From: an uncultured Bacteroidota bacterium
GTDB taxonomy: Bacteria > Bacteroidota > Bacteroidia > UKL13-3
Assembly (NCBI GenBank): GCA_903834625.1
Contig: CAILJQ010000174.1
Coordinates: 1-49,745, forward strand
Length of the DNA stretch: 49,745 nt
Reading direction: 5' to 3'
Part shown: in pieces, positions 1-49,745 of the stretch
How positions within the stretch are numbered: the first letter of the stretch is position 1
Layout of the letters: each line of letters opens with the position of its first letter
The notes under the pieces: model-generated
The model's database searches: none
Seen by the model: the letters and a program-made list of their open reading frames with translations, nothing else
Told to the model about the DNA's origin: nothing
Made by a program: the position numbers and the translations under genes

Positions 1-567
1 CGGCTCAAAACCGACCCCAAATTTTTCATTGAGTTTATTGATTTCTTGAAACTTTTTATCAGTACCATCTTGGTAGCCATTTTCAACTGTGAGTTGATGA
101 AAAATACGCTCGAGGTATTCTTCAAAAGGTTGGTTAAAATACATATCAATAAACCGAAGGCTTTGCTCAGAGGCATTCCAAAATGTATGGTTAATCATTC
201 GTGGGCGTAAATGCCAACCACCTGCTTTAATGGTAACAATATCCTTCCCTACCAAAACGGTGGCTTCCCCTTCAATTACATACATAAGCTCATCTAATTC
301 TTTGTGGTAATGTGGCGGTGGGCCCATTAATTTAGGAGCAACAGCACATTCTACGTTAGAATACAATCCATTAGTCATGCTTGATCGAATATGGGTTCTA
401 ATAGCCATTCCTCCATTGTGATCTAAGGGTTTTTGGGCAGGAACCAAAACAGGTTTTAAGAGGGGTGGATCCGTTTTTGTCTCTGCAGACTGAGCCAAAA
501 CAGGTTCAGGTAAAATTCCCATAGCCGCTAGCAGGCCAGTGTTGGTAAGAAATTCAAAACGATTCAT
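1..567 (-). CDS. Cupin-domain exported protein (C-terminus cut by window edge)
   Basis: I translated this by hand from the ATG whose complement lies at 565-567; the frame is open to the window edge, so the C-terminus is missing. About 189 residues are visible. The N-terminus (MNRFEFLTNTGLLAAMG) looks like a Tat or Sec signal, with a probable cleavage near LAQS at about residue 27. It resembles a Tat leader in which the second arginine of the usual NRRxFL has become phenylalanine. The cupin core follows: motif 1 is GPPPHYHKELDELMYVIEGE, with both histidines and the glutamate, and motif 2 runs from KAGGWHLRP to INHTF. A metal-binding single-domain cupin is likely, but the substrate is unknown. 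The gene stands alone; its upstream neighbour is on the other strand. Confidence 0.8.
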   Translation of the reverse strand, partial: MNRFEFLTNTGLLAAMGILPEPVLAQSAETKTDPPLLKPVLVPAQKPLDHNGGMAIRTHIRSSMTNGLYSNVECAVAPKLMGPPPHYHKELDELMYVIEGEATVLVGKDIVTIKAGGWHLRPRMINHTFWNASEQSLRFIDMYFNQPFEEYLERIFHQLTVENGYQDGTDKKFQEINKLNEKFGVGFEP

Positions 568-912
568 AGGTTTGGGGTAGTTATCTATCGAATGTAGGGA
601 TTGAAACCATGAAACCCAAATCTAGCATCTCATTCATGGTTAGGATGGGCATAGAAGATTCTCACTAAACTTAATTTGTCATAACAGGATGTATTTCCCT
701 GCCATCATTCGAGATCTGCATTCTCAAACAATTATCCATTCTTCTATTAATTTTCAGGTGAAACCAAATGTCAAAATAGCGAAAAGGTTTTGTATAGGTA
801 AAAATAGAGTTATTGTCATTTGTTAGGTATTTTTGCAATAAGTAAATACCTTGTATATTTGGGCTGAACCTATTGGAAAATCTCACTACTATTTTTCTAA
901 TCATACATACAT
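568..912. other. Divergent intergenic region, cupin / methyltransferase
   Basis: This 345-base stretch separates two divergently transcribed genes. I see no convincing gene in it. The only clear signal is the Bacteroidota-type promoter for the methyltransferase near its right end. Confidence 0.6.
833..861 (+). promoter_or_regulatory. Bacteroidota-type promoter for methyltransferase
   Basis: TTG at 833-835, an 18-base spacer, then TATATTTG at 854-861 match the known Bacteroidota consensus (TTG, about 17-23 bases, TAnnTTTG). The predicted start point near 868 leaves a leader of about 45 bases before the ATG at 913. Confidence 0.6.
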
Positions 913-1545
913 ATGGAAAACTTCGACCGTAAAAAACATTGGGAAAATATCTATCAAACCAAGGAACTGAAAGATGTAAGTTGGTTTCAACCCACACCTG
1001 AAACCTCTTTGGATTTTTTCAATCAATTCAAAGTGCCCTTTCATGCTAAAATAATAGATATTGGCGGTGGTGATAGTTTTTTGGTTGACCACCTTATAGA
1101 ATTGGGGTACCAAGACATATCGGTTCTCGACATTTCTGCAGCGGCCATAGAAAGGGCAAAACTTCGTTTGGGAGAAAAGGCAAAAAATGTAAAATGGTTG
1201 GTGGCAGACGCTGCAACATTTAAGCCAACAGAGATGTACGATTTTTGGCACGACCGTGCTGCATTTCATTTTTTAACAGATGAACAAGAGATATCGAACT
1301 ACCTGCAAACTGCTCAACAGTACATTAATGAAACAGGGGTAATGGTTATTGGAACCTTTTCTGAGCAAGGTCCGAAAAAGTGCAGTGGGATAGAAATCAA
1401 ACAATATTCTGAAACCTCTATGACCGCTCGCTTGAAAATGTTATTCGAAAAAGTGAAATGTATTACCGTAGACCATACCACCCCATTTGAAACCATACAG
1501 AACTTTGTATTTTGCAGTTTCAGGAAGTTACCTACTCATTCCTAG
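913..1545 (+). CDS. Class I SAM-dependent methyltransferase
   Basis: This 210-residue protein has a Rossmann-type methyltransferase fold. SAM-binding motif I is IIDIGGGDS (about residues 48-56), the acidic end of strand beta-2 is at SVLDIS, and WLVADAATF forms the beta-3 region. The post-core segment reads HDRAAFHFL, where UbiE/thiopurine-type small-molecule methyltransferases carry a similar motif. The N-terminus (HWENIYQTKE...VSWFQPTPE) is typical of a widespread stand-alone family of unknown substrate. There is no signal peptide, so it is cytosolic. The ATG lies suitably downstream of a good promoter. After the TAG stop the same frame stays open for 34 more codons. Whether the substrate is a metabolite or a protein cannot be told. 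Confidence 0.85.
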   Translation: MENFDRKKHWENIYQTKELKDVSWFQPTPETSLDFFNQFKVPFHAKIIDIGGGDSFLVDHLIELGYQDISVLDISAAAIERAKLRLGEKAKNVKWLVADAATFKPTEMYDFWHDRAAFHFLTDEQEISNYLQTAQQYINETGVMVIGTFSEQGPKKCSGIEIKQYSETSMTARLKMLFEKVKCITVDHTTPFETIQNFVFCSFRKLPTHS

Positions 1546-1794
1546 AAATTGAATCCATGGTTGGATACTTTAGGACTTCCTGAATTTCAAAAAATGAACA
1601 TTAACCTGGGCGATTCTGCAACAATCTTTACTTTTTGGGATAAGCGCTAGGAGCCTGAAAAATTAAATGAAAAGCAAAGGGGCTAGACCTTAATGTTTTG
1701 GCACTTTAAGCGATAATTATGGTTTTGGGGTCCATAATGATGCTTTGATTTGCCATAATGATGGCCTTAAAGGCGTAATATATTGCTTGGTTTA

Positions 1795-1848
1795 CCATAC
1801 GTTTCGCCTATTGAACCATATATATTGTTTGGCAAGCCAAACGTATGG
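1795..1848. repeat. 10-base perfect inverted repeat
   Basis: CCATACGTTT at 1795-1804 pairs with AAACGTATGG at 1839-1848 across 34 bases. A smaller hairpin, TTTGGC / GCCAAA, lies just inside the right arm. It could be a transcript-end structure for the methyltransferase, a protein-binding site or the remnant of a small repeat element. There is no T-tract, so it is not a standard terminator. Confidence 0.55.
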
Positions 1849-1956
1849 AGTTTTTAAATAACTTTTATCGTATCCACAGAAAAACACAAGCCAAAAACAA
1901 AGGAGAATGGAACATGGATTATGTTGAGAATACGATTGAATAGCGTGATTGGGCAT

Positions 1957-2000
1957 AAAAAAAACCATAAACCCTAATAGAATGCTAGGGTTTATGGTTT
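1957..2000 (-). terminator. Rho-independent terminator of efp
   Basis: A perfect 15-bp stem (arms 1962-1976 and 1986-2000) with a 9-base loop is followed, reading on the minus strand, by eight T residues. It lies 20 bases after the EF-P stop codon. Confidence 0.9.
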
Positions 2001-2020
2001 ATCAATTCCTCGGAAAAAAT

Positions 2021-2581
2021 TTATTTAACGCGCTCCACGTAATCGCCTGTGCGGGTATCAACTTTAACTTTATCGCCTACGTTTACAAACAATGGAACCA
2101 TAACTTCAGCACCATTATCTAAACGCGCTGGCTTAAGGGTGTTGGTTGCTGTATCGCCTTTTACTCCTGGCTCTGCATAGTCTATGGTTAAAATAACAAA
2201 AAACGGCATCTCGGCAGAAAGACAAAGATCGCCCTCAAAAGACACCTTTAAAATCATTTCCTCTTTTAAGAACTTAACAGAATCACCTAGTAATGTTTCT
2301 TCAATATATATCTGATCAAAGGTCTCAGGATCCATAATTACAAGGCTAGTACCATCTTTGTACAAATACTGCATTTCTTTGAACTCAACGCGCACCATTT
2401 CTACCGACTCGCCTGCACGGAAACGGTGTTCCATTTGTTTACCCGATTTTACGTTACGTAAAACTACTTGGTAAAATGCCCTTAAATTTCCTGGAGTACG
2501 GTGTTGGTATTCCATCACCTGACATAATTCATTGTTGTGTCTAATAAAACAGCCTTTGAAAAGATCGCCTGTATTTGCCAT
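2021..2581 (-). CDS. efp: Translation elongation factor P
   Basis: EF-P binds between the P and E sites of the ribosome and relieves stalling at proline runs. The 186-residue length and three-domain layout (KOW-like domain I, then two OB domains) fit the family. The C-terminal EF-P signature region is clear: EPGVKGDTATNTLKPA, then VPLFVNVGDKVKVDTRTGDY and the usual ERVK end. The domain I tip reads HRTPGNLRAF, so the position equivalent to E. coli Lys34, or to the rhamnosylated Arg of other species, is Asn32. Neither beta-lysylation nor arginine rhamnosylation can occur there. The gene is monocistronic with a strong terminator. Confidence 0.97.
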   Translation of the reverse strand: MANTGDLFKGCFIRHNNELCQVMEYQHRTPGNLRAFYQVVLRNVKSGKQMEHRFRAGESVEMVRVEFKEMQYLYKDGTSLVIMDPETFDQIYIEETLLGDSVKFLKEEMILKVSFEGDLCLSAEMPFFVILTIDYAEPGVKGDTATNTLKPARLDNGAEVMVPLFVNVGDKVKVDTRTGDYVERVK

Positions 2582-2671
2582 GTATTTAGTTATTTAATCA
2601 ATTTTTAGGCTGCGAAAATAAGAAAAGCTTGCAGATTTTTGAATACCCCAAGCATAATTCTGTTTTTACCA

Positions 2672-2700
2672 TTGATAAAGTGCAGGAATCTTTATATTGG
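2672..2700 (+). promoter_or_regulatory. Probable promoter of the DUF5686 gene
   Basis: TTG at 2672-2674, an 18-base spacer and TATATTGG at 2693-2700 give a one-mismatch match to the Bacteroidota consensus. Its position supports translation from the ATG at 2734 rather than from upstream in-frame ATGs. Confidence 0.4.
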
Positions 2701-2733
2701 AACCATAAAAAACACCCAAAGGCCTTGTTAAAA

Positions 2734-5301
2734 ATGAACCCAAGTAAACCCTTATTGCTCGTATTTACCCTTTTTTTAATGAGCACCGCCTTGCAGGCAC
2801 AGCTTTTAACAGGTAAATTACAGAACAAAAATGGTGAGCCCTTGGCGTATGTAACCATTTACTCACCAACGGCTAAAAAAGGAACGAACTCTAACGTAAA
2901 CGGAACTTTTGAGTTAAAGTTACCTTTAGGCAAACAACAAGTGGTTTTTCAAAGCATCGACTACAAATCTGTTGTGAAGGAATTGGAAATTGTAAGTGGT
3001 AGTCAAGAATTGAACCTCACCATGGAGGAGCAAACTTATGAATTGAAAGAGGTTCAAGTTAAAACTGGGAAGGAAAACCCTGCTCATTATATCATGAAAA
3101 AGGCTATTGCTGCTGCCCCCTACTATCGCAGACAAGTACTTAGTTATAAAGCAAAAGTTTATGTAAAAGGAACTGGAAGAGTAGATGAATCGCCTCGTTT
3201 GCTGAAAGGTTTAATTGCCAAACAAGGCATTGAAGTAGGAAGAAGTTACCTCACAGAAAGTTTGAATGAATTGGAATTTAGGCAACCCAATACCTATAAG
3301 GAGAAGGTAATTTCCCTTAAAACAACCATGCCTTTTGATGATGCACCCCAACCCATGCGCATGGCAAGAGGAAGTTTATATGATGTGGGCGATGCAGAAT
3401 CTGAACAGATTTCTCCGCTTTCTCCAAGGGCATTTTCTGTCTATAATTTTTATTTAGAAGGGAGCTTTTATGAGAACGGCTATGAGGTAAATAAAATTCG
3501 GTTCGAACCAAAAAGACGTGGAAATGACGTGAGCAGTGGCACTTTGTTTATTATAGAAAAACTATGGTGCATGCACAGTTGCGTGATTGAACAAGAACAA
3601 GCAGGGATGCTTACAACCGTTAAAACGAGTTTTAAACCTATGGCAGAATACCCCTTTGTTTGGATGCCAGTTACTTATGATATCAAAGCAGTGGGTAGTT
3701 TTATGGGAATAAAAGGTAGCTTTAGGTATTTGGCATCTTTAAGTAATTACCAAATAAAACTCAACCCAAATGTGAGTCATGATTGGGCCCAAAAAGCAGG
3801 TATTGCGCCCAAAATGCAAGAAGAAAATTCGGTTCGAACCGAAAAAAAAGAATACCAAAAAACCAAAAACCAACAGGCCATTGAAGCGCTTTTGGCGAAA
3901 GAAAATTTGAGCAAAAGAGAAATGCTAACATTGGCCTCTAAAATGAAAGCCGAATCTGAAATGAAAGCCAATAAGGGTGTTTTTGAAGACGATAGCAGCG
4001 AGATTGTGGTTGATTCTTTGGCACTGAAACAAGACAGCAGCTTTTGGGTTCAGAACCGACCAGTGGCTTTAATGCAAGATGAAAATATTAGCTATGCCAT
4101 TCAAGATACGCAAACCAGGAAGCCTACAGATAGCCTCAATAAAAAAACCAAAGTAGCTTTAAGTGATGTATTGATATTTGGCAATAACCATTACAACAAG
4201 AAAAAGGAAAGATATTTTAAATACCAAGGTTTGTTTGCTCGCCCCTATTTGAACACAGTAGAAGGCTTAGGCTTTCAAACGCAATATACCTATGCCAAAA
4301 CAACTCCTAAGGGTTGGCTAATTAATCAAACAATAAAAGTTCCTATTGAAAGGTGGCTACCCCAATCGCAACTCACTTTAGCGAGGTTTTATGTGGGAGG
4401 CAGGTATGCTTTAAAGGCTGGAGTATTGGTGAGTGATTACAACAATAAAGGAATTGACCAATACACAGATGCGTTTCAATTATTATTCCTTAAACAAAAT
4501 TTCAGCAAGCTTATCCAACAAGAATTTGTGAGTTTTGATTGGTCGCAAGAGCTCCATAAAAACCTCAAAATAACCCTTCGTGGCGCATTTTACAACCGAT
4601 TTGGCATTGATAATATTGATAGGTACCAAAGGCAAGTTGGCAATAGCACACTTTCATCCAACTCGGTTTTGGGCAACAACCCTAACCAAAAAAGCTATCA
4701 ATTAGGTATGAGTATTTGGTTCAGACCATTTCAACAATATCAAATGAAAAACAACCGTAAAATTGCCCTAAAAAATAGATGGCCAGGCATTCAAGCTGAT
4801 TATACTGAGGCATACGGAACTGCATTACAATTTAGAAAAGTAGAGTTAACCCTCGATCAAAACCTGAAAGTTTTCCATTGGCTGGAGTTGTTTTATGAGG
4901 CCAAAGGGGGTTACTTTTTTAACGCCACAAATGTGCATTTGGCAGATTATTTCCATTTTGCGGGCAATCAAAGTTTTGTATACATTGGCGAACCCAAACG
5001 CCGCTTTCAGCAATTACCTTACTATTCTTATAGCACCTCTAGTTATTATAAAAGTGCTTTTGTTGAGTTGAGTTTCAAAAAACTTTTATTCAAACATTTA
5101 CCATATCTAAACTTGCTCGATTTTAAGGAACAAGTGTATGTAAATTACCTACATACCCATGAAATGCCTTTTTATTATGAAACGGGTTATAGAATAAATG
5201 AATTATTAAATAGAGTGAGTTTGGGTGTAAATATTGGCTTCTCTAACAATGTTTACCAATCAACAGGCTTTTACATGAGCATTAAATTGCAAAGAAATTA
5301 A
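2734..5301 (+). CDS. DUF5686 / carboxypeptidase-like regulatory domain outer-membrane protein
   Basis: The protein has 855 residues from the chosen start, which opens a Sec signal peptide (MNPSKPLLLVFTLFLM ... LQAQ); an in-frame ATG at 2629 would put 35 residues in front of it and overlap the promoter. Residues of about 25-110 form a carboxypeptidase-D-like beta-sandwich (GEPLAYVTIYSP ... GTNSNVNGTFEL). This is followed by DUF5686, ending in a beta-strand-rich C-terminus likely to be an outer-membrane barrel. A charged, helical linker (KKEYQKTKNQQAIEALLAKE) lies near residue 375-445. Function is unknown for the family. The TAA overlaps the priA stop codon by the palindrome TTAA. Three copies of the GGTYYRRACC decamer lie in the gene (3500, 3831, 4718). 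Confidence 0.85.
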   Translation: MNPSKPLLLVFTLFLMSTALQAQLLTGKLQNKNGEPLAYVTIYSPTAKKGTNSNVNGTFELKLPLGKQQVVFQSIDYKSVVKELEIVSGSQELNLTMEEQTYELKEVQVKTGKENPAHYIMKKAIAAAPYYRRQVLSYKAKVYVKGTGRVDESPRLLKGLIAKQGIEVGRSYLTESLNELEFRQPNTYKEKVISLKTTMPFDDAPQPMRMARGSLYDVGDAESEQISPLSPRAFSVYNFYLEGSFYENGYEVNKIRFEPKRRGNDVSSGTLFIIEKLWCMHSCVIEQEQAGMLTTVKTSFKPMAEYPFVWMPVTYDIKAVGSFMGIKGSFRYLASLSNYQIKLNPNVSHDWAQKAGIAPKMQEENSVRTEKKEYQKTKNQQAIEALLAKENLSKREMLTLASKMKAESEMKANKGVFEDDSSEIVVDSLALKQDSSFWVQNRPVALMQDENISYAIQDTQTRKPTDSLNKKTKVALSDVLIFGNNHYNKKKERYFKYQGLFARPYLNTVEGLGFQTQYTYAKTTPKGWLINQTIKVPIERWLPQSQLTLARFYVGGRYALKAGVLVSDYNNKGIDQYTDAFQLLFLKQNFSKLIQQEFVSFDWSQELHKNLKITLRGAFYNRFGIDNIDRYQRQVGNSTLSSNSVLGNNPNQKSYQLGMSIWFRPFQQYQMKNNRKIALKNRWPGIQADYTEAYGTALQFRKVELTLDQNLKVFHWLELFYEAKGGYFFNATNVHLADYFHFAGNQSFVYIGEPKRRFQQLPYYSYSTSSYYKSAFVELSFKKLLFKHLPYLNLLDFKEQVYVNYLHTHEMPFYYETGYRINELLNRVSLGVNIGFSNNVYQSTGFYMSIKLQRN
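3828..3843. repeat. 16-bp perfect palindrome, GGTYYRRACC family
   Basis: TTCGGTTCGAACCGAA lies inside the DUF5686 coding region, read as S-V-R-T-E. The identical 16-mer recurs in the intergenic region at 14684-14699. Confidence 0.9.
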
Positions 5302-7760
5302 CCTGGGTCTACATCTGCATAAACCACTACCGCTCTAAAATTCTTTTCTGTATTTAGCTCGTTCATTGCCTTTTTAATTTCCAGTTTTACACTTTCTAAA
5401 TCAGGACTGTTTCTGTTTACCTTAATCAAAATTTCTTTGATATACCAATTACGTATTTTGCTAACGTATGGGCTTTCTGGTCCGAGCATTGTGGCTTTTA
5501 CTGCACCTGTCATTAAGTACTTTAAACGAAGAGATGCCTGCTCAAGAAGTTTGTAATCTTTGTGCTTTAAAACTACCTTAATAAGCCTAAAAAAGGGAGG
5601 ATAAGCAAACTTCTGTCTATCTTCCATTTCACGGTCAATTAAGGCATCGTACTGACCTCTAATAAGGGCTTGCAAAACAAAATGGTTGGGCATGCTGGTT
5701 TGAATAACTACTCTACCTTGTCTGTGTTTTCTCCCTGCTCTACCGCTCACCTGCAGTAGCAATTGCATGGCACGTTCATGTGCTCTAAAATCTGGAAATG
5801 AAAGCAGACTATCTGCATTGATAACACCCACCAAACTCACATGTTCAAAATCGAGACCCTTGCTCAACATTTGTGTACCTACCAAAATATCAAATTGTTG
5901 CTCTTCAAAACTTCGGATAATTTCTTCATGTCCGTTTTTGGTTTTAGCTGCATCTAAATCTAAACGGGCTATGCGAGCCAAGGGGTAAAGTTCTTTTAGC
6001 TCATCTTCAACTTTCTCTGTACCAACTCCTTTTAAGGTGAGTGAGGTAGATCCGCACGCAGCGCAGTTTTTAGGCAATGATTGGGTAAAACCACAGTAAT
6101 GACATTTTAACGAATCTATATACTTATGGTAAGTTAAACTGATATCACAATTTTTACATTTGGGTACCCATTCACATTTATTACAACTGTAAAATGGTGC
6201 AAATCCTCTACGATTCTGAAACAAGATAACTTGCTCATGTGCATTTAATGCTTTGGTAATGGCTTCGTGCAATTGTAAGCCAATATCTTCTTTTACCATT
6301 TGCTTTACCCTACGTTCCTCGGCAATATTGGCAGTTTCTATGGCAGGTAACGCTATTTCATGAAAGCGCTTTTCCATTTTCACCCAACCATATTTCTGCT
6401 GACTAGCCATATACAAAACTTCCATAGAAGGTGTAGCCGAACCTAACAACGTTTTGCATTGGTTCAGCCTTGCCAATACCATGGCGGCATCTCTAGCATG
6501 GTAACGTGGGGCAGGATCATGTTGTTTGTAACTACCTTCATGTTCTTCATCTACAATGCATAAACCCAAATTGGTAAATGGAAGAAAAATAGAGCTTCTA
6601 GCCCCTATTACTACTTTGTATTTTCCTTCACGCACATGGTTCCATATTTCAACCTTTTCTTGGTCGTTGTACTTACTATGGTAAGAAATACACACCTCGC
6701 CAAAAAACTTTCGAATACGTTTAACCACCTGTGAGGTAAGCGCTATTTCTGGCAATAGAAACAATACCTGGTTACCCAATTCAAGTTGTTCTTGAATCAG
6801 CTTTACATAAACATGGGTTTTACCACTACCGGTGACTCCTTGTAGCAAAACGGTATCCTTCTGCTCCCATGCATTTTTGATTTGTTGCAGGGCCAATTCT
6901 TGGTCGGCATTTAGGATAAATTCTTCTAAAGGAGTTGCGGCAATTTGAATGCGATCGATGGTAACCAAATAGGTTTCAAAGATTCCTTTTTTGATAAGTG
7001 TTTGCAACGAGGAAGCAGCCCCATTACAAGCCTTCATTAAGGTGCTTTTGTCAATGTCTTGCTCTTTGCCCTTTAAATGCAAATAGGCAAGCACGTAATT
7101 GAGCTGCTTTTCGTTCTTCTCAAGTGTAACAAACAATGCCTCCAAAGCTGCTTCCTCATTGAACTTATCAGCCAACTTAATGCAGGTAATTTTTTTCTCC
7201 TTGTATTTATCTTCAAGGTCTTCTCTTATCAACACCAATTCTTTTTTTACCATGCTTTTAAGCAAGGGAAATACATTTTTCAGTTGTAAGATTTCAGAAA
7301 TCTCTTGAAGAGTTAACTCATGTTTTATTTCAAGGGCTTCATATACCAAATACTCTTTATCGTCAAGTATTGTAGACGCTAAATCAAAAGAAGGGTTAGC
7401 GGTAATGCGTGTGGCACTCTCTAATTTAAGGGCTGCAGGCAAAGCAGCATTCATTACATCGCCCAAAGAGCAGAGGTAATAATGGCTTATCCAATCCCAA
7501 AACTTAAAATGGTGCGGGTCAACTATAGGCTGATCGTCTAAAACCGAATAAATATATTTGGCCTCATAACCTTTTGGAGGCTGATGGTGAATTTGGTATA
7601 TCAACCCTGAATACACCTTTTTGCTTCCAAATTGTATGGCTACTCTTTTACCAATGGCAATTTCTTCTTCCCACTCGGCAGGCACACGGTAGGTGTATAC
7701 CTGCTGCAAATGCAACGGCAAGATAATATTAACAAAGGTGGCAAATTTTTCTTCACTCAT
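5298..7760 (-). CDS. priA: Primosomal protein N' (replication restart helicase PriA)
   Basis: PriA is a 3'-5' superfamily 2 helicase that reloads the replisome at stalled forks. The 820-residue protein shows all expected parts: an N-terminal 3'-DNA-binding domain, Walker A GVTGSGKTHVY, DEEH box VDEEHEGSYKQ followed by the aromatic-rich loop, four paired zinc cysteines from CNKCEWVPKCKNC to CAACGS, motif V GTQMLSKGLDF and motif VI QVSGRAGR. It is the last gene of a minus-strand run behind pepD, 47 bases away, and shares its stop codon bases with the convergent DUF5686 gene. No anomalies. Confidence 0.97.
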   Translation of the reverse strand: MSEEKFATFVNIILPLHLQQVYTYRVPAEWEEEIAIGKRVAIQFGSKKVYSGLIYQIHHQPPKGYEAKYIYSVLDDQPIVDPHHFKFWDWISHYYLCSLGDVMNAALPAALKLESATRITANPSFDLASTILDDKEYLVYEALEIKHELTLQEISEILQLKNVFPLLKSMVKKELVLIREDLEDKYKEKKITCIKLADKFNEEAALEALFVTLEKNEKQLNYVLAYLHLKGKEQDIDKSTLMKACNGAASSLQTLIKKGIFETYLVTIDRIQIAATPLEEFILNADQELALQQIKNAWEQKDTVLLQGVTGSGKTHVYVKLIQEQLELGNQVLFLLPEIALTSQVVKRIRKFFGEVCISYHSKYNDQEKVEIWNHVREGKYKVVIGARSSIFLPFTNLGLCIVDEEHEGSYKQHDPAPRYHARDAAMVLARLNQCKTLLGSATPSMEVLYMASQQKYGWVKMEKRFHEIALPAIETANIAEERRVKQMVKEDIGLQLHEAITKALNAHEQVILFQNRRGFAPFYSCNKCEWVPKCKNCDISLTYHKYIDSLKCHYCGFTQSLPKNCAACGSTSLTLKGVGTEKVEDELKELYPLARIARLDLDAAKTKNGHEEIIRSFEEQQFDILVGTQMLSKGLDFEHVSLVGVINADSLLSFPDFRAHERAMQLLLQVSGRAGRKHRQGRVVIQTSMPNHFVLQALIRGQYDALIDREMEDRQKFAYPPFFRLIKVVLKHKDYKLLEQASLRLKYLMTGAVKATMLGPESPYVSKIRNWYIKEILIKVNRNSPDLESVKLEIKKAMNELNTEKNFRAVVVYADVDPG

Positions 7761-7807
7761 GAGAAGTCATACCGCTCTTTTGAGCTTGTATTGGGCTTCC
7801 AAAGTAA

Positions 7808-9268
7808 TTATTTGAGAGGAATTCTTTGTAAAGTTTGCAGTAAAAATTTCCAGTATTTCTGAACCGATGATATTTGAACACGTTCATCGGGTGAATGGGC
7901 TCCTCTGATATTGGGACCAAAGGAAATCATTTGCATTCCAGGGTAATTGGTTCCTAAGATACCACATTCTAATCCGGCATGACAAGCATTTACATGAGGT
8001 TTCATTTGAAATACTTCTTCAAATACATCGCTCATTAATTTCACAATGGTAGCATCGGGTTGGGGTGTCCAACCTGGGTATGAACCTTTCATTTCGCACA
8101 CGGCACCTAACAAATGAAATGCTTCTTCTATGATACTTGCTAAATACATTTTCTCTGAATCTACGCTGCTTCTGGTTAAACATTGAATACTCATTTCGCC
8201 ATCTTTTAACAAAACACGCGCTAAATTATTTGAGCTTTGAACCAGACCTTCTATACCAGGTGTCATCCTAAAAATGCCATTTGGAATAACATGAATAACT
8301 TGCAAAAGATGAATTTGAAAATGTTTCTCCAACACCTTTTCTGGGCAAGATATTTCATTTACTACCACCTCCAAATTTGGGTCGGTTAAACGATGTTCTT
8401 CTTTGAGGATTTTTTCAAAAGATGCAATCTTGTTTACTAAAGCAGCTTTGTCATCATGTAATACAGCCAATGTAACTTTAGATTCTCTAGGGATAGCGTT
8501 TCGCAGTCCACCACCATCAATAGATGCAATTTCAAAATGGACCACTTTGTGGGCTTCAATCAACAATCTATTCATGAGTTTGTTGGCATTACCTCTTCCC
8601 AAATGAATATCCATCCCACTATGTCCGCCTGTTAAACCTCTTACTATAATTTCTAAACCAGCACTTCCCTCTGGTACATCTTTTTTAAGATAATGTCTAG
8701 TACCTGTTACGTCAATGCCTCCTGCACAACCAATGGTTAATTCTTGGTCGTCTTCTGTATCTAAATTCAAAAGAATTCTACCCTCTAACAAACCACCTTT
8801 TAATCCCAAAGCACCGGTCATTCCAGTTTCCTCATCAATGGTAAACAAAGCTTCAATGGCTGGATGTACTATTTCTTTACTAGCCAAAATAGCCATAATG
8901 CTTGCTACGCCCATGCCATTATCGGCTCCTAAGGTAGTACCCTCGGCTTTTACCCAATCTCCCTCTACAAACATTTTGATACCCTCTTTATCAAAATCAA
9001 ACTGGGTGCTGGCGTTTTTTTGATGAACCATATCTAAATGGCTTTGCAAAATAATGGTAGCTCTATTTTCCATTCCCGCGCTAGCAGGCTTTTTAATGAT
9101 CACATTTCCTACTTCATCTTTGAGGGTAGGTAAACCCAATGCATTACCAAAATCAATCATGAATTGAATAACACGTTCTTCTTTTTTGGAGGGACGAGGA
9201 ACCGCATTTAATGCGGCGAAATGATTCCAAACTTCTTTCGGTTCAAGCTGAATTAATGGGTGTGTCAT
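7808..9268 (-). CDS. pepD: Aminoacyl-histidine dipeptidase (M20 family, PepD)
   Basis: PepD is a cytosolic zinc dipeptidase that cleaves Xaa-His and other dipeptides. I start it at the ATG at 9268 (MTHPLIQLEPKEVW), giving 486 residues, the usual length; an earlier in-frame ATG at 9352 would add 28 atypical residues. The M20 metal sites are visible: SHLDMVHQK (His, then catalytic Asp), the bridging Asp in GADNGMG, catalytic and metal Glu in DEETGMTG, NLDTED, and the late His in HAGLECGI. The lid domain (GGHSGMDIHLGRGNAN) is intact. It probably shares a transcript with the lipoprotein upstream (84-base gap) and priA downstream. Confidence 0.95.
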   Translation of the reverse strand: MTHPLIQLEPKEVWNHFAALNAVPRPSKKEERVIQFMIDFGNALGLPTLKDEVGNVIIKKPASAGMENRATIILQSHLDMVHQKNASTQFDFDKEGIKMFVEGDWVKAEGTTLGADNGMGVASIMAILASKEIVHPAIEALFTIDEETGMTGALGLKGGLLEGRILLNLDTEDDQELTIGCAGGIDVTGTRHYLKKDVPEGSAGLEIIVRGLTGGHSGMDIHLGRGNANKLMNRLLIEAHKVVHFEIASIDGGGLRNAIPRESKVTLAVLHDDKAALVNKIASFEKILKEEHRLTDPNLEVVVNEISCPEKVLEKHFQIHLLQVIHVIPNGIFRMTPGIEGLVQSSNNLARVLLKDGEMSIQCLTRSSVDSEKMYLASIIEEAFHLLGAVCEMKGSYPGWTPQPDATIVKLMSDVFEEVFQMKPHVNACHAGLECGILGTNYPGMQMISFGPNIRGAHSPDERVQISSVQKYWKFLLQTLQRIPLK

Positions 9269-9352
9269 ACATTTAGATTTGAGATACAAGATTAAGGATA
9301 AAAAACGAGAAGCCTTTGCAGTAAATGTGGGGGAAAAGAAGATTTTTGTCAA

Positions 9353-9766
9353 TTATTGAACCACCTGTAAGTAGGTTATTTTTTGTGTATTGTCTGGCTG
9401 ATAAAATTTTAGGGTATACCTGCCTATTTTATTTGGGGTAAATTGGGTGGTTTGCCAAATCATTGAATAAATTTCTGTACACATACAACCTTCGTAATAG
9501 GCATAAGAAAAAAACTCATATTGCATTGCTGTTGTATCATTATTTATCTCTAATTTATCAAACCTTCCGCACCCATTGCCAATGCCCACCATAAATTTAA
9601 GGGTTGCGGTCTGACCCAATTTTAGCGTATCCGCAACTTGAATACTATCAACATAGCATAATTGTTCCCTTGTACATTTTGTCGCTGGTGTTTTACAGGC
9701 AAAGGCAAGCATAACCACCAATACTAGTACCAACCCACGAAAAAAATCAAATGGCGAAACCTTCAT
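9353..9766 (-). CDS. Small putative lipoprotein of unknown function
   Basis: The 137-residue protein has a hydrophobic leader ending in a lipobox-like LAFAC at residues 20-24, so it is probably lipidated and held in an envelope membrane. The mature part has a conserved-looking Cys pattern (GNGCGRFDKLE and YEGCMCTE) and ends in a short beta-rich segment (GRYTLKFYQPDN). I recall similar small Bacteroidota lipoproteins with this layout but no assigned function. It precedes pepD on the same strand and may be cotranscribed with it. Lgt, which would modify it, is encoded at 24.2-25.4 kb. Confidence 0.65.
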   Translation of the reverse strand: MKVSPFDFFRGLVLVLVVMLAFACKTPATKCTREQLCYVDSIQVADTLKLGQTATLKFMVGIGNGCGRFDKLEINNDTTAMQYEFFSYAYYEGCMCTEIYSMIWQTTQFTPNKIGRYTLKFYQPDNTQKITYLQVVQ

Positions 9767-9836
9767 TTTGTCTCAATTAAGTATCAAATTTAGTTGAACG
9801 GAATTTAATTTGGCAACTAAATCAATAGTAAAAAAA

Positions 9837-10430
9837 CTACTTTCTCCGAAAATTATCTTGCCCCCATTTTATTGGGTTGTTTTTAATGTATTGCGTGATA
9901 CGCTGGTATGATTTTTCGCTACGGATAATGATTTCAAAATAATTACGCTGCCAAAATCTCTTATTAAATTTTCGCCAACCCAATTGTTTAACCCCGCGGA
10001 TATATTCATTGGTTGTCATTGTTTTGAACCAACCAATAACCGTTGCCAATCCCGCTGGTCGGGGCGACCCCACGTGGTCGCCCATATCGGTATCGTCGTG
10101 GGTTGGGGCGTGGTCGCCCCAACCCTTTTTTTCGGTATTGTTTTTCGCGGTTATTATTTCAATGATGCAATGAAAATGATTCGGCATAACAACCATTTCA
10201 TGGCATTTGATTTCTGAAAATTTTTCTTCCAACTTGAAATACCATTTTTCAATCATTTTTCCGGCCTCGTTCAAATGCATTTCTGCATCCTTTATTTCTC
10301 CCAAAAAATGCTGTCTATCCTGACAACATATCGTTATAAAATAAAATCCTGGTTTTGAATAATCATATCCCGGTAGTCGAATTGATCTGCGATTGTAAAA
10401 TTGTGAATAATAGCAACTCATTTTATCCAT
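9837..10430 (-). CDS. REP-associated tyrosine transposase (RAYT, IS200-like Y1 family)
   Basis: This 197-residue protein is an HUH endonuclease of the Y1 (transposase_17) fold. The metal-binding HUH motif is MPNHFHCIIEI, and the C-terminal block RNYFEIIIRSEKSYQRITQYI carries the candidate catalytic tyrosine before the family's NNPIKW segment. The start YNRRSIRLPGYDYS...FFITICC-like region is typical for the group. Between the two catalytic blocks is an unusual insert (GWGDHAPTHDD, GDHVGSPRPAG) encoded by GC-rich palindromic DNA unlike the AT-rich surroundings. RAYTs are normally single-copy and act on short palindromes rather than carrying terminal repeats; no insertion-sequence ends or target duplications are visible here. 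An internal Met at residue 4 is an equal start. Confidence 0.9.
   Translation of the reverse strand: MDKMSCYYSQFYNRRSIRLPGYDYSKPGFYFITICCQDRQHFLGEIKDAEMHLNEAGKMIEKWYFKLEEKFSEIKCHEMVVMPNHFHCIIEIITAKNNTEKKGWGDHAPTHDDTDMGDHVGSPRPAGLATVIGWFKTMTTNEYIRGVKQLGWRKFNKRFWQRNYFEIIIRSEKSYQRITQYIKNNPIKWGQDNFRRK
10057..10132. repeat. GC-rich palindrome cluster inside the RAYT gene
   Basis: Three perfect hairpins occur within 76 bases: GGTCG / CGACC (10057-10061 / 10065-10069); GGGCGACC / GGTCGCCC (10062-10069 / 10076-10083); and GGGTTGGGGCG / CGCCCCAACCC (10100-10110 / 10115-10125) with loop TGGT and then a T7 run. The 11-mer CGTGGTCGCCC is repeated directly at 10073 and 10109. The last hairpin would act as a terminator for transcripts entering from the plus strand. 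Confidence 0.85.
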
Positions 10431-10595
10431 ATTAATTACTCAAAACTATTATGGCCATCTTTATTAAGCGCCTGGTAAACGCGTATTTTCGGATAATTAT
10501 CACAGAAGTAGGATAGCCAAAACTTTATTTTGAATTCCCTAGATTTTTTTATGAATAATTCTAGAATTAAACCTGAGTTAAAAACAGATTTCTCT

Positions 10596-10626
10596 TTGAA
10601 ATACAGAATTTTATCTGTTAATTTTG
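10596..10626 (+). promoter_or_regulatory. Promoter of Ig-repeat T9SS protein
   Basis: TTG at 10596-10598, a 20-base spacer and an exact TAnnTTTG element (TAATTTTG, 10619-10626). The predicted start point near 10633 is just ahead of the ATG at 10645. It also argues against the TTG codon at 10624, which lies inside the -7 element. Confidence 0.6.
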
Positions 10627-10644
10627 TTTAAACACCTAAAACTT

Positions 10645-13600
10645 ATGAGAACAAAATTTACTGTTTTCCTTGTCTATTTATTGCTTTCTTTTTCCCAGCT
10701 ACATGCACAAACATTGCTTTCACCAGGCATTCACCCTATCAACAACTTAGGGCCACGAACGGCTGTATTTAGTGGCATGGGTGGTTTAGGCAAAACAAGT
10801 AATTGTAGCACAGATACTGTGAATTACACTTGGAATAAAACAACCGCATTAAATACCATTTCATTAAACAATGCAACTAGCGGCAATGCTTTTGCTCAAT
10901 GGTACCCTGCTCCGCAAGCCATTACAGTGCATGGCTTTGAATTTTATGCCTGGGTTACTACCATGAACAGCGCGGTGGTTACGCTTACCTGCCGTTTGTA
11001 TAATGCAGGTATTGATTCCATGCCAGTTGGTTCAGCACTTGCAACTACAACCATAAATGTAGATTCAACTTTTGGAGGAGGTGTATTAACAGCCTTGCGC
11101 AAAAAAGCAATCTTTAGCACTCCTGTTACCACTTCAAATCCGAATGGGTATGTTTTGGCTATTGAAACCTCAAGCTCTGTGAATGTAGCGGTAGTAGCCA
11201 ACTCATGGACAGCCGCTCCTGCTAATGGTCGCTTTGAATGGTTAAGCTCTGTGAGAATTGGTACTACCTATAACCGCAGTTATAATATCAATATTGGAGG
11301 CGTAACTTTCAATGCAGATTTTATTATGCAGCCATTTGTTTCCTACAACCTCACTGCAAATTTTACAAGCTCTGCTTCTTGCATGGTTCCTGCTACAGCA
11401 TTTACTTTTACCAATACATCTAGCCCTGTTCTTTTTAATAAATTTTATAATGTTCGTGCCTTTTTTGGGACACCTCAATTTAGTTGTGTGTGGGATTACG
11501 GGGATAGTACCGGATCATATTATGCCGTAAATGGAAGCAGAATTTTTAATTACAATGCTACCTATAAGGTAAAACTTACAGATACCCTTATAGGTTGGAT
11601 GAGCGGTTGTGGCGACTCCTACACGCGAGAAATCTATCAAACACCCTCGCCAACCATTGCAAGTAATAATAGTCCAATATGCTCTGGTGGCACCTTAAGA
11701 TTATTTGCAGATTCAGTTCCGGGGGCAACATATGCATGGACCGGACCAAATGGATTTACCTCCAATCAAAGAAATCCTGAAATAAGCGGTGCAGGGATAG
11801 CTGCAACAGGTCTATATTCTGTAACTGCTGTAATTGGACAATGTTCCTCCTCTGTTGCTACTACCTATGCAACGGTTATTAACTCCTATAATGCCGGCAA
11901 TAACGGACCACTTTGTGCTGGACAAAACCTTAGTTTAAATGCAACTGAAATCACAGGGGCTACTTACAGCTGGACAGGACCAAATGGATTTACCTCTAGT
12001 TCTAGAAATGCGTTAAGAAGCTCCGTAACAAAGGCAGATTCAGGTCTATACTCTGTTAACATTAGTGCACCTGGATGCGGTGTTTTAGGCTCATTTAACA
12101 CCTTGGTTATTGTAAATAATATTCCTGCCACCCCTACAGCATCAAGCAATGGGCCCGTTTGTGTTGGCCAAACCTTAAACTTATCTGCCAGTGGAATTAC
12201 GGGTGGATATAATTGGGTGGGACCAAACAATTTCAGTTCTAATACCCAAAATCCTGTTCGACTTTCCTCTCAATTAACCTTTGCTGGAACTTATTCTGTT
12301 ACCTTAACTGCTAATGGTTGTACCAGTAACCCAGGTAGTGTAAATGTTGTTGTAAACAGTATTCCTACAGCTCCTACCGCTGGCAATAACGGACCCCTTT
12401 GTTCAGGTCAAACCTTAAGTTTAAGTGCAAGCCTTATTCCCAATGCAAGTTATAATTGGAGTGGGCCAAATTCTTTTGTTTCAAACCTACAAAACCCAAC
12501 ACGCACAGGATTGACATTGTTAGATGCAGGATTATATTCAGTTATTGCAACAGTAAACGGTTGTCCTTCTGCTGTTGTTACTACATCCGTTGTCATTACA
12601 AGTACAACACCTGCTCCAACAGTAAGTGGTAACGGACCATTATGCCCAGGACAAAACTTACAACTAACCGCAACAGGAACTGCTGGTGCCACCTATTCTT
12701 GGTCGGGACCAAACAATTTTAGTTCAAGCCAGCAAAATCCGGGTATAAACAATGTGAACGATTCTAATGCAGGAATTTATAGTGTTACTGCAAGCACAAC
12801 TGCCTGTGGAACCTCTTCTGCTGCAACCTATACATTAGTGGTAAACACATTGCCTCCAGCACCTTCTTTGGGCAATAACGGACCCATTTGCGAAGGCCAA
12901 AACTTGAACCTAACTGCAGCAAGCATAACGGGTGCAAGTTATTCATGGACTGGTCCGCAAGGATTTAGTTCTACAAGCCAAAATCCAAGTATTACGAACA
13001 TGACAAAGGCTAAAGCAGGAACGTATACTGCTTTTGTAACCGTTACTGGATGCGGTACCTCACCCACCTCAACCACAACAGTTGTTGTAAGGTCAGTACC
13101 AAATGCGCCCATAACCAGTAGCAACTCTCCTGTATGTATTGGAGATACAATTCGTTTAAATGCAGCACAAACTTCAGTAGGACCGAATGCCACTTATCAT
13201 TGGAGTGGACCAAATAACTTTAGTTCCGACAATAAACAAACTTCTATCAATAGCGCCCTATCAGGCGATGGTGGAATTTATTCGGTTACAGTAAGCGATA
13301 GCGGATGTGTTTCAAGCCTTGGTTCTGTAAGTGTTCAAGTACGTAGTTTACCAGCATCTCCATTGGCATCAAGCAATAGTCCCATATGCGCAGGAGCAAA
13401 TTTAAACCTACAAGCAGGCACTGTTTCTGGAGCAAGTTATCAATGGCAAGGACCAGAATCTTTTGTTTCAACTTCACAAAATCCCATTGTTACTTCAACC
13501 GCAGTTAAAAATAGCGGCACCTATTCTGTTAGGTCATTTGTAAACGGATGTGGTTCTATTCCTGCCACTGTAAATGTGTTGATTAATGCCTTGCCTGCAG

Positions 13601-14613
13601 AGCCTGTTGCAAGTAATACTGGACCAGGTTGTGTTGGAGATAATATTACACTTAGGGCAAGCAATATTATTGGTGCAACCTACAATTGGAGCGGACCAGG
13701 ATTTACCTCAACCCTACAAAACCCAATATTGGTGAATGTGAGCAAAAGCATGAGTGGCTCCTATGCTGTATCTGCATCGGTGAGTGGTTGTACTAGTACC
13801 GAGGCTAAAACAGATGTAGTAATTAATTCCATACCTGCTGCCCCAACCTTAAGCAGCAATCCAAGCACAGCGGCTTGTACCGGAGATAGTTTGAGGTTTT
13901 ATGCTAGCAATGTAAGCAATGGTGTATTTGAATGGAATGGCCCTTTAGGTTTCACCTCCAATAGTCAAAACCCAGTATTGTTCATAAACAACACTGCCCA
14001 AGGTGGTGCTTACAATGCCAAGGTAACTCAATTGGGATGTACTTCTGCTACCGCAACCATTAATATTCAGGTTCATGCTTCTCCAAATACTAGCAGTATT
14101 AATGGATTAACAGATGTAAGAAGCGGTGAAAACCAATCCTATTCAGTTACAAGTACTGCAGGTTCTACCTATGATTGGCAAATTACCGGTGGTTCTATTC
14201 AATCTGGTTTAGGAACATCAAGTGTAACCGTTATTTGGGGTGCCAAAGGAAATGGAAGCATCACTTTAACAGAAACTAATGCCGCAGGTTGTAAAGGTAT
14301 TAAACAAAACAAGGCTGTTAATATTGGTCCGCCTACTGGTTTAAAAGAGGCTGCAAACCAACTAAGTGTTGTAATGTATCCTAACCCTAGCAATGGAAAT
14401 GTATTTATTCATTTTACCGAACCTGTTCAAAGCATAGAAGCATTGGTAATAACAGATGTAAGTGGAAGAATAGTAAAGAAGTATACAGGTACTATTAACC
14501 CATCAATCGACTGGCAAATAAATTTGAGTGAATTGGGTTCAGGGCTCTATTTTGTGCAGCTCCGAGCCAATGGAAAAGAATGTACCAAAAGCATAGCCAT
14601 TCAAGGCAATTAA
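10645..14613 (+). CDS. Ig-like tandem-repeat protein with type A T9SS sorting domain
   Basis: From the ATG at 10645 the protein has 1322 residues and a Sec signal peptide (MRTKFTVFLVYLLLSFSQLHAQ). A unique N-terminal region of about 310 residues is followed by ten Ig-like repeats of about 80 residues. Each repeat has a core such as NNGPLCAGQNLSL, then a Y-x-W-[ST]-GPNGF block and a closing YSV or CG segment. A PKD/Ig-like module and a type A T9SS C-terminal domain follow (YPNPSNG from about residue 1242, then DVSGRIVKK and GLYFVQL, ending with the KSIAIQGN strand). The known family pattern predicts export across the outer membrane by the T9SS and anchoring or release at the surface. Ligand unknown; adhesion is an inference. 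A strong terminator follows. Confidence 0.85.
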   Translation: MRTKFTVFLVYLLLSFSQLHAQTLLSPGIHPINNLGPRTAVFSGMGGLGKTSNCSTDTVNYTWNKTTALNTISLNNATSGNAFAQWYPAPQAITVHGFEFYAWVTTMNSAVVTLTCRLYNAGIDSMPVGSALATTTINVDSTFGGGVLTALRKKAIFSTPVTTSNPNGYVLAIETSSSVNVAVVANSWTAAPANGRFEWLSSVRIGTTYNRSYNINIGGVTFNADFIMQPFVSYNLTANFTSSASCMVPATAFTFTNTSSPVLFNKFYNVRAFFGTPQFSCVWDYGDSTGSYYAVNGSRIFNYNATYKVKLTDTLIGWMSGCGDSYTREIYQTPSPTIASNNSPICSGGTLRLFADSVPGATYAWTGPNGFTSNQRNPEISGAGIAATGLYSVTAVIGQCSSSVATTYATVINSYNAGNNGPLCAGQNLSLNATEITGATYSWTGPNGFTSSSRNALRSSVTKADSGLYSVNISAPGCGVLGSFNTLVIVNNIPATPTASSNGPVCVGQTLNLSASGITGGYNWVGPNNFSSNTQNPVRLSSQLTFAGTYSVTLTANGCTSNPGSVNVVVNSIPTAPTAGNNGPLCSGQTLSLSASLIPNASYNWSGPNSFVSNLQNPTRTGLTLLDAGLYSVIATVNGCPSAVVTTSVVITSTTPAPTVSGNGPLCPGQNLQLTATGTAGATYSWSGPNNFSSSQQNPGINNVNDSNAGIYSVTASTTACGTSSAATYTLVVNTLPPAPSLGNNGPICEGQNLNLTAASITGASYSWTGPQGFSSTSQNPSITNMTKAKAGTYTAFVTVTGCGTSPTSTTTVVVRSVPNAPITSSNSPVCIGDTIRLNAAQTSVGPNATYHWSGPNNFSSDNKQTSINSALSGDGGIYSVTVSDSGCVSSLGSVSVQVRSLPASPLASSNSPICAGANLNLQAGTVSGASYQWQGPESFVSTSQNPIVTSTAVKNSGTYSVRSFVNGCGSIPATVNVLINALPAEPVASNTGPGCVGDNITLRASNIIGATYNWSGPGFTSTLQNPILVNVSKSMSGSYAVSASVSGCTSTEAKTDVVINSIPAAPTLSSNPSTAACTGDSLRFYASNVSNGVFEWNGPLGFTSNSQNPVLFINNTAQGGAYNAKVTQLGCTSATATINIQVHASPNTSSINGLTDVRSGENQSYSVTSTAGSTYDWQITGGSIQSGLGTSSVTVIWGAKGNGSITLTETNAAGCKGIKQNKAVNIGPPTGLKEAANQLSVVMYPNPSNGNVFIHFTEPVQSIEALVITDVSGRIVKKYTGTINPSIDWQINLSELGSGLYFVQLRANGKECTKSIAIQGN
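11650..14085 (+). repeat. Ten tandem Ig-like coding repeats (about 240-256 bases each)
   Basis: Repeat starts judged from the conserved NNGPxC block lie near 11654, 11888, 12136, 12377, 12617, 12864, 13110, 13366, 13607 and 13850. Spacing is 234-256 bases. DNA similarity is strongest around the AATAACGGACC and GGACCAAA segments, while the rest has diverged. Confidence 0.8.
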
Positions 14614-14634
14614 TGTAAAATGCATACAAAATAA

Positions 14635-14675
14635 AAGGGAGCATCACTTATCAAAAAGTGGTGCTCCCTTTTTTT
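14635..14675 (+). terminator. Rho-independent terminator of the Ig-repeat gene
   Basis: A 14-bp stem with one G-T pair (14636-14649 / 14656-14669) and a 6-base loop is followed by seven T residues. The A-rich left flank could let it also stop minus-strand transcription from the M1 peptidase gene. Confidence 0.88.
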
Positions 14676-14683
14676 ATGGTTTA

Positions 14684-14699
14684 TTCGGTTCGAACCGAA
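14684..14699. repeat. 16-bp perfect palindrome, intergenic, GGTYYRRACC family
   Basis: TTCGGTTCGAACCGAA lies between the terminator and the stop codon of the M1 peptidase gene. It is identical to the palindrome at 3828-3843. Confidence 0.9.
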
Positions 14700-14704
14700 A
14701 CCAA

Positions 14705-17700
14705 TTAAAACGAACGGTTGATGCCAATAACCCAACGATACATTACATTGTTAGGTTCAAGGTAAGAAGCATTGCTCAAATAAAAAGGAATATCAAAGCG
14801 AACGCTTAATGGTTTAATTTCATCTAACTGTCCGAAACGCTTGAGGGTAAAGACCAAACCATGGCCTCCACTTGCCATGATTCCCGTATTCAATTTATCG
14901 TAAGTAACCAGCATGGTTTGGTTGTTACCTGCACCTAAATTGGTAGAAAGAAACCCTGCATCAAAAAACAAATAGGCATCTATGTGAATATATTTGCTTA
15001 AACCACCTGCCTTCAATGGAATGTATTTATCATAATCTAATTCAAGATTAACTGCAGCTCCAGCGTTGCCCCTGTATAAGTATACCTGATTTATTCCATC
15101 AAAAACTGGTACAACATAACCCGCGTAACCTCTTAGGTTCAGACCGCCACCTGTTTGAAAATGATTGGCCACATTGCCGTAGGTGAAATAATTGGCCGGA
15201 ATAATACCTGCTGCACGGGTATATTTGTTTTCTACCATTTCTTCTGGGTTTGCCCCTGCCAAGTATAATTGAGACTCTGGAGCAATGTTGCTACCTGTTA
15301 TCCATTGGGCAAATAACCTGCTACGTAGCTCAAATTTCGCCAATGGATGTGTTTGGGTTAGGTTCAACAAAATAGAAGCATAATCATAATCTGAATATAA
15401 GAAGTTTCCTTTAAAGTACAACTGTATTTTGCCTCCACCTTTCCAATAGGAAAGGCCACGCTCCCACTCAATATTTAAGGTATTATTATAAGCATCGTAA
15501 GAGGATAAGGTAGGTATGAAATTACTAAAGGCCATTTCAGTTAATTCAAAGCCCGGCGAGTAATACAATTGTGTTCTGCGCATAGATTTTACATACAATT
15601 TGTAAGTATCTCTGCCATTTATTTTCTCCAAACCAATTTTGTTTAGTAACAAGCCATCCAACATCCTGCTTTGAAAATTCCAATCCAAAAATTTACCTAT
15701 TCTATTTTTATAACTTACGGCATAACTCAATGGGTAAATGGCACTACTTTTCTCATAATATTGTTGCTCATAATTACTTGCCAACCCACTATTATACCAA
15801 ATACTTGCCCTAAAAATATGTTTCCTATTCATGTAATGACCATTGGTATGAATACCTATTTTAAAGCCATCATACATGTTGTACCACACATCTGGACGGG
15901 CCTTTAAAATATAATGGTGCCTATCTGGCGGATTTGATATTTGATGATCGAAAGTGAACAATACCGGACATTTCCAACTATTATCTATTTCATAAATATC
16001 TGCCAAACGTTTGCTAGGATCAATCTCTACATTCAATAACTTAGCACTAGAAGGTACCGCCAAGGTGTATGTAGGATTGAGCTTTCCCCAACCATACCAT
16101 TTTACCCAAGGCTTGCCAAAATCTGTTTTACTAAAATACGTATTGGGAATGGTAAACTTTTTATCTGCAGAGTCTTTAAAGGTTAATAAAACATCTAAAG
16201 GCATTTGCATTTCACCCTTCCGTTCAAACTGAATTTCATATACCAAACCTTTGTGGTGCTTTACACTTTTCACTTTATAATCTATGGTTTTTGTTGTCTC
16301 CATCCATTGGTCAAAGAACCAATTAAGGTCTACATGGGTATATCCAATAATGCTGTTTCTAAAATCTTCGAAATAAGGATGTGCCATTTTCCATTGGTTA
16401 AAATAATGTTGCATGGCCTTTAAGAACAACTCATCACCCAAAACATATTGAAGGTTATATAACATGGTAGCTGTTTTGTAATACACGTTGCCATATCCAC
16501 CACCATGATTTAAGGCACCATTAAAATCATCACTATGGGTATTTAATGGCATATCCACATGATCCATCGCATCACGCATATACCCTTGATAAATGGTTTG
16601 ATCCAGAGAAGGCATAGGTCTGTAGTACTTGTCTAACCAAAACCTACCAGAATTCAATTGCTTTCTTTCTTTGGTTAATCTACTCATGCTCCAATGGGTT
16701 AAGAATTGGGTGAATCCTTCATCTAAACTGGCCCTGTAAGTTTCATTGTTTCCTACCATTCCAAAAAACCAATTATGGCCAACCTCATGGGCAATCAAAC
16801 CATAATAACCCGGACTCCTGCCACCATCCAAGGTTAACATAGGATATTCCATGCCATCACGGGCATCTGCACAAATCATTTTAGGGTAAGCATAGGTGCC
16901 AAAATCTCTGCTATAGGTTTCAATAATTTTAGAACAAAACATGGCTGCGTCTTGCCATCCAGAAGCATGTGGTTCTTGAACCAAGGCTATACAACGTACC
17001 TTACCTCTTGGATTTTCAGGAAGGGGTAAAACTACTTCTCCAATTCGGTATGTAGGGTCGCAGGTCCAAGCAAAATCATGTGTATTCACAGATTTATAAC
17101 GCCAAGTTTTGGTAGTTCCATTTGGCTCAATAATAACCGAAGCTTTCTCTTCCCAAGGTTTTTTCTCGAAATTTTTGATATCTAATTTCTTTCTTAATGC
17201 CTCAGGTAATACTTCAGTTTCATTCAACAACTCGCCAGTGCCATCCATAATGAATTGGTTAGGTAGGGTTATGTTTACATTGTATTGCCCATAATCTCCG
17301 TAAAATTCTTTCCCTAAATGTTGGAAAGTTTCCCAACCAAACTTGCGGTCGTACGGACAAATACGCGGGTACCAGTGTACCACATCGAACTGCTTATTAC
17401 CAGCAGCATCTTTAAACATTTTCATCCTTCTGCGCTGGTTGCCACCATCATCAAAATAGGTAGTAAAATCTATATCAAATTCTATAGAAGCTCCAGGTAA
17501 TATAGGTTTTGGCAACATTACCTTCATGATGGAATAATCTATCCAAAATTCTGCAGGTTGCCCAGCAACTTTTAAAGAGTGAATTTTGGTGCCTTTCCCA
17601 TCCAATTCATATTTGCCAAACTTCTGTTTAAAATCATTGGCCAAATTCAATTGCTCTAAATATCCGCCCTTTAAAAAGGCATTTTGGTATAGGTGAAAAT

Positions 17701-17941
17701 AAGCTACAAACAAGGTATCTGGAGAGTTATTATAATAAGTTAATCTCTCTCTTCCACTTACCTCATCTGTTTGGTCGTTTAGGGTCACATCTAAGGTATA
17801 CCAGACATCCTGCTGCCAATATCCTTCATAGGGTTTTCTGTTTTTCCAATAATAAGGGTTGGCTTCACTTCTGTAATCAAAGTCTTGGGCAAAGGCTACG
17901 GTCTGAACCAAAACCAAAAGCAAAAAAACAATTTTCTTCAT
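14705..17941 (-). CDS. M1-family metallopeptidase with C-terminal outer-membrane barrel
   Basis: The 1078-residue protein begins with a signal peptide (MKKIVFLLLVLVQTVAFAQ). Residues of about 30-620 form an M1 (gluzincin) aminopeptidase-type unit. The zinc site is HEVGH (385-389) with the third ligand Glu408, exactly the HExxH-x18-E spacing, and DGMEYP stands where the family has its GAMEN-like motif. Residues of about 650-1078 are alternating beta-strands ending in phenylalanine. They include GGGLNLRGY (LRGY at 936-939), resembling the VRGY/F motif of Omp85/TpsB barrels. The reading is a peptidase tethered to the outer membrane by its own barrel; whether it faces the periplasm or the outside cannot be told. 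It is divergent from the BNR/PKD gene. Confidence 0.88.
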   Translation of the reverse strand: MKKIVFLLLVLVQTVAFAQDFDYRSEANPYYWKNRKPYEGYWQQDVWYTLDVTLNDQTDEVSGRERLTYYNNSPDTLFVAYFHLYQNAFLKGGYLEQLNLANDFKQKFGKYELDGKGTKIHSLKVAGQPAEFWIDYSIMKVMLPKPILPGASIEFDIDFTTYFDDGGNQRRRMKMFKDAAGNKQFDVVHWYPRICPYDRKFGWETFQHLGKEFYGDYGQYNVNITLPNQFIMDGTGELLNETEVLPEALRKKLDIKNFEKKPWEEKASVIIEPNGTTKTWRYKSVNTHDFAWTCDPTYRIGEVVLPLPENPRGKVRCIALVQEPHASGWQDAAMFCSKIIETYSRDFGTYAYPKMICADARDGMEYPMLTLDGGRSPGYYGLIAHEVGHNWFFGMVGNNETYRASLDEGFTQFLTHWSMSRLTKERKQLNSGRFWLDKYYRPMPSLDQTIYQGYMRDAMDHVDMPLNTHSDDFNGALNHGGGYGNVYYKTATMLYNLQYVLGDELFLKAMQHYFNQWKMAHPYFEDFRNSIIGYTHVDLNWFFDQWMETTKTIDYKVKSVKHHKGLVYEIQFERKGEMQMPLDVLLTFKDSADKKFTIPNTYFSKTDFGKPWVKWYGWGKLNPTYTLAVPSSAKLLNVEIDPSKRLADIYEIDNSWKCPVLFTFDHQISNPPDRHHYILKARPDVWYNMYDGFKIGIHTNGHYMNRKHIFRASIWYNSGLASNYEQQYYEKSSAIYPLSYAVSYKNRIGKFLDWNFQSRMLDGLLLNKIGLEKINGRDTYKLYVKSMRRTQLYYSPGFELTEMAFSNFIPTLSSYDAYNNTLNIEWERGLSYWKGGGKIQLYFKGNFLYSDYDYASILLNLTQTHPLAKFELRSRLFAQWITGSNIAPESQLYLAGANPEEMVENKYTRAAGIIPANYFTYGNVANHFQTGGGLNLRGYAGYVVPVFDGINQVYLYRGNAGAAVNLELDYDKYIPLKAGGLSKYIHIDAYLFFDAGFLSTNLGAGNNQTMLVTYDKLNTGIMASGGHGLVFTLKRFGQLDEIKPLSVRFDIPFYLSNASYLEPNNVMYRWVIGINRSF

Positions 17942-17991
17942 GCGTGCAAAATAATGAAAATTGTCAAAGTTGGGTCTAACTTGAAAGTAAC

Positions 17992-18022
17992 TTGTTCTAA
18001 CCAGCCTAATTCCTTAAAATTG
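17992..18022 (+). promoter_or_regulatory. Possible promoter of the BNR/PKD protein
   Basis: TTG at 17992-17994, a 20-base spacer and TAAAATTG (18015-18022), one mismatch from TAnnTTTG. The predicted start point is a few bases before the ATG at 18046, which supports that start over the GTG at 18022. Confidence 0.35.
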
Positions 18023-18045
18023 TGTTGATTTCCTCCCAAAAAAGC

Positions 18046-21000
18046 ATGAAAAAAGCCCTTACTTTCTTTTCAGTATTATCCATATGTATTGTCTGTTTCC
18101 TTTCGGTTCAGGCATATTTAGGTTCAGAAATAATTACTTTCAACAAAAAGGGAGTATTGTTTAATACCGATACCAAAATTCCTTTAAAAGACCGAATGGA
18201 CCTAGCATGGGAACAAGAGTTCGAACTCACAAAAGACCCTGCTTTGGGAATAGTGCCTAGAGAAAGATTATACGATGCATGGAAATACCAACAAAGTTTA
18301 TTTAATGGCAAAGGCCTAGGTAAAGCAGCAATCCCAGGCATAACTTGGCAAGAAAGAGGTCCAAACAACTGCGGTGGTAGAACACGGTGTGTACTTGTAG
18401 ATAAGGCCGACCCTACCCGCAAAACCGTTTGGGCAGGTGGTGTGGCTGGTGGATTATGGAAAACTACAGATATAACTGTAAGTAATCCAAATTGGGCAAC
18501 CAAAGACGATTTCTTTCAAAACCTTGCCATTACTCATATAGATCAAGCACCAACAAACAATCAGGTAATGTATTTCTGCACAGGAGAAGGAAACGGAAAT
18601 TTAGATGCTGTAAGAGGTTTAGGTGTATGGAAAAGTAGCAATGGTGGCAATACCTGGGCACAGTTAAGTGCTACCAATAATTCAAGTTATTACTACTGTC
18701 AAAAAGTAGTTTCATTAGGTAATGGCGATACAGTTTTTGTGTTAACCAAATCGGGGTTGTTTCGTTCTGTAAATGGTGGCACCAATTTCACAAGTGTTTT
18801 AGGAACCGGTATTTCAGGCGCTTTAGGAAATATTGCCTATGATTTAGAAGTAATGAGCAATGGAACTATTTATGTGACCATGAGCAGTGGAGGCAGCAAT
18901 GGAGGGACTATTCATAAATCATATAACCGTGGCAGCACATGGACAAATCCTCTCCCTATTCCTACTTATCTTAACAAAGATGAAATGGAAATTGCTGTAT
19001 CTGGAAACGATACCAATACCATTTATGCTTTGGTAGAAAGCAGCAGTAGAATACAGGCCATTATAAAATCAATCAATGCAGGAGTGAGCTTCGACACCAC
19101 AACCACCCATCCTATTGATGCTGATGCTGGTGTTTCAACCAGCGCCTATCGTAAAGATTTCTCGCGTACCCAAGCATGGTATGATTTAAGTTTAGCCGTT
19201 GACCCAAACAATCCACAGGTTGTGGTAGTAGGTGGTGTTGATCTTTTCAAAAGTGCCAATGGTGGAGGTTCTTGGACACAACTTTCGCATTGGTATGGTG
19301 GCTTTGGTTATCAAGAAGTTCATGCAGACCAACACTACGTTTGCTTTGAGCCTGGAAATTCCAATGTTTGTTATTTTTCAAATGATGGTGGAGTTTATAG
19401 AAGTTCTAACTTTACCCTATCATCCCCTACCATTGAAAGCAAAGAGATAGGATATAATACCACCCAATTTTATGCATGCGATATTCACCCAACTGCAGCA
19501 TCAAACCAGTATGTAGCCGGTTCACAAGACAACGGCTCACATGGATTTAGCAGTGCTGGAATTAACAGCACTGTTGAAGTAACAGGGGGTGATGGTGCTT
19601 TTTGTCATATAGACCAAAACCAACCGCAATATTGGTTTACCTCCTATGTATATACCAGCTATTACAGATCTACCAATAGTGGCGCAAGTTTCTCAAATGT
19701 GCTAAACACCAGTCAAACCATAGGAAGCTTCATCAGTCCCTCAGACTATGATGATGTAAACAACATCATGTACTTATGTGGCAACAACAATTTTTTTGTA
19801 CGATGGAGCAATCCACAAACAGGTAGTACACTCGTTTACGACACAGTGCCTTTGTTTAACAATGGTAAAATAACCCATGTTAAAGTATCTCCCAATGTAA
19901 GTAATCAAGTGTATTTTGGATTAAACAATGGAAGAATTGTAAGGGTTACAAATGCACATATTTTAACCGGAATAGACTCATGCATTAACAACGGAAAAGG
20001 AATGCCTGGTGGCAGCGTTTCATGCATTGAAGTGCAAACAGGAAACGAAAACCATATCATTGCCACCTACTCTAATTATGGAGTAGCAAGTGTTTTGGAA
20101 ACATGGAATGGCGGGGTAACTTGGACAAACGTAGAAGGAAATTTACCAGATATGCCTATTCGATGGGCTCTATTTAATCCTAACAAAAACTACCAAGTTT
20201 TACTCGCAACCGAGTTAGGCGTTTGGTCAACAGATAGTGTGAAAGGTAGCGCTACAAACTGGGCGCCTAGCAATTCTGGCTTTGCCAATGTGCGCACAGA
20301 TATGCTAAAAATGCGCAATTCAGATAACCAAGTAATGGCCGCAACCCATGGCAGAGGTGTTTTCACTTCCAATATTTTTGCCCCACCATTTGCAGATTTT
20401 ACCGTAAACAAAAGAGTAGGATATGTTAGCTCTTTCTTCAATTTCACCAGCACCTCTAATGCTGCCACAAGCTATTTATGGGATTTTGGTGATGGAACCA
20501 CAAGCACACTTGCAAACCCCGTAAAACAATACCTAACGGCAGGTGTGTATACCATCAGTTTATCCATTAATGGTGGTGCTTACTCAAAAACCAGCACAGC
20601 ATATATTCAAGTTTTGCCGTATAAACCCGTTCCTTATTTGGTAGCTGCAGGTGGAAATTTTGACACCAACCCTAACGACTTTGGCGCAGAACTTATTTCT
20701 GGGATTGGCTTTACACGTGGCAACTCTGCTGTTACTGCAAAGAGTGGTACAGCCAGTGGAAGCTTTGCATGGGTTACGGGCATCACAGGAAATTACGCCG
20801 ATAACAATGAAGCTTACCTCTATTCTCCTTCATTTAATTGCACGGCAACAGGAACCTACACCTTGCGCTTCAAAGTGAAAAACAGGTTTGAAATTGGGTA
20901 TGATGGCTATATTGTTCAATATAGCACCAACTTGGGGGTAAATTGGACAAATTTAGGAACCAGCGTTGCCACTTCATGGTATGATTTTGCCAATAGCTCG

Positions 21001-21732
21001 GGTTCAACTGCTTTTCCTTCAGGACAGGCTTTCTTTAATGCCACCAATAGTGTTTATGCTACCAAACAATATAATATTTCAAGCTTGGCAGGTAATTCAA
21101 AAGTTTCGTTTAGAATAGTGTTTAAAAGTGACGGAGGGGTTACAGATGCGGGAATGGCAATAGATGATTTTGAAATTTTAGGACCTACCAACGCCGCATT
21201 ACCCGTTCAATGGGCATTGTTTGAAGGTTACAGGCAAGATCCCCAAACAGCCATACTTAATTGGAGAACCTCAAGTGAGCAAAATAACAAAGGTTTCGAA
21301 ATTGAAAGAAGTGAAGATGGATTTAATTTTGGCATGTTGGCATTTGTAAAAGGAAAAGGTAATAGTATAACCCTACAAACCTACCAGTATTCAGATAGGT
21401 TTGCCACCCAAGACAGACTATATTACCGCATAAAACAAGTTGATGAAAATGGAAGATTCAACTATTCTAAAACCATACTCATCTCACAAACACCAGCCAA
21501 CAAATTGGTAAAGGTGAGTAATCTTACTAATGAATTGGGTATCCGCATCCAATCAAATGAAACACCTATCACATGCAAACTCATCCATCAAAACGGTCAA
21601 TTACTAGACGAGTTTACCTTGAACGAAACCTCTGAAATTTATGTTCCAACAATAAAAACTAAGGGGATATATTTATTAGAATTCACCAATACCAGAGGTG
21701 AAAAACAAGTAGAAAAATTAGTTTGGCTATAG
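18046..21732 (+). CDS. BNR-propeller / PKD secreted surface protein with divergent T9SS C-terminus
   Basis: The protein has 1228 residues with signal peptide MKKALTFFSVLSICIVCFLS. Residues of about 95-770 hold BNR/VPS10-like propeller repeats (GLWKT, GVWKSSNGGNTW, GLFRSVNGGTNF, WNGGVTWTNVEG). A PKD domain follows (about 780-865, with the signature YLWDFGDGTTS), then a jelly-roll-like module (about 870-1035) and an FN3-like stretch (LNWRTSSEQNNKGFEIERS). The end resembles a type A T9SS domain (GIYLLEFTNTRGEKQVEKLV) but lacks the YPNP motif, so this assignment is less certain. A sialidase activity should not be assumed from BNR repeats alone: no sialidase active-site set is obvious. Likely a surface or extracellular protein of unknown ligand. 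Confidence 0.82.
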   Translation: MKKALTFFSVLSICIVCFLSVQAYLGSEIITFNKKGVLFNTDTKIPLKDRMDLAWEQEFELTKDPALGIVPRERLYDAWKYQQSLFNGKGLGKAAIPGITWQERGPNNCGGRTRCVLVDKADPTRKTVWAGGVAGGLWKTTDITVSNPNWATKDDFFQNLAITHIDQAPTNNQVMYFCTGEGNGNLDAVRGLGVWKSSNGGNTWAQLSATNNSSYYYCQKVVSLGNGDTVFVLTKSGLFRSVNGGTNFTSVLGTGISGALGNIAYDLEVMSNGTIYVTMSSGGSNGGTIHKSYNRGSTWTNPLPIPTYLNKDEMEIAVSGNDTNTIYALVESSSRIQAIIKSINAGVSFDTTTTHPIDADAGVSTSAYRKDFSRTQAWYDLSLAVDPNNPQVVVVGGVDLFKSANGGGSWTQLSHWYGGFGYQEVHADQHYVCFEPGNSNVCYFSNDGGVYRSSNFTLSSPTIESKEIGYNTTQFYACDIHPTAASNQYVAGSQDNGSHGFSSAGINSTVEVTGGDGAFCHIDQNQPQYWFTSYVYTSYYRSTNSGASFSNVLNTSQTIGSFISPSDYDDVNNIMYLCGNNNFFVRWSNPQTGSTLVYDTVPLFNNGKITHVKVSPNVSNQVYFGLNNGRIVRVTNAHILTGIDSCINNGKGMPGGSVSCIEVQTGNENHIIATYSNYGVASVLETWNGGVTWTNVEGNLPDMPIRWALFNPNKNYQVLLATELGVWSTDSVKGSATNWAPSNSGFANVRTDMLKMRNSDNQVMAATHGRGVFTSNIFAPPFADFTVNKRVGYVSSFFNFTSTSNAATSYLWDFGDGTTSTLANPVKQYLTAGVYTISLSINGGAYSKTSTAYIQVLPYKPVPYLVAAGGNFDTNPNDFGAELISGIGFTRGNSAVTAKSGTASGSFAWVTGITGNYADNNEAYLYSPSFNCTATGTYTLRFKVKNRFEIGYDGYIVQYSTNLGVNWTNLGTSVATSWYDFANSSGSTAFPSGQAFFNATNSVYATKQYNISSLAGNSKVSFRIVFKSDGGVTDAGMAIDDFEILGPTNAALPVQWALFEGYRQDPQTAILNWRTSSEQNNKGFEIERSEDGFNFGMLAFVKGKGNSITLQTYQYSDRFATQDRLYYRIKQVDENGRFNYSKTILISQTPANKLVKVSNLTNELGIRIQSNETPITCKLIHQNGQLLDEFTLNETSEIYVPTIKTKGIYLLEFTNTRGEKQVEKLVWL

Positions 21733-21760
21733 GTTTTCGGTCTGAACCATAGGGCCGAAA

Positions 21761-22396
21761 CTAGAAGATATACACCAGTTTTTTGGTTTCAAAAAATTCC
21801 TCTTCGAAATAATTTTTAAGGGGAATTTCTTCTATTACCAACTTTTTGTTGATTTGTTTGAGCGCCTTGTATTCCTCTCTCAAATCACCTCCTTTAAGGA
21901 AAATATATCCATTAATTTTGGAGTTAAATTCTTCCTCAGCATTGATGTATCCATTTGTCCAACGATACAATTGCTCTGTTGGCGCAACGGCTCTTGCCGT
22001 AATAAAATGAAAATCTTCCCTCAATTGCTCTACCCTACCTATGGCAAAATCTGTATTTTGCAATTGAAGCGAATCTGAAACGCCCTCTGCAACTTTAATT
22101 TTTTTTGCAATGGAATCAACCATTGTTACGGTAGTATCTGGAAAAAAGATGGCCAAAGGAATTCCAGGAAATCCGCCTCCTGTTCCAATATCCATGATAC
22201 GTGTGCCTGGCTTAAACTGAATAAACTTGGCAATGGCCAAACTATGAAGCACATGTTTTTCATATAAGGCGTCAATATCTTTTCTAGATATTACATTGAT
22301 TTGTGCATTCCATTCAGCATACAATTCCATTAACCTATCAAATTGGGCCAAACGCACTTCATCTAGCTCGGGAAAGTATTTTTTTATGATATCCAT
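21761..22396 (-). CDS. rsmG: 16S rRNA (guanine-527-N7)-methyltransferase RsmG
   Basis: RsmG (GidB) uses SAM to methylate G527 of 16S rRNA in the 530 loop. The 211-residue protein has the family hallmarks: an N-terminal helical part ending in EKHVLHSLAIAKF, the SAM loop IMDIGTGGGFPGIPLAI, VTMVDSIAKKIKVAE in the beta-2 position, and the catalytic-region FITARAVAPTEQL. Its ATG overlaps the stop codon of the upstream glycosyltransferase by one base (TAATG), so the two are translationally coupled. Loss of RsmG function confers low-level streptomycin resistance in other bacteria; here it looks intact. Confidence 0.96.
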   Translation of the reverse strand: MDIIKKYFPELDEVRLAQFDRLMELYAEWNAQINVISRKDIDALYEKHVLHSLAIAKFIQFKPGTRIMDIGTGGGFPGIPLAIFFPDTTVTMVDSIAKKIKVAEGVSDSLQLQNTDFAIGRVEQLREDFHFITARAVAPTEQLYRWTNGYINAEEEFNSKINGYIFLKGGDLREEYKALKQINKKLVIEEIPLKNYFEEEFFETKKLVYIF

Positions 22397-23526
22397 TACC
22401 AGATTTTTTTCTGTTTGCTAAACAAACCAATGGTGCCAAAAATGTAGGCATAGAGTAAAAATAATATGTCCATTAATGGAGTTGCCCATAATAGAATCAA
22501 ACATTTCAACTTTTTAAATACACCATATAAAATTACGGTCTGAACCAAAAAGCGAAACACGTACACGCCAAGAATCACCTCCCAAGAAAACCCAAGTATT
22601 GGTAAGGCTATTATTGTTGCATAGAAAAATAACAAAGAGGCATAATAACCACCCAAGAAAACTTGGTCGCGCAATTTATAATACTTACCGGTACTATTAT
22701 GTCTGCTTTTCTGACGTTGCCATTCTTCAAAATTCTTCTTTGGTTCAGACAACATAAAACTATTAGGATCAACCTGAATAATTACATTGGTGGAAGTGGC
22801 GCATTGGTTTACATGTAAATCATCATCACCACTCAAAATATGTTGGTGCTTGGCAAAACCTTTGTTCCTAAAAAACAAATCTCGTGTATAAGCAAGGTTT
22901 CTTCCCACGCCCATAAAAGCATGTTTGCCTAAGGCAGCAGAAAAATAAGCCATGGCAGTAAATGCCGACTCATACCTAATAAACAAATTCAATAAACTTG
23001 GGTAACTTCTATAGGGTGAGTATCCCAAAACTATTTCTTTACCAGGTACAAACTTTTGTTGCATTAGTCGCAACCATTGATTGCTGGCAGGAACACAATC
23101 TGCATCGGTAAAAAACATCTCATTATACTGGGCAGCTTTGATACCTATGGTAAGTGCAAATTTCTTTCCTGTTGGGTATTTTTCTTGTTCTAATAATTGA
23201 CAAACCTTTAAGTGAGGGTATTGCTCTTGGTAGTATTCGAGTAATTTCTGACTATCATCCCAACTGCAATCATTCACTACAATTACCTCAAATGTTGGAT
23301 AATCCTGATCGAGGATATGTTGTAAGTTTTTCTCTAAATTTTTGTATTCATTTCTTGCCGAGATAATCACAGAAACTGGGGGAAGCGTATCTTGGTAATT
23401 ATTCTTTTCTGGCTTGTAAAACGAGAAGCGAGAGAAGATAACTAAATAATAAAAAACTTGCACCAATGTGGTGATCACAAGGATGATAAATAATGCTACA
23501 ACCCAACTGTTTGAAAAATCCAACAT
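22396..23526 (-). CDS. Membrane glycosyltransferase, family 2
   Basis: The 376-residue protein is a processive-type GT2 enzyme. One N-terminal membrane segment (about residues 8-30) precedes a GT-A domain with VSVIISARNE, the UDP-binding DCSWDD, the metal-binding DxD in FFTDADC, an acceptor-site GDDD and the QRQKSRH segment in the place of the usual QxxRW. Two to three C-terminal membrane helices follow (about 295-370). It probably builds an envelope or exopolysaccharide chain, donor unknown. The gene is coupled to rsmG by a one-base overlap. It contains one GGTYYRRACC site in a membrane helix (read as V-Q-T). Confidence 0.88.
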   Translation of the reverse strand: MLDFSNSWVVALFIILVITTLVQVFYYLVIFSRFSFYKPEKNNYQDTLPPVSVIISARNEYKNLEKNLQHILDQDYPTFEVIVVNDCSWDDSQKLLEYYQEQYPHLKVCQLLEQEKYPTGKKFALTIGIKAAQYNEMFFTDADCVPASNQWLRLMQQKFVPGKEIVLGYSPYRSYPSLLNLFIRYESAFTAMAYFSAALGKHAFMGVGRNLAYTRDLFFRNKGFAKHQHILSGDDDLHVNQCATSTNVIIQVDPNSFMLSEPKKNFEEWQRQKSRHNSTGKYYKLRDQVFLGGYYASLLFFYATIIALPILGFSWEVILGVYVFRFLVQTVILYGVFKKLKCLILLWATPLMDILFLLYAYIFGTIGLFSKQKKIW

Positions 23527-23646
23527 ACAGGAACAAAAGTATCTACCCCACCCCTTTTCTCACGCATAGGATATCAACAAACTGTGAATAGAATGGGTGA
23601 ATGCGCCCTCTTTTCACATTTTTAATAAACTAAAAGGAAACCGAAC

Positions 23647-24195
23647 CTATTCAAATCCCAATTGTTTGACGATTTGCTCAATTTGCCAATCCTCAATGGG
23701 GTCAAATTCTTCCTTCAAATTGGCATCAAATACTTTGGCCATACCTTGCCAATAAATAGCTGTTAAATCGCCACGATACGTTTGTAGTAAGTCATAAGTT
23801 GTCTTGCCTGTTTCTCTATAAATAAGCTTAATTAGGATGCGACCTTGACTACGTGTAAGGTTCTTTAAATCGTCCATAAACTGCTCTTTGATAGCTTTTT
23901 CGGTACGTTTTAAATATTCTTTTCGGGCCCTATCAGAAGGCAATACTTGTAAATTTTGTTCCATTAATTGAAACCTAAAACTAGCCATTTTTGCATACGG
24001 CAACACCTTTCGTACATTGTAAACCAAGCGTTGGTAATTCTTCTGATAATTAGAATCTTTTTGGGCTTCAACAATAAAATCGGGTAAAGAAAAGGTATAA
24101 TATAAAACTGTGTCTGGATTGGCTTGTGCACTCACTTTCATCTGCCAGTTCATGCCTAGGATCAAACCGAAAAAGAAAATAAAATGAAGCTTCAT
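23647..24195 (-). CDS. DUF4294-domain protein
   Basis: The 182-residue protein has a signal peptide (MKLHFIFFFGLILGMNWQMKVSAQ) and a mature helical domain matching my memory of the Bacteroidota-restricted DUF4294 (YQRLVYNVRKVLPYAKMA, RSQGRILIKLIYRETG, DLLQTYRGDLTAIYWQ). It is exported to the periplasm or outer membrane; there is no lipobox cysteine. The function is unknown. It follows lgt on the same strand with a gap of 32 bases, so the two are likely cotranscribed. Confidence 0.82.
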   Translation of the reverse strand: MKLHFIFFFGLILGMNWQMKVSAQANPDTVLYYTFSLPDFIVEAQKDSNYQKNYQRLVYNVRKVLPYAKMASFRFQLMEQNLQVLPSDRARKEYLKRTEKAIKEQFMDDLKNLTRSQGRILIKLIYRETGKTTYDLLQTYRGDLTAIYWQGMAKVFDANLKEEFDPIEDWQIEQIVKQLGFE

Positions 24196-24227
24196 ATATC
24201 TTGTTATTGCCAGTTACTTACGAAATA

Positions 24228-25382
24228 TCATGCCACTTTATTTTTGTTTCTAAATAGGATAATAAGCCCAATAACAGATGTCAAAATGAAAGTAAAAGAA
24301 ATAATCTCTGCTTGGGTAATCGCTTTTCCAAATAGGTGATAAGTGGTATTTACCCTAATTTTTTCAATGAGAAAACGCTCTACTCCATTTAATAATAAAT
24401 AGAAAAAGAAAAATGTTCCAGGGATGGTAAACTTCTTGCGAACCGACCATAAAAGGCCAAACAATCCTATACAAGCAAAAGCTTCGTATAAAGGAGTTGG
24501 AAAAACAGGATTTGGTAATTGATGGCAATGTGCGCCTTCACAACCAATAATGGGTATACCTTCATTGAGAACATTATTTGGGTAGGTATAAGACCAAAAC
24601 CAATCAGGCATAAAGCTTAACCATTCAGGTTTTGGCATGAGGTTATCTATACCCCAATCTCCATCTCCACTCAAGTGGCAACCAAGTCTACCCATTCCAT
24701 AAGCAAGCATTAATCCGGCCGCTGCCGAATCACACATATGCCATGCTGGAATTCCATTTTTACCCGCATAATAAATAATTCCGGCTCCGGCTACAATCAA
24801 TCCACCATAAAAGGTTAAACCGCTAAATGAAATCAAAGAACCAATTGGATCAGCCATGAGTTGATCTAAATTCTCCAAATTATGAAAAATCTTTGCACCC
24901 AAAATCCCACCAATTGCGGCAATACCAACTATATTTCCCATGTGTTCAAATGGACGTAGAGTAATTTCTCTAATTTCCATTTTTTTACCAATAAGTTGAT
25001 CGGCTTCTTTTTTCTTTAAGTAATAACCATAAGCACCTCCTAAGACAGCACCAAACCAAGACCCCTTTGCACTTAAAATAAATTTCTGAGGATTCTCTAC
25101 CAAAGAGTCGTAATCCAACAACATTTCTAAAGCCTTAAATCCTAAAAAGGCTGCTATAATTACGGTGGTAACATAATCAACTGAAGTAATAGGTTCAAAA
25201 AACTTTTTCTTCACCTTAAAGGGGTGTAATAAACCTTCAGCCTCTTTTCTTTTTAACTCAGATGAAGTGGCCAAATAAGCCCCAACAAATGACAAAGCCA
25301 TAATGAAACCAAATGTTTGAATGGGTAATGGAATATTGAGGCCAAATAGATCTCGTATTAAATCCGAAATTGTTGCGTACAT
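24228..25382 (-). CDS. lgt: Prolipoprotein diacylglyceryl transferase (Lgt)
   Basis: Lgt moves a diacylglyceryl group from phosphatidylglycerol to the lipobox cysteine of prolipoproteins in the inner membrane. The 384-residue protein has about seven hydrophobic segments and the Lgt signature region GMGRLGCHLSGDGDWG, which carries the essential arginine. PTPLYEAFACIGLFG and GVERFLIEKIRVN supply the later conserved glutamate and arginine regions. It is longer than the E. coli enzyme (291 residues) because of cytoplasmic and loop insertions (KRKEAEGLLHPFKVKKKFF), as is common in Bacteroidota. Client lipoproteins are encoded nearby (9.4 kb and the LruC pair). Confidence 0.93.
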   Translation of the reverse strand: MYATISDLIRDLFGLNIPLPIQTFGFIMALSFVGAYLATSSELKRKEAEGLLHPFKVKKKFFEPITSVDYVTTVIIAAFLGFKALEMLLDYDSLVENPQKFILSAKGSWFGAVLGGAYGYYLKKKEADQLIGKKMEIREITLRPFEHMGNIVGIAAIGGILGAKIFHNLENLDQLMADPIGSLISFSGLTFYGGLIVAGAGIIYYAGKNGIPAWHMCDSAAAGLMLAYGMGRLGCHLSGDGDWGIDNLMPKPEWLSFMPDWFWSYTYPNNVLNEGIPIIGCEGAHCHQLPNPVFPTPLYEAFACIGLFGLLWSVRKKFTIPGTFFFFYLLLNGVERFLIEKIRVNTTYHLFGKAITQAEIISFTFILTSVIGLIILFRNKNKVA

Positions 25383-25484
25383 AATAATTTGTTGCTACGA
25401 ATAACGCTAAAATTATTTAAAACAGATATGCCATTCTTGGAATGGCGCAGATTTAAATATGGCAGCTATTCTTTACATTTGCGT

Positions 25485-26522
25485 ATGACCAATTCTGCAA
25501 CACCTATTTTGATTGACCTTAGAAGCGATACCCTTACTCTACCCACCCCTGAAATGAAAGCTTATATGTTTGATGCTGAGCTTGGAGATGATGTTTTTGG
25601 GGAGGATCCAACAGTTAATGCATTGCAAAATTATGCAGCCGATTTGTTTGGAATGGAAGACGCACTTTTTTGCAGCAGTGGCACCCAAACAAACCAAATT
25701 GCCATCAAACTTCATACGCAGCCTGCAGATGAAGTAATTTGTCACGAATTGTCTCATGTATACTTATATGAAGGTGGTGGGATTGCCTATAATAGCGGGG
25801 CATCGGTTCGACTTCTGCAAGGAAGCAGAGGAATGTTTACCGCCAAGGACCTTATCGAAAATATCAATAAAGAAGACGTACATTTCCCACATAGCAGGTT
25901 AGTTTCCATTGAGAATACAGTAAATAAAGGTGGTGGAGCCTGCTGGGACTGGCATGAATTGGTGAAAATTAAAGAAACTTGCACCAATAACAACCTAGCT
26001 TTTCACCTAGATGGTGCACGCTTGTTTAATGCATTGATTGCCAAAAATCAAACAGCTCAACAATACGGTCAATTATTCGATACCATTTCCATCTGTTTAA
26101 GCAAAGGCTTGGGTGCCCCTGTTGGTTCTCTGTTGTTGGGTTCAAAAAAACATATCCACCAAGCTAAAAGATATAGAAAGGTAATGGGTGGCGGTATGCG
26201 CCAGGCCGGTTTCATGGCTGCAGCTGGTTTATTCGCGCTTCAAAACAACATCCATAGAATGGAAATTGACCATCAACGTGCTAAAACAGTAGAGGCGGTT
26301 TTAAAAAATCTTTTGTGGGTAGATTACATCTTACCCGTTGAAACCAATATTGTCATTTTCAAATTGAAGGACACAATGATGCCTGATAGGTTTGTTAATT
26401 ATTTGGCAGAGAATGGAATAAAAGCCTCTTCAATGGGTAAAAATTTGGTCAGGTTTGTATTTCATCTAAACCACCAAGATCAGCACATTCAACTATTATG
26501 TGATACCCTCAAAAAAGCCTAG
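25485..26522 (+). CDS. ltaE: Low-specificity L-threonine aldolase
   Basis: This PLP enzyme splits L-threonine or L-allo-threonine to glycine and acetaldehyde. I start at the ATG at 25485 (MTNSATPILIDLRSDTLTLP), giving 345 residues, because the family begins with this IDLRSDT block; an upstream in-frame ATG at 25389 adds 32 non-homologous residues. Visible motifs are GDDVFGEDPT, SGTQTNQIA, ENTVNKGGG, HLDGARLFNA (pyridine-nitrogen Asp) and SKGLGAPVGS with the Schiff-base lysine, plus GGGMRQAGF. A TACATTTG element at 25474-25481 lies too close to the ATG to serve a leadered transcript, so the promoter position is unclear. Divergent from lgt. Confidence 0.95.
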   Translation: MTNSATPILIDLRSDTLTLPTPEMKAYMFDAELGDDVFGEDPTVNALQNYAADLFGMEDALFCSSGTQTNQIAIKLHTQPADEVICHELSHVYLYEGGGIAYNSGASVRLLQGSRGMFTAKDLIENINKEDVHFPHSRLVSIENTVNKGGGACWDWHELVKIKETCTNNNLAFHLDGARLFNALIAKNQTAQQYGQLFDTISICLSKGLGAPVGSLLLGSKKHIHQAKRYRKVMGGGMRQAGFMAAAGLFALQNNIHRMEIDHQRAKTVEAVLKNLLWVDYILPVETNIVIFKLKDTMMPDRFVNYLAENGIKASSMGKNLVRFVFHLNHQDQHIQLLCDTLKKA

Positions 26523-26717
26523 AAACAAAGGTACTTCAAGAGATTTTAGGTATTCACTAAATACATCTTTATTGATTTAGTCTTTTTCAAATGTCTACTA
26601 AATTGGGTTTGTAGCCGGTTTTGTGAATCTTAATATTTACTAAATCATATGTTTATAAAGGCCAATGAGTTAATTTGTGCCTGTATTTTCATCCCATACA
26701 ATTTAAAATTTAATAGC

Positions 26718-29700
26718 ATGTTGAAAAAATTATTATTTGCAGGTTTATTGTTTGCAAATTTTTCAGCCTATTCGCAGTTCAACAATACCATTGGAACGGT
26801 TGGTTTGCCTCAGAATGGAGGCATCATACTCGATGTAATTGATTATAACAACGATGGATTCGAGGATGTGATTTATCAATCTGGCCTCAATGGACCCATT
26901 GAATTATACAGGAACACCAACGGAGTATTCGCAAATGTTACTTCCTATGCTGGCCTACCTTCCATAACAGGTAAAGGTGACGGCTCTGAAGGGGTAATCT
27001 CTTTCGACTATAACGGAGATGGGTTCCAAGACATCCTCCTCACCAATTCGGGCTCAAACGGTAATATGAGATTGTTCAAAAACAATTGTGGTGCAAACTT
27101 TACCGATGCTTCTGGTAGCGCCAACCTTCCTGCTATTACCCATTTTGTTCCTCAAATTTCTACAAATGATCCAATTATTTTTGCTACAGATTATGATAGT
27201 GATGATGATATTGATTTGGTATATTGTCGTAAAGATGAAACAGGAAAATATTGGATTACTGCCCTCAATAATGGTGGTGGGTCTTTCAGCACCCCTAGTG
27301 ATTTGATCACCAGCTTTGGTACTTCCATCATACCCTACATTGCAGTTTTTGATTACGACAATGATGGTGACGAAGATTTTTTAGTGATTAAATCGGATAA
27401 TATTTCTAATGCCAGTCAAGTTGAGTTATACGATAATAGCGGTACAGGCATTTTCACTGTGCAAAGCTCTATCGGTATCTCAAATAGCAGTGCAGTGGGT
27501 TTTGCAAACATCTTAGATTACAATGCCGATGGATATTTAGATGTTTTATTGGGCACAAAAGATGTTGTTGCTCCTGGTCCTGGCAATTTAGGTTTGAGGG
27601 TTTTCAGAAACAATGCTGGGAATGCCACTTTTACCGATGTAACTTCTACGTTTAATACTCAAGCAGCAAGTGCGGCAAATTATTTTGCTTCCCATGTTTT
27701 TGATATGGAAAATGATGGAGACCTAGATGTTTTATGGGAAAACAGTGGCTCACTTCCCAATAGCACTCCTGCCCTTATGAGTAACAACGGTTCAAATGTT
27801 TTTACTAATGTGAGTGCCACACAAATTCCTACAGCTATTACCAATTCTACCTCTACAGAAAAATACGTTGTATTCGATTACAACAACGATGGAGCGTTAG
27901 ACATATTTCAGCCTGCAACCTTCGGAAATCCTTCAGCCAAATTATTCAAGAACCCACAAACCTTAAACAACTTTATCACCTTAAGATTGCAAAGTTGTAC
28001 GGGGCTTACTGATCCTCTTGGAGCAAGAGTATATGTAAAGGCAGGGTCTGTTAGATTGTTTAAACAATATAATGCACAAGGAATTAGTACCACTGGACCT
28101 GGAAAAAGTGAACGCATGCATTTTGGATTGGGTTCAAACAATGTGATTGATACCATCATCATTTATTGGCCAAGTGGATCTGTTGATACCAAAACAAATA
28201 TAAGCTCAAACCAAAACCTAACCTTCCAAGACGGCGTTTGCTCTATTGGTCAACCTATCACGTTCGACTTAGGTCCTGATACCAACACGGTTTGTAACGC
28301 AGATACTGCTTACATACTTGCACCTGGAGGCTTTGAAAGTTATACATGGTCAACTGGCGACATTACTCCTGATGTAAAAATCACCACAAGAGGTTGGTAT
28401 TATTGTACTGTTACCAATATCAATGGTTGTGGTATCATGGATAGCGTATATGTGGCTTTTGGTATTGGAAAAATAATACAACCAGATACTTCTGTGTGTT
28501 TGGGAACAGTTCTAACATTAGATGCTTCACCCAGATTTGATTGCGGACCTTTTGGTGCTCCAGTAAAAAGGAAAGTAAACGCAGGTGACGATTTAGGCCC
28601 TAGATATACCTATGTAAATTCTTTAAATGGACATCATTATTATTTAATTAACAACGCCTCTACTTGGTCGCAAGCAGAGAGTGAAGCAGTGAGTATTGGT
28701 GGACACTTGGCCATTATTAATGACCAACTTGAGCAAGATTTTATAAATAACCAGCCTTCCATTTCATCTACCAATTTATGGATTGGACTTTACAAAACAA
28801 CTTCAGTAGGCGGCGAATTTAAATGGGTGAATTGTGATACCCTTGAATTTACCCAATGGGCCTCTGCTGTAGCTGCTCCTACAACAGGTGTAAATGAGAA
28901 TTTCGTATACATTAGAGCAAAAGGTTGCCCAGGAGAAGGTGAATGGAAAAATACTGATGAAACAGCTACTATTTCTGATCCATGCGAAAGAAATATCAAA
29001 GGTCTAGTAGAATTTGATGATGCTACCAATATTTCATACCTATGGAGTAATGGTGATACTACTGCCTCAACAACCATAACAGCAAATTCTTCTACCAATT
29101 ATAATGTAAAGATAACCCAACCAGAAAACACCTGCTTTGGTTCTATCAATGTGAATGTTATTGACCCGAATAACTTGTTACCTTCAGATAGTTTATTTGA
29201 GTGCAAATCAACATTTACAATCCTTCAGGCAACAGCGGGTTATACCAATTACCAATGGAACACTGGTAGTAAAAATAGCTTCATTTTTGTAAGCACTTCC
29301 GGATCAAATCGCTGGTATACAGTTACAGCTACTTCCCCAGAAGGTTGCCTTGGAAAAGATAGCATTTTTGTAACCTTGTTTAATGCAGCTATCCGCACAC
29401 CCGATACCACAGTTTGTTTAGGTAGTCAAGTATTCTTAAGAGGACCAACTCCAACATATACTTACATTACAAGTTATACCCAAAACTTCCAAAGCCTTCC
29501 TTATCCTCCAGAATGGGCCATTTATGGTACAGGTTTTAACTTTAATGGTTCACGTTTAATGGGACCATTTGCCAATGATTCTGTGGTATACAATATGACA
29601 AATTTGCCTATCCACGATTCTGTTTCAGTTTCCTTTGATTTATATATTCATGATACTTGGGAAGGTGAATGCAGCACAAATGGTAAAGACCGCTTTAGAT

Positions 29701-32267
29701 TTAAAAATGGCCTAACAAATGTGATGAATACGACCTTCTCCAACACCGTAGGTTGTAATCAAGCATATTCATATGTTGGTGCCCCAGGTTCTTACCCTGC
29801 AGGCCAGGATGCGGAGATAACAGGATTAAGCAAAAGATGCGATAACAATGGTACCACTTCTAAATATACCATTACCAAAACATTCAGACATAGCGCTACA
29901 GACTTGGATTTGAGTTGGGTAGGTGAACTTACAGACGCGGTTGATAATACAGGTAAGTGTAACGAAAGTTGGTCTATTGATAATGTAATGATTAACCTAC
30001 GCAGACCAGGAGGCTTGTTATGGTCTACTGGTGACACAGAACAAAATATTTTTGTAAAACCAGTTGATCCTGTAACTGAGTATTGGGTGCGTATTCCTGT
30101 AGGAAATTCATATTGTTATGATACCGTTTTCGTAAGTACTGTTCAAGGTGAGTTCCCTGGCGAAATGTTCTTCACAGATACCATTAGAACTTGTGGTTCA
30201 TATAGTGTTAACTTCTCCTTGCCCGACAATTTTGACAAATATGTTTGGAGCACGGGAGATTTGAGTAGAACCACCACCTTTTACAATGAAGGATGGTACA
30301 GAGGTTATGTTGAAACTACTACTGGTTGTTATGATTATGATAGTATTTACCTGTTAAAAGCAAACTACCATATCATACCTCGTAATGATACTGCCTTATG
30401 TATTGGTTCAACCCTAACTGTAAAAGCAGATTTAGGTAATGGATGTAGTCCATTTGGACCGCCAGCAAACATAGGTTTTGTTCCAGGTCAATCTATTCCT
30501 GGTTATACCTTTAAAGGCGAATACTTAGGTCACCATTATTATATGGCCGATACACGTTCTTCATGGTCAACCGCAGCACAATTGGCTTTGGCTTCAGGCG
30601 GACATTTAGCAATAATTAATGATACCAGTGAACAGAATTTCATTGCCAGTATTGTTGATAGCAATGCCTGGTTAGGTTTATATATGGGAGCTGAAGGATA
30701 CTACAAATGGATGAATTGTGATACCCTTACCTATACAAATTGGGCATTAAATGAACCAACGGCCTCTCCTGATGATTATGTTTTTATGATGTCTACTGGC
30801 TGTCCTGAAGCCAAAAAGTGGGATGCACATACAGATGATGACATGACTTCAACAGACCCTTGTTATTCTTCTATTTATGGCTTGCTTGAAATTGTGCCTT
30901 ACCAATATGTTTTTGATTGGAGGGAGAATGGCATTTCAACATACAATACAGATAGCTTTACAGTAACCATTAGTGGCAATATTTCCTTCTTTGGAGGAAT
31001 TCAAGAAGTGCCGGGCGGACCATTCTGCGGTACTTCATCTGTTGACATTACAGTTATTGATGAAGGCTTTGAAATTTTGATAGACAGTGTAGCACGCGTT
31101 TCTTGTGAAGGTGATACCGCAATGATTGAAGCAAAACCAGGTTATTCTAATTACCATTGGAACAACGGCGACACAACCAGAATTGCAGTGTACAGCAGTT
31201 ACATTGGTTGGGCATATTGCATGTATGATAATGGATTTTGCCAATTTACCGATAGCGTTTATGTGAATGTTCCTGGTAAATTTACCTCTAATCCATCTGT
31301 AACGGATATAACTTGTTATGGTGCAAATGATGGTATTGGAAATGCGGGAATTACGGGAGGTACAAGTCCATTCAGTGTATTGTGGTTACACAACAACTCA
31401 ACCAATACCATTGAAACCAATTTGAGTCCGGGTGTTTATTACTACACCGTAACCGATTCAATTGGATGTTCTTTAATAGACAGTATTACCATTACCAACC
31501 CTGCCTCCCCTCTAACATTAAGCTTCACCCAATTACAAGCTGTAAAATGTAATGGCGATTCAAATGGAGTGGTTGTTCCTTTGCCATTAGGAGGTGAAGC
31601 TCCATACACTGGAATTTGGATAGGTACTACTTACGTAGATACTTTATGGAATGCCAAAGCAGGAATAAATACCTATACCGTAACTGATACCAGAGGATGT
31701 GTTGTTAGTTTGGAAGATACATTAACAGAGCCAACTGCTCTAGATATAACTGGATTAATCACCTCCCAAATTTACTGCCCAGAAGATTCAAATGGTGTTG
31801 TCTTCCTTGCTGCTACTGGTGGAGTTAACCCTTACAATTTTGTTTGGAACCTCAATCCAATAGTTGGAGACACTGCCTTTAAAGTTTACAATGGCAAACA
31901 AGTTTTTTATGTAGTTGATGCAAATTTCTGCTTTGATTCAATAGAAGTGGATATGCAGGCCTCTAACCCTGAAAAATGCGGATTAATTGTACCATCAGGA
32001 TTTACACCTAATAATGATGGAATGAATGATTTGTTTTACATCAAGGGGCTAAGTGAATATCCAGAAAATGAACTAACCATTTTCAACCGTTGGGGTGAAA
32101 CTGTTTTCCAAGCTACCAATTACAAAAATGATTGGAATGGTAAGCCAATGAACAAAACATTACTTAGCGGCACCGATGAATTGGTTCCTAATGATACCTA
32201 TTACTTTGTTTTGTACACAAAAGCAAATAATAAAACCACTTCGGGTTATGTATATATTACCAAGTAA
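26718..32267 (+). CDS. Giant FG-GAP / ASPIC / C-type-lectin / SprB-repeat protein with type B T9SS sorting domain
   Basis: The protein has 1849 residues from the ATG at 26718 (MLKKLLFAGLLFANFSAYSQ); an in-frame ATG at 26649 would bury this signal. Domains in order: about seven calcium-type FG-GAP/VCBS repeats (YNNDGFEDVI, YDNDGDEDFL, YNADGYLDVL and others; residues 30-400); an ASPIC/UnbV domain (about 420-507); a C-type-lectin-like domain (about 629-767: GHHYYLINN, GGHLAIIND, LWIGLYKT); a jelly-roll-like region; a second lectin-like domain (about 1262-1391); three SprB-type repeats (about 1527-1747: TCYGANDG, KCNGDSNG, YCPEDSNG); and the CHU-C/gliding-type C-terminus (PSGFTPNNDGMNDLF, IFNRWGE). 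Likely a surface adhesin exported by the T9SS with the PorP/SprF protein next door. Confidence 0.9.
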   Translation: MLKKLLFAGLLFANFSAYSQFNNTIGTVGLPQNGGIILDVIDYNNDGFEDVIYQSGLNGPIELYRNTNGVFANVTSYAGLPSITGKGDGSEGVISFDYNGDGFQDILLTNSGSNGNMRLFKNNCGANFTDASGSANLPAITHFVPQISTNDPIIFATDYDSDDDIDLVYCRKDETGKYWITALNNGGGSFSTPSDLITSFGTSIIPYIAVFDYDNDGDEDFLVIKSDNISNASQVELYDNSGTGIFTVQSSIGISNSSAVGFANILDYNADGYLDVLLGTKDVVAPGPGNLGLRVFRNNAGNATFTDVTSTFNTQAASAANYFASHVFDMENDGDLDVLWENSGSLPNSTPALMSNNGSNVFTNVSATQIPTAITNSTSTEKYVVFDYNNDGALDIFQPATFGNPSAKLFKNPQTLNNFITLRLQSCTGLTDPLGARVYVKAGSVRLFKQYNAQGISTTGPGKSERMHFGLGSNNVIDTIIIYWPSGSVDTKTNISSNQNLTFQDGVCSIGQPITFDLGPDTNTVCNADTAYILAPGGFESYTWSTGDITPDVKITTRGWYYCTVTNINGCGIMDSVYVAFGIGKIIQPDTSVCLGTVLTLDASPRFDCGPFGAPVKRKVNAGDDLGPRYTYVNSLNGHHYYLINNASTWSQAESEAVSIGGHLAIINDQLEQDFINNQPSISSTNLWIGLYKTTSVGGEFKWVNCDTLEFTQWASAVAAPTTGVNENFVYIRAKGCPGEGEWKNTDETATISDPCERNIKGLVEFDDATNISYLWSNGDTTASTTITANSSTNYNVKITQPENTCFGSINVNVIDPNNLLPSDSLFECKSTFTILQATAGYTNYQWNTGSKNSFIFVSTSGSNRWYTVTATSPEGCLGKDSIFVTLFNAAIRTPDTTVCLGSQVFLRGPTPTYTYITSYTQNFQSLPYPPEWAIYGTGFNFNGSRLMGPFANDSVVYNMTNLPIHDSVSVSFDLYIHDTWEGECSTNGKDRFRFKNGLTNVMNTTFSNTVGCNQAYSYVGAPGSYPAGQDAEITGLSKRCDNNGTTSKYTITKTFRHSATDLDLSWVGELTDAVDNTGKCNESWSIDNVMINLRRPGGLLWSTGDTEQNIFVKPVDPVTEYWVRIPVGNSYCYDTVFVSTVQGEFPGEMFFTDTIRTCGSYSVNFSLPDNFDKYVWSTGDLSRTTTFYNEGWYRGYVETTTGCYDYDSIYLLKANYHIIPRNDTALCIGSTLTVKADLGNGCSPFGPPANIGFVPGQSIPGYTFKGEYLGHHYYMADTRSSWSTAAQLALASGGHLAIINDTSEQNFIASIVDSNAWLGLYMGAEGYYKWMNCDTLTYTNWALNEPTASPDDYVFMMSTGCPEAKKWDAHTDDDMTSTDPCYSSIYGLLEIVPYQYVFDWRENGISTYNTDSFTVTISGNISFFGGIQEVPGGPFCGTSSVDITVIDEGFEILIDSVARVSCEGDTAMIEAKPGYSNYHWNNGDTTRIAVYSSYIGWAYCMYDNGFCQFTDSVYVNVPGKFTSNPSVTDITCYGANDGIGNAGITGGTSPFSVLWLHNNSTNTIETNLSPGVYYYTVTDSIGCSLIDSITITNPASPLTLSFTQLQAVKCNGDSNGVVVPLPLGGEAPYTGIWIGTTYVDTLWNAKAGINTYTVTDTRGCVVSLEDTLTEPTALDITGLITSQIYCPEDSNGVVFLAATGGVNPYNFVWNLNPIVGDTAFKVYNGKQVFYVVDANFCFDSIEVDMQASNPEKCGLIVPSGFTPNNDGMNDLFYIKGLSEYPENELTIFNRWGETVFQATNYKNDWNGKPMNKTLLSGTDELVPNDTYYFVLYTKANNKTTSGYVYITK

Positions 32268-32285
32268 CCTTTAAGCAGAATAAGA

Positions 32286-33224
32286 ATGAAATTAACTAAA
32301 TTAATTGCAGTGGCTGCGGTAAGTTTAATTGCCTTTGAAAGTAAAGGTCAGCTTACTTTTGGAAATGAACAATTCCTTTTTAATCCGGTAATGGTAACCC
32401 CCTCTGTAGCGGGTTACCACAACAACCAAATTAAATTAGGATACGATACCAGATGGTTAGGTATTGATGGAGCACCAGCCACAGGATACATCAATTTTGA
32501 TAAGTTGTTTAACGACAATACAGGATACAATGTTTCTATCATTAGTGATAGAATTGGTCCTATTTCTAGTGTTTCTCTGGCAAATTCATTTTCGTTTTCA
32601 GTGAAAACAACGGAGAATACCAAATTGGCTTTTGGATTAAGACACCATCTTACCCAAAGTTATTTGAATGTAAATGCCAATAATATCCTCGATCCAAATG
32701 ACCCTTTATTGGCAAGCAACCAAACTGGAGTTCCAGTAAATAACTTTGATGCTTCTTTAGCTTGGCTGAACCCAGGAATGTTTATGGTAGGTTTTAGTTA
32801 TAGAAATATCATTGCGCAACCAAGATTTAGGTTCACACAAACCTATTTAGAGCCCGTATTAAGTTTGCATGGTTGGTATACACGTGAATTTGGCGAAATT
32901 GCATTGGAAGCCTTTGCTAACTTTAATGCTACGGCCAATACCCCAATAAACTCTAGCATTGGGGCTATGGGTATTTTACAACAAAAATTTGGTGCAGGAT
33001 TAAATTATTCCCATAAAAACCAAGTAGGTATTTTTGCCTATGTAAAAATTAATGCACAGTTAAATGCTTTTTATAACTATAACCTTCCTATTTCAGATAT
33101 AGCAAAGGCCAGCAAACAATCGCATGGGATTGGCATATCTTACAGAATTGGAAAAAATACACCAATAGGCAATACCTTCTTCCTACAACCAACAGATGGC
33201 AGCTACAGAACTAGAATGTTTTAA
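32286..33224 (+). CDS. PorP/SprF-family type IX secretion outer-membrane protein
   Basis: The 312-residue protein has a short signal (MKLTKLIAVAAVSLIAFESKG) and the PorP/SprF opening QFLFNPVMVTPSVAGY, followed by alternating strands of an outer-membrane barrel (LGYDTRWLGIDGAPATGYI, FGLRHHLTQSYLNV, GIGISYRIGKN). In Bacteroidota such proteins work with a type B sorting-domain protein encoded directly upstream, as SprF does for SprB. Here the gap to the giant upstream gene is only 18 bases, so an operon is likely. I give no symbol because several paralogues usually exist per genome. A two-way terminator follows. Confidence 0.92.
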   Translation: MKLTKLIAVAAVSLIAFESKGQLTFGNEQFLFNPVMVTPSVAGYHNNQIKLGYDTRWLGIDGAPATGYINFDKLFNDNTGYNVSIISDRIGPISSVSLANSFSFSVKTTENTKLAFGLRHHLTQSYLNVNANNILDPNDPLLASNQTGVPVNNFDASLAWLNPGMFMVGFSYRNIIAQPRFRFTQTYLEPVLSLHGWYTREFGEIALEAFANFNATANTPINSSIGAMGILQQKFGAGLNYSHKNQVGIFAYVKINAQLNAFYNYNLPISDIAKASKQSHGIGISYRIGKNTPIGNTFFLQPTDGSYRTRMF

Positions 33225-33241
33225 TAATTGATTTTACACCT

Positions 33242-33275
33242 AAAAAACACGGATGATTTTCATTCGTGTTTTTTT
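33242..33275. terminator. Bidirectional Rho-independent terminator
   Basis: A 12-bp stem with one G-T pair (33245-33256 / 33260-33271) and loop TTT is flanked by A6 and T7. It serves both the PorP/SprF gene (+) and the converging aminotransferase (-), whose stop codon it touches. Confidence 0.88.
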
Positions 33276-34533
33276 ATGTCAATTGCGCAAGAGCGCGTTC
33301 CAACTTACCAAACAATTGAGGGATTTCTTCCTCTTTTAAGGTACCTATTGATATCCTATACCAACCTATATTTCCTTCGCATCCAAATGCCGTAAAGGGT
33401 ACAATGGCTAATCCTGCTTGAGATATTAAGAAGTCGGTAATGTCGGGGCCGGTTTGAACCAAAGTTCCATCTACTTTTTTCTTTCCCAACAAATTGAACT
33501 GAACCGAAATATAAATGGCTCCTTCTGGTGCAACCACTTGAATGGGATATCCCTTTTGTTGCAGAGCCTTTAAGCCATCAAATAAGCCTGTAAATCTTAC
33601 TTGAATACGTTGCTTAAGCGCCACAATGTATTCATTAAATGCGTCTCTATTATTCAAAAACTTAGCAGTAGCAACCTGCTCGGCTCTGGGAGCCCAAGCA
33701 CCAATATGACCAATGATACTCTTCATTTTCCCTATTACCTCAGCTGGACCAACGCCCCATCCTACCCTTACTCCTGTTGCACTTAATGATTTTGAAATAC
33801 CATCTACAAACAAGGTATAAGCTTTCATTGCTGGATTCAAGGTTACTGGGTCGAAATGTTGAACACCCTCGGCCATTAACATCCAATACATTTGGTCGTA
33901 CAAAACATATAGAGGCTTTTGCTTTCCTTTTCTGCGTTCGTTTTCTAAAATGACTAAGTCGCAGATTTTAGTCAATTCCTCCTTCTTAAAGGTGGTACCC
34001 GTTGGATTTAAAGGAGAACACAAAGCCAATAACACACAATCATGCAAATGCGGAGCCAACATGTCTGCTGTGGGCATAAACCCATCCTCTGCCCTTGTAA
34101 CCACCTCTACCTTTTGGGCATCACTTAAATGACAGTAATGGTTATTATTCCATGAAGGCACTGGGTATAAAACCTTGTCGCCCGGATCAACAATGGCTTG
34201 ATAAATGGCATGAATAAGAGGTCTACCCCCACCAGCAATCATTAATTCATCTTGGGCAATGTCTAATTCTTGAAAATCTTTTAAGAAAGACATTACCGCG
34301 TTTTTTAATTCAGGCATCCCATCTGCTGGCGGATAATTGGTTTGTCCGTCATGATAAGCATCTTGAATATAGGCACACAAAGTGGCAGGAATAGGGAAAA
34401 TTTTAGGATTAAAATCACCAATGGTTAAGTTATAGATCTCATGCCCTTCACGGATCTTTTGATTTATTTCATTGCCCAATTTTATTATTTCAGAACCAAT
34501 GAGGGTAGCAGCTTTGATAGAAACATTATTCAT
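33274..34533 (-). CDS. PLP-dependent aminotransferase, class I/II
   Basis: The 419-residue protein is a fold-type I aminotransferase of the aspartate aminotransferase superfamily. Visible motifs are LTIGDFNPK near the N-terminus, GGRPLIHAIYQ, CSPLNPTGTTF (NPTG loop), YVLYDQMYWM (Asp and Tyr contacting PLP), DGISKSLSATGVRVGW with the Schiff-base lysine, and YRISIGTL with the carboxylate-binding arginine. It is cytosolic. The donor and acceptor cannot be fixed; an aspartate/alanine-type activity is the most general guess. It stands alone, divergent from the ABC-F gene, and contains one GGTYYRRACC site (33451). Confidence 0.9.
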   Translation of the reverse strand: MNNVSIKAATLIGSEIIKLGNEINQKIREGHEIYNLTIGDFNPKIFPIPATLCAYIQDAYHDGQTNYPPADGMPELKNAVMSFLKDFQELDIAQDELMIAGGGRPLIHAIYQAIVDPGDKVLYPVPSWNNNHYCHLSDAQKVEVVTRAEDGFMPTADMLAPHLHDCVLLALCSPLNPTGTTFKKEELTKICDLVILENERRKGKQKPLYVLYDQMYWMLMAEGVQHFDPVTLNPAMKAYTLFVDGISKSLSATGVRVGWGVGPAEVIGKMKSIIGHIGAWAPRAEQVATAKFLNNRDAFNEYIVALKQRIQVRFTGLFDGLKALQQKGYPIQVVAPEGAIYISVQFNLLGKKKVDGTLVQTGPDITDFLISQAGLAIVPFTAFGCEGNIGWYRISIGTLKEEEIPQLFGKLERALAQLT

Positions 34534-34681
34534 AGGAGCAAGCTAAATGTTCCTGATAAAAAAATGAAATTTATGACGAGAAAATAAATCAGGAATCCTA
34601 ATTTAGTTTTAATTTAAGTTAATCAAACTACCTTATGTAGGGACTCTACCTAAAAAGTCAACAATTAAGGCCCTATTTTGC

Positions 34682-34689
34682 TATATTTG
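34682..34689 (+). promoter_or_regulatory. TAnnTTTG promoter element of the ABC-F gene
   Basis: TATATTTG lies 10 bases before the ATG at 34700. No TTG occurs at the expected upstream distance, so only half of the consensus is present. Confidence 0.35.
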
Positions 34690-34699
34690 CAGCCCTTTT

Positions 34700-36640
34700 A
34701 TGATAGCATTAACAAATATAGGTTTTGAATTTGGTGGTCGTTTTCTCTACAGAAACGCAAATTGGCATATTAAACCCAATGAACGTATAGGACTCATTGG
34801 GTTAAATGGTACTGGTAAGTCTACCCTACTCAGAATAATTACCGGTGAATACTCTCTCACCGAAGGAACCATGTCGAAACCCCGAGATTTAACCATCGGA
34901 TTCTTGAACCAAGACCAATTGAGTTTCGACTCGGATGATTCTATTCTAAATGTTGCCCTAACAGCTTTTGAGAGGGCTTTGGAACTAGAAAAAGAAATAA
35001 ATGAGATCATTGAACTTCTTGAAACTGACCATAGCGAAGAAACCATTCAACGCCTGAGCGACAAACAAGAAGAGTTTGAACACCTAGATGGATACAATAT
35101 CCACCACAAAACCGAAAAGATTTTAGAGGGTTTAGGATTTACTACAGAACAGCTTACCCGTCCGTTTAATAAGTTTTCTGGAGGTTGGCGCATGCGTGTT
35201 TTATTGGCAAAGATGCTCCTTCAAGAACCCAATTTATTGATGTTAGATGAGCCTACGAATCACCTCGACTTACCTTCTATTGAGTGGTTAGAAGAATATT
35301 TAAGAAGCTACAAAGGAACCGTTATTGTGGTAAGTCACGACAGGTTTTTCTTAGATAAAATGGTGAGTAAAATTGTTGAGGTGAGTATGCAAAAGATTTT
35401 TGAATACCCAGGCAATTACAGCTTTTACCTAGAATCGAAGGGAGAGCGTATGGGCCAACAACAGCGCGCTTATGATAACCAACAACAGTTTATTAAAGAC
35501 CAAGAGAAGCTAATAAACCGCTTTAAAGCCAAGGCCAGCAAGGCTTCTATGGCTCAGAGTAGGGTAAAAATGCTCGATAGAATTGAAAAAATTGAAGCCC
35601 CAGAGGATGATAACCGCGAAATCAATATTCAATTTAGGGTGGGTGTTCAACCAGGTAGAAACTTAGCCGAATTCAAAAATGTAAGCAAAAATTATCCTGG
35701 CGTTCGTATCATCAACGATGCGGAGGCCAGAATAGAAAAAGGAGATAAGATTGCACTTATCGGTGCCAATGGAAAAGGTAAATCAACCATTTTGCGCCTT
35801 TTGGCTCAGACCGACACCTATGATGGAGAAATAATACTAGGTCACAACGTTAGAAAGGCATTTTATGCCCAGCACCAACTTGAATCATTAAGCCTAAACT
35901 CAGAAATATTAGAGGAATTACAAAACTTTGCCACAGACAGAGCAGAAACTGAATTACGAACTGTTTTGGGTTGTTTCTTATTTGCAGGTGATGATGTTTT
36001 CAAAAAAATAAAGGTATTAAGTGGTGGGGAAAAAGCGCGTGTTGCCTTAGCTAAAACACTTCTTACCGAGGCCAATTTCTTGCTATTAGATGAGCCTACC
36101 AACCACTTGGATATGCGCAGTATCAATATCCTTATTCAATCTTTGCAAAAATACGAAGGGTCATTTATTGTGGTAAGTCACGACAGGTTTTTCGTTTCTG
36201 AAATTGCGAATAAAATCTGGTGGGTTGAAGATGAAAAAATCAAAGAATATCCTGGAACTTTTGCTGAGTTTGAATACTGGAAAACCAAACGCGATGAGGA
36301 AATGAAATTGGTTCAGGCCAAACAAAAATTAGAACCTGTTAAAGAAAAAAAGATAGAGCCTATTGTAAGCGCACCTGCTGCACCTAAAGGCAATAAGGTA
36401 AGCAATAACTATATCCAAAACCTCAAAAAGCAATTTGATGATTACGAAAAAAAGGTTCAACAAGCCAAAAACAAAATCAAAGAGTTAGAAGCTGCCTTTA
36501 GTCTTCCTGAAAATATAAGCAACGCACCTAAAATAAGTGAACTCACCAGTTTTTATGATGCCGAGAAAAAAGCATTGGTTCACCTAGAAAAAGAAATGGA
36601 AGCAGTAATGGAGGAATTAATTGACCTAGAAAATAAATAG
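34700..36640 (+). CDS. ABC-F family ribosome-associated ATPase
   Basis: The 646-residue protein has two ABC modules and no membrane segments, which defines ABC-F. Module 1: Walker A GLNGTGKST, signature FSGGWRMR, Walker B LLMLDEPTNHLD. Module 2: Walker A GANGKGKST, signature LSGGEKAR, Walker B LLLDEPTNHLD. Between them is the P-site tRNA-interacting linker (FIKDQEKLINRFKAKASKAS). A charged C-terminal coiled coil (about 565-645) follows, as in the Uup/YdiF branch. These proteins act on the ribosome, relieving stalls or protecting against antibiotics; the resistance subtypes cannot be told from this sequence, and a housekeeping role is more likely. Confidence 0.93.
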   Translation: MIALTNIGFEFGGRFLYRNANWHIKPNERIGLIGLNGTGKSTLLRIITGEYSLTEGTMSKPRDLTIGFLNQDQLSFDSDDSILNVALTAFERALELEKEINEIIELLETDHSEETIQRLSDKQEEFEHLDGYNIHHKTEKILEGLGFTTEQLTRPFNKFSGGWRMRVLLAKMLLQEPNLLMLDEPTNHLDLPSIEWLEEYLRSYKGTVIVVSHDRFFLDKMVSKIVEVSMQKIFEYPGNYSFYLESKGERMGQQQRAYDNQQQFIKDQEKLINRFKAKASKASMAQSRVKMLDRIEKIEAPEDDNREINIQFRVGVQPGRNLAEFKNVSKNYPGVRIINDAEARIEKGDKIALIGANGKGKSTILRLLAQTDTYDGEIILGHNVRKAFYAQHQLESLSLNSEILEELQNFATDRAETELRTVLGCFLFAGDDVFKKIKVLSGGEKARVALAKTLLTEANFLLLDEPTNHLDMRSINILIQSLQKYEGSFIVVSHDRFFVSEIANKIWWVEDEKIKEYPGTFAEFEYWKTKRDEEMKLVQAKQKLEPVKEKKIEPIVSAPAAPKGNKVSNNYIQNLKKQFDDYEKKVQQAKNKIKELEAAFSLPENISNAPKISELTSFYDAEKKALVHLEKEMEAVMEELIDLENK

Positions 36641-36663
36641 TCACTATTTATTATACCAAATAA

Positions 36664-36706
36664 TAAACAAAAAGCCCCGACAACCATGAATGTCGGGGCT
36701 TTTTTG
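36664..36706. terminator. Bidirectional terminator between ABC-F and LruC copy 1
   Basis: The stem AAAAAGCCCCGACA / TGTCGGGGCTTTTT (36669-36682 / 36691-36704), with an 8-base loop, has A- and T-runs on both sides. An almost identical copy 2324 bases downstream follows LruC copy 2. Confidence 0.92.
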
Positions 36707-36736
36707 TTTGTGTAAAGGTTGGCCGGAGCCAATGTT

Positions 36737-38839
36737 TTAATAAATATTGGCAGCGTTGCGGTAACCAGAAGTATTGGTATACCAATCTGTAAACTGAGCA
36801 CCATTGCTGCTTACCCATGTAGCAAATTTGGTGTAGGCAGTGTTGATATCAGCTTTTTCTTTTGGATAATCAAATGAAGTTGGAATGCTGATAGCCCAAG
36901 GATATCTTCCATCGTTGCTTACATAAGTATCACCACTTCCCAAATTACTTCCATCTTTGCCAGTTCCAAATAAAGCATTGTTAGCTAAATCAGTTGGCAA
37001 TTGACCAGGTAAATGAATTTCATATCCTCTACCAAAACCACTGGTGCCATTCCAAATAAACGGATTATATGCTCCTAGACCAAAACTTGCCAAACTTGTT
37101 GAACCACTTACGTTAAAGGCTACATTATAGGTAACTGGAGTGCTAGTATTTTGACCAGAAACCGTATTCCACCATTGCATTTCTTCACGCATATCTGTGA
37201 ACATTACCAATACTGCTTTGGTTTGACCTGCTTCTAAAGTTGCACCTGTTACACCAGTAGCTTGTGCACGGGTAATTGGGAACTGAACCGCAAAACCATT
37301 GTTATAAGCGCCGCCAGTTGCACGTAAGATATATTGTGCTTCTACTCTCACTACATTGTTACTTGCATTAGTTACTACATTGTATGTATAAGAAACAACC
37401 ACATCATTCAAATCATAGTCACCTTTAGATGGCCACATATCTTCAAAAGCAACAGTTGATGGTCCAAAAGCATTGTCGTAAGCCTTGTTAGGGTCGTTAG
37501 GGTAATCATCATTGCTATCTGCTACACCATCACCATCTGTATCTGTAATAGGAGCTGAACCATTACCAGCAGGGTTACATGAGCTAACTGGAATGTACAA
37601 GCTACAGCTTTGAGTTGCACCACCATTGATGGTTGAGTTCCATGGACCTTCAATTCCGTTTACATCACAGAAGTTTTGAGCACCATTGATTAATCCTTGT
37701 GAATTTCCTTTGCTGTCACCTAATACTTTGATTAAGGAAGTAGTTCCAAAACCAGTGATGGTACCGTTTACTTGGATATCTTCTGTGTGCAACATGGCAC
37801 CATTGTATTGTTTAAATTCGTTGTTTGAACCACCTTGAATGGTTGCTTCAGCATAACATCTTATGTAACCATAGTTTTTGAATAAACCATTGTTATCAAA
37901 ATCGTCATGGATAATCAATTTACAGTTGTTAGTGAAATCACTTCCAGAGTTGTTAATCAATTTCTCGTCAACATCAATAAAACCATTGTTAACGATAGTA
38001 GATGAACCATTAGGGTTGAAGTTTTTTCCAGCCATTAATGTACCGTTATTGGTAAATGAACCATTAGAGTTGATATTGATATTGGCATTGTTATCTGAAC
38101 TCAATTCACCATAATTGGTTACCATACCATCAATTGGCATGCTGCTGGTAAAGTTGATATCTGCAGTGCTGGTGAAAATTAAATGTGAAGTACTGCTGTT
38201 CATGTTCAAGTTATTGATTGAACCTGTTCCGCAAATACGAACAACTGCAGTTCCACTAAGAGTTAAATTGCTAATGTTTATAGTTCCTGTTAAACAAGTT
38301 GTACCAGATGAATAAGATCTGTTACCACTTGGATTATTTACGGTAGTACCACAACCAGTTGAACAATCAGGACCAGCTGTTTTTCCTAACACAGTAATAC
38401 CTGCAACAGATATAGTGGCATTCACTGCATTGTTATTAATTTTCACTTTCTCCATTACCTTGCTGTTATCTGGAGCTACTTTTATTAAGAAGAACTCATT
38501 GATGGTATTAGCCGTGTTAATGGTTGCTTCAAATGCTTTGTTGTTTGATAAAGAACCTTCAGCCAATTTAATTCCACCTTTGCTTGGATCAGCACTATAA
38601 ACGCTTACCAAATGTAGGGTGTTGTTAAAACGATCGTCGGTAGTAGTAATCTTAACATTTACATCACGTGAGGTTTTCCAGTCAAATCCTTCTGGAACTT
38701 TAATGTCGGTCATTTTCTCAACAGTAACGGTATTACCGTTATTCATTGCTTGAGATTCTGCAAACTTATCTTCTAATCCTTTTTTGCAAGAAGTGAAGAT
38801 GGTTGCGGCGCTTAGGGTTAATATAAGTAGTTTTTTCAT
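36737..38839 (-). CDS. LruC-domain lipoprotein, copy 1
   Basis: I start at the ATG at 38839 (MKKLLILTLSAATIFTSCKK), which gives 700 residues and a lipobox FTSC with Cys18; longer in-frame starts (to 38929) would put about 30 residues before the signal. The N-terminal ~160 residues are a beta domain, residues of about 165-430 are Ser/Asn/Gly-rich with short repeating strands (FTNNGTLMAGK, SSTIVNNGFIDV) suggesting a beta-helix, a calcium-type loop DTDGDGVADSNDDYPNDP follows, and the C-terminal ~250 residues are the LruC/DUF4842 domain (KGDYDLNDVVVSYTYNVV). Function unknown; a surface or periplasmic structural lipoprotein is inferred. It is a tandem paralogue of the gene upstream. Confidence 0.85.
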   Translation of the reverse strand: MKKLLILTLSAATIFTSCKKGLEDKFAESQAMNNGNTVTVEKMTDIKVPEGFDWKTSRDVNVKITTTDDRFNNTLHLVSVYSADPSKGGIKLAEGSLSNNKAFEATINTANTINEFFLIKVAPDNSKVMEKVKINNNAVNATISVAGITVLGKTAGPDCSTGCGTTVNNPSGNRSYSSGTTCLTGTINISNLTLSGTAVVRICGTGSINNLNMNSSTSHLIFTSTADINFTSSMPIDGMVTNYGELSSDNNANININSNGSFTNNGTLMAGKNFNPNGSSTIVNNGFIDVDEKLINNSGSDFTNNCKLIIHDDFDNNGLFKNYGYIRCYAEATIQGGSNNEFKQYNGAMLHTEDIQVNGTITGFGTTSLIKVLGDSKGNSQGLINGAQNFCDVNGIEGPWNSTINGGATQSCSLYIPVSSCNPAGNGSAPITDTDGDGVADSNDDYPNDPNKAYDNAFGPSTVAFEDMWPSKGDYDLNDVVVSYTYNVVTNASNNVVRVEAQYILRATGGAYNNGFAVQFPITRAQATGVTGATLEAGQTKAVLVMFTDMREEMQWWNTVSGQNTSTPVTYNVAFNVSGSTSLASFGLGAYNPFIWNGTSGFGRGYEIHLPGQLPTDLANNALFGTGKDGSNLGSGDTYVSNDGRYPWAISIPTSFDYPKEKADINTAYTKFATWVSSNGAQFTDWYTNTSGYRNAANIY

Positions 38840-38988
38840 GTTTTTAACTTGTATATACCCATATACTACTTTAGTGCCAAAGGTTAAGTACTTATTTATC
38901 TGATACTTAAAAAAATTAACCCTTCCCAAAAATGGAAAAATAAAATCATAATTTTCATTTCAGGAATAGGTAATTCAAAGGCACTTAA

Positions 38989-39024
38989 AAACAAAAAGCC
39001 CCGACAACCATGTATGTCGGGGCT
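38989..39024 (-). terminator. Terminator of LruC copy 2 (duplicated copy)
   Basis: The stem AAAAAGCCCCGACA with TGTCGGGGCT (38993-39006 / 39015-39024) ends, reading on the minus strand, in a T-rich run. Only the minus-strand T-tract is kept; the other side reads AATTTG. Confidence 0.85.
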
Positions 39025-39060
39025 AATTTGTTTGTGTAAAGGTTGGCCGGAGCCAAGGTT

Positions 39061-41160
39061 TTAATAAATATTGGCAGCGTTGCGGTAACCAGAGGTATTG
39101 TTATACCAATCTGCAAACTGAGAACCGTTACTGCTTACCCATGTAGCAAATTTGGTGTAGGCTGTATTGATATCGGCCTTTTCTTTTGCATAATCAAAGC
39201 TAGTTGGGATACTGATAGCCCAAGGATATCTGCCATCGTTGCTTACATAAGTATCACCACTACCCAAATTGCTTCCATCATTTCCTGAACCAAATAATGC
39301 ATTGTTAGCTAAATCAGTTGGTAACTGACCAGGTAAATGAATTTCGTATCCTCTTCCAAAACCGCTGGTACCATTCCATATAAATGGATTGTATGAACCC
39401 AAACCGAAGCTTGCTAAAGTATTGCTTCCACCTACATTAAAAGCTACATTGTAGGTTACAGGGCTGCTAGTTTGTCCAGGTAGGGTATTCCACATTTGCA
39501 TTTCTTCACGCATATTGGTAAACATTACTAATACAGCTTTGGTTTGACCAGCTTCTAAAGTTGCACCGGTTACACCACTTGCTTGAGCACGAGTTATTGG
39601 AAACTGAACTGCAAAACCATTGTTATAAGCGCCGCCAGTTGCACGTAAGATATATTGTGCTTCTACTCTCACTACATTGTTACTTGCATTAGTTACTACA
39701 TTGTAAGTATAAGAAACAACCACATCATTCATATCATAATCTCCTTTGTATGGCCATTGGTCTTCAAATGCAACAGTTGATGGCCCAAAAGCATTATTAT
39801 AGGCTTTGTTTGGATCGCTAGGGTAATCATCATTGCTATCTGCTACACCATCACCATCTGTATCTGTAATAGGAGCTGAACCATTACCAGCAGGGTTACA
39901 TGAGCTAACTGGAATGTATAAGCTACAGCTTTGAGTTGCACCACCATTGATGGTTGAGTTCCATGGACCTTCAATTCCGTTTACATCGCAGAAGTTTTGA
40001 GCACCATTGATTAATCCTTGTGAATTTCCTTTGCTATCACCTAATACTTTGATTAAGGAAGTAGTTCCAAAACCAGTGATGGTACCGTTTACTTGAATGT
40101 CTTCAGTGTGCAACATAGCACCATTGTATTGTTTGAATTCGTTGTTTGAACCACCTTGAATAGTAGCTTCTTCGTAACATCTTACATATCCATAGTTTTT
40201 GAATAATCCATTGTTATCAAAATCGTCATGGATAATCAATTTACAGTTGTTGGTGAAATCACTTCCAGAGTTGTTAATCAATTTCTCGTCAACATCAATA
40301 AAACCATTGTTAACGATAGTAGATGAACCATTAGGGTTGAAGTTTTTTCCAGCCATTAATGTACCGTTATTGGTAAATGAACCATTTGAGTTGATATTGA
40401 TATTGGCATTGTTATCTGAACTCAATTCACCATAATTAACAACGATACCATTTATAGGCATGCTGCTGGTGAAATTGATATCTGCAGTGCTGGTGAAAAT
40501 TAATTGTGAAGTACTGCTGTTCATGTTCAAGTTATTAATTGAACCAGTTCCGCAAATGCGTACTACTGCGTTTCCACTAAGAGTTAAATTGCTAATATTA
40601 ATATTTCCAGTTAAACAAGTTGTACCAGATGAATACGACCTGTTACCACTTGGATTATTTACGGTAGTACCACAACCAGTTGAACAATCAGGACCAGCTG
40701 TTTTTCCTAATACGGTATTTCCAGCCACAACTATTGTACTGTTTACATTGTTGTTGGTAATTTTTACTTTCTCAACAACCTTACTTTGGTCAGGAGCTGT
40801 TTTAACCAAATAAAATTCTTGAACAGTGTTTGCTGTATTTACTTTGGCTTCAAAAGGCTTTTCAGTAGAGATAGAACCTTCTGCTACCTTTACTCCTCCA
40901 TTTGCAGGATCACCAACAAATACTGATACCAAATGGTAAACACCTCCAAAACGCGCATCGCTTGTATTTAATTTAATAGATACATCTCTTGTAGTGTTCC
41001 AGTTAAATCCTGCAGGAACCTTAATATCGGTCATTTTTTCTACAGTTACTGTTGCACCTTTGTTTAAGGCTTGTGATTCAAGAAATTTTTCTTCTAAGTT
41101 TTTTTTGCAAGATGTTACCACTAGGGTACTTAATGCAGCTAATACGATTAATTTTTTCAT
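39061..41160 (-). CDS. LruC-domain lipoprotein, copy 2
   Basis: The 699-residue protein is collinear with copy 1: lipoprotein signal MKKLIVLAALSTLVVTSCKK (Cys18), divergent N-terminal domain, Asn/Gly-rich middle, DTDGDGVADSNDDYPSDP loop and LruC/DUF4842 C-terminus (KGDYDMNDVVVSYTYNVV). The N-terminal ~160 residues differ strongly from copy 1, the C-terminus moderately, while the middle is almost identical even at third codon positions. That pattern points to gene conversion after an older duplication. A sigma-54-like element lies just upstream. Both copies were probably surface or periplasmic lipoproteins with related but separate N-terminal ligands. Confidence 0.85.
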   Translation of the reverse strand: MKKLIVLAALSTLVVTSCKKNLEEKFLESQALNKGATVTVEKMTDIKVPAGFNWNTTRDVSIKLNTSDARFGGVYHLVSVFVGDPANGGVKVAEGSISTEKPFEAKVNTANTVQEFYLVKTAPDQSKVVEKVKITNNNVNSTIVVAGNTVLGKTAGPDCSTGCGTTVNNPSGNRSYSSGTTCLTGNINISNLTLSGNAVVRICGTGSINNLNMNSSTSQLIFTSTADINFTSSMPINGIVVNYGELSSDNNANININSNGSFTNNGTLMAGKNFNPNGSSTIVNNGFIDVDEKLINNSGSDFTNNCKLIIHDDFDNNGLFKNYGYVRCYEEATIQGGSNNEFKQYNGAMLHTEDIQVNGTITGFGTTSLIKVLGDSKGNSQGLINGAQNFCDVNGIEGPWNSTINGGATQSCSLYIPVSSCNPAGNGSAPITDTDGDGVADSNDDYPSDPNKAYNNAFGPSTVAFEDQWPYKGDYDMNDVVVSYTYNVVTNASNNVVRVEAQYILRATGGAYNNGFAVQFPITRAQASGVTGATLEAGQTKAVLVMFTNMREEMQMWNTLPGQTSSPVTYNVAFNVGGSNTLASFGLGSYNPFIWNGTSGFGRGYEIHLPGQLPTDLANNALFGSGNDGSNLGSGDTYVSNDGRYPWAISIPTSFDYAKEKADINTAYTKFATWVSSNGSQFADWYNNTSGYRNAANIY

Positions 41161-41184
41161 GGTTTTTTGGTTTGACTCTTTTAA

Positions 41185-41199
41185 TGCAGTGTTCGTGCC
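41185..41199 (-). promoter_or_regulatory. Sigma-54-like promoter upstream of LruC copy 2
   Basis: Read on the minus strand, TTGGCACGAACACTGCA matches the -24/-12 consensus (TGGCACG, four bases, TTGC) with one mismatch (CTGC). The predicted start point near 41174 leaves a leader of about 14 bases. Copy 1 has a weaker counterpart with TTGGCACT at 38873-38880. No activator site was identified. Confidence 0.35.
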
Positions 41200-41288
41200 A
41201 AAAACATAATAAACTAAAAATCAATGCATTAAAATTTAAAGCTAAATTAAAGGCAGATTCAAAACGGGAAAAACAAACCAAATTAAAA

Positions 41289-41323
41289 CAAAAAGAGGGG
41301 ATTACTTTTGGCAATCCCCTCTT
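41289..41323 (-). terminator. Rho-independent terminator of htpG
   Basis: An 11-bp perfect stem (41293-41303 / 41313-41323) with a 9-base loop leads, on the minus strand, into a T-rich run. It lies 19 bases past the htpG stop codon. Confidence 0.87.
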
Positions 41324-41341
41324 CTAATAACCGCTAAATTT

Positions 41342-43159
41342 TTATGCCAATTGATTCAAATTCCTTTGGATAAACTGGGTAAGCTCCTCTCCTTTTAAAA
41401 GATTCTGTGACAGTTTTGCCAATTCAAATGCTTGTTTCATCATTTGGTTCTTGGAATCACCCTCTGCCATTTTGCTTAACTTCACGCTTAAGGCATGATT
41501 GGTATTGATAACCACATTATAACTATCTGGCATGCTGCCAAAAATATCCATACCCATGCCTTGCATTTTTTGCATCTCTTTCATTCTGCGCTCCCACTCT
41601 GGTTTAATGAGGGTTAAGAAAGAATCATCTGGAGCTAAAGCCTCGGTGGCAAACCTAAACTGACCATTATTAGCAAAGTCTTTCTCAAAACTATCTTTAA
41701 TAGCAGTTTGATCCGATTCACTTAATACACTTTCATTGGTTTGTCCTTTATCAACCAACTTGTCAATACTTTCGCTATCTACACGCTTCCAGGTCACACC
41801 ATCCAATTTGTGTTCAAGATTACTAATGAAATGGTTATCTAAAACGCCATCCATTCTTAATACATCGTAACTGCGCTTCTCTACCGCCTTAATAAAACTG
41901 TCGTGTGCTACCGCATCATTGGTATATAAAAATACCTTTTTACTGTCTTTATCTGTTTGGTTGCCAGCTATTTTCTCTTTGTATTCTTCTATGGTAAAAT
42001 ATTCGTTATTTACGTTCTGAACCAAACAAAACTTATGTGCACGGTCATAAAACTTCTCTTCGCTAATCATTCCATACTTCACAAAAGTACCTACACTCTC
42101 CCACTTGTTATTGTATTCTTCGCGGTCTAGTTTATAAATCTCTTCTAATTTATCTGCCACTTTTTTAGTGATGTGGCTATTGATTTTCTTCACATTTGAA
42201 TCGCTTTGCAAATAACTTCTGCTCACATTCAATGGAATATCTGGAGAATCAATTACCCCATGTAATAACATCAAAAACTCAGGAACTATATCTTGCACAC
42301 TGTCTGTTACAAATACCTGGTTGCTGAATAATTGGATTTTATTACGGGTTGGTTCAAACTCATTCTTAATTTTAGGGAAATATAATATACCCGTTAATTT
42401 GAAAGGATAATCAACATTCAAATGAATCCAAAACAAAGGTGTTTCGCTAAATGGATACAACTCTTTGTAAAAAGCTTCATAATCTTCTTTGGTGCAATCT
42501 GCTGGAGCTTTTGTCCATAAAGGTGCCGTATTGTTTAATACCTTGTCTTCAAATGCAATTTCAACAGGTAAGAATTTACAATACTTCTCTAAAATACCAC
42601 GAATCTTAAAGGTATCATTAAATTCTAACGAATCCTCTGCCAAATGCAAAATCACCTCTGTCCCTCTTTCTGTTTTGTCTGAATCAGAAATTTCAAATGT
42701 GGTGCTGCCATCACACTCCCACTTCACTGCATGTGAACCTTCTTTATATGATTTGGTAATTAGCTCTACTTTGTGAGCAACCATAAAGGCAGAATAAAAC
42801 CCTAATCCAAAATGCCCAATAACCTGAGCTCCTTTTTCTTTGTATTTTTCTAAAAACTCCTCAGCAGAACTAAAGGCTAATTGGTTAATGTATTTACCAA
42901 CCTCCTCCTCTGTCATACCAATTCCCCTATCAATAATGTGAAGGGTTTTGGCTTCAGTATCTAACTTTACGCTAATTTTTAAATCGCCCAACTCACCTTT
43001 TGCCTCGCCGCTTGCCGACAAAGTTTTTAGTTTTTGGGTGGCATCTACTGCATTACTTACCAATTCTCTCAAGAATATTTCATGGTCGGAATACAGGAAT
43101 TTTTTGATAATGGGAAAGATGTTTTCTGTGTGTACGCTAATATTTCCTTTGGTAGCCAT
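41342..43159 (-). CDS. htpG: Molecular chaperone HtpG (Hsp90)
   Basis: HtpG is the bacterial Hsp90, an ATP-dependent dimeric chaperone in the cytosol. The 605-residue protein carries the GHKL ATPase motifs: LRELVSNAVDA (N box with the metal Asn), IIDRGIGMT (G1), IGHFGLGFYSAFMV (G2 and lid) and GTEVILHL. The middle domain has FPKIKNEFEPTRNKI and the catalytic-loop region SPDIPLNVSRSYLQ. The C-terminal dimerisation part is present. It stands alone with its own terminator. The ATG is preceded by a region holding two direct copies of TTGTCTCGCA, as written on the plus strand. Confidence 0.97.
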   Translation of the reverse strand: MATKGNISVHTENIFPIIKKFLYSDHEIFLRELVSNAVDATQKLKTLSASGEAKGELGDLKISVKLDTEAKTLHIIDRGIGMTEEEVGKYINQLAFSSAEEFLEKYKEKGAQVIGHFGLGFYSAFMVAHKVELITKSYKEGSHAVKWECDGSTTFEISDSDKTERGTEVILHLAEDSLEFNDTFKIRGILEKYCKFLPVEIAFEDKVLNNTAPLWTKAPADCTKEDYEAFYKELYPFSETPLFWIHLNVDYPFKLTGILYFPKIKNEFEPTRNKIQLFSNQVFVTDSVQDIVPEFLMLLHGVIDSPDIPLNVSRSYLQSDSNVKKINSHITKKVADKLEEIYKLDREEYNNKWESVGTFVKYGMISEEKFYDRAHKFCLVQNVNNEYFTIEEYKEKIAGNQTDKDSKKVFLYTNDAVAHDSFIKAVEKRSYDVLRMDGVLDNHFISNLEHKLDGVTWKRVDSESIDKLVDKGQTNESVLSESDQTAIKDSFEKDFANNGQFRFATEALAPDDSFLTLIKPEWERRMKEMQKMQGMGMDIFGSMPDSYNVVINTNHALSVKLSKMAEGDSKNQMMKQAFELAKLSQNLLKGEELTQFIQRNLNQLA

Positions 43160-43171
43160 AATTGTTTGTAT

Positions 43172-43230
43172 TTGTCTCGCATTCTTTCAAAACCTGTTCC
43201 AATTGATTAAGTCTGTCAAATTGTCTCGCA
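43172..43230. repeat. 10-base direct repeat in the htpG/porQ promoter region
   Basis: TTGTCTCGCA occurs at 43172-43181 and again at 43221-43230, 49 bases apart, upstream of htpG. It could be an operator, but no known regulator motif is recognised. Confidence 0.45.
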
Positions 43231-43279
43231 ATGCTTGTAAATCCTGCAATTTTAGTCCATAAAAATTCGTTAGAATTCT

Positions 43280-43287
43280 TATTTTTG
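43280..43287 (+). promoter_or_regulatory. TAnnTTTG element upstream of porQ
   Basis: TATTTTTG is an exact -7 element ending 8 bases before the porQ ATG; the transcript would be nearly leaderless. No TTG sits at the usual distance, so this is tentative. Confidence 0.3.
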
Positions 43288-43295
43288 AAAACAGC

Positions 43296-44336
43296 ATGAA
43301 ATGGAAGTTTAGTATTTTAGGATTGATGTTCAGCAATTTATTGCTTGCTCAAATAGGTGGCTCTGGTACGTACAGGTTTTTGTATGTATCTCCCAACGCA
43401 CGTATTGCTGCCCTTGGAGCAAGTGCCATTGCCACGCCAGATGCAGATATTAACCTTGTAAGCCAAAACCCATCCCTACTTCAAAGAGGCAATCACAAAC
43501 AATTGGGTTTTAATTTTCTCAATTACTTTTCAGATATCCGCTCAGGTGAATTTAACTACGGTCATCACCTCGATTCTGCTCAAATCACCTTGGCAGGTGG
43601 TATCCAATACCTCAATTACGGAAACTTTGTAAAAACTGCTCCAGACGGGCAAGTATTGGGATCATTTTCCGCTGGAGAATACAACTTTCATGTGAGTGCC
43701 TCCAAAACATATAAAGACTTTAGGTACGGTGCTACCTTAAAATTCATCAACTCCAATTTAGAGGCATACAATTCCTTTGGGCTAGCTGCCGATATAGGTG
43801 CCAGTTGGGTGAGCACAGATAAACTTACCCTAGTTACTGCAGTAGTAAGCAATATGGGTACGCAATTAAGATCTTATACACCAGATAACAGAGAGGCAAT
43901 CCCCTATAACCTTCAATTGGGCTTTTCTAAAAAGTTTGAACACAACCCTTTTCGCGTGAGTGTGATTGCTCAAAACCTGCAACGCCCTGGTAAATTATTG
44001 AGTCAAATTCCAACTCGACAATTAATAAGCCTCGAAACAGGCGAACCCATTGCAGAAGAATTCACCATCATTCAAAAAGCCATGAGCCACCTTATCATCA
44101 ATACAGAAATGATTTTGGGTAAATCGCTCAATATTCGTTTTGGATACAATGCATTACGACAACGCGAAATGAAGATTAACTACGTGCGAGGTTTTAATGG
44201 CTTCTCTTGGGGTTTTGGTATTAAAGTAAGTAAGTTCCAATTCTCTTATGGGTATGGCGGTTATATGCCCGGACGAAACACACACGCCTTTACCATTGTT
44301 ACACGATTAGAGGATTTCAAAAAAGCCAAAAAATAA
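43296..44336 (+). CDS. porQ: Type IX secretion system protein PorQ
   Basis: PorQ is an outer-membrane barrel protein of the T9SS attachment complex; with PorU, PorV and PorZ it helps process and anchor cargo. The 346-residue protein has a signal peptide (MKWKFSILGLMFSNLLLAQ) and the family's opening GGSGTYRFLYVSPNARIAALG, then IATPDADINLVSQNPSLL and a barrel of repeated aromatic-alternating strands (FGYNALRQREMKIN, FSWGFGIKVSKFQFSYGYGGY). The gene is followed after five bases by cmk, an order I recall from other Bacteroidota. Confidence 0.93.
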   Translation: MKWKFSILGLMFSNLLLAQIGGSGTYRFLYVSPNARIAALGASAIATPDADINLVSQNPSLLQRGNHKQLGFNFLNYFSDIRSGEFNYGHHLDSAQITLAGGIQYLNYGNFVKTAPDGQVLGSFSAGEYNFHVSASKTYKDFRYGATLKFINSNLEAYNSFGLAADIGASWVSTDKLTLVTAVVSNMGTQLRSYTPDNREAIPYNLQLGFSKKFEHNPFRVSVIAQNLQRPGKLLSQIPTRQLISLETGEPIAEEFTIIQKAMSHLIINTEMILGKSLNIRFGYNALRQREMKINYVRGFNGFSWGFGIKVSKFQFSYGYGGYMPGRNTHAFTIVTRLEDFKKAKK

Positions 44337-44341
44337 ATCCA

Positions 44342-45031
44342 TTGAAAAAAATTACCATTGCAATAGACGGTTACTCTTCATGCGGCAAAAGCACTTTAGC
44401 TAAACAACTTGCCAAAACTCTTGCCTATCGATATGCCGATACAGGAGCTATGTATAGAGCAGTTACACTTTACCTTTTTCAAAATCAAATAGATATTCAT
44501 CACCCAGAAATGGTGATAAGTGCACTCCCTCAAATTCAAATCTCCTTTGGAATTGATAAGGATACCCAAGAACAATTTACCCTTCTAAATGGAGAAAACG
44601 TTGAAAATGAAATTCGTGTAAACCCTCGTGTGGCAAGTGCGGTGAGCGATGTAAGTTCCATAAGTGAAGTGCGCCGCTTTTTGGTTAAACAACAACAAGC
44701 CATGGGTTCAGAAAAAGGGATTGTGATGGATGGTAGAGATATTGGCACCGTAGTTTTCCCGCAAGCAGAATTAAAGCTTTTCATTACCGCCGACCCAAAA
44801 ATTCGTGCACAAAGAAGACTTGATGAGTTGGAGGAAAAAGGTCAGCACACCACTTTTGATGAGGTGCTTGCCAACCTAGAAAAAAGAGACCATATGGATA
44901 CCACCAGAGCTGATAGTCCGCTTCTAAAGGCAGATGATGCCATAGAAATAGATAACTCTTACCTAAGTAAAGAAGAACAACTTGAAAAGGTGCTTCAATT
45001 GGTAAAAGGACTCCAAGTTTCGGGAAATTAG
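44342..45031 (+). CDS. cmk: (d)CMP kinase
   Basis: Cytidylate kinase phosphorylates CMP and dCMP with ATP. The 229-residue protein shows the P-loop GYSSCGKSTLAK, ADTGAMYRAVTLY (substrate binding), the DGRDIGTVVFP segment, and the LID region AQRRLDELEEKG followed by KRDHMDTTRADSPL. The start is a TTG, the only reasonable start because the P-loop begins a few residues later and no ATG lies in frame upstream before the porQ stop. Translation is likely coupled to porQ, five bases upstream. The protein is cytosolic. Confidence 0.95.
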   Translation: MKKITIAIDGYSSCGKSTLAKQLAKTLAYRYADTGAMYRAVTLYLFQNQIDIHHPEMVISALPQIQISFGIDKDTQEQFTLLNGENVENEIRVNPRVASAVSDVSSISEVRRFLVKQQQAMGSEKGIVMDGRDIGTVVFPQAELKLFITADPKIRAQRRLDELEEKGQHTTFDEVLANLEKRDHMDTTRADSPLLKADDAIEIDNSYLSKEEQLEKVLQLVKGLQVSGN

Positions 45032-45072
45032 CAAAGGCTATTTTTTGCCCAATTTTATGCTAATTTTCCTGC

Positions 45073-47895
45073 ATGAAATTTCTTAGCTGTTTTCGTCTCC
45101 TTTTGGCCATTGTGCCTACATTGGTTTTTGCCCAAAATACACCTCATGCCAATTTGGTCAATCCATTTATAGGTACCGGTGGTCACGGACATACTTTTCC
45201 CGGACCAGTAGTTCCATTTGGCATGGTGCAGGTTGGTCCAGATACCCGCATTGATGGCAGTTGGGATGGTTGTGGAGGGTATCATTATGATGATAGTTTA
45301 ATTTATGGATTTAGCCATACCCATTTGAGTGGAACAGGTTGTAGTGATTTAGGAGATGTAATGCTTATGCCTACTGCTGCAGGTATTAGTTTCGACCCAA
45401 AAGTTTATGCCTCAAAATTTGACCACAAACAAGAAAAAGCAAGTGCTGGCTATTACCAAGTTAATTTATTAGCCAATAATATAAAGGTTGACCTTACGGC
45501 TAGTACCCGTGTAGGTTTGCACAAATACACCTTTCCTAACAAAGGAACCTACCAAGTGATTTTAGACCTTCACCACAGAGACAAACTCTTACAAGGTGAC
45601 ATTAAACAGGTATCATCCAGCGCAGTGACAGGATACAGAAACAGCGATGCTTGGGCCAAAAACCAACGTTTGTTTTACCGAATTGAGTTTTCAAAAGACA
45701 TTCAAAGGATTATTTACAATGAAGATAAAACCAAAGCAGCCTTTGTCTTTTATTTGAAAAAAGGAGAGGTATTGTATACCAAGGTTTCCATAAGTGCAGT
45801 TGACCAAGAAGGTGCCAACAAAAACATGGCGCAAGAAATGCCTGATTTTAACTTTGAGAAAGTAAAAAAAGAGGCTGAACTTTTATGGGAAAAAGAGCTA
45901 TCAAAAATTACTACCGAGGGCGGCACTCCTGAACAAAGAAACGTATTTTATACTGCCCTTTACCATTGCTTCATTCACCCAAGCATATACAATGATGTAG
46001 ATGGAAGATACCTTGGCAGGGACATGCAAATTCATCAAGCCGATGGGTTTAATTATTATACCATCTTTAGCCTATGGGATACCTTTAGAGCCTTACATCC
46101 TTTATTTAATTTGGTTCAGCGCGAACGAAATGCAGATTTTATAAAAACCTTTTTAATACAGTACCAACACGCAGGGCGCATGCCTATGTGGGAACTTTGG
46201 AGCAATGAAACAGATTGTATGATTGGTTACCATTCTGTAAGCATTATTGCAGATGCCTTGGCTAAAGGCAATGATAACTTCGACAAAAACTTGGCTGCAG
46301 AAGCTTGCGCCAGAACCTCAACATATAACCATTATGGCGTTCCAATATTCAGAAATCAAGGATACCTTACCGTTGAAAATGAACACGAAAGTGTAAGCAA
46401 ATCATTAGAGTATGCTTATGGCGATTGGTGTTATGAACGTGTTTTACAACTATTAAACAATACCCAACAAGCCAAACCTAAATACCCCGGCAATTTAAGT
46501 TGGCAAATGGTGTTCAATGAACAAAATGGTTTTATGCAACCACGTAGCAACGGCGGATGGTACCAACCTTTTATTGCCAAAGAAGTAAATAACAATTACA
46601 CAGAAGCCAATGCATGGCAATACTCCTTTTTTGTGCCTCAAAATATTGCAGGATTAATTGCAGCACATGGAGGAAAGGCTGCATTTGAGGCCAAACTAGA
46701 TGAGCTGTTTACCACTGGCAGTAAAACAGAAGGCCGCAATCAAGCCGACATATCAGGCTTAATTGGTCAGTATGCACATGGCAATGAACCTAGCCATCAT
46801 ATGGCCTATTTATATAATTATGTAGGCAAGCCTCAAAAAACAAGGGCTTTGGTTTCAAAAATATTACGTGAAATGTATGCCAATGCCCCAGATGGTTTAG
46901 CGGGAAATGAAGATTGCGGACAAATGAGTGCATGGTATGTATTTTCTGCCATGGGATTTTATCCGGTAACGCCAGGAATTAATGAATACCAAGCTGGGAC
47001 AGCTATTTTTAGCACTGTTAGAATTAAAGACAAGGAAAACTATTTAATGGTAAGAAATGTAATTAACCCTGCGGTAGACTCATTGGCAATACCTGAAACT
47101 TATAAAAAAATAATACCTATTGAAACCGGACCAGAAGTAATATCACCCAAATCTAAAGGTATTCTACCCTATCCTATTTTGAATGCAAAATCAAAATCAT
47201 TTGGAGATAGTTTGCTTATTGAAGCCAACTTTGGCTCTACCCAAAATATTACTTCAACCCTATTCATCAAAATAGAAAGTGACTCAGGCAAAATGCTGAA
47301 AGAATTTACCTACTCAAAGCCATTTTATATTTACCAAAATGCAAACATTACGGCTTCGGTTCAAACCGAAATAAATGGCGAGAAAACGAGCTTATATTGC
47401 ATGGGGAGATTTTATAAAAGACCCAATAATTGGCGCGTCAAAACATTTACACCTTATAATAACCAATATACAGCAGGCGGACCGGGAGCATTGGTAGACG
47501 GCATGTTTGGAGATGCAGATTGGCGCAAGGGTGGCTGGCAAGGCTATTGGGGACAAGATTTGGTTGCTGAAATAGATTTGGGTCAGACCAAAACCATCAA
47601 TGAATTTTATGGCGACTTTTTACAAGACCAACGTGCGTGGATTGTATTACCAAAAAAGGTATTGTTTTATACTTCAGAAGATGGCATCAATTATACCTTA
47701 CAAGGAGAAAGTGGTCATGATACTCCATGGCAAGTTATGGAAGCACTTACCAAAACTATTTCTTTTAAACCTCAAACACCTGTTAAGGCAAGGTACGTAA
47801 AAGTGGTGGCTCAGAATTATGGCAAATTACCCCCTGCACATTTAAGCGCTGGTGAAGATGCATATGTATTTGTAGATGAAATTGGGGTAAGATAA
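45073..47895 (+). CDS. GH92 alpha-mannosidase family glycoside hydrolase
   Basis: The 940-residue protein has a signal peptide (MKFLSCFRLLLAIVPTLVFAQ). It then shows the GH92 start ANLVNPFIGTGGHGHTFPGP and the conserved HTHLSGTGCSDLGD, with an N-terminal beta-sandwich and an (alpha/alpha)6 domain carrying the catalytic region (GNEDCGQMSAWYVFSAMGFY, about residue 611). These calcium-dependent inverting exo-mannosidases trim alpha-mannosides of glycans. A C-terminal F5/8-type discoidin-like domain (about 790-940: EIDLGQTKTINEFYG, KARYVKVVAQ) is extra compared with the short GH92 form and may bind glycans. There is no T9SS domain, so it is probably periplasmic. It holds a 16-base near-palindrome at 47355. 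Confidence 0.94.
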   Translation: MKFLSCFRLLLAIVPTLVFAQNTPHANLVNPFIGTGGHGHTFPGPVVPFGMVQVGPDTRIDGSWDGCGGYHYDDSLIYGFSHTHLSGTGCSDLGDVMLMPTAAGISFDPKVYASKFDHKQEKASAGYYQVNLLANNIKVDLTASTRVGLHKYTFPNKGTYQVILDLHHRDKLLQGDIKQVSSSAVTGYRNSDAWAKNQRLFYRIEFSKDIQRIIYNEDKTKAAFVFYLKKGEVLYTKVSISAVDQEGANKNMAQEMPDFNFEKVKKEAELLWEKELSKITTEGGTPEQRNVFYTALYHCFIHPSIYNDVDGRYLGRDMQIHQADGFNYYTIFSLWDTFRALHPLFNLVQRERNADFIKTFLIQYQHAGRMPMWELWSNETDCMIGYHSVSIIADALAKGNDNFDKNLAAEACARTSTYNHYGVPIFRNQGYLTVENEHESVSKSLEYAYGDWCYERVLQLLNNTQQAKPKYPGNLSWQMVFNEQNGFMQPRSNGGWYQPFIAKEVNNNYTEANAWQYSFFVPQNIAGLIAAHGGKAAFEAKLDELFTTGSKTEGRNQADISGLIGQYAHGNEPSHHMAYLYNYVGKPQKTRALVSKILREMYANAPDGLAGNEDCGQMSAWYVFSAMGFYPVTPGINEYQAGTAIFSTVRIKDKENYLMVRNVINPAVDSLAIPETYKKIIPIETGPEVISPKSKGILPYPILNAKSKSFGDSLLIEANFGSTQNITSTLFIKIESDSGKMLKEFTYSKPFYIYQNANITASVQTEINGEKTSLYCMGRFYKRPNNWRVKTFTPYNNQYTAGGPGALVDGMFGDADWRKGGWQGYWGQDLVAEIDLGQTKTINEFYGDFLQDQRAWIVLPKKVLFYTSEDGINYTLQGESGHDTPWQVMEALTKTISFKPQTPVKARYVKVVAQNYGKLPPAHLSAGEDAYVFVDEIGVR
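47355..47370. repeat. 16-base near-palindrome, GGTYYRRACC family
   Basis: TTCGGTTCAAACCGAA, one base from the perfect 16-mer seen at 3828 and 14684, lies in the GH92 gene and is read as S-V-Q-T-E. Confidence 0.9.
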
Positions 47896-47898
47896 TCC

Positions 47899-48480
47899 TT
47901 ATATAAACATCCGTACTTTTTGGCAATAGTCAGCATAGGCTTTGCCAAATTGTTGTTTAAGTTTAGCTTCCTCTAACAAAGCTCCAACATACAGATATGT
48001 GCCGCTAATAATACCCAAAACCAAAACTGGCAAGGTTGGGCTGTACAAAAAATATCCTATAAAAAACACATAACTGGCGGTGTATAATGGGTGGCGCACA
48101 TATTGGTTCAAACCTTTTATTTTAAGGTCTGAACCAAGGGCAGAGTTAAATGTATTTGTTTTGTACATTTCAATCCCTAGAAATTCTGAGCTGCTATAAT
48201 TTTTAAAACTTATGGCCATAAATAAGATAGAAATGACAATTAGAATTAACCCCAATATTTGGAGGGAAAACACTTTAAACAGGAAGGAATAAAGTTCATT
48301 TTGAACCTTCAATTCCTGCCAAGCAATAAACAACAATAAAACAGAAATTGCATTGTAAAAAAGTCGGTAAAACCTTGTAAAAACAGGCAATGAAGCACTC
48401 ACCCAATTTTTAACCACATTGGCAGCTAATAGGCTATGAACAGCATAAAACAGCAACAATTTAAGCGTAAGGCTTAGCAA
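47899..48480 (-). CDS. Isoprenylcysteine-carboxyl-methyltransferase-like membrane protein
   Basis: The 193-residue protein has about five hydrophobic segments and a C-terminal methyltransferase block typical of the ICMT/PEMT/NnrU superfamily: GLNQYVRHPLYTASYVFFIG (SAM-binding), then LLEEAKLKQQFGKAYADYCQ. Such enzymes methylate lipids or prenylated groups in the membrane; the substrate here is unknown. It converges on GH92 with a 3-base gap. Two GGTYYRRACC sites lie 21 bases apart, start to start (48105 and 48126). Confidence 0.85.
   Translation of the reverse strand: MLSLTLKLLLFYAVHSLLAANVVKNWVSASLPVFTRFYRLFYNAISVLLLFIAWQELKVQNELYSFLFKVFSLQILGLILIVISILFMAISFKNYSSSEFLGIEMYKTNTFNSALGSDLKIKGLNQYVRHPLYTASYVFFIGYFLYSPTLPVLVLGIISGTYLYVGALLEEAKLKQQFGKAYADYCQKVRMFI
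48105..48135. repeat. Two adjacent GGTYYRRACC decamers
   Basis: GGTTCAAACC (48105-48114) and GGTCTGAACC (48126-48135) occur 21 bases apart within the ICMT-like gene, the densest pair in the window. In the gene they are read as G-L-N and G-S-D. Confidence 0.85.
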
Positions 48481-48486
48481 AATATT

Positions 48487-49317
48487 TTATATAATTACTT
48501 GTTCAAGTAATCTAATTCCCTTCTCTGTTTGATGCACTGTGCAAGCTGCATGGAAAGGGTCGTGTTCAAAGTAAAGCACATCACCTGTAGCGGCAGCCGC
48601 TTGAAGGATGCTTGTTTTTTCTTTCATGGTATCGAGCGGACGAACATCATAACCCATTACATAGGCCGTTGGAATATGCGCTTGGGTTGGAATAACATCT
48701 GCTAAATAAATCAACTTCTTACCTTTGTAAGGAATAACCGGATGCATCATTTGCTGTGTATGACCTTTGGTATATAATAAATCAATTTCTGCATGAAAAC
48801 GTTCGCCTTCTTTGAGCAATTTTAACTGCCCACTCTCCTCTATTGGTAGGATGTTTTCTTTTAAAAAACTTGCCTTTTCTCTAGGATTTGCATGAAGACT
48901 TTCATTCCAATGATCTTCTGCAACCCAATAGGTGGCATTTGGGAAAGCAGTCTGATAGCGCGTTCTATCTGCATTCCACTCTATGCTTCCACCACAATGA
49001 TCGAAGTGTAAATGAGACAATACCATATCTGTCACATCAGATTTTGTAAAACCATGTTTGTTCAATGATTTTTCCAATGTATCTTCCCCGTGCAAAAAAT
49101 AATAACTAAAGAATTTATCGTCTTGCTTTTCCCCAATACCATTGTCAATAAGGATCAATCTGTTTCCGGTTTGAACCAACAAGCAACGCATGGCCAATTG
49201 AATCATGTTGTTTTCATCGGCGGGATTCATTTTATTCCAAATACTTTTAGGTACCACACCAAACATGGCACCTCCATCCAATTTAAAAAAGCCGGTATCT
49301 ATTGTAAATAATTCCAT
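48487..49317 (-). CDS. Metallo-beta-lactamase-fold hydrolase
   Basis: The 276-residue protein has the MBL signature: VLSHLHFDHCGG (metal-binding His/Asp set), the later LYTKGHTQQMMHPV (third-motif His), LIYLADVIPT (bridging Asp) and a terminal FEHDP region. The N-terminus FTIDTGFFKLDGGAMFGVVPK resembles the quorum-quenching-lactonase/phosphodiesterase-like group of MBL proteins. There is no signal peptide, so it is cytosolic. The substrate cannot be inferred; a lactonase or esterase activity is a guess from family resemblance. It lies just upstream of the ICMT-like gene on the same strand (6-base gap) and is probably cotranscribed with it. Confidence 0.88.
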   Translation of the reverse strand: MELFTIDTGFFKLDGGAMFGVVPKSIWNKMNPADENNMIQLAMRCLLVQTGNRLILIDNGIGEKQDDKFFSYYFLHGEDTLEKSLNKHGFTKSDVTDMVLSHLHFDHCGGSIEWNADRTRYQTAFPNATYWVAEDHWNESLHANPREKASFLKENILPIEESGQLKLLKEGERFHAEIDLLYTKGHTQQMMHPVIPYKGKKLIYLADVIPTQAHIPTAYVMGYDVRPLDTMKEKTSILQAAAATGDVLYFEHDPFHAACTVHQTEKGIRLLEQVII

Positions 49318-49339
49318 GTAACAAGATTAAGAAAAAAAC

Positions 49340-49745
49340 ATGCAAAAAATAGCAATCCTTTTACTTTATAAAAATGCTTCTGCAAAAGCCCTACAGCTGA
49401 TGCTTTTAATTGTAATTTTCTCCACTAATATCAAAGCTCAAGATACTATATACTTAGATAAAATTTGGGAAAAATGCACAAAGGAAGATGCTGCTTATTT
49501 TAGGATATTATCTCAATCAAATCCACTTCATGTTCGCGACTATTACATCAATGGGAAACTTCAAATGCAGGGTGCTTACACAGACACCATTTATGAAAAT
49601 GAAAATGGTCCTTGTGAATATTATGGAGAGGATGGAAGAATTCAAAAAAAAATGTATATACCTACATGCCCAATTAAATGGTTTGTATCAAGAATACCAT
49701 TCAAACGGAAAACTCAAAACAGAAGGGTTTTACCTTTTAGGAAAC
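49340..49745 (+). pseudogene. YwqK/MORN-like secreted protein, frame broken at an A9 tract (window end)
   Basis: I read this by hand; the 3' end runs past the window, so the gene is partial. It begins with a signal-like leader (MQKIAILLLYKNASAK ... STNIKAQ) and continues with short repeating segments (IYENENGPCEYYGEDGRIQ). Those are typical of YwqK-type repeats with NG-x-x-x-Y-Y units. After an A9 run at 49644-49652 the frame loses sense (IPTCPIKWFVSRIPFKRK). Removing one A restores a good repeat (LNGLYQEYHSNGKLKTEG). Either the gene is frameshifted, the tract is phase-variable, or it is a sequencing or assembly error. Function unknown. Confidence 0.6.

Follow-up and report, generated by a model that had tools for sequence, protein, structure and literature searches.

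The peptidase-barrel gene and its surroundings

The window, i.e. the whole stretch of 49,745 nucleotides that was analysed, carries on its reverse strand an intact reading frame of 1078 codons without interruption. Its product is predicted to join an N-terminal M1 metallopeptidase to a C-terminal barrel of the Omp85 type, a class that usually serves in protein insertion or export (Table 1). The fused frame is a real gene and not a chance product, since full-length orthologues occur in nearly all sampled genomes of the order, nearly all of the best 80 relatives match it over the whole length and the HExxH motif, E408, R937 and D994 are invariant in the 51 aligned sequences. The signal peptide, as read from the sequence, contains no lipobox cysteine; in the AlphaFold2 model its residues 2-11 are helical.

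Table 1. Positions of the peptidase-barrel gene, its parts and the adjacent hairpin in the window
Feature	Residues	Position	Strand	Basis or remark
M1 peptidase-Omp85-type barrel gene	1-1078	14705..17941	-	open frame and orthologues
Sec-type signal peptide, cleavage site approximate	1-19	17885..17941	-	read from sequence
M1 domains I and II, catalytic	22-553	16283..17878	-	Pfam PF01433; Foldseek IRAP/ERAP1
GMEY, at position of the GxMEN exopeptidase motif	363-366	16844..16855	-	invariant in 51 sequences
HEVGH zinc site	385-389	16775..16789	-	H385, E386, H389 invariant
Third zinc ligand (HExxH-x18-E, exact spacing)	E408	16718..16720	-	invariant
Putative catalytic tyrosine, in VYYKTA	Y487	16481..16483	-	invariant
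M1 domain III, beta-sandwich	554-645	16007..16282	-	model secondary structure; all beta
Conserved peptidase-barrel linker	646-676	15914..16006	-	pLDDT about 85-94; 43.6% mean identity
16-strand Omp85-type barrel (predicted)	677-1078	14708..15913	-	structure models and PDB matches
Loop L6 (74 residues), strands 11-12	886-959	15065..15286	-	model; 51.2% identity
GGGLNLRGY, Omp85 L6 motif	931-939	15125..15151	-	R937 invariant; motif definition PMC4490367
FFDAG, strand 13, Omp85 (F/G)xDxG motif	992-996	14954..14968	-	D994 invariant; model; PMC4490367
17-bp hairpin, T/A tracts on both sides, between convergent genes		14633..14672

With a divergent neighbour on one side and a convergent one on the other, the gene stands by itself, and the strong hairpin at its 3' side is likely a bidirectional terminator. 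The convergent gene (10624-14613, forward strand) encodes a protein of 1329 aa in which Pfam recognises nine Ig_7 stretches and a Por_Secre_tail. Elsewhere in the window the forward strand carries a gene for a DUF5686 protein (2629-5301), a family of unknown function, with a CarboxypepD_reg domain in front, and one for a 1872-aa protein with FG-GAP, ASPIC and C-type lectin domains and a CHU_C type IX signal (26649-33224), which is directly followed by a PorP/SprF gene. Two adjoining genes for DUF4842 proteins of 730 and 699 aa on the reverse strand (36737-38929 and 39061-41160) likely arose by tandem duplication.

The M1 peptidase module

Peptidase_M1 (PF01433) was the sole Pfam family that matched the protein above its cut-off (54.5 bits at a cut-off of 27.7). 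The modelled M1 part has the M1 fold and was matched to IRAP and ERAP1 by Foldseek with an E-value of 1e-20. The module consists of domains I to III only; the helical domain IV is missing. The zinc site that the initial annotation had described as intact was recovered in full, with both HEVGH and the glutamate at x18. The VYYKTA stretch around Tyr487 stands at what we take to be the position of VYEKGA in PepN.

Conservation was determined from one alignment of 51 sequences. H385, E386, H389, E408 and Y487 as well as the GMEY residues were identical in all of them. The best conserved part of the protein was the M1 catalytic domain with a mean identity of 64%, compared to 43% for the barrel.

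The GxMEN motif defines M1 aminopeptidases. In the GMEY found here the glutamate is kept and the asparagine is replaced by tyrosine, again in 51 of 51 sequences, such that the protein lacks the motif proper, which is kept as GAMEN in a PepN-like paralogue of the same genome (L004). As judged from its sequence the protein is an M1 metallopeptidase; because GMEY departs from GxMEN, its specificity and thus its assignment as an aminopeptidase are uncertain.

The C-terminal barrel

The full-length AlphaFold2 model, calculated from the 51-row alignment, reached a mean pLDDT of 83 and a pTM of 0.81, and the barrel modelled alone reached a pLDDT of 82. Sixteen strands were predicted, spanning residues 677-1075, with F1078 as the C-terminal residue. 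The barrel ending in phenylalanine that had been proposed earlier is thereby retained, while its start moves from residue 640 to about 677 and its length becomes about 400 residues, because residues 555-640 belong to the beta-sandwich domain III of M1.

When the isolated barrel model was compared with the PDB using Foldseek, BamA or TamA appeared in 50 of the 50 matches listed (best E-value 2.6e-9). VIA-align provided Z scores of 20.3 for Sam50, 20.2 for BamA and 18.5 for TamA. Omp85 barrels carry a (V/I)RG(Y/F) motif at the tip of L6 and an (F/G)xDxG motif on strand 13, which are joined by an Arg-Asp salt bridge called the "lid lock" (PMC4490367). Both motifs are found here and are positioned as in Omp85: LRGY at residues 936-939 lies within the predicted L6, with V, I, L or M at its first position among the relatives, and FFDAG lies on strand 13. 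R937, F992, D994 and G996 were identical in 51 of 51 sequences. L6 as a whole was conserved at 51.2% identity in this alignment, compared to 14-28% for the other long loops L2, L4 and L7. The likeness to Omp85 suspected in the initial annotation was thus upheld: the C-terminus is predicted to be a barrel, its isolated model resembles Sam50, BamA and TamA, and the RGY loop is conserved.

The last 430 residues gave no match to Pfam, NCBIfam or PDB-sequence models, and the Omp85 sequence model PF01103 did not match the barrel either. In hhalign comparisons with barrels of relatives no similarity to the BamA type was obtained, and a weak one to the TamL type (E-value 0.003) that was in register at FxDxG. 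The Omp85 assignment is drawn from the predicted fold and the motifs and would be weak by sequence alone.

POTRA domains, for which a search had been suggested, were found neither by Pfam nor in the model, unlike in canonical Omp85 proteins; residues 555-640 are all beta in the model, and the linker is too short to hold one. For this reason we refer to a POTRA-less Omp85-type barrel protein and not to a canonical Omp85.

Distribution and history of the fusion

Within the order of the window's bacterium, full-length orthologues were found in nearly all of 64 genomes from 14 genera, and many of the incomplete matches lay at contig ends. A scan of genome contigs provided 542 relatives, and the best 80 of these 542 were nearly all whole-length with identities of 45-76%. 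The survey of the architecture that had been called for showed it to be widespread: a search of the class with a model of the barrel resulted in matches in 193 of 396 genomes and 82 of 198 genera, usually one per genome, and M1-barrel fusions, with or without VRGY, also occur in other classes of the phylum. Among the class matches listed nearly all lay in frames of more than 1000 aa. Of the few short barrel frames that were checked, three were cut by contig ends, one had an internal stop and one was a true stand-alone barrel. Among 48 loci compared, no neighbouring gene recurred in more than roughly one third, and repetitive secreted proteins formed the most frequent neighbour cluster.

Other classes of the phylum also contain barrels that stand alone, are about 415 aa long and share the motifs of the fused barrel. 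Those of one set (L115-L133 except L117) carry motifs like AGGxNLRGY and SYLFxDIG, for example in L115; a further one (L230) belongs to the window's class, and those scanned of this set and L230 had no Pfam family. In another family stand-alone barrels lie near ackA, NUDIX and greA.

Unfused peptidases were found as well. In a family of another class (f24) M1 forms a protein of its own, about 630 aa long, that has only a Sec signal and breaks off at the barrel boundary; a side-by-side split into two genes was rejected there, as the stand-alone barrel is encoded away from the M1 gene. The window's genome itself encodes an M1 paralogue of 795 aa without barrel (L003), and neither a barrel nor a T9SS tail was found in M1 paralogues of about 790-795 aa. 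Trees calculated for the M1 domain placed the unfused f24 proteins inside the fused ones (support 99/99 and 100/100), and likewise the 795-aa barrel-less forms (98/96), the latter on a long branch. A single old fusion, followed by two losses of the barrel, would be the simplest history, though we are unsure of the root of the M1 tree and of the long branch on which the barrel-less group D sits.

A second M1 protein of the same genome (L002, G000:C115:5083-6645), together with L178-L191, has a beta-rich C-terminus of more than 400 residues without RGY or a clear FxDxG.

Location of the peptidase and role of the barrel

In the model the long loops L2, L4, L6, L7 and L8 all follow odd-numbered strands. 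The turns on the opposite side of the barrel mostly comprise 2-3 residues, with two exceptions of 15 and 11 residues. Since the barrel has 16 strands and all long loops come after odd ones, both of its ends, and hence M1, are predicted to be periplasmic. Joined to strand 1 by a link of about 30 residues, the peptidase would on these topological grounds lie on the periplasmic side unless it were translocated. A pTM of 0.81 for a chain of 640 plus 430 residues suggests that the two modules are fixed relative to each other. A periplasmic workplace is also supported by the barrel loss in two lineages, where a Sec signal only and no T9SS tail is left.

The explanation that we consider probable is an M1 peptidase that is anchored in the outer membrane by a POTRA-less Omp85 barrel and faces the periplasm, for which we infer the periplasmic face, the catalytic activity and the substrate. 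In such a case the protein would be exported by Sec, and BAM would fold the C-terminal 16-strand barrel into the outer membrane. The M1 module with its domains I-III would stay in the periplasm, where POTRA domains would otherwise sit, and could there trim or cleave peptides or protein N-termini beside the membrane, as its predicted activity implies. The term "self-anchoring" that had been applied to the protein remains apt.

Alternatively, the barrel could be a working insertase or translocase, with M1 in the substrate-handling place of POTRA, such that both would act in turn on the same polypeptides. Examples would be N-terminal processing or quality control of OMPs, or the entry of external oligopeptides through the pore. 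Such a role, which we consider doubtful, would be consistent with R937 and D994 being invariant in 51 relatives, with L6 (51%) being much better conserved than L2, L4 and L7, and with the family also including stand-alone barrels. The invariance of the lid-lock pair would agree with a working gate, though the pair may have a purely structural role. Moreover, the POTRA domains present in BamA, TamA and FhaC are missing, RGY is gone in several distant fused forms, and the enzyme can work without the barrel, because two lineages lost it as a whole. Equally we regard as unlikely a reading by which these proteins make up a large, undescribed lineage of the Omp85 type, with a peptidase replacing POTRA and a barrel that still serves as gated insertase or translocase, such that proteolysis is coupled to passage into or across the outer membrane.

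Slightly less credence can be given to a self-secretion of the type Vd kind, as the initial annotation had envisaged by analogy with PlpD. Here the barrel, or a hybrid of it with the BAM barrel, would pass M1 outward, resulting in a surface-anchored or released exo-enzyme. The domain order is that of PlpD, Omp85 barrels include translocators such as FhaC, and surface autotransporter aminopeptidases exist, e.g. AaaA of P. aeruginosa (PMC3426542). The patatin domain of PlpD, however, has been shown to reside only in the periplasm, which overturns the analogy for secretion; by the proposal of its authors, new functions were built on a reused Omp85 scaffold (PMC11116518). In addition, M1 is large, globular and joined next to strand 1 on what the topology predicts to be the periplasmic side, there is neither a POTRA nor a patatin domain, and the relatives without barrel carry Sec signals only. 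Self-secretion is therefore not supported and ranks below the periplasmic placement. That the protein is an inactive relic, with the M1 fold kept as a scaffold or binding module on the barrel, would fit the replacement of GxMEN by GMEY but is very improbable, given that H385, E386, H389, E408 and Y487 show no variation among the 51 sequences and that no part is conserved better than the catalytic domain (64%).

Comparison with known systems

PlpD and the other patatin-Omp85 proteins (formerly type Vd) resemble the M1 protein in that an N-terminal hydrolase and a C-terminal 16-strand Omp85 barrel form one chain; the enzyme was shown to be periplasmic for PlpD and is predicted to be so for the M1 protein. 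The latter differs by having an M1 metallopeptidase instead of patatin and no POTRA, and the likeness described here is one of architecture. With Sam50, BamA and TamA the barrel shares the fold (Z 18-20), 16 strands, the L6 RGY and the strand-13 FxDxG, but the M1 protein is without POTRA, is missed by PF01103 and carries an enzyme. Domains I-III, HExxH-x18-E and the catalytic tyrosine are shared with PepN, ERAP1/IRAP and the cold-active aminopeptidase 3cia, whereas a barrel takes the place of the helical domain IV and GMEY that of GxMEN.

M1-barrel proteins are presumably filed as M1 peptidases in databases, and PF00149, by which another Omp85 fusion is defined, is taken here to be the metallophosphatase domain. 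The 2014 Omp85 survey of Heinz and Lithgow (PMC4104836) distinguishes ten subfamilies that include patatin-like, "noNterm" and "Metallo" proteins. The "noNterm" barrels are POTRA-less and may be compared with the stand-alone 415-aa barrels, while the "Metallo" group is an enzyme-Omp85 fusion like the M1 protein but is defined by PF00149 and not by M1. M1 is absent from the passages of the survey considered here, and the word "peptidase" appears nowhere in its main text. AaaA is likewise a barrel-anchored aminopeptidase; its authors describe it as a classical autotransporter (PMC3426542), and its barrel is not of the Omp85 type.

In the open-access literature we found no description of an M1-Omp85 barrel protein, nor any experiment on the present protein or on a relative. 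The best reading is that of a so far undescribed, enzyme-bearing and POTRA-less protein of the Omp85 type and not of a type Vd autotransporter. It would add to the Omp85-type barrels a branch with an intact lid lock, which about half of the class genomes sampled contain and which also has relatives in further classes of the phylum. Taken with PlpD, the protein suggests that barrels of the Omp85 type were repeatedly adopted as anchors for periplasm-facing enzymes. The natural occurrence of fused and unfused versions makes the benefit of the barrel to the enzyme directly testable.

Three further proteins (L164 at 883-4284, L165 and L166) of roughly 1050-1130 aa have a C-terminus that matches the Omp85 Pfam model. 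By our reading their front looks like a degenerate peptidase-MA-like domain followed by a beta-propeller, which would be another enzyme-like domain placed before Omp85.
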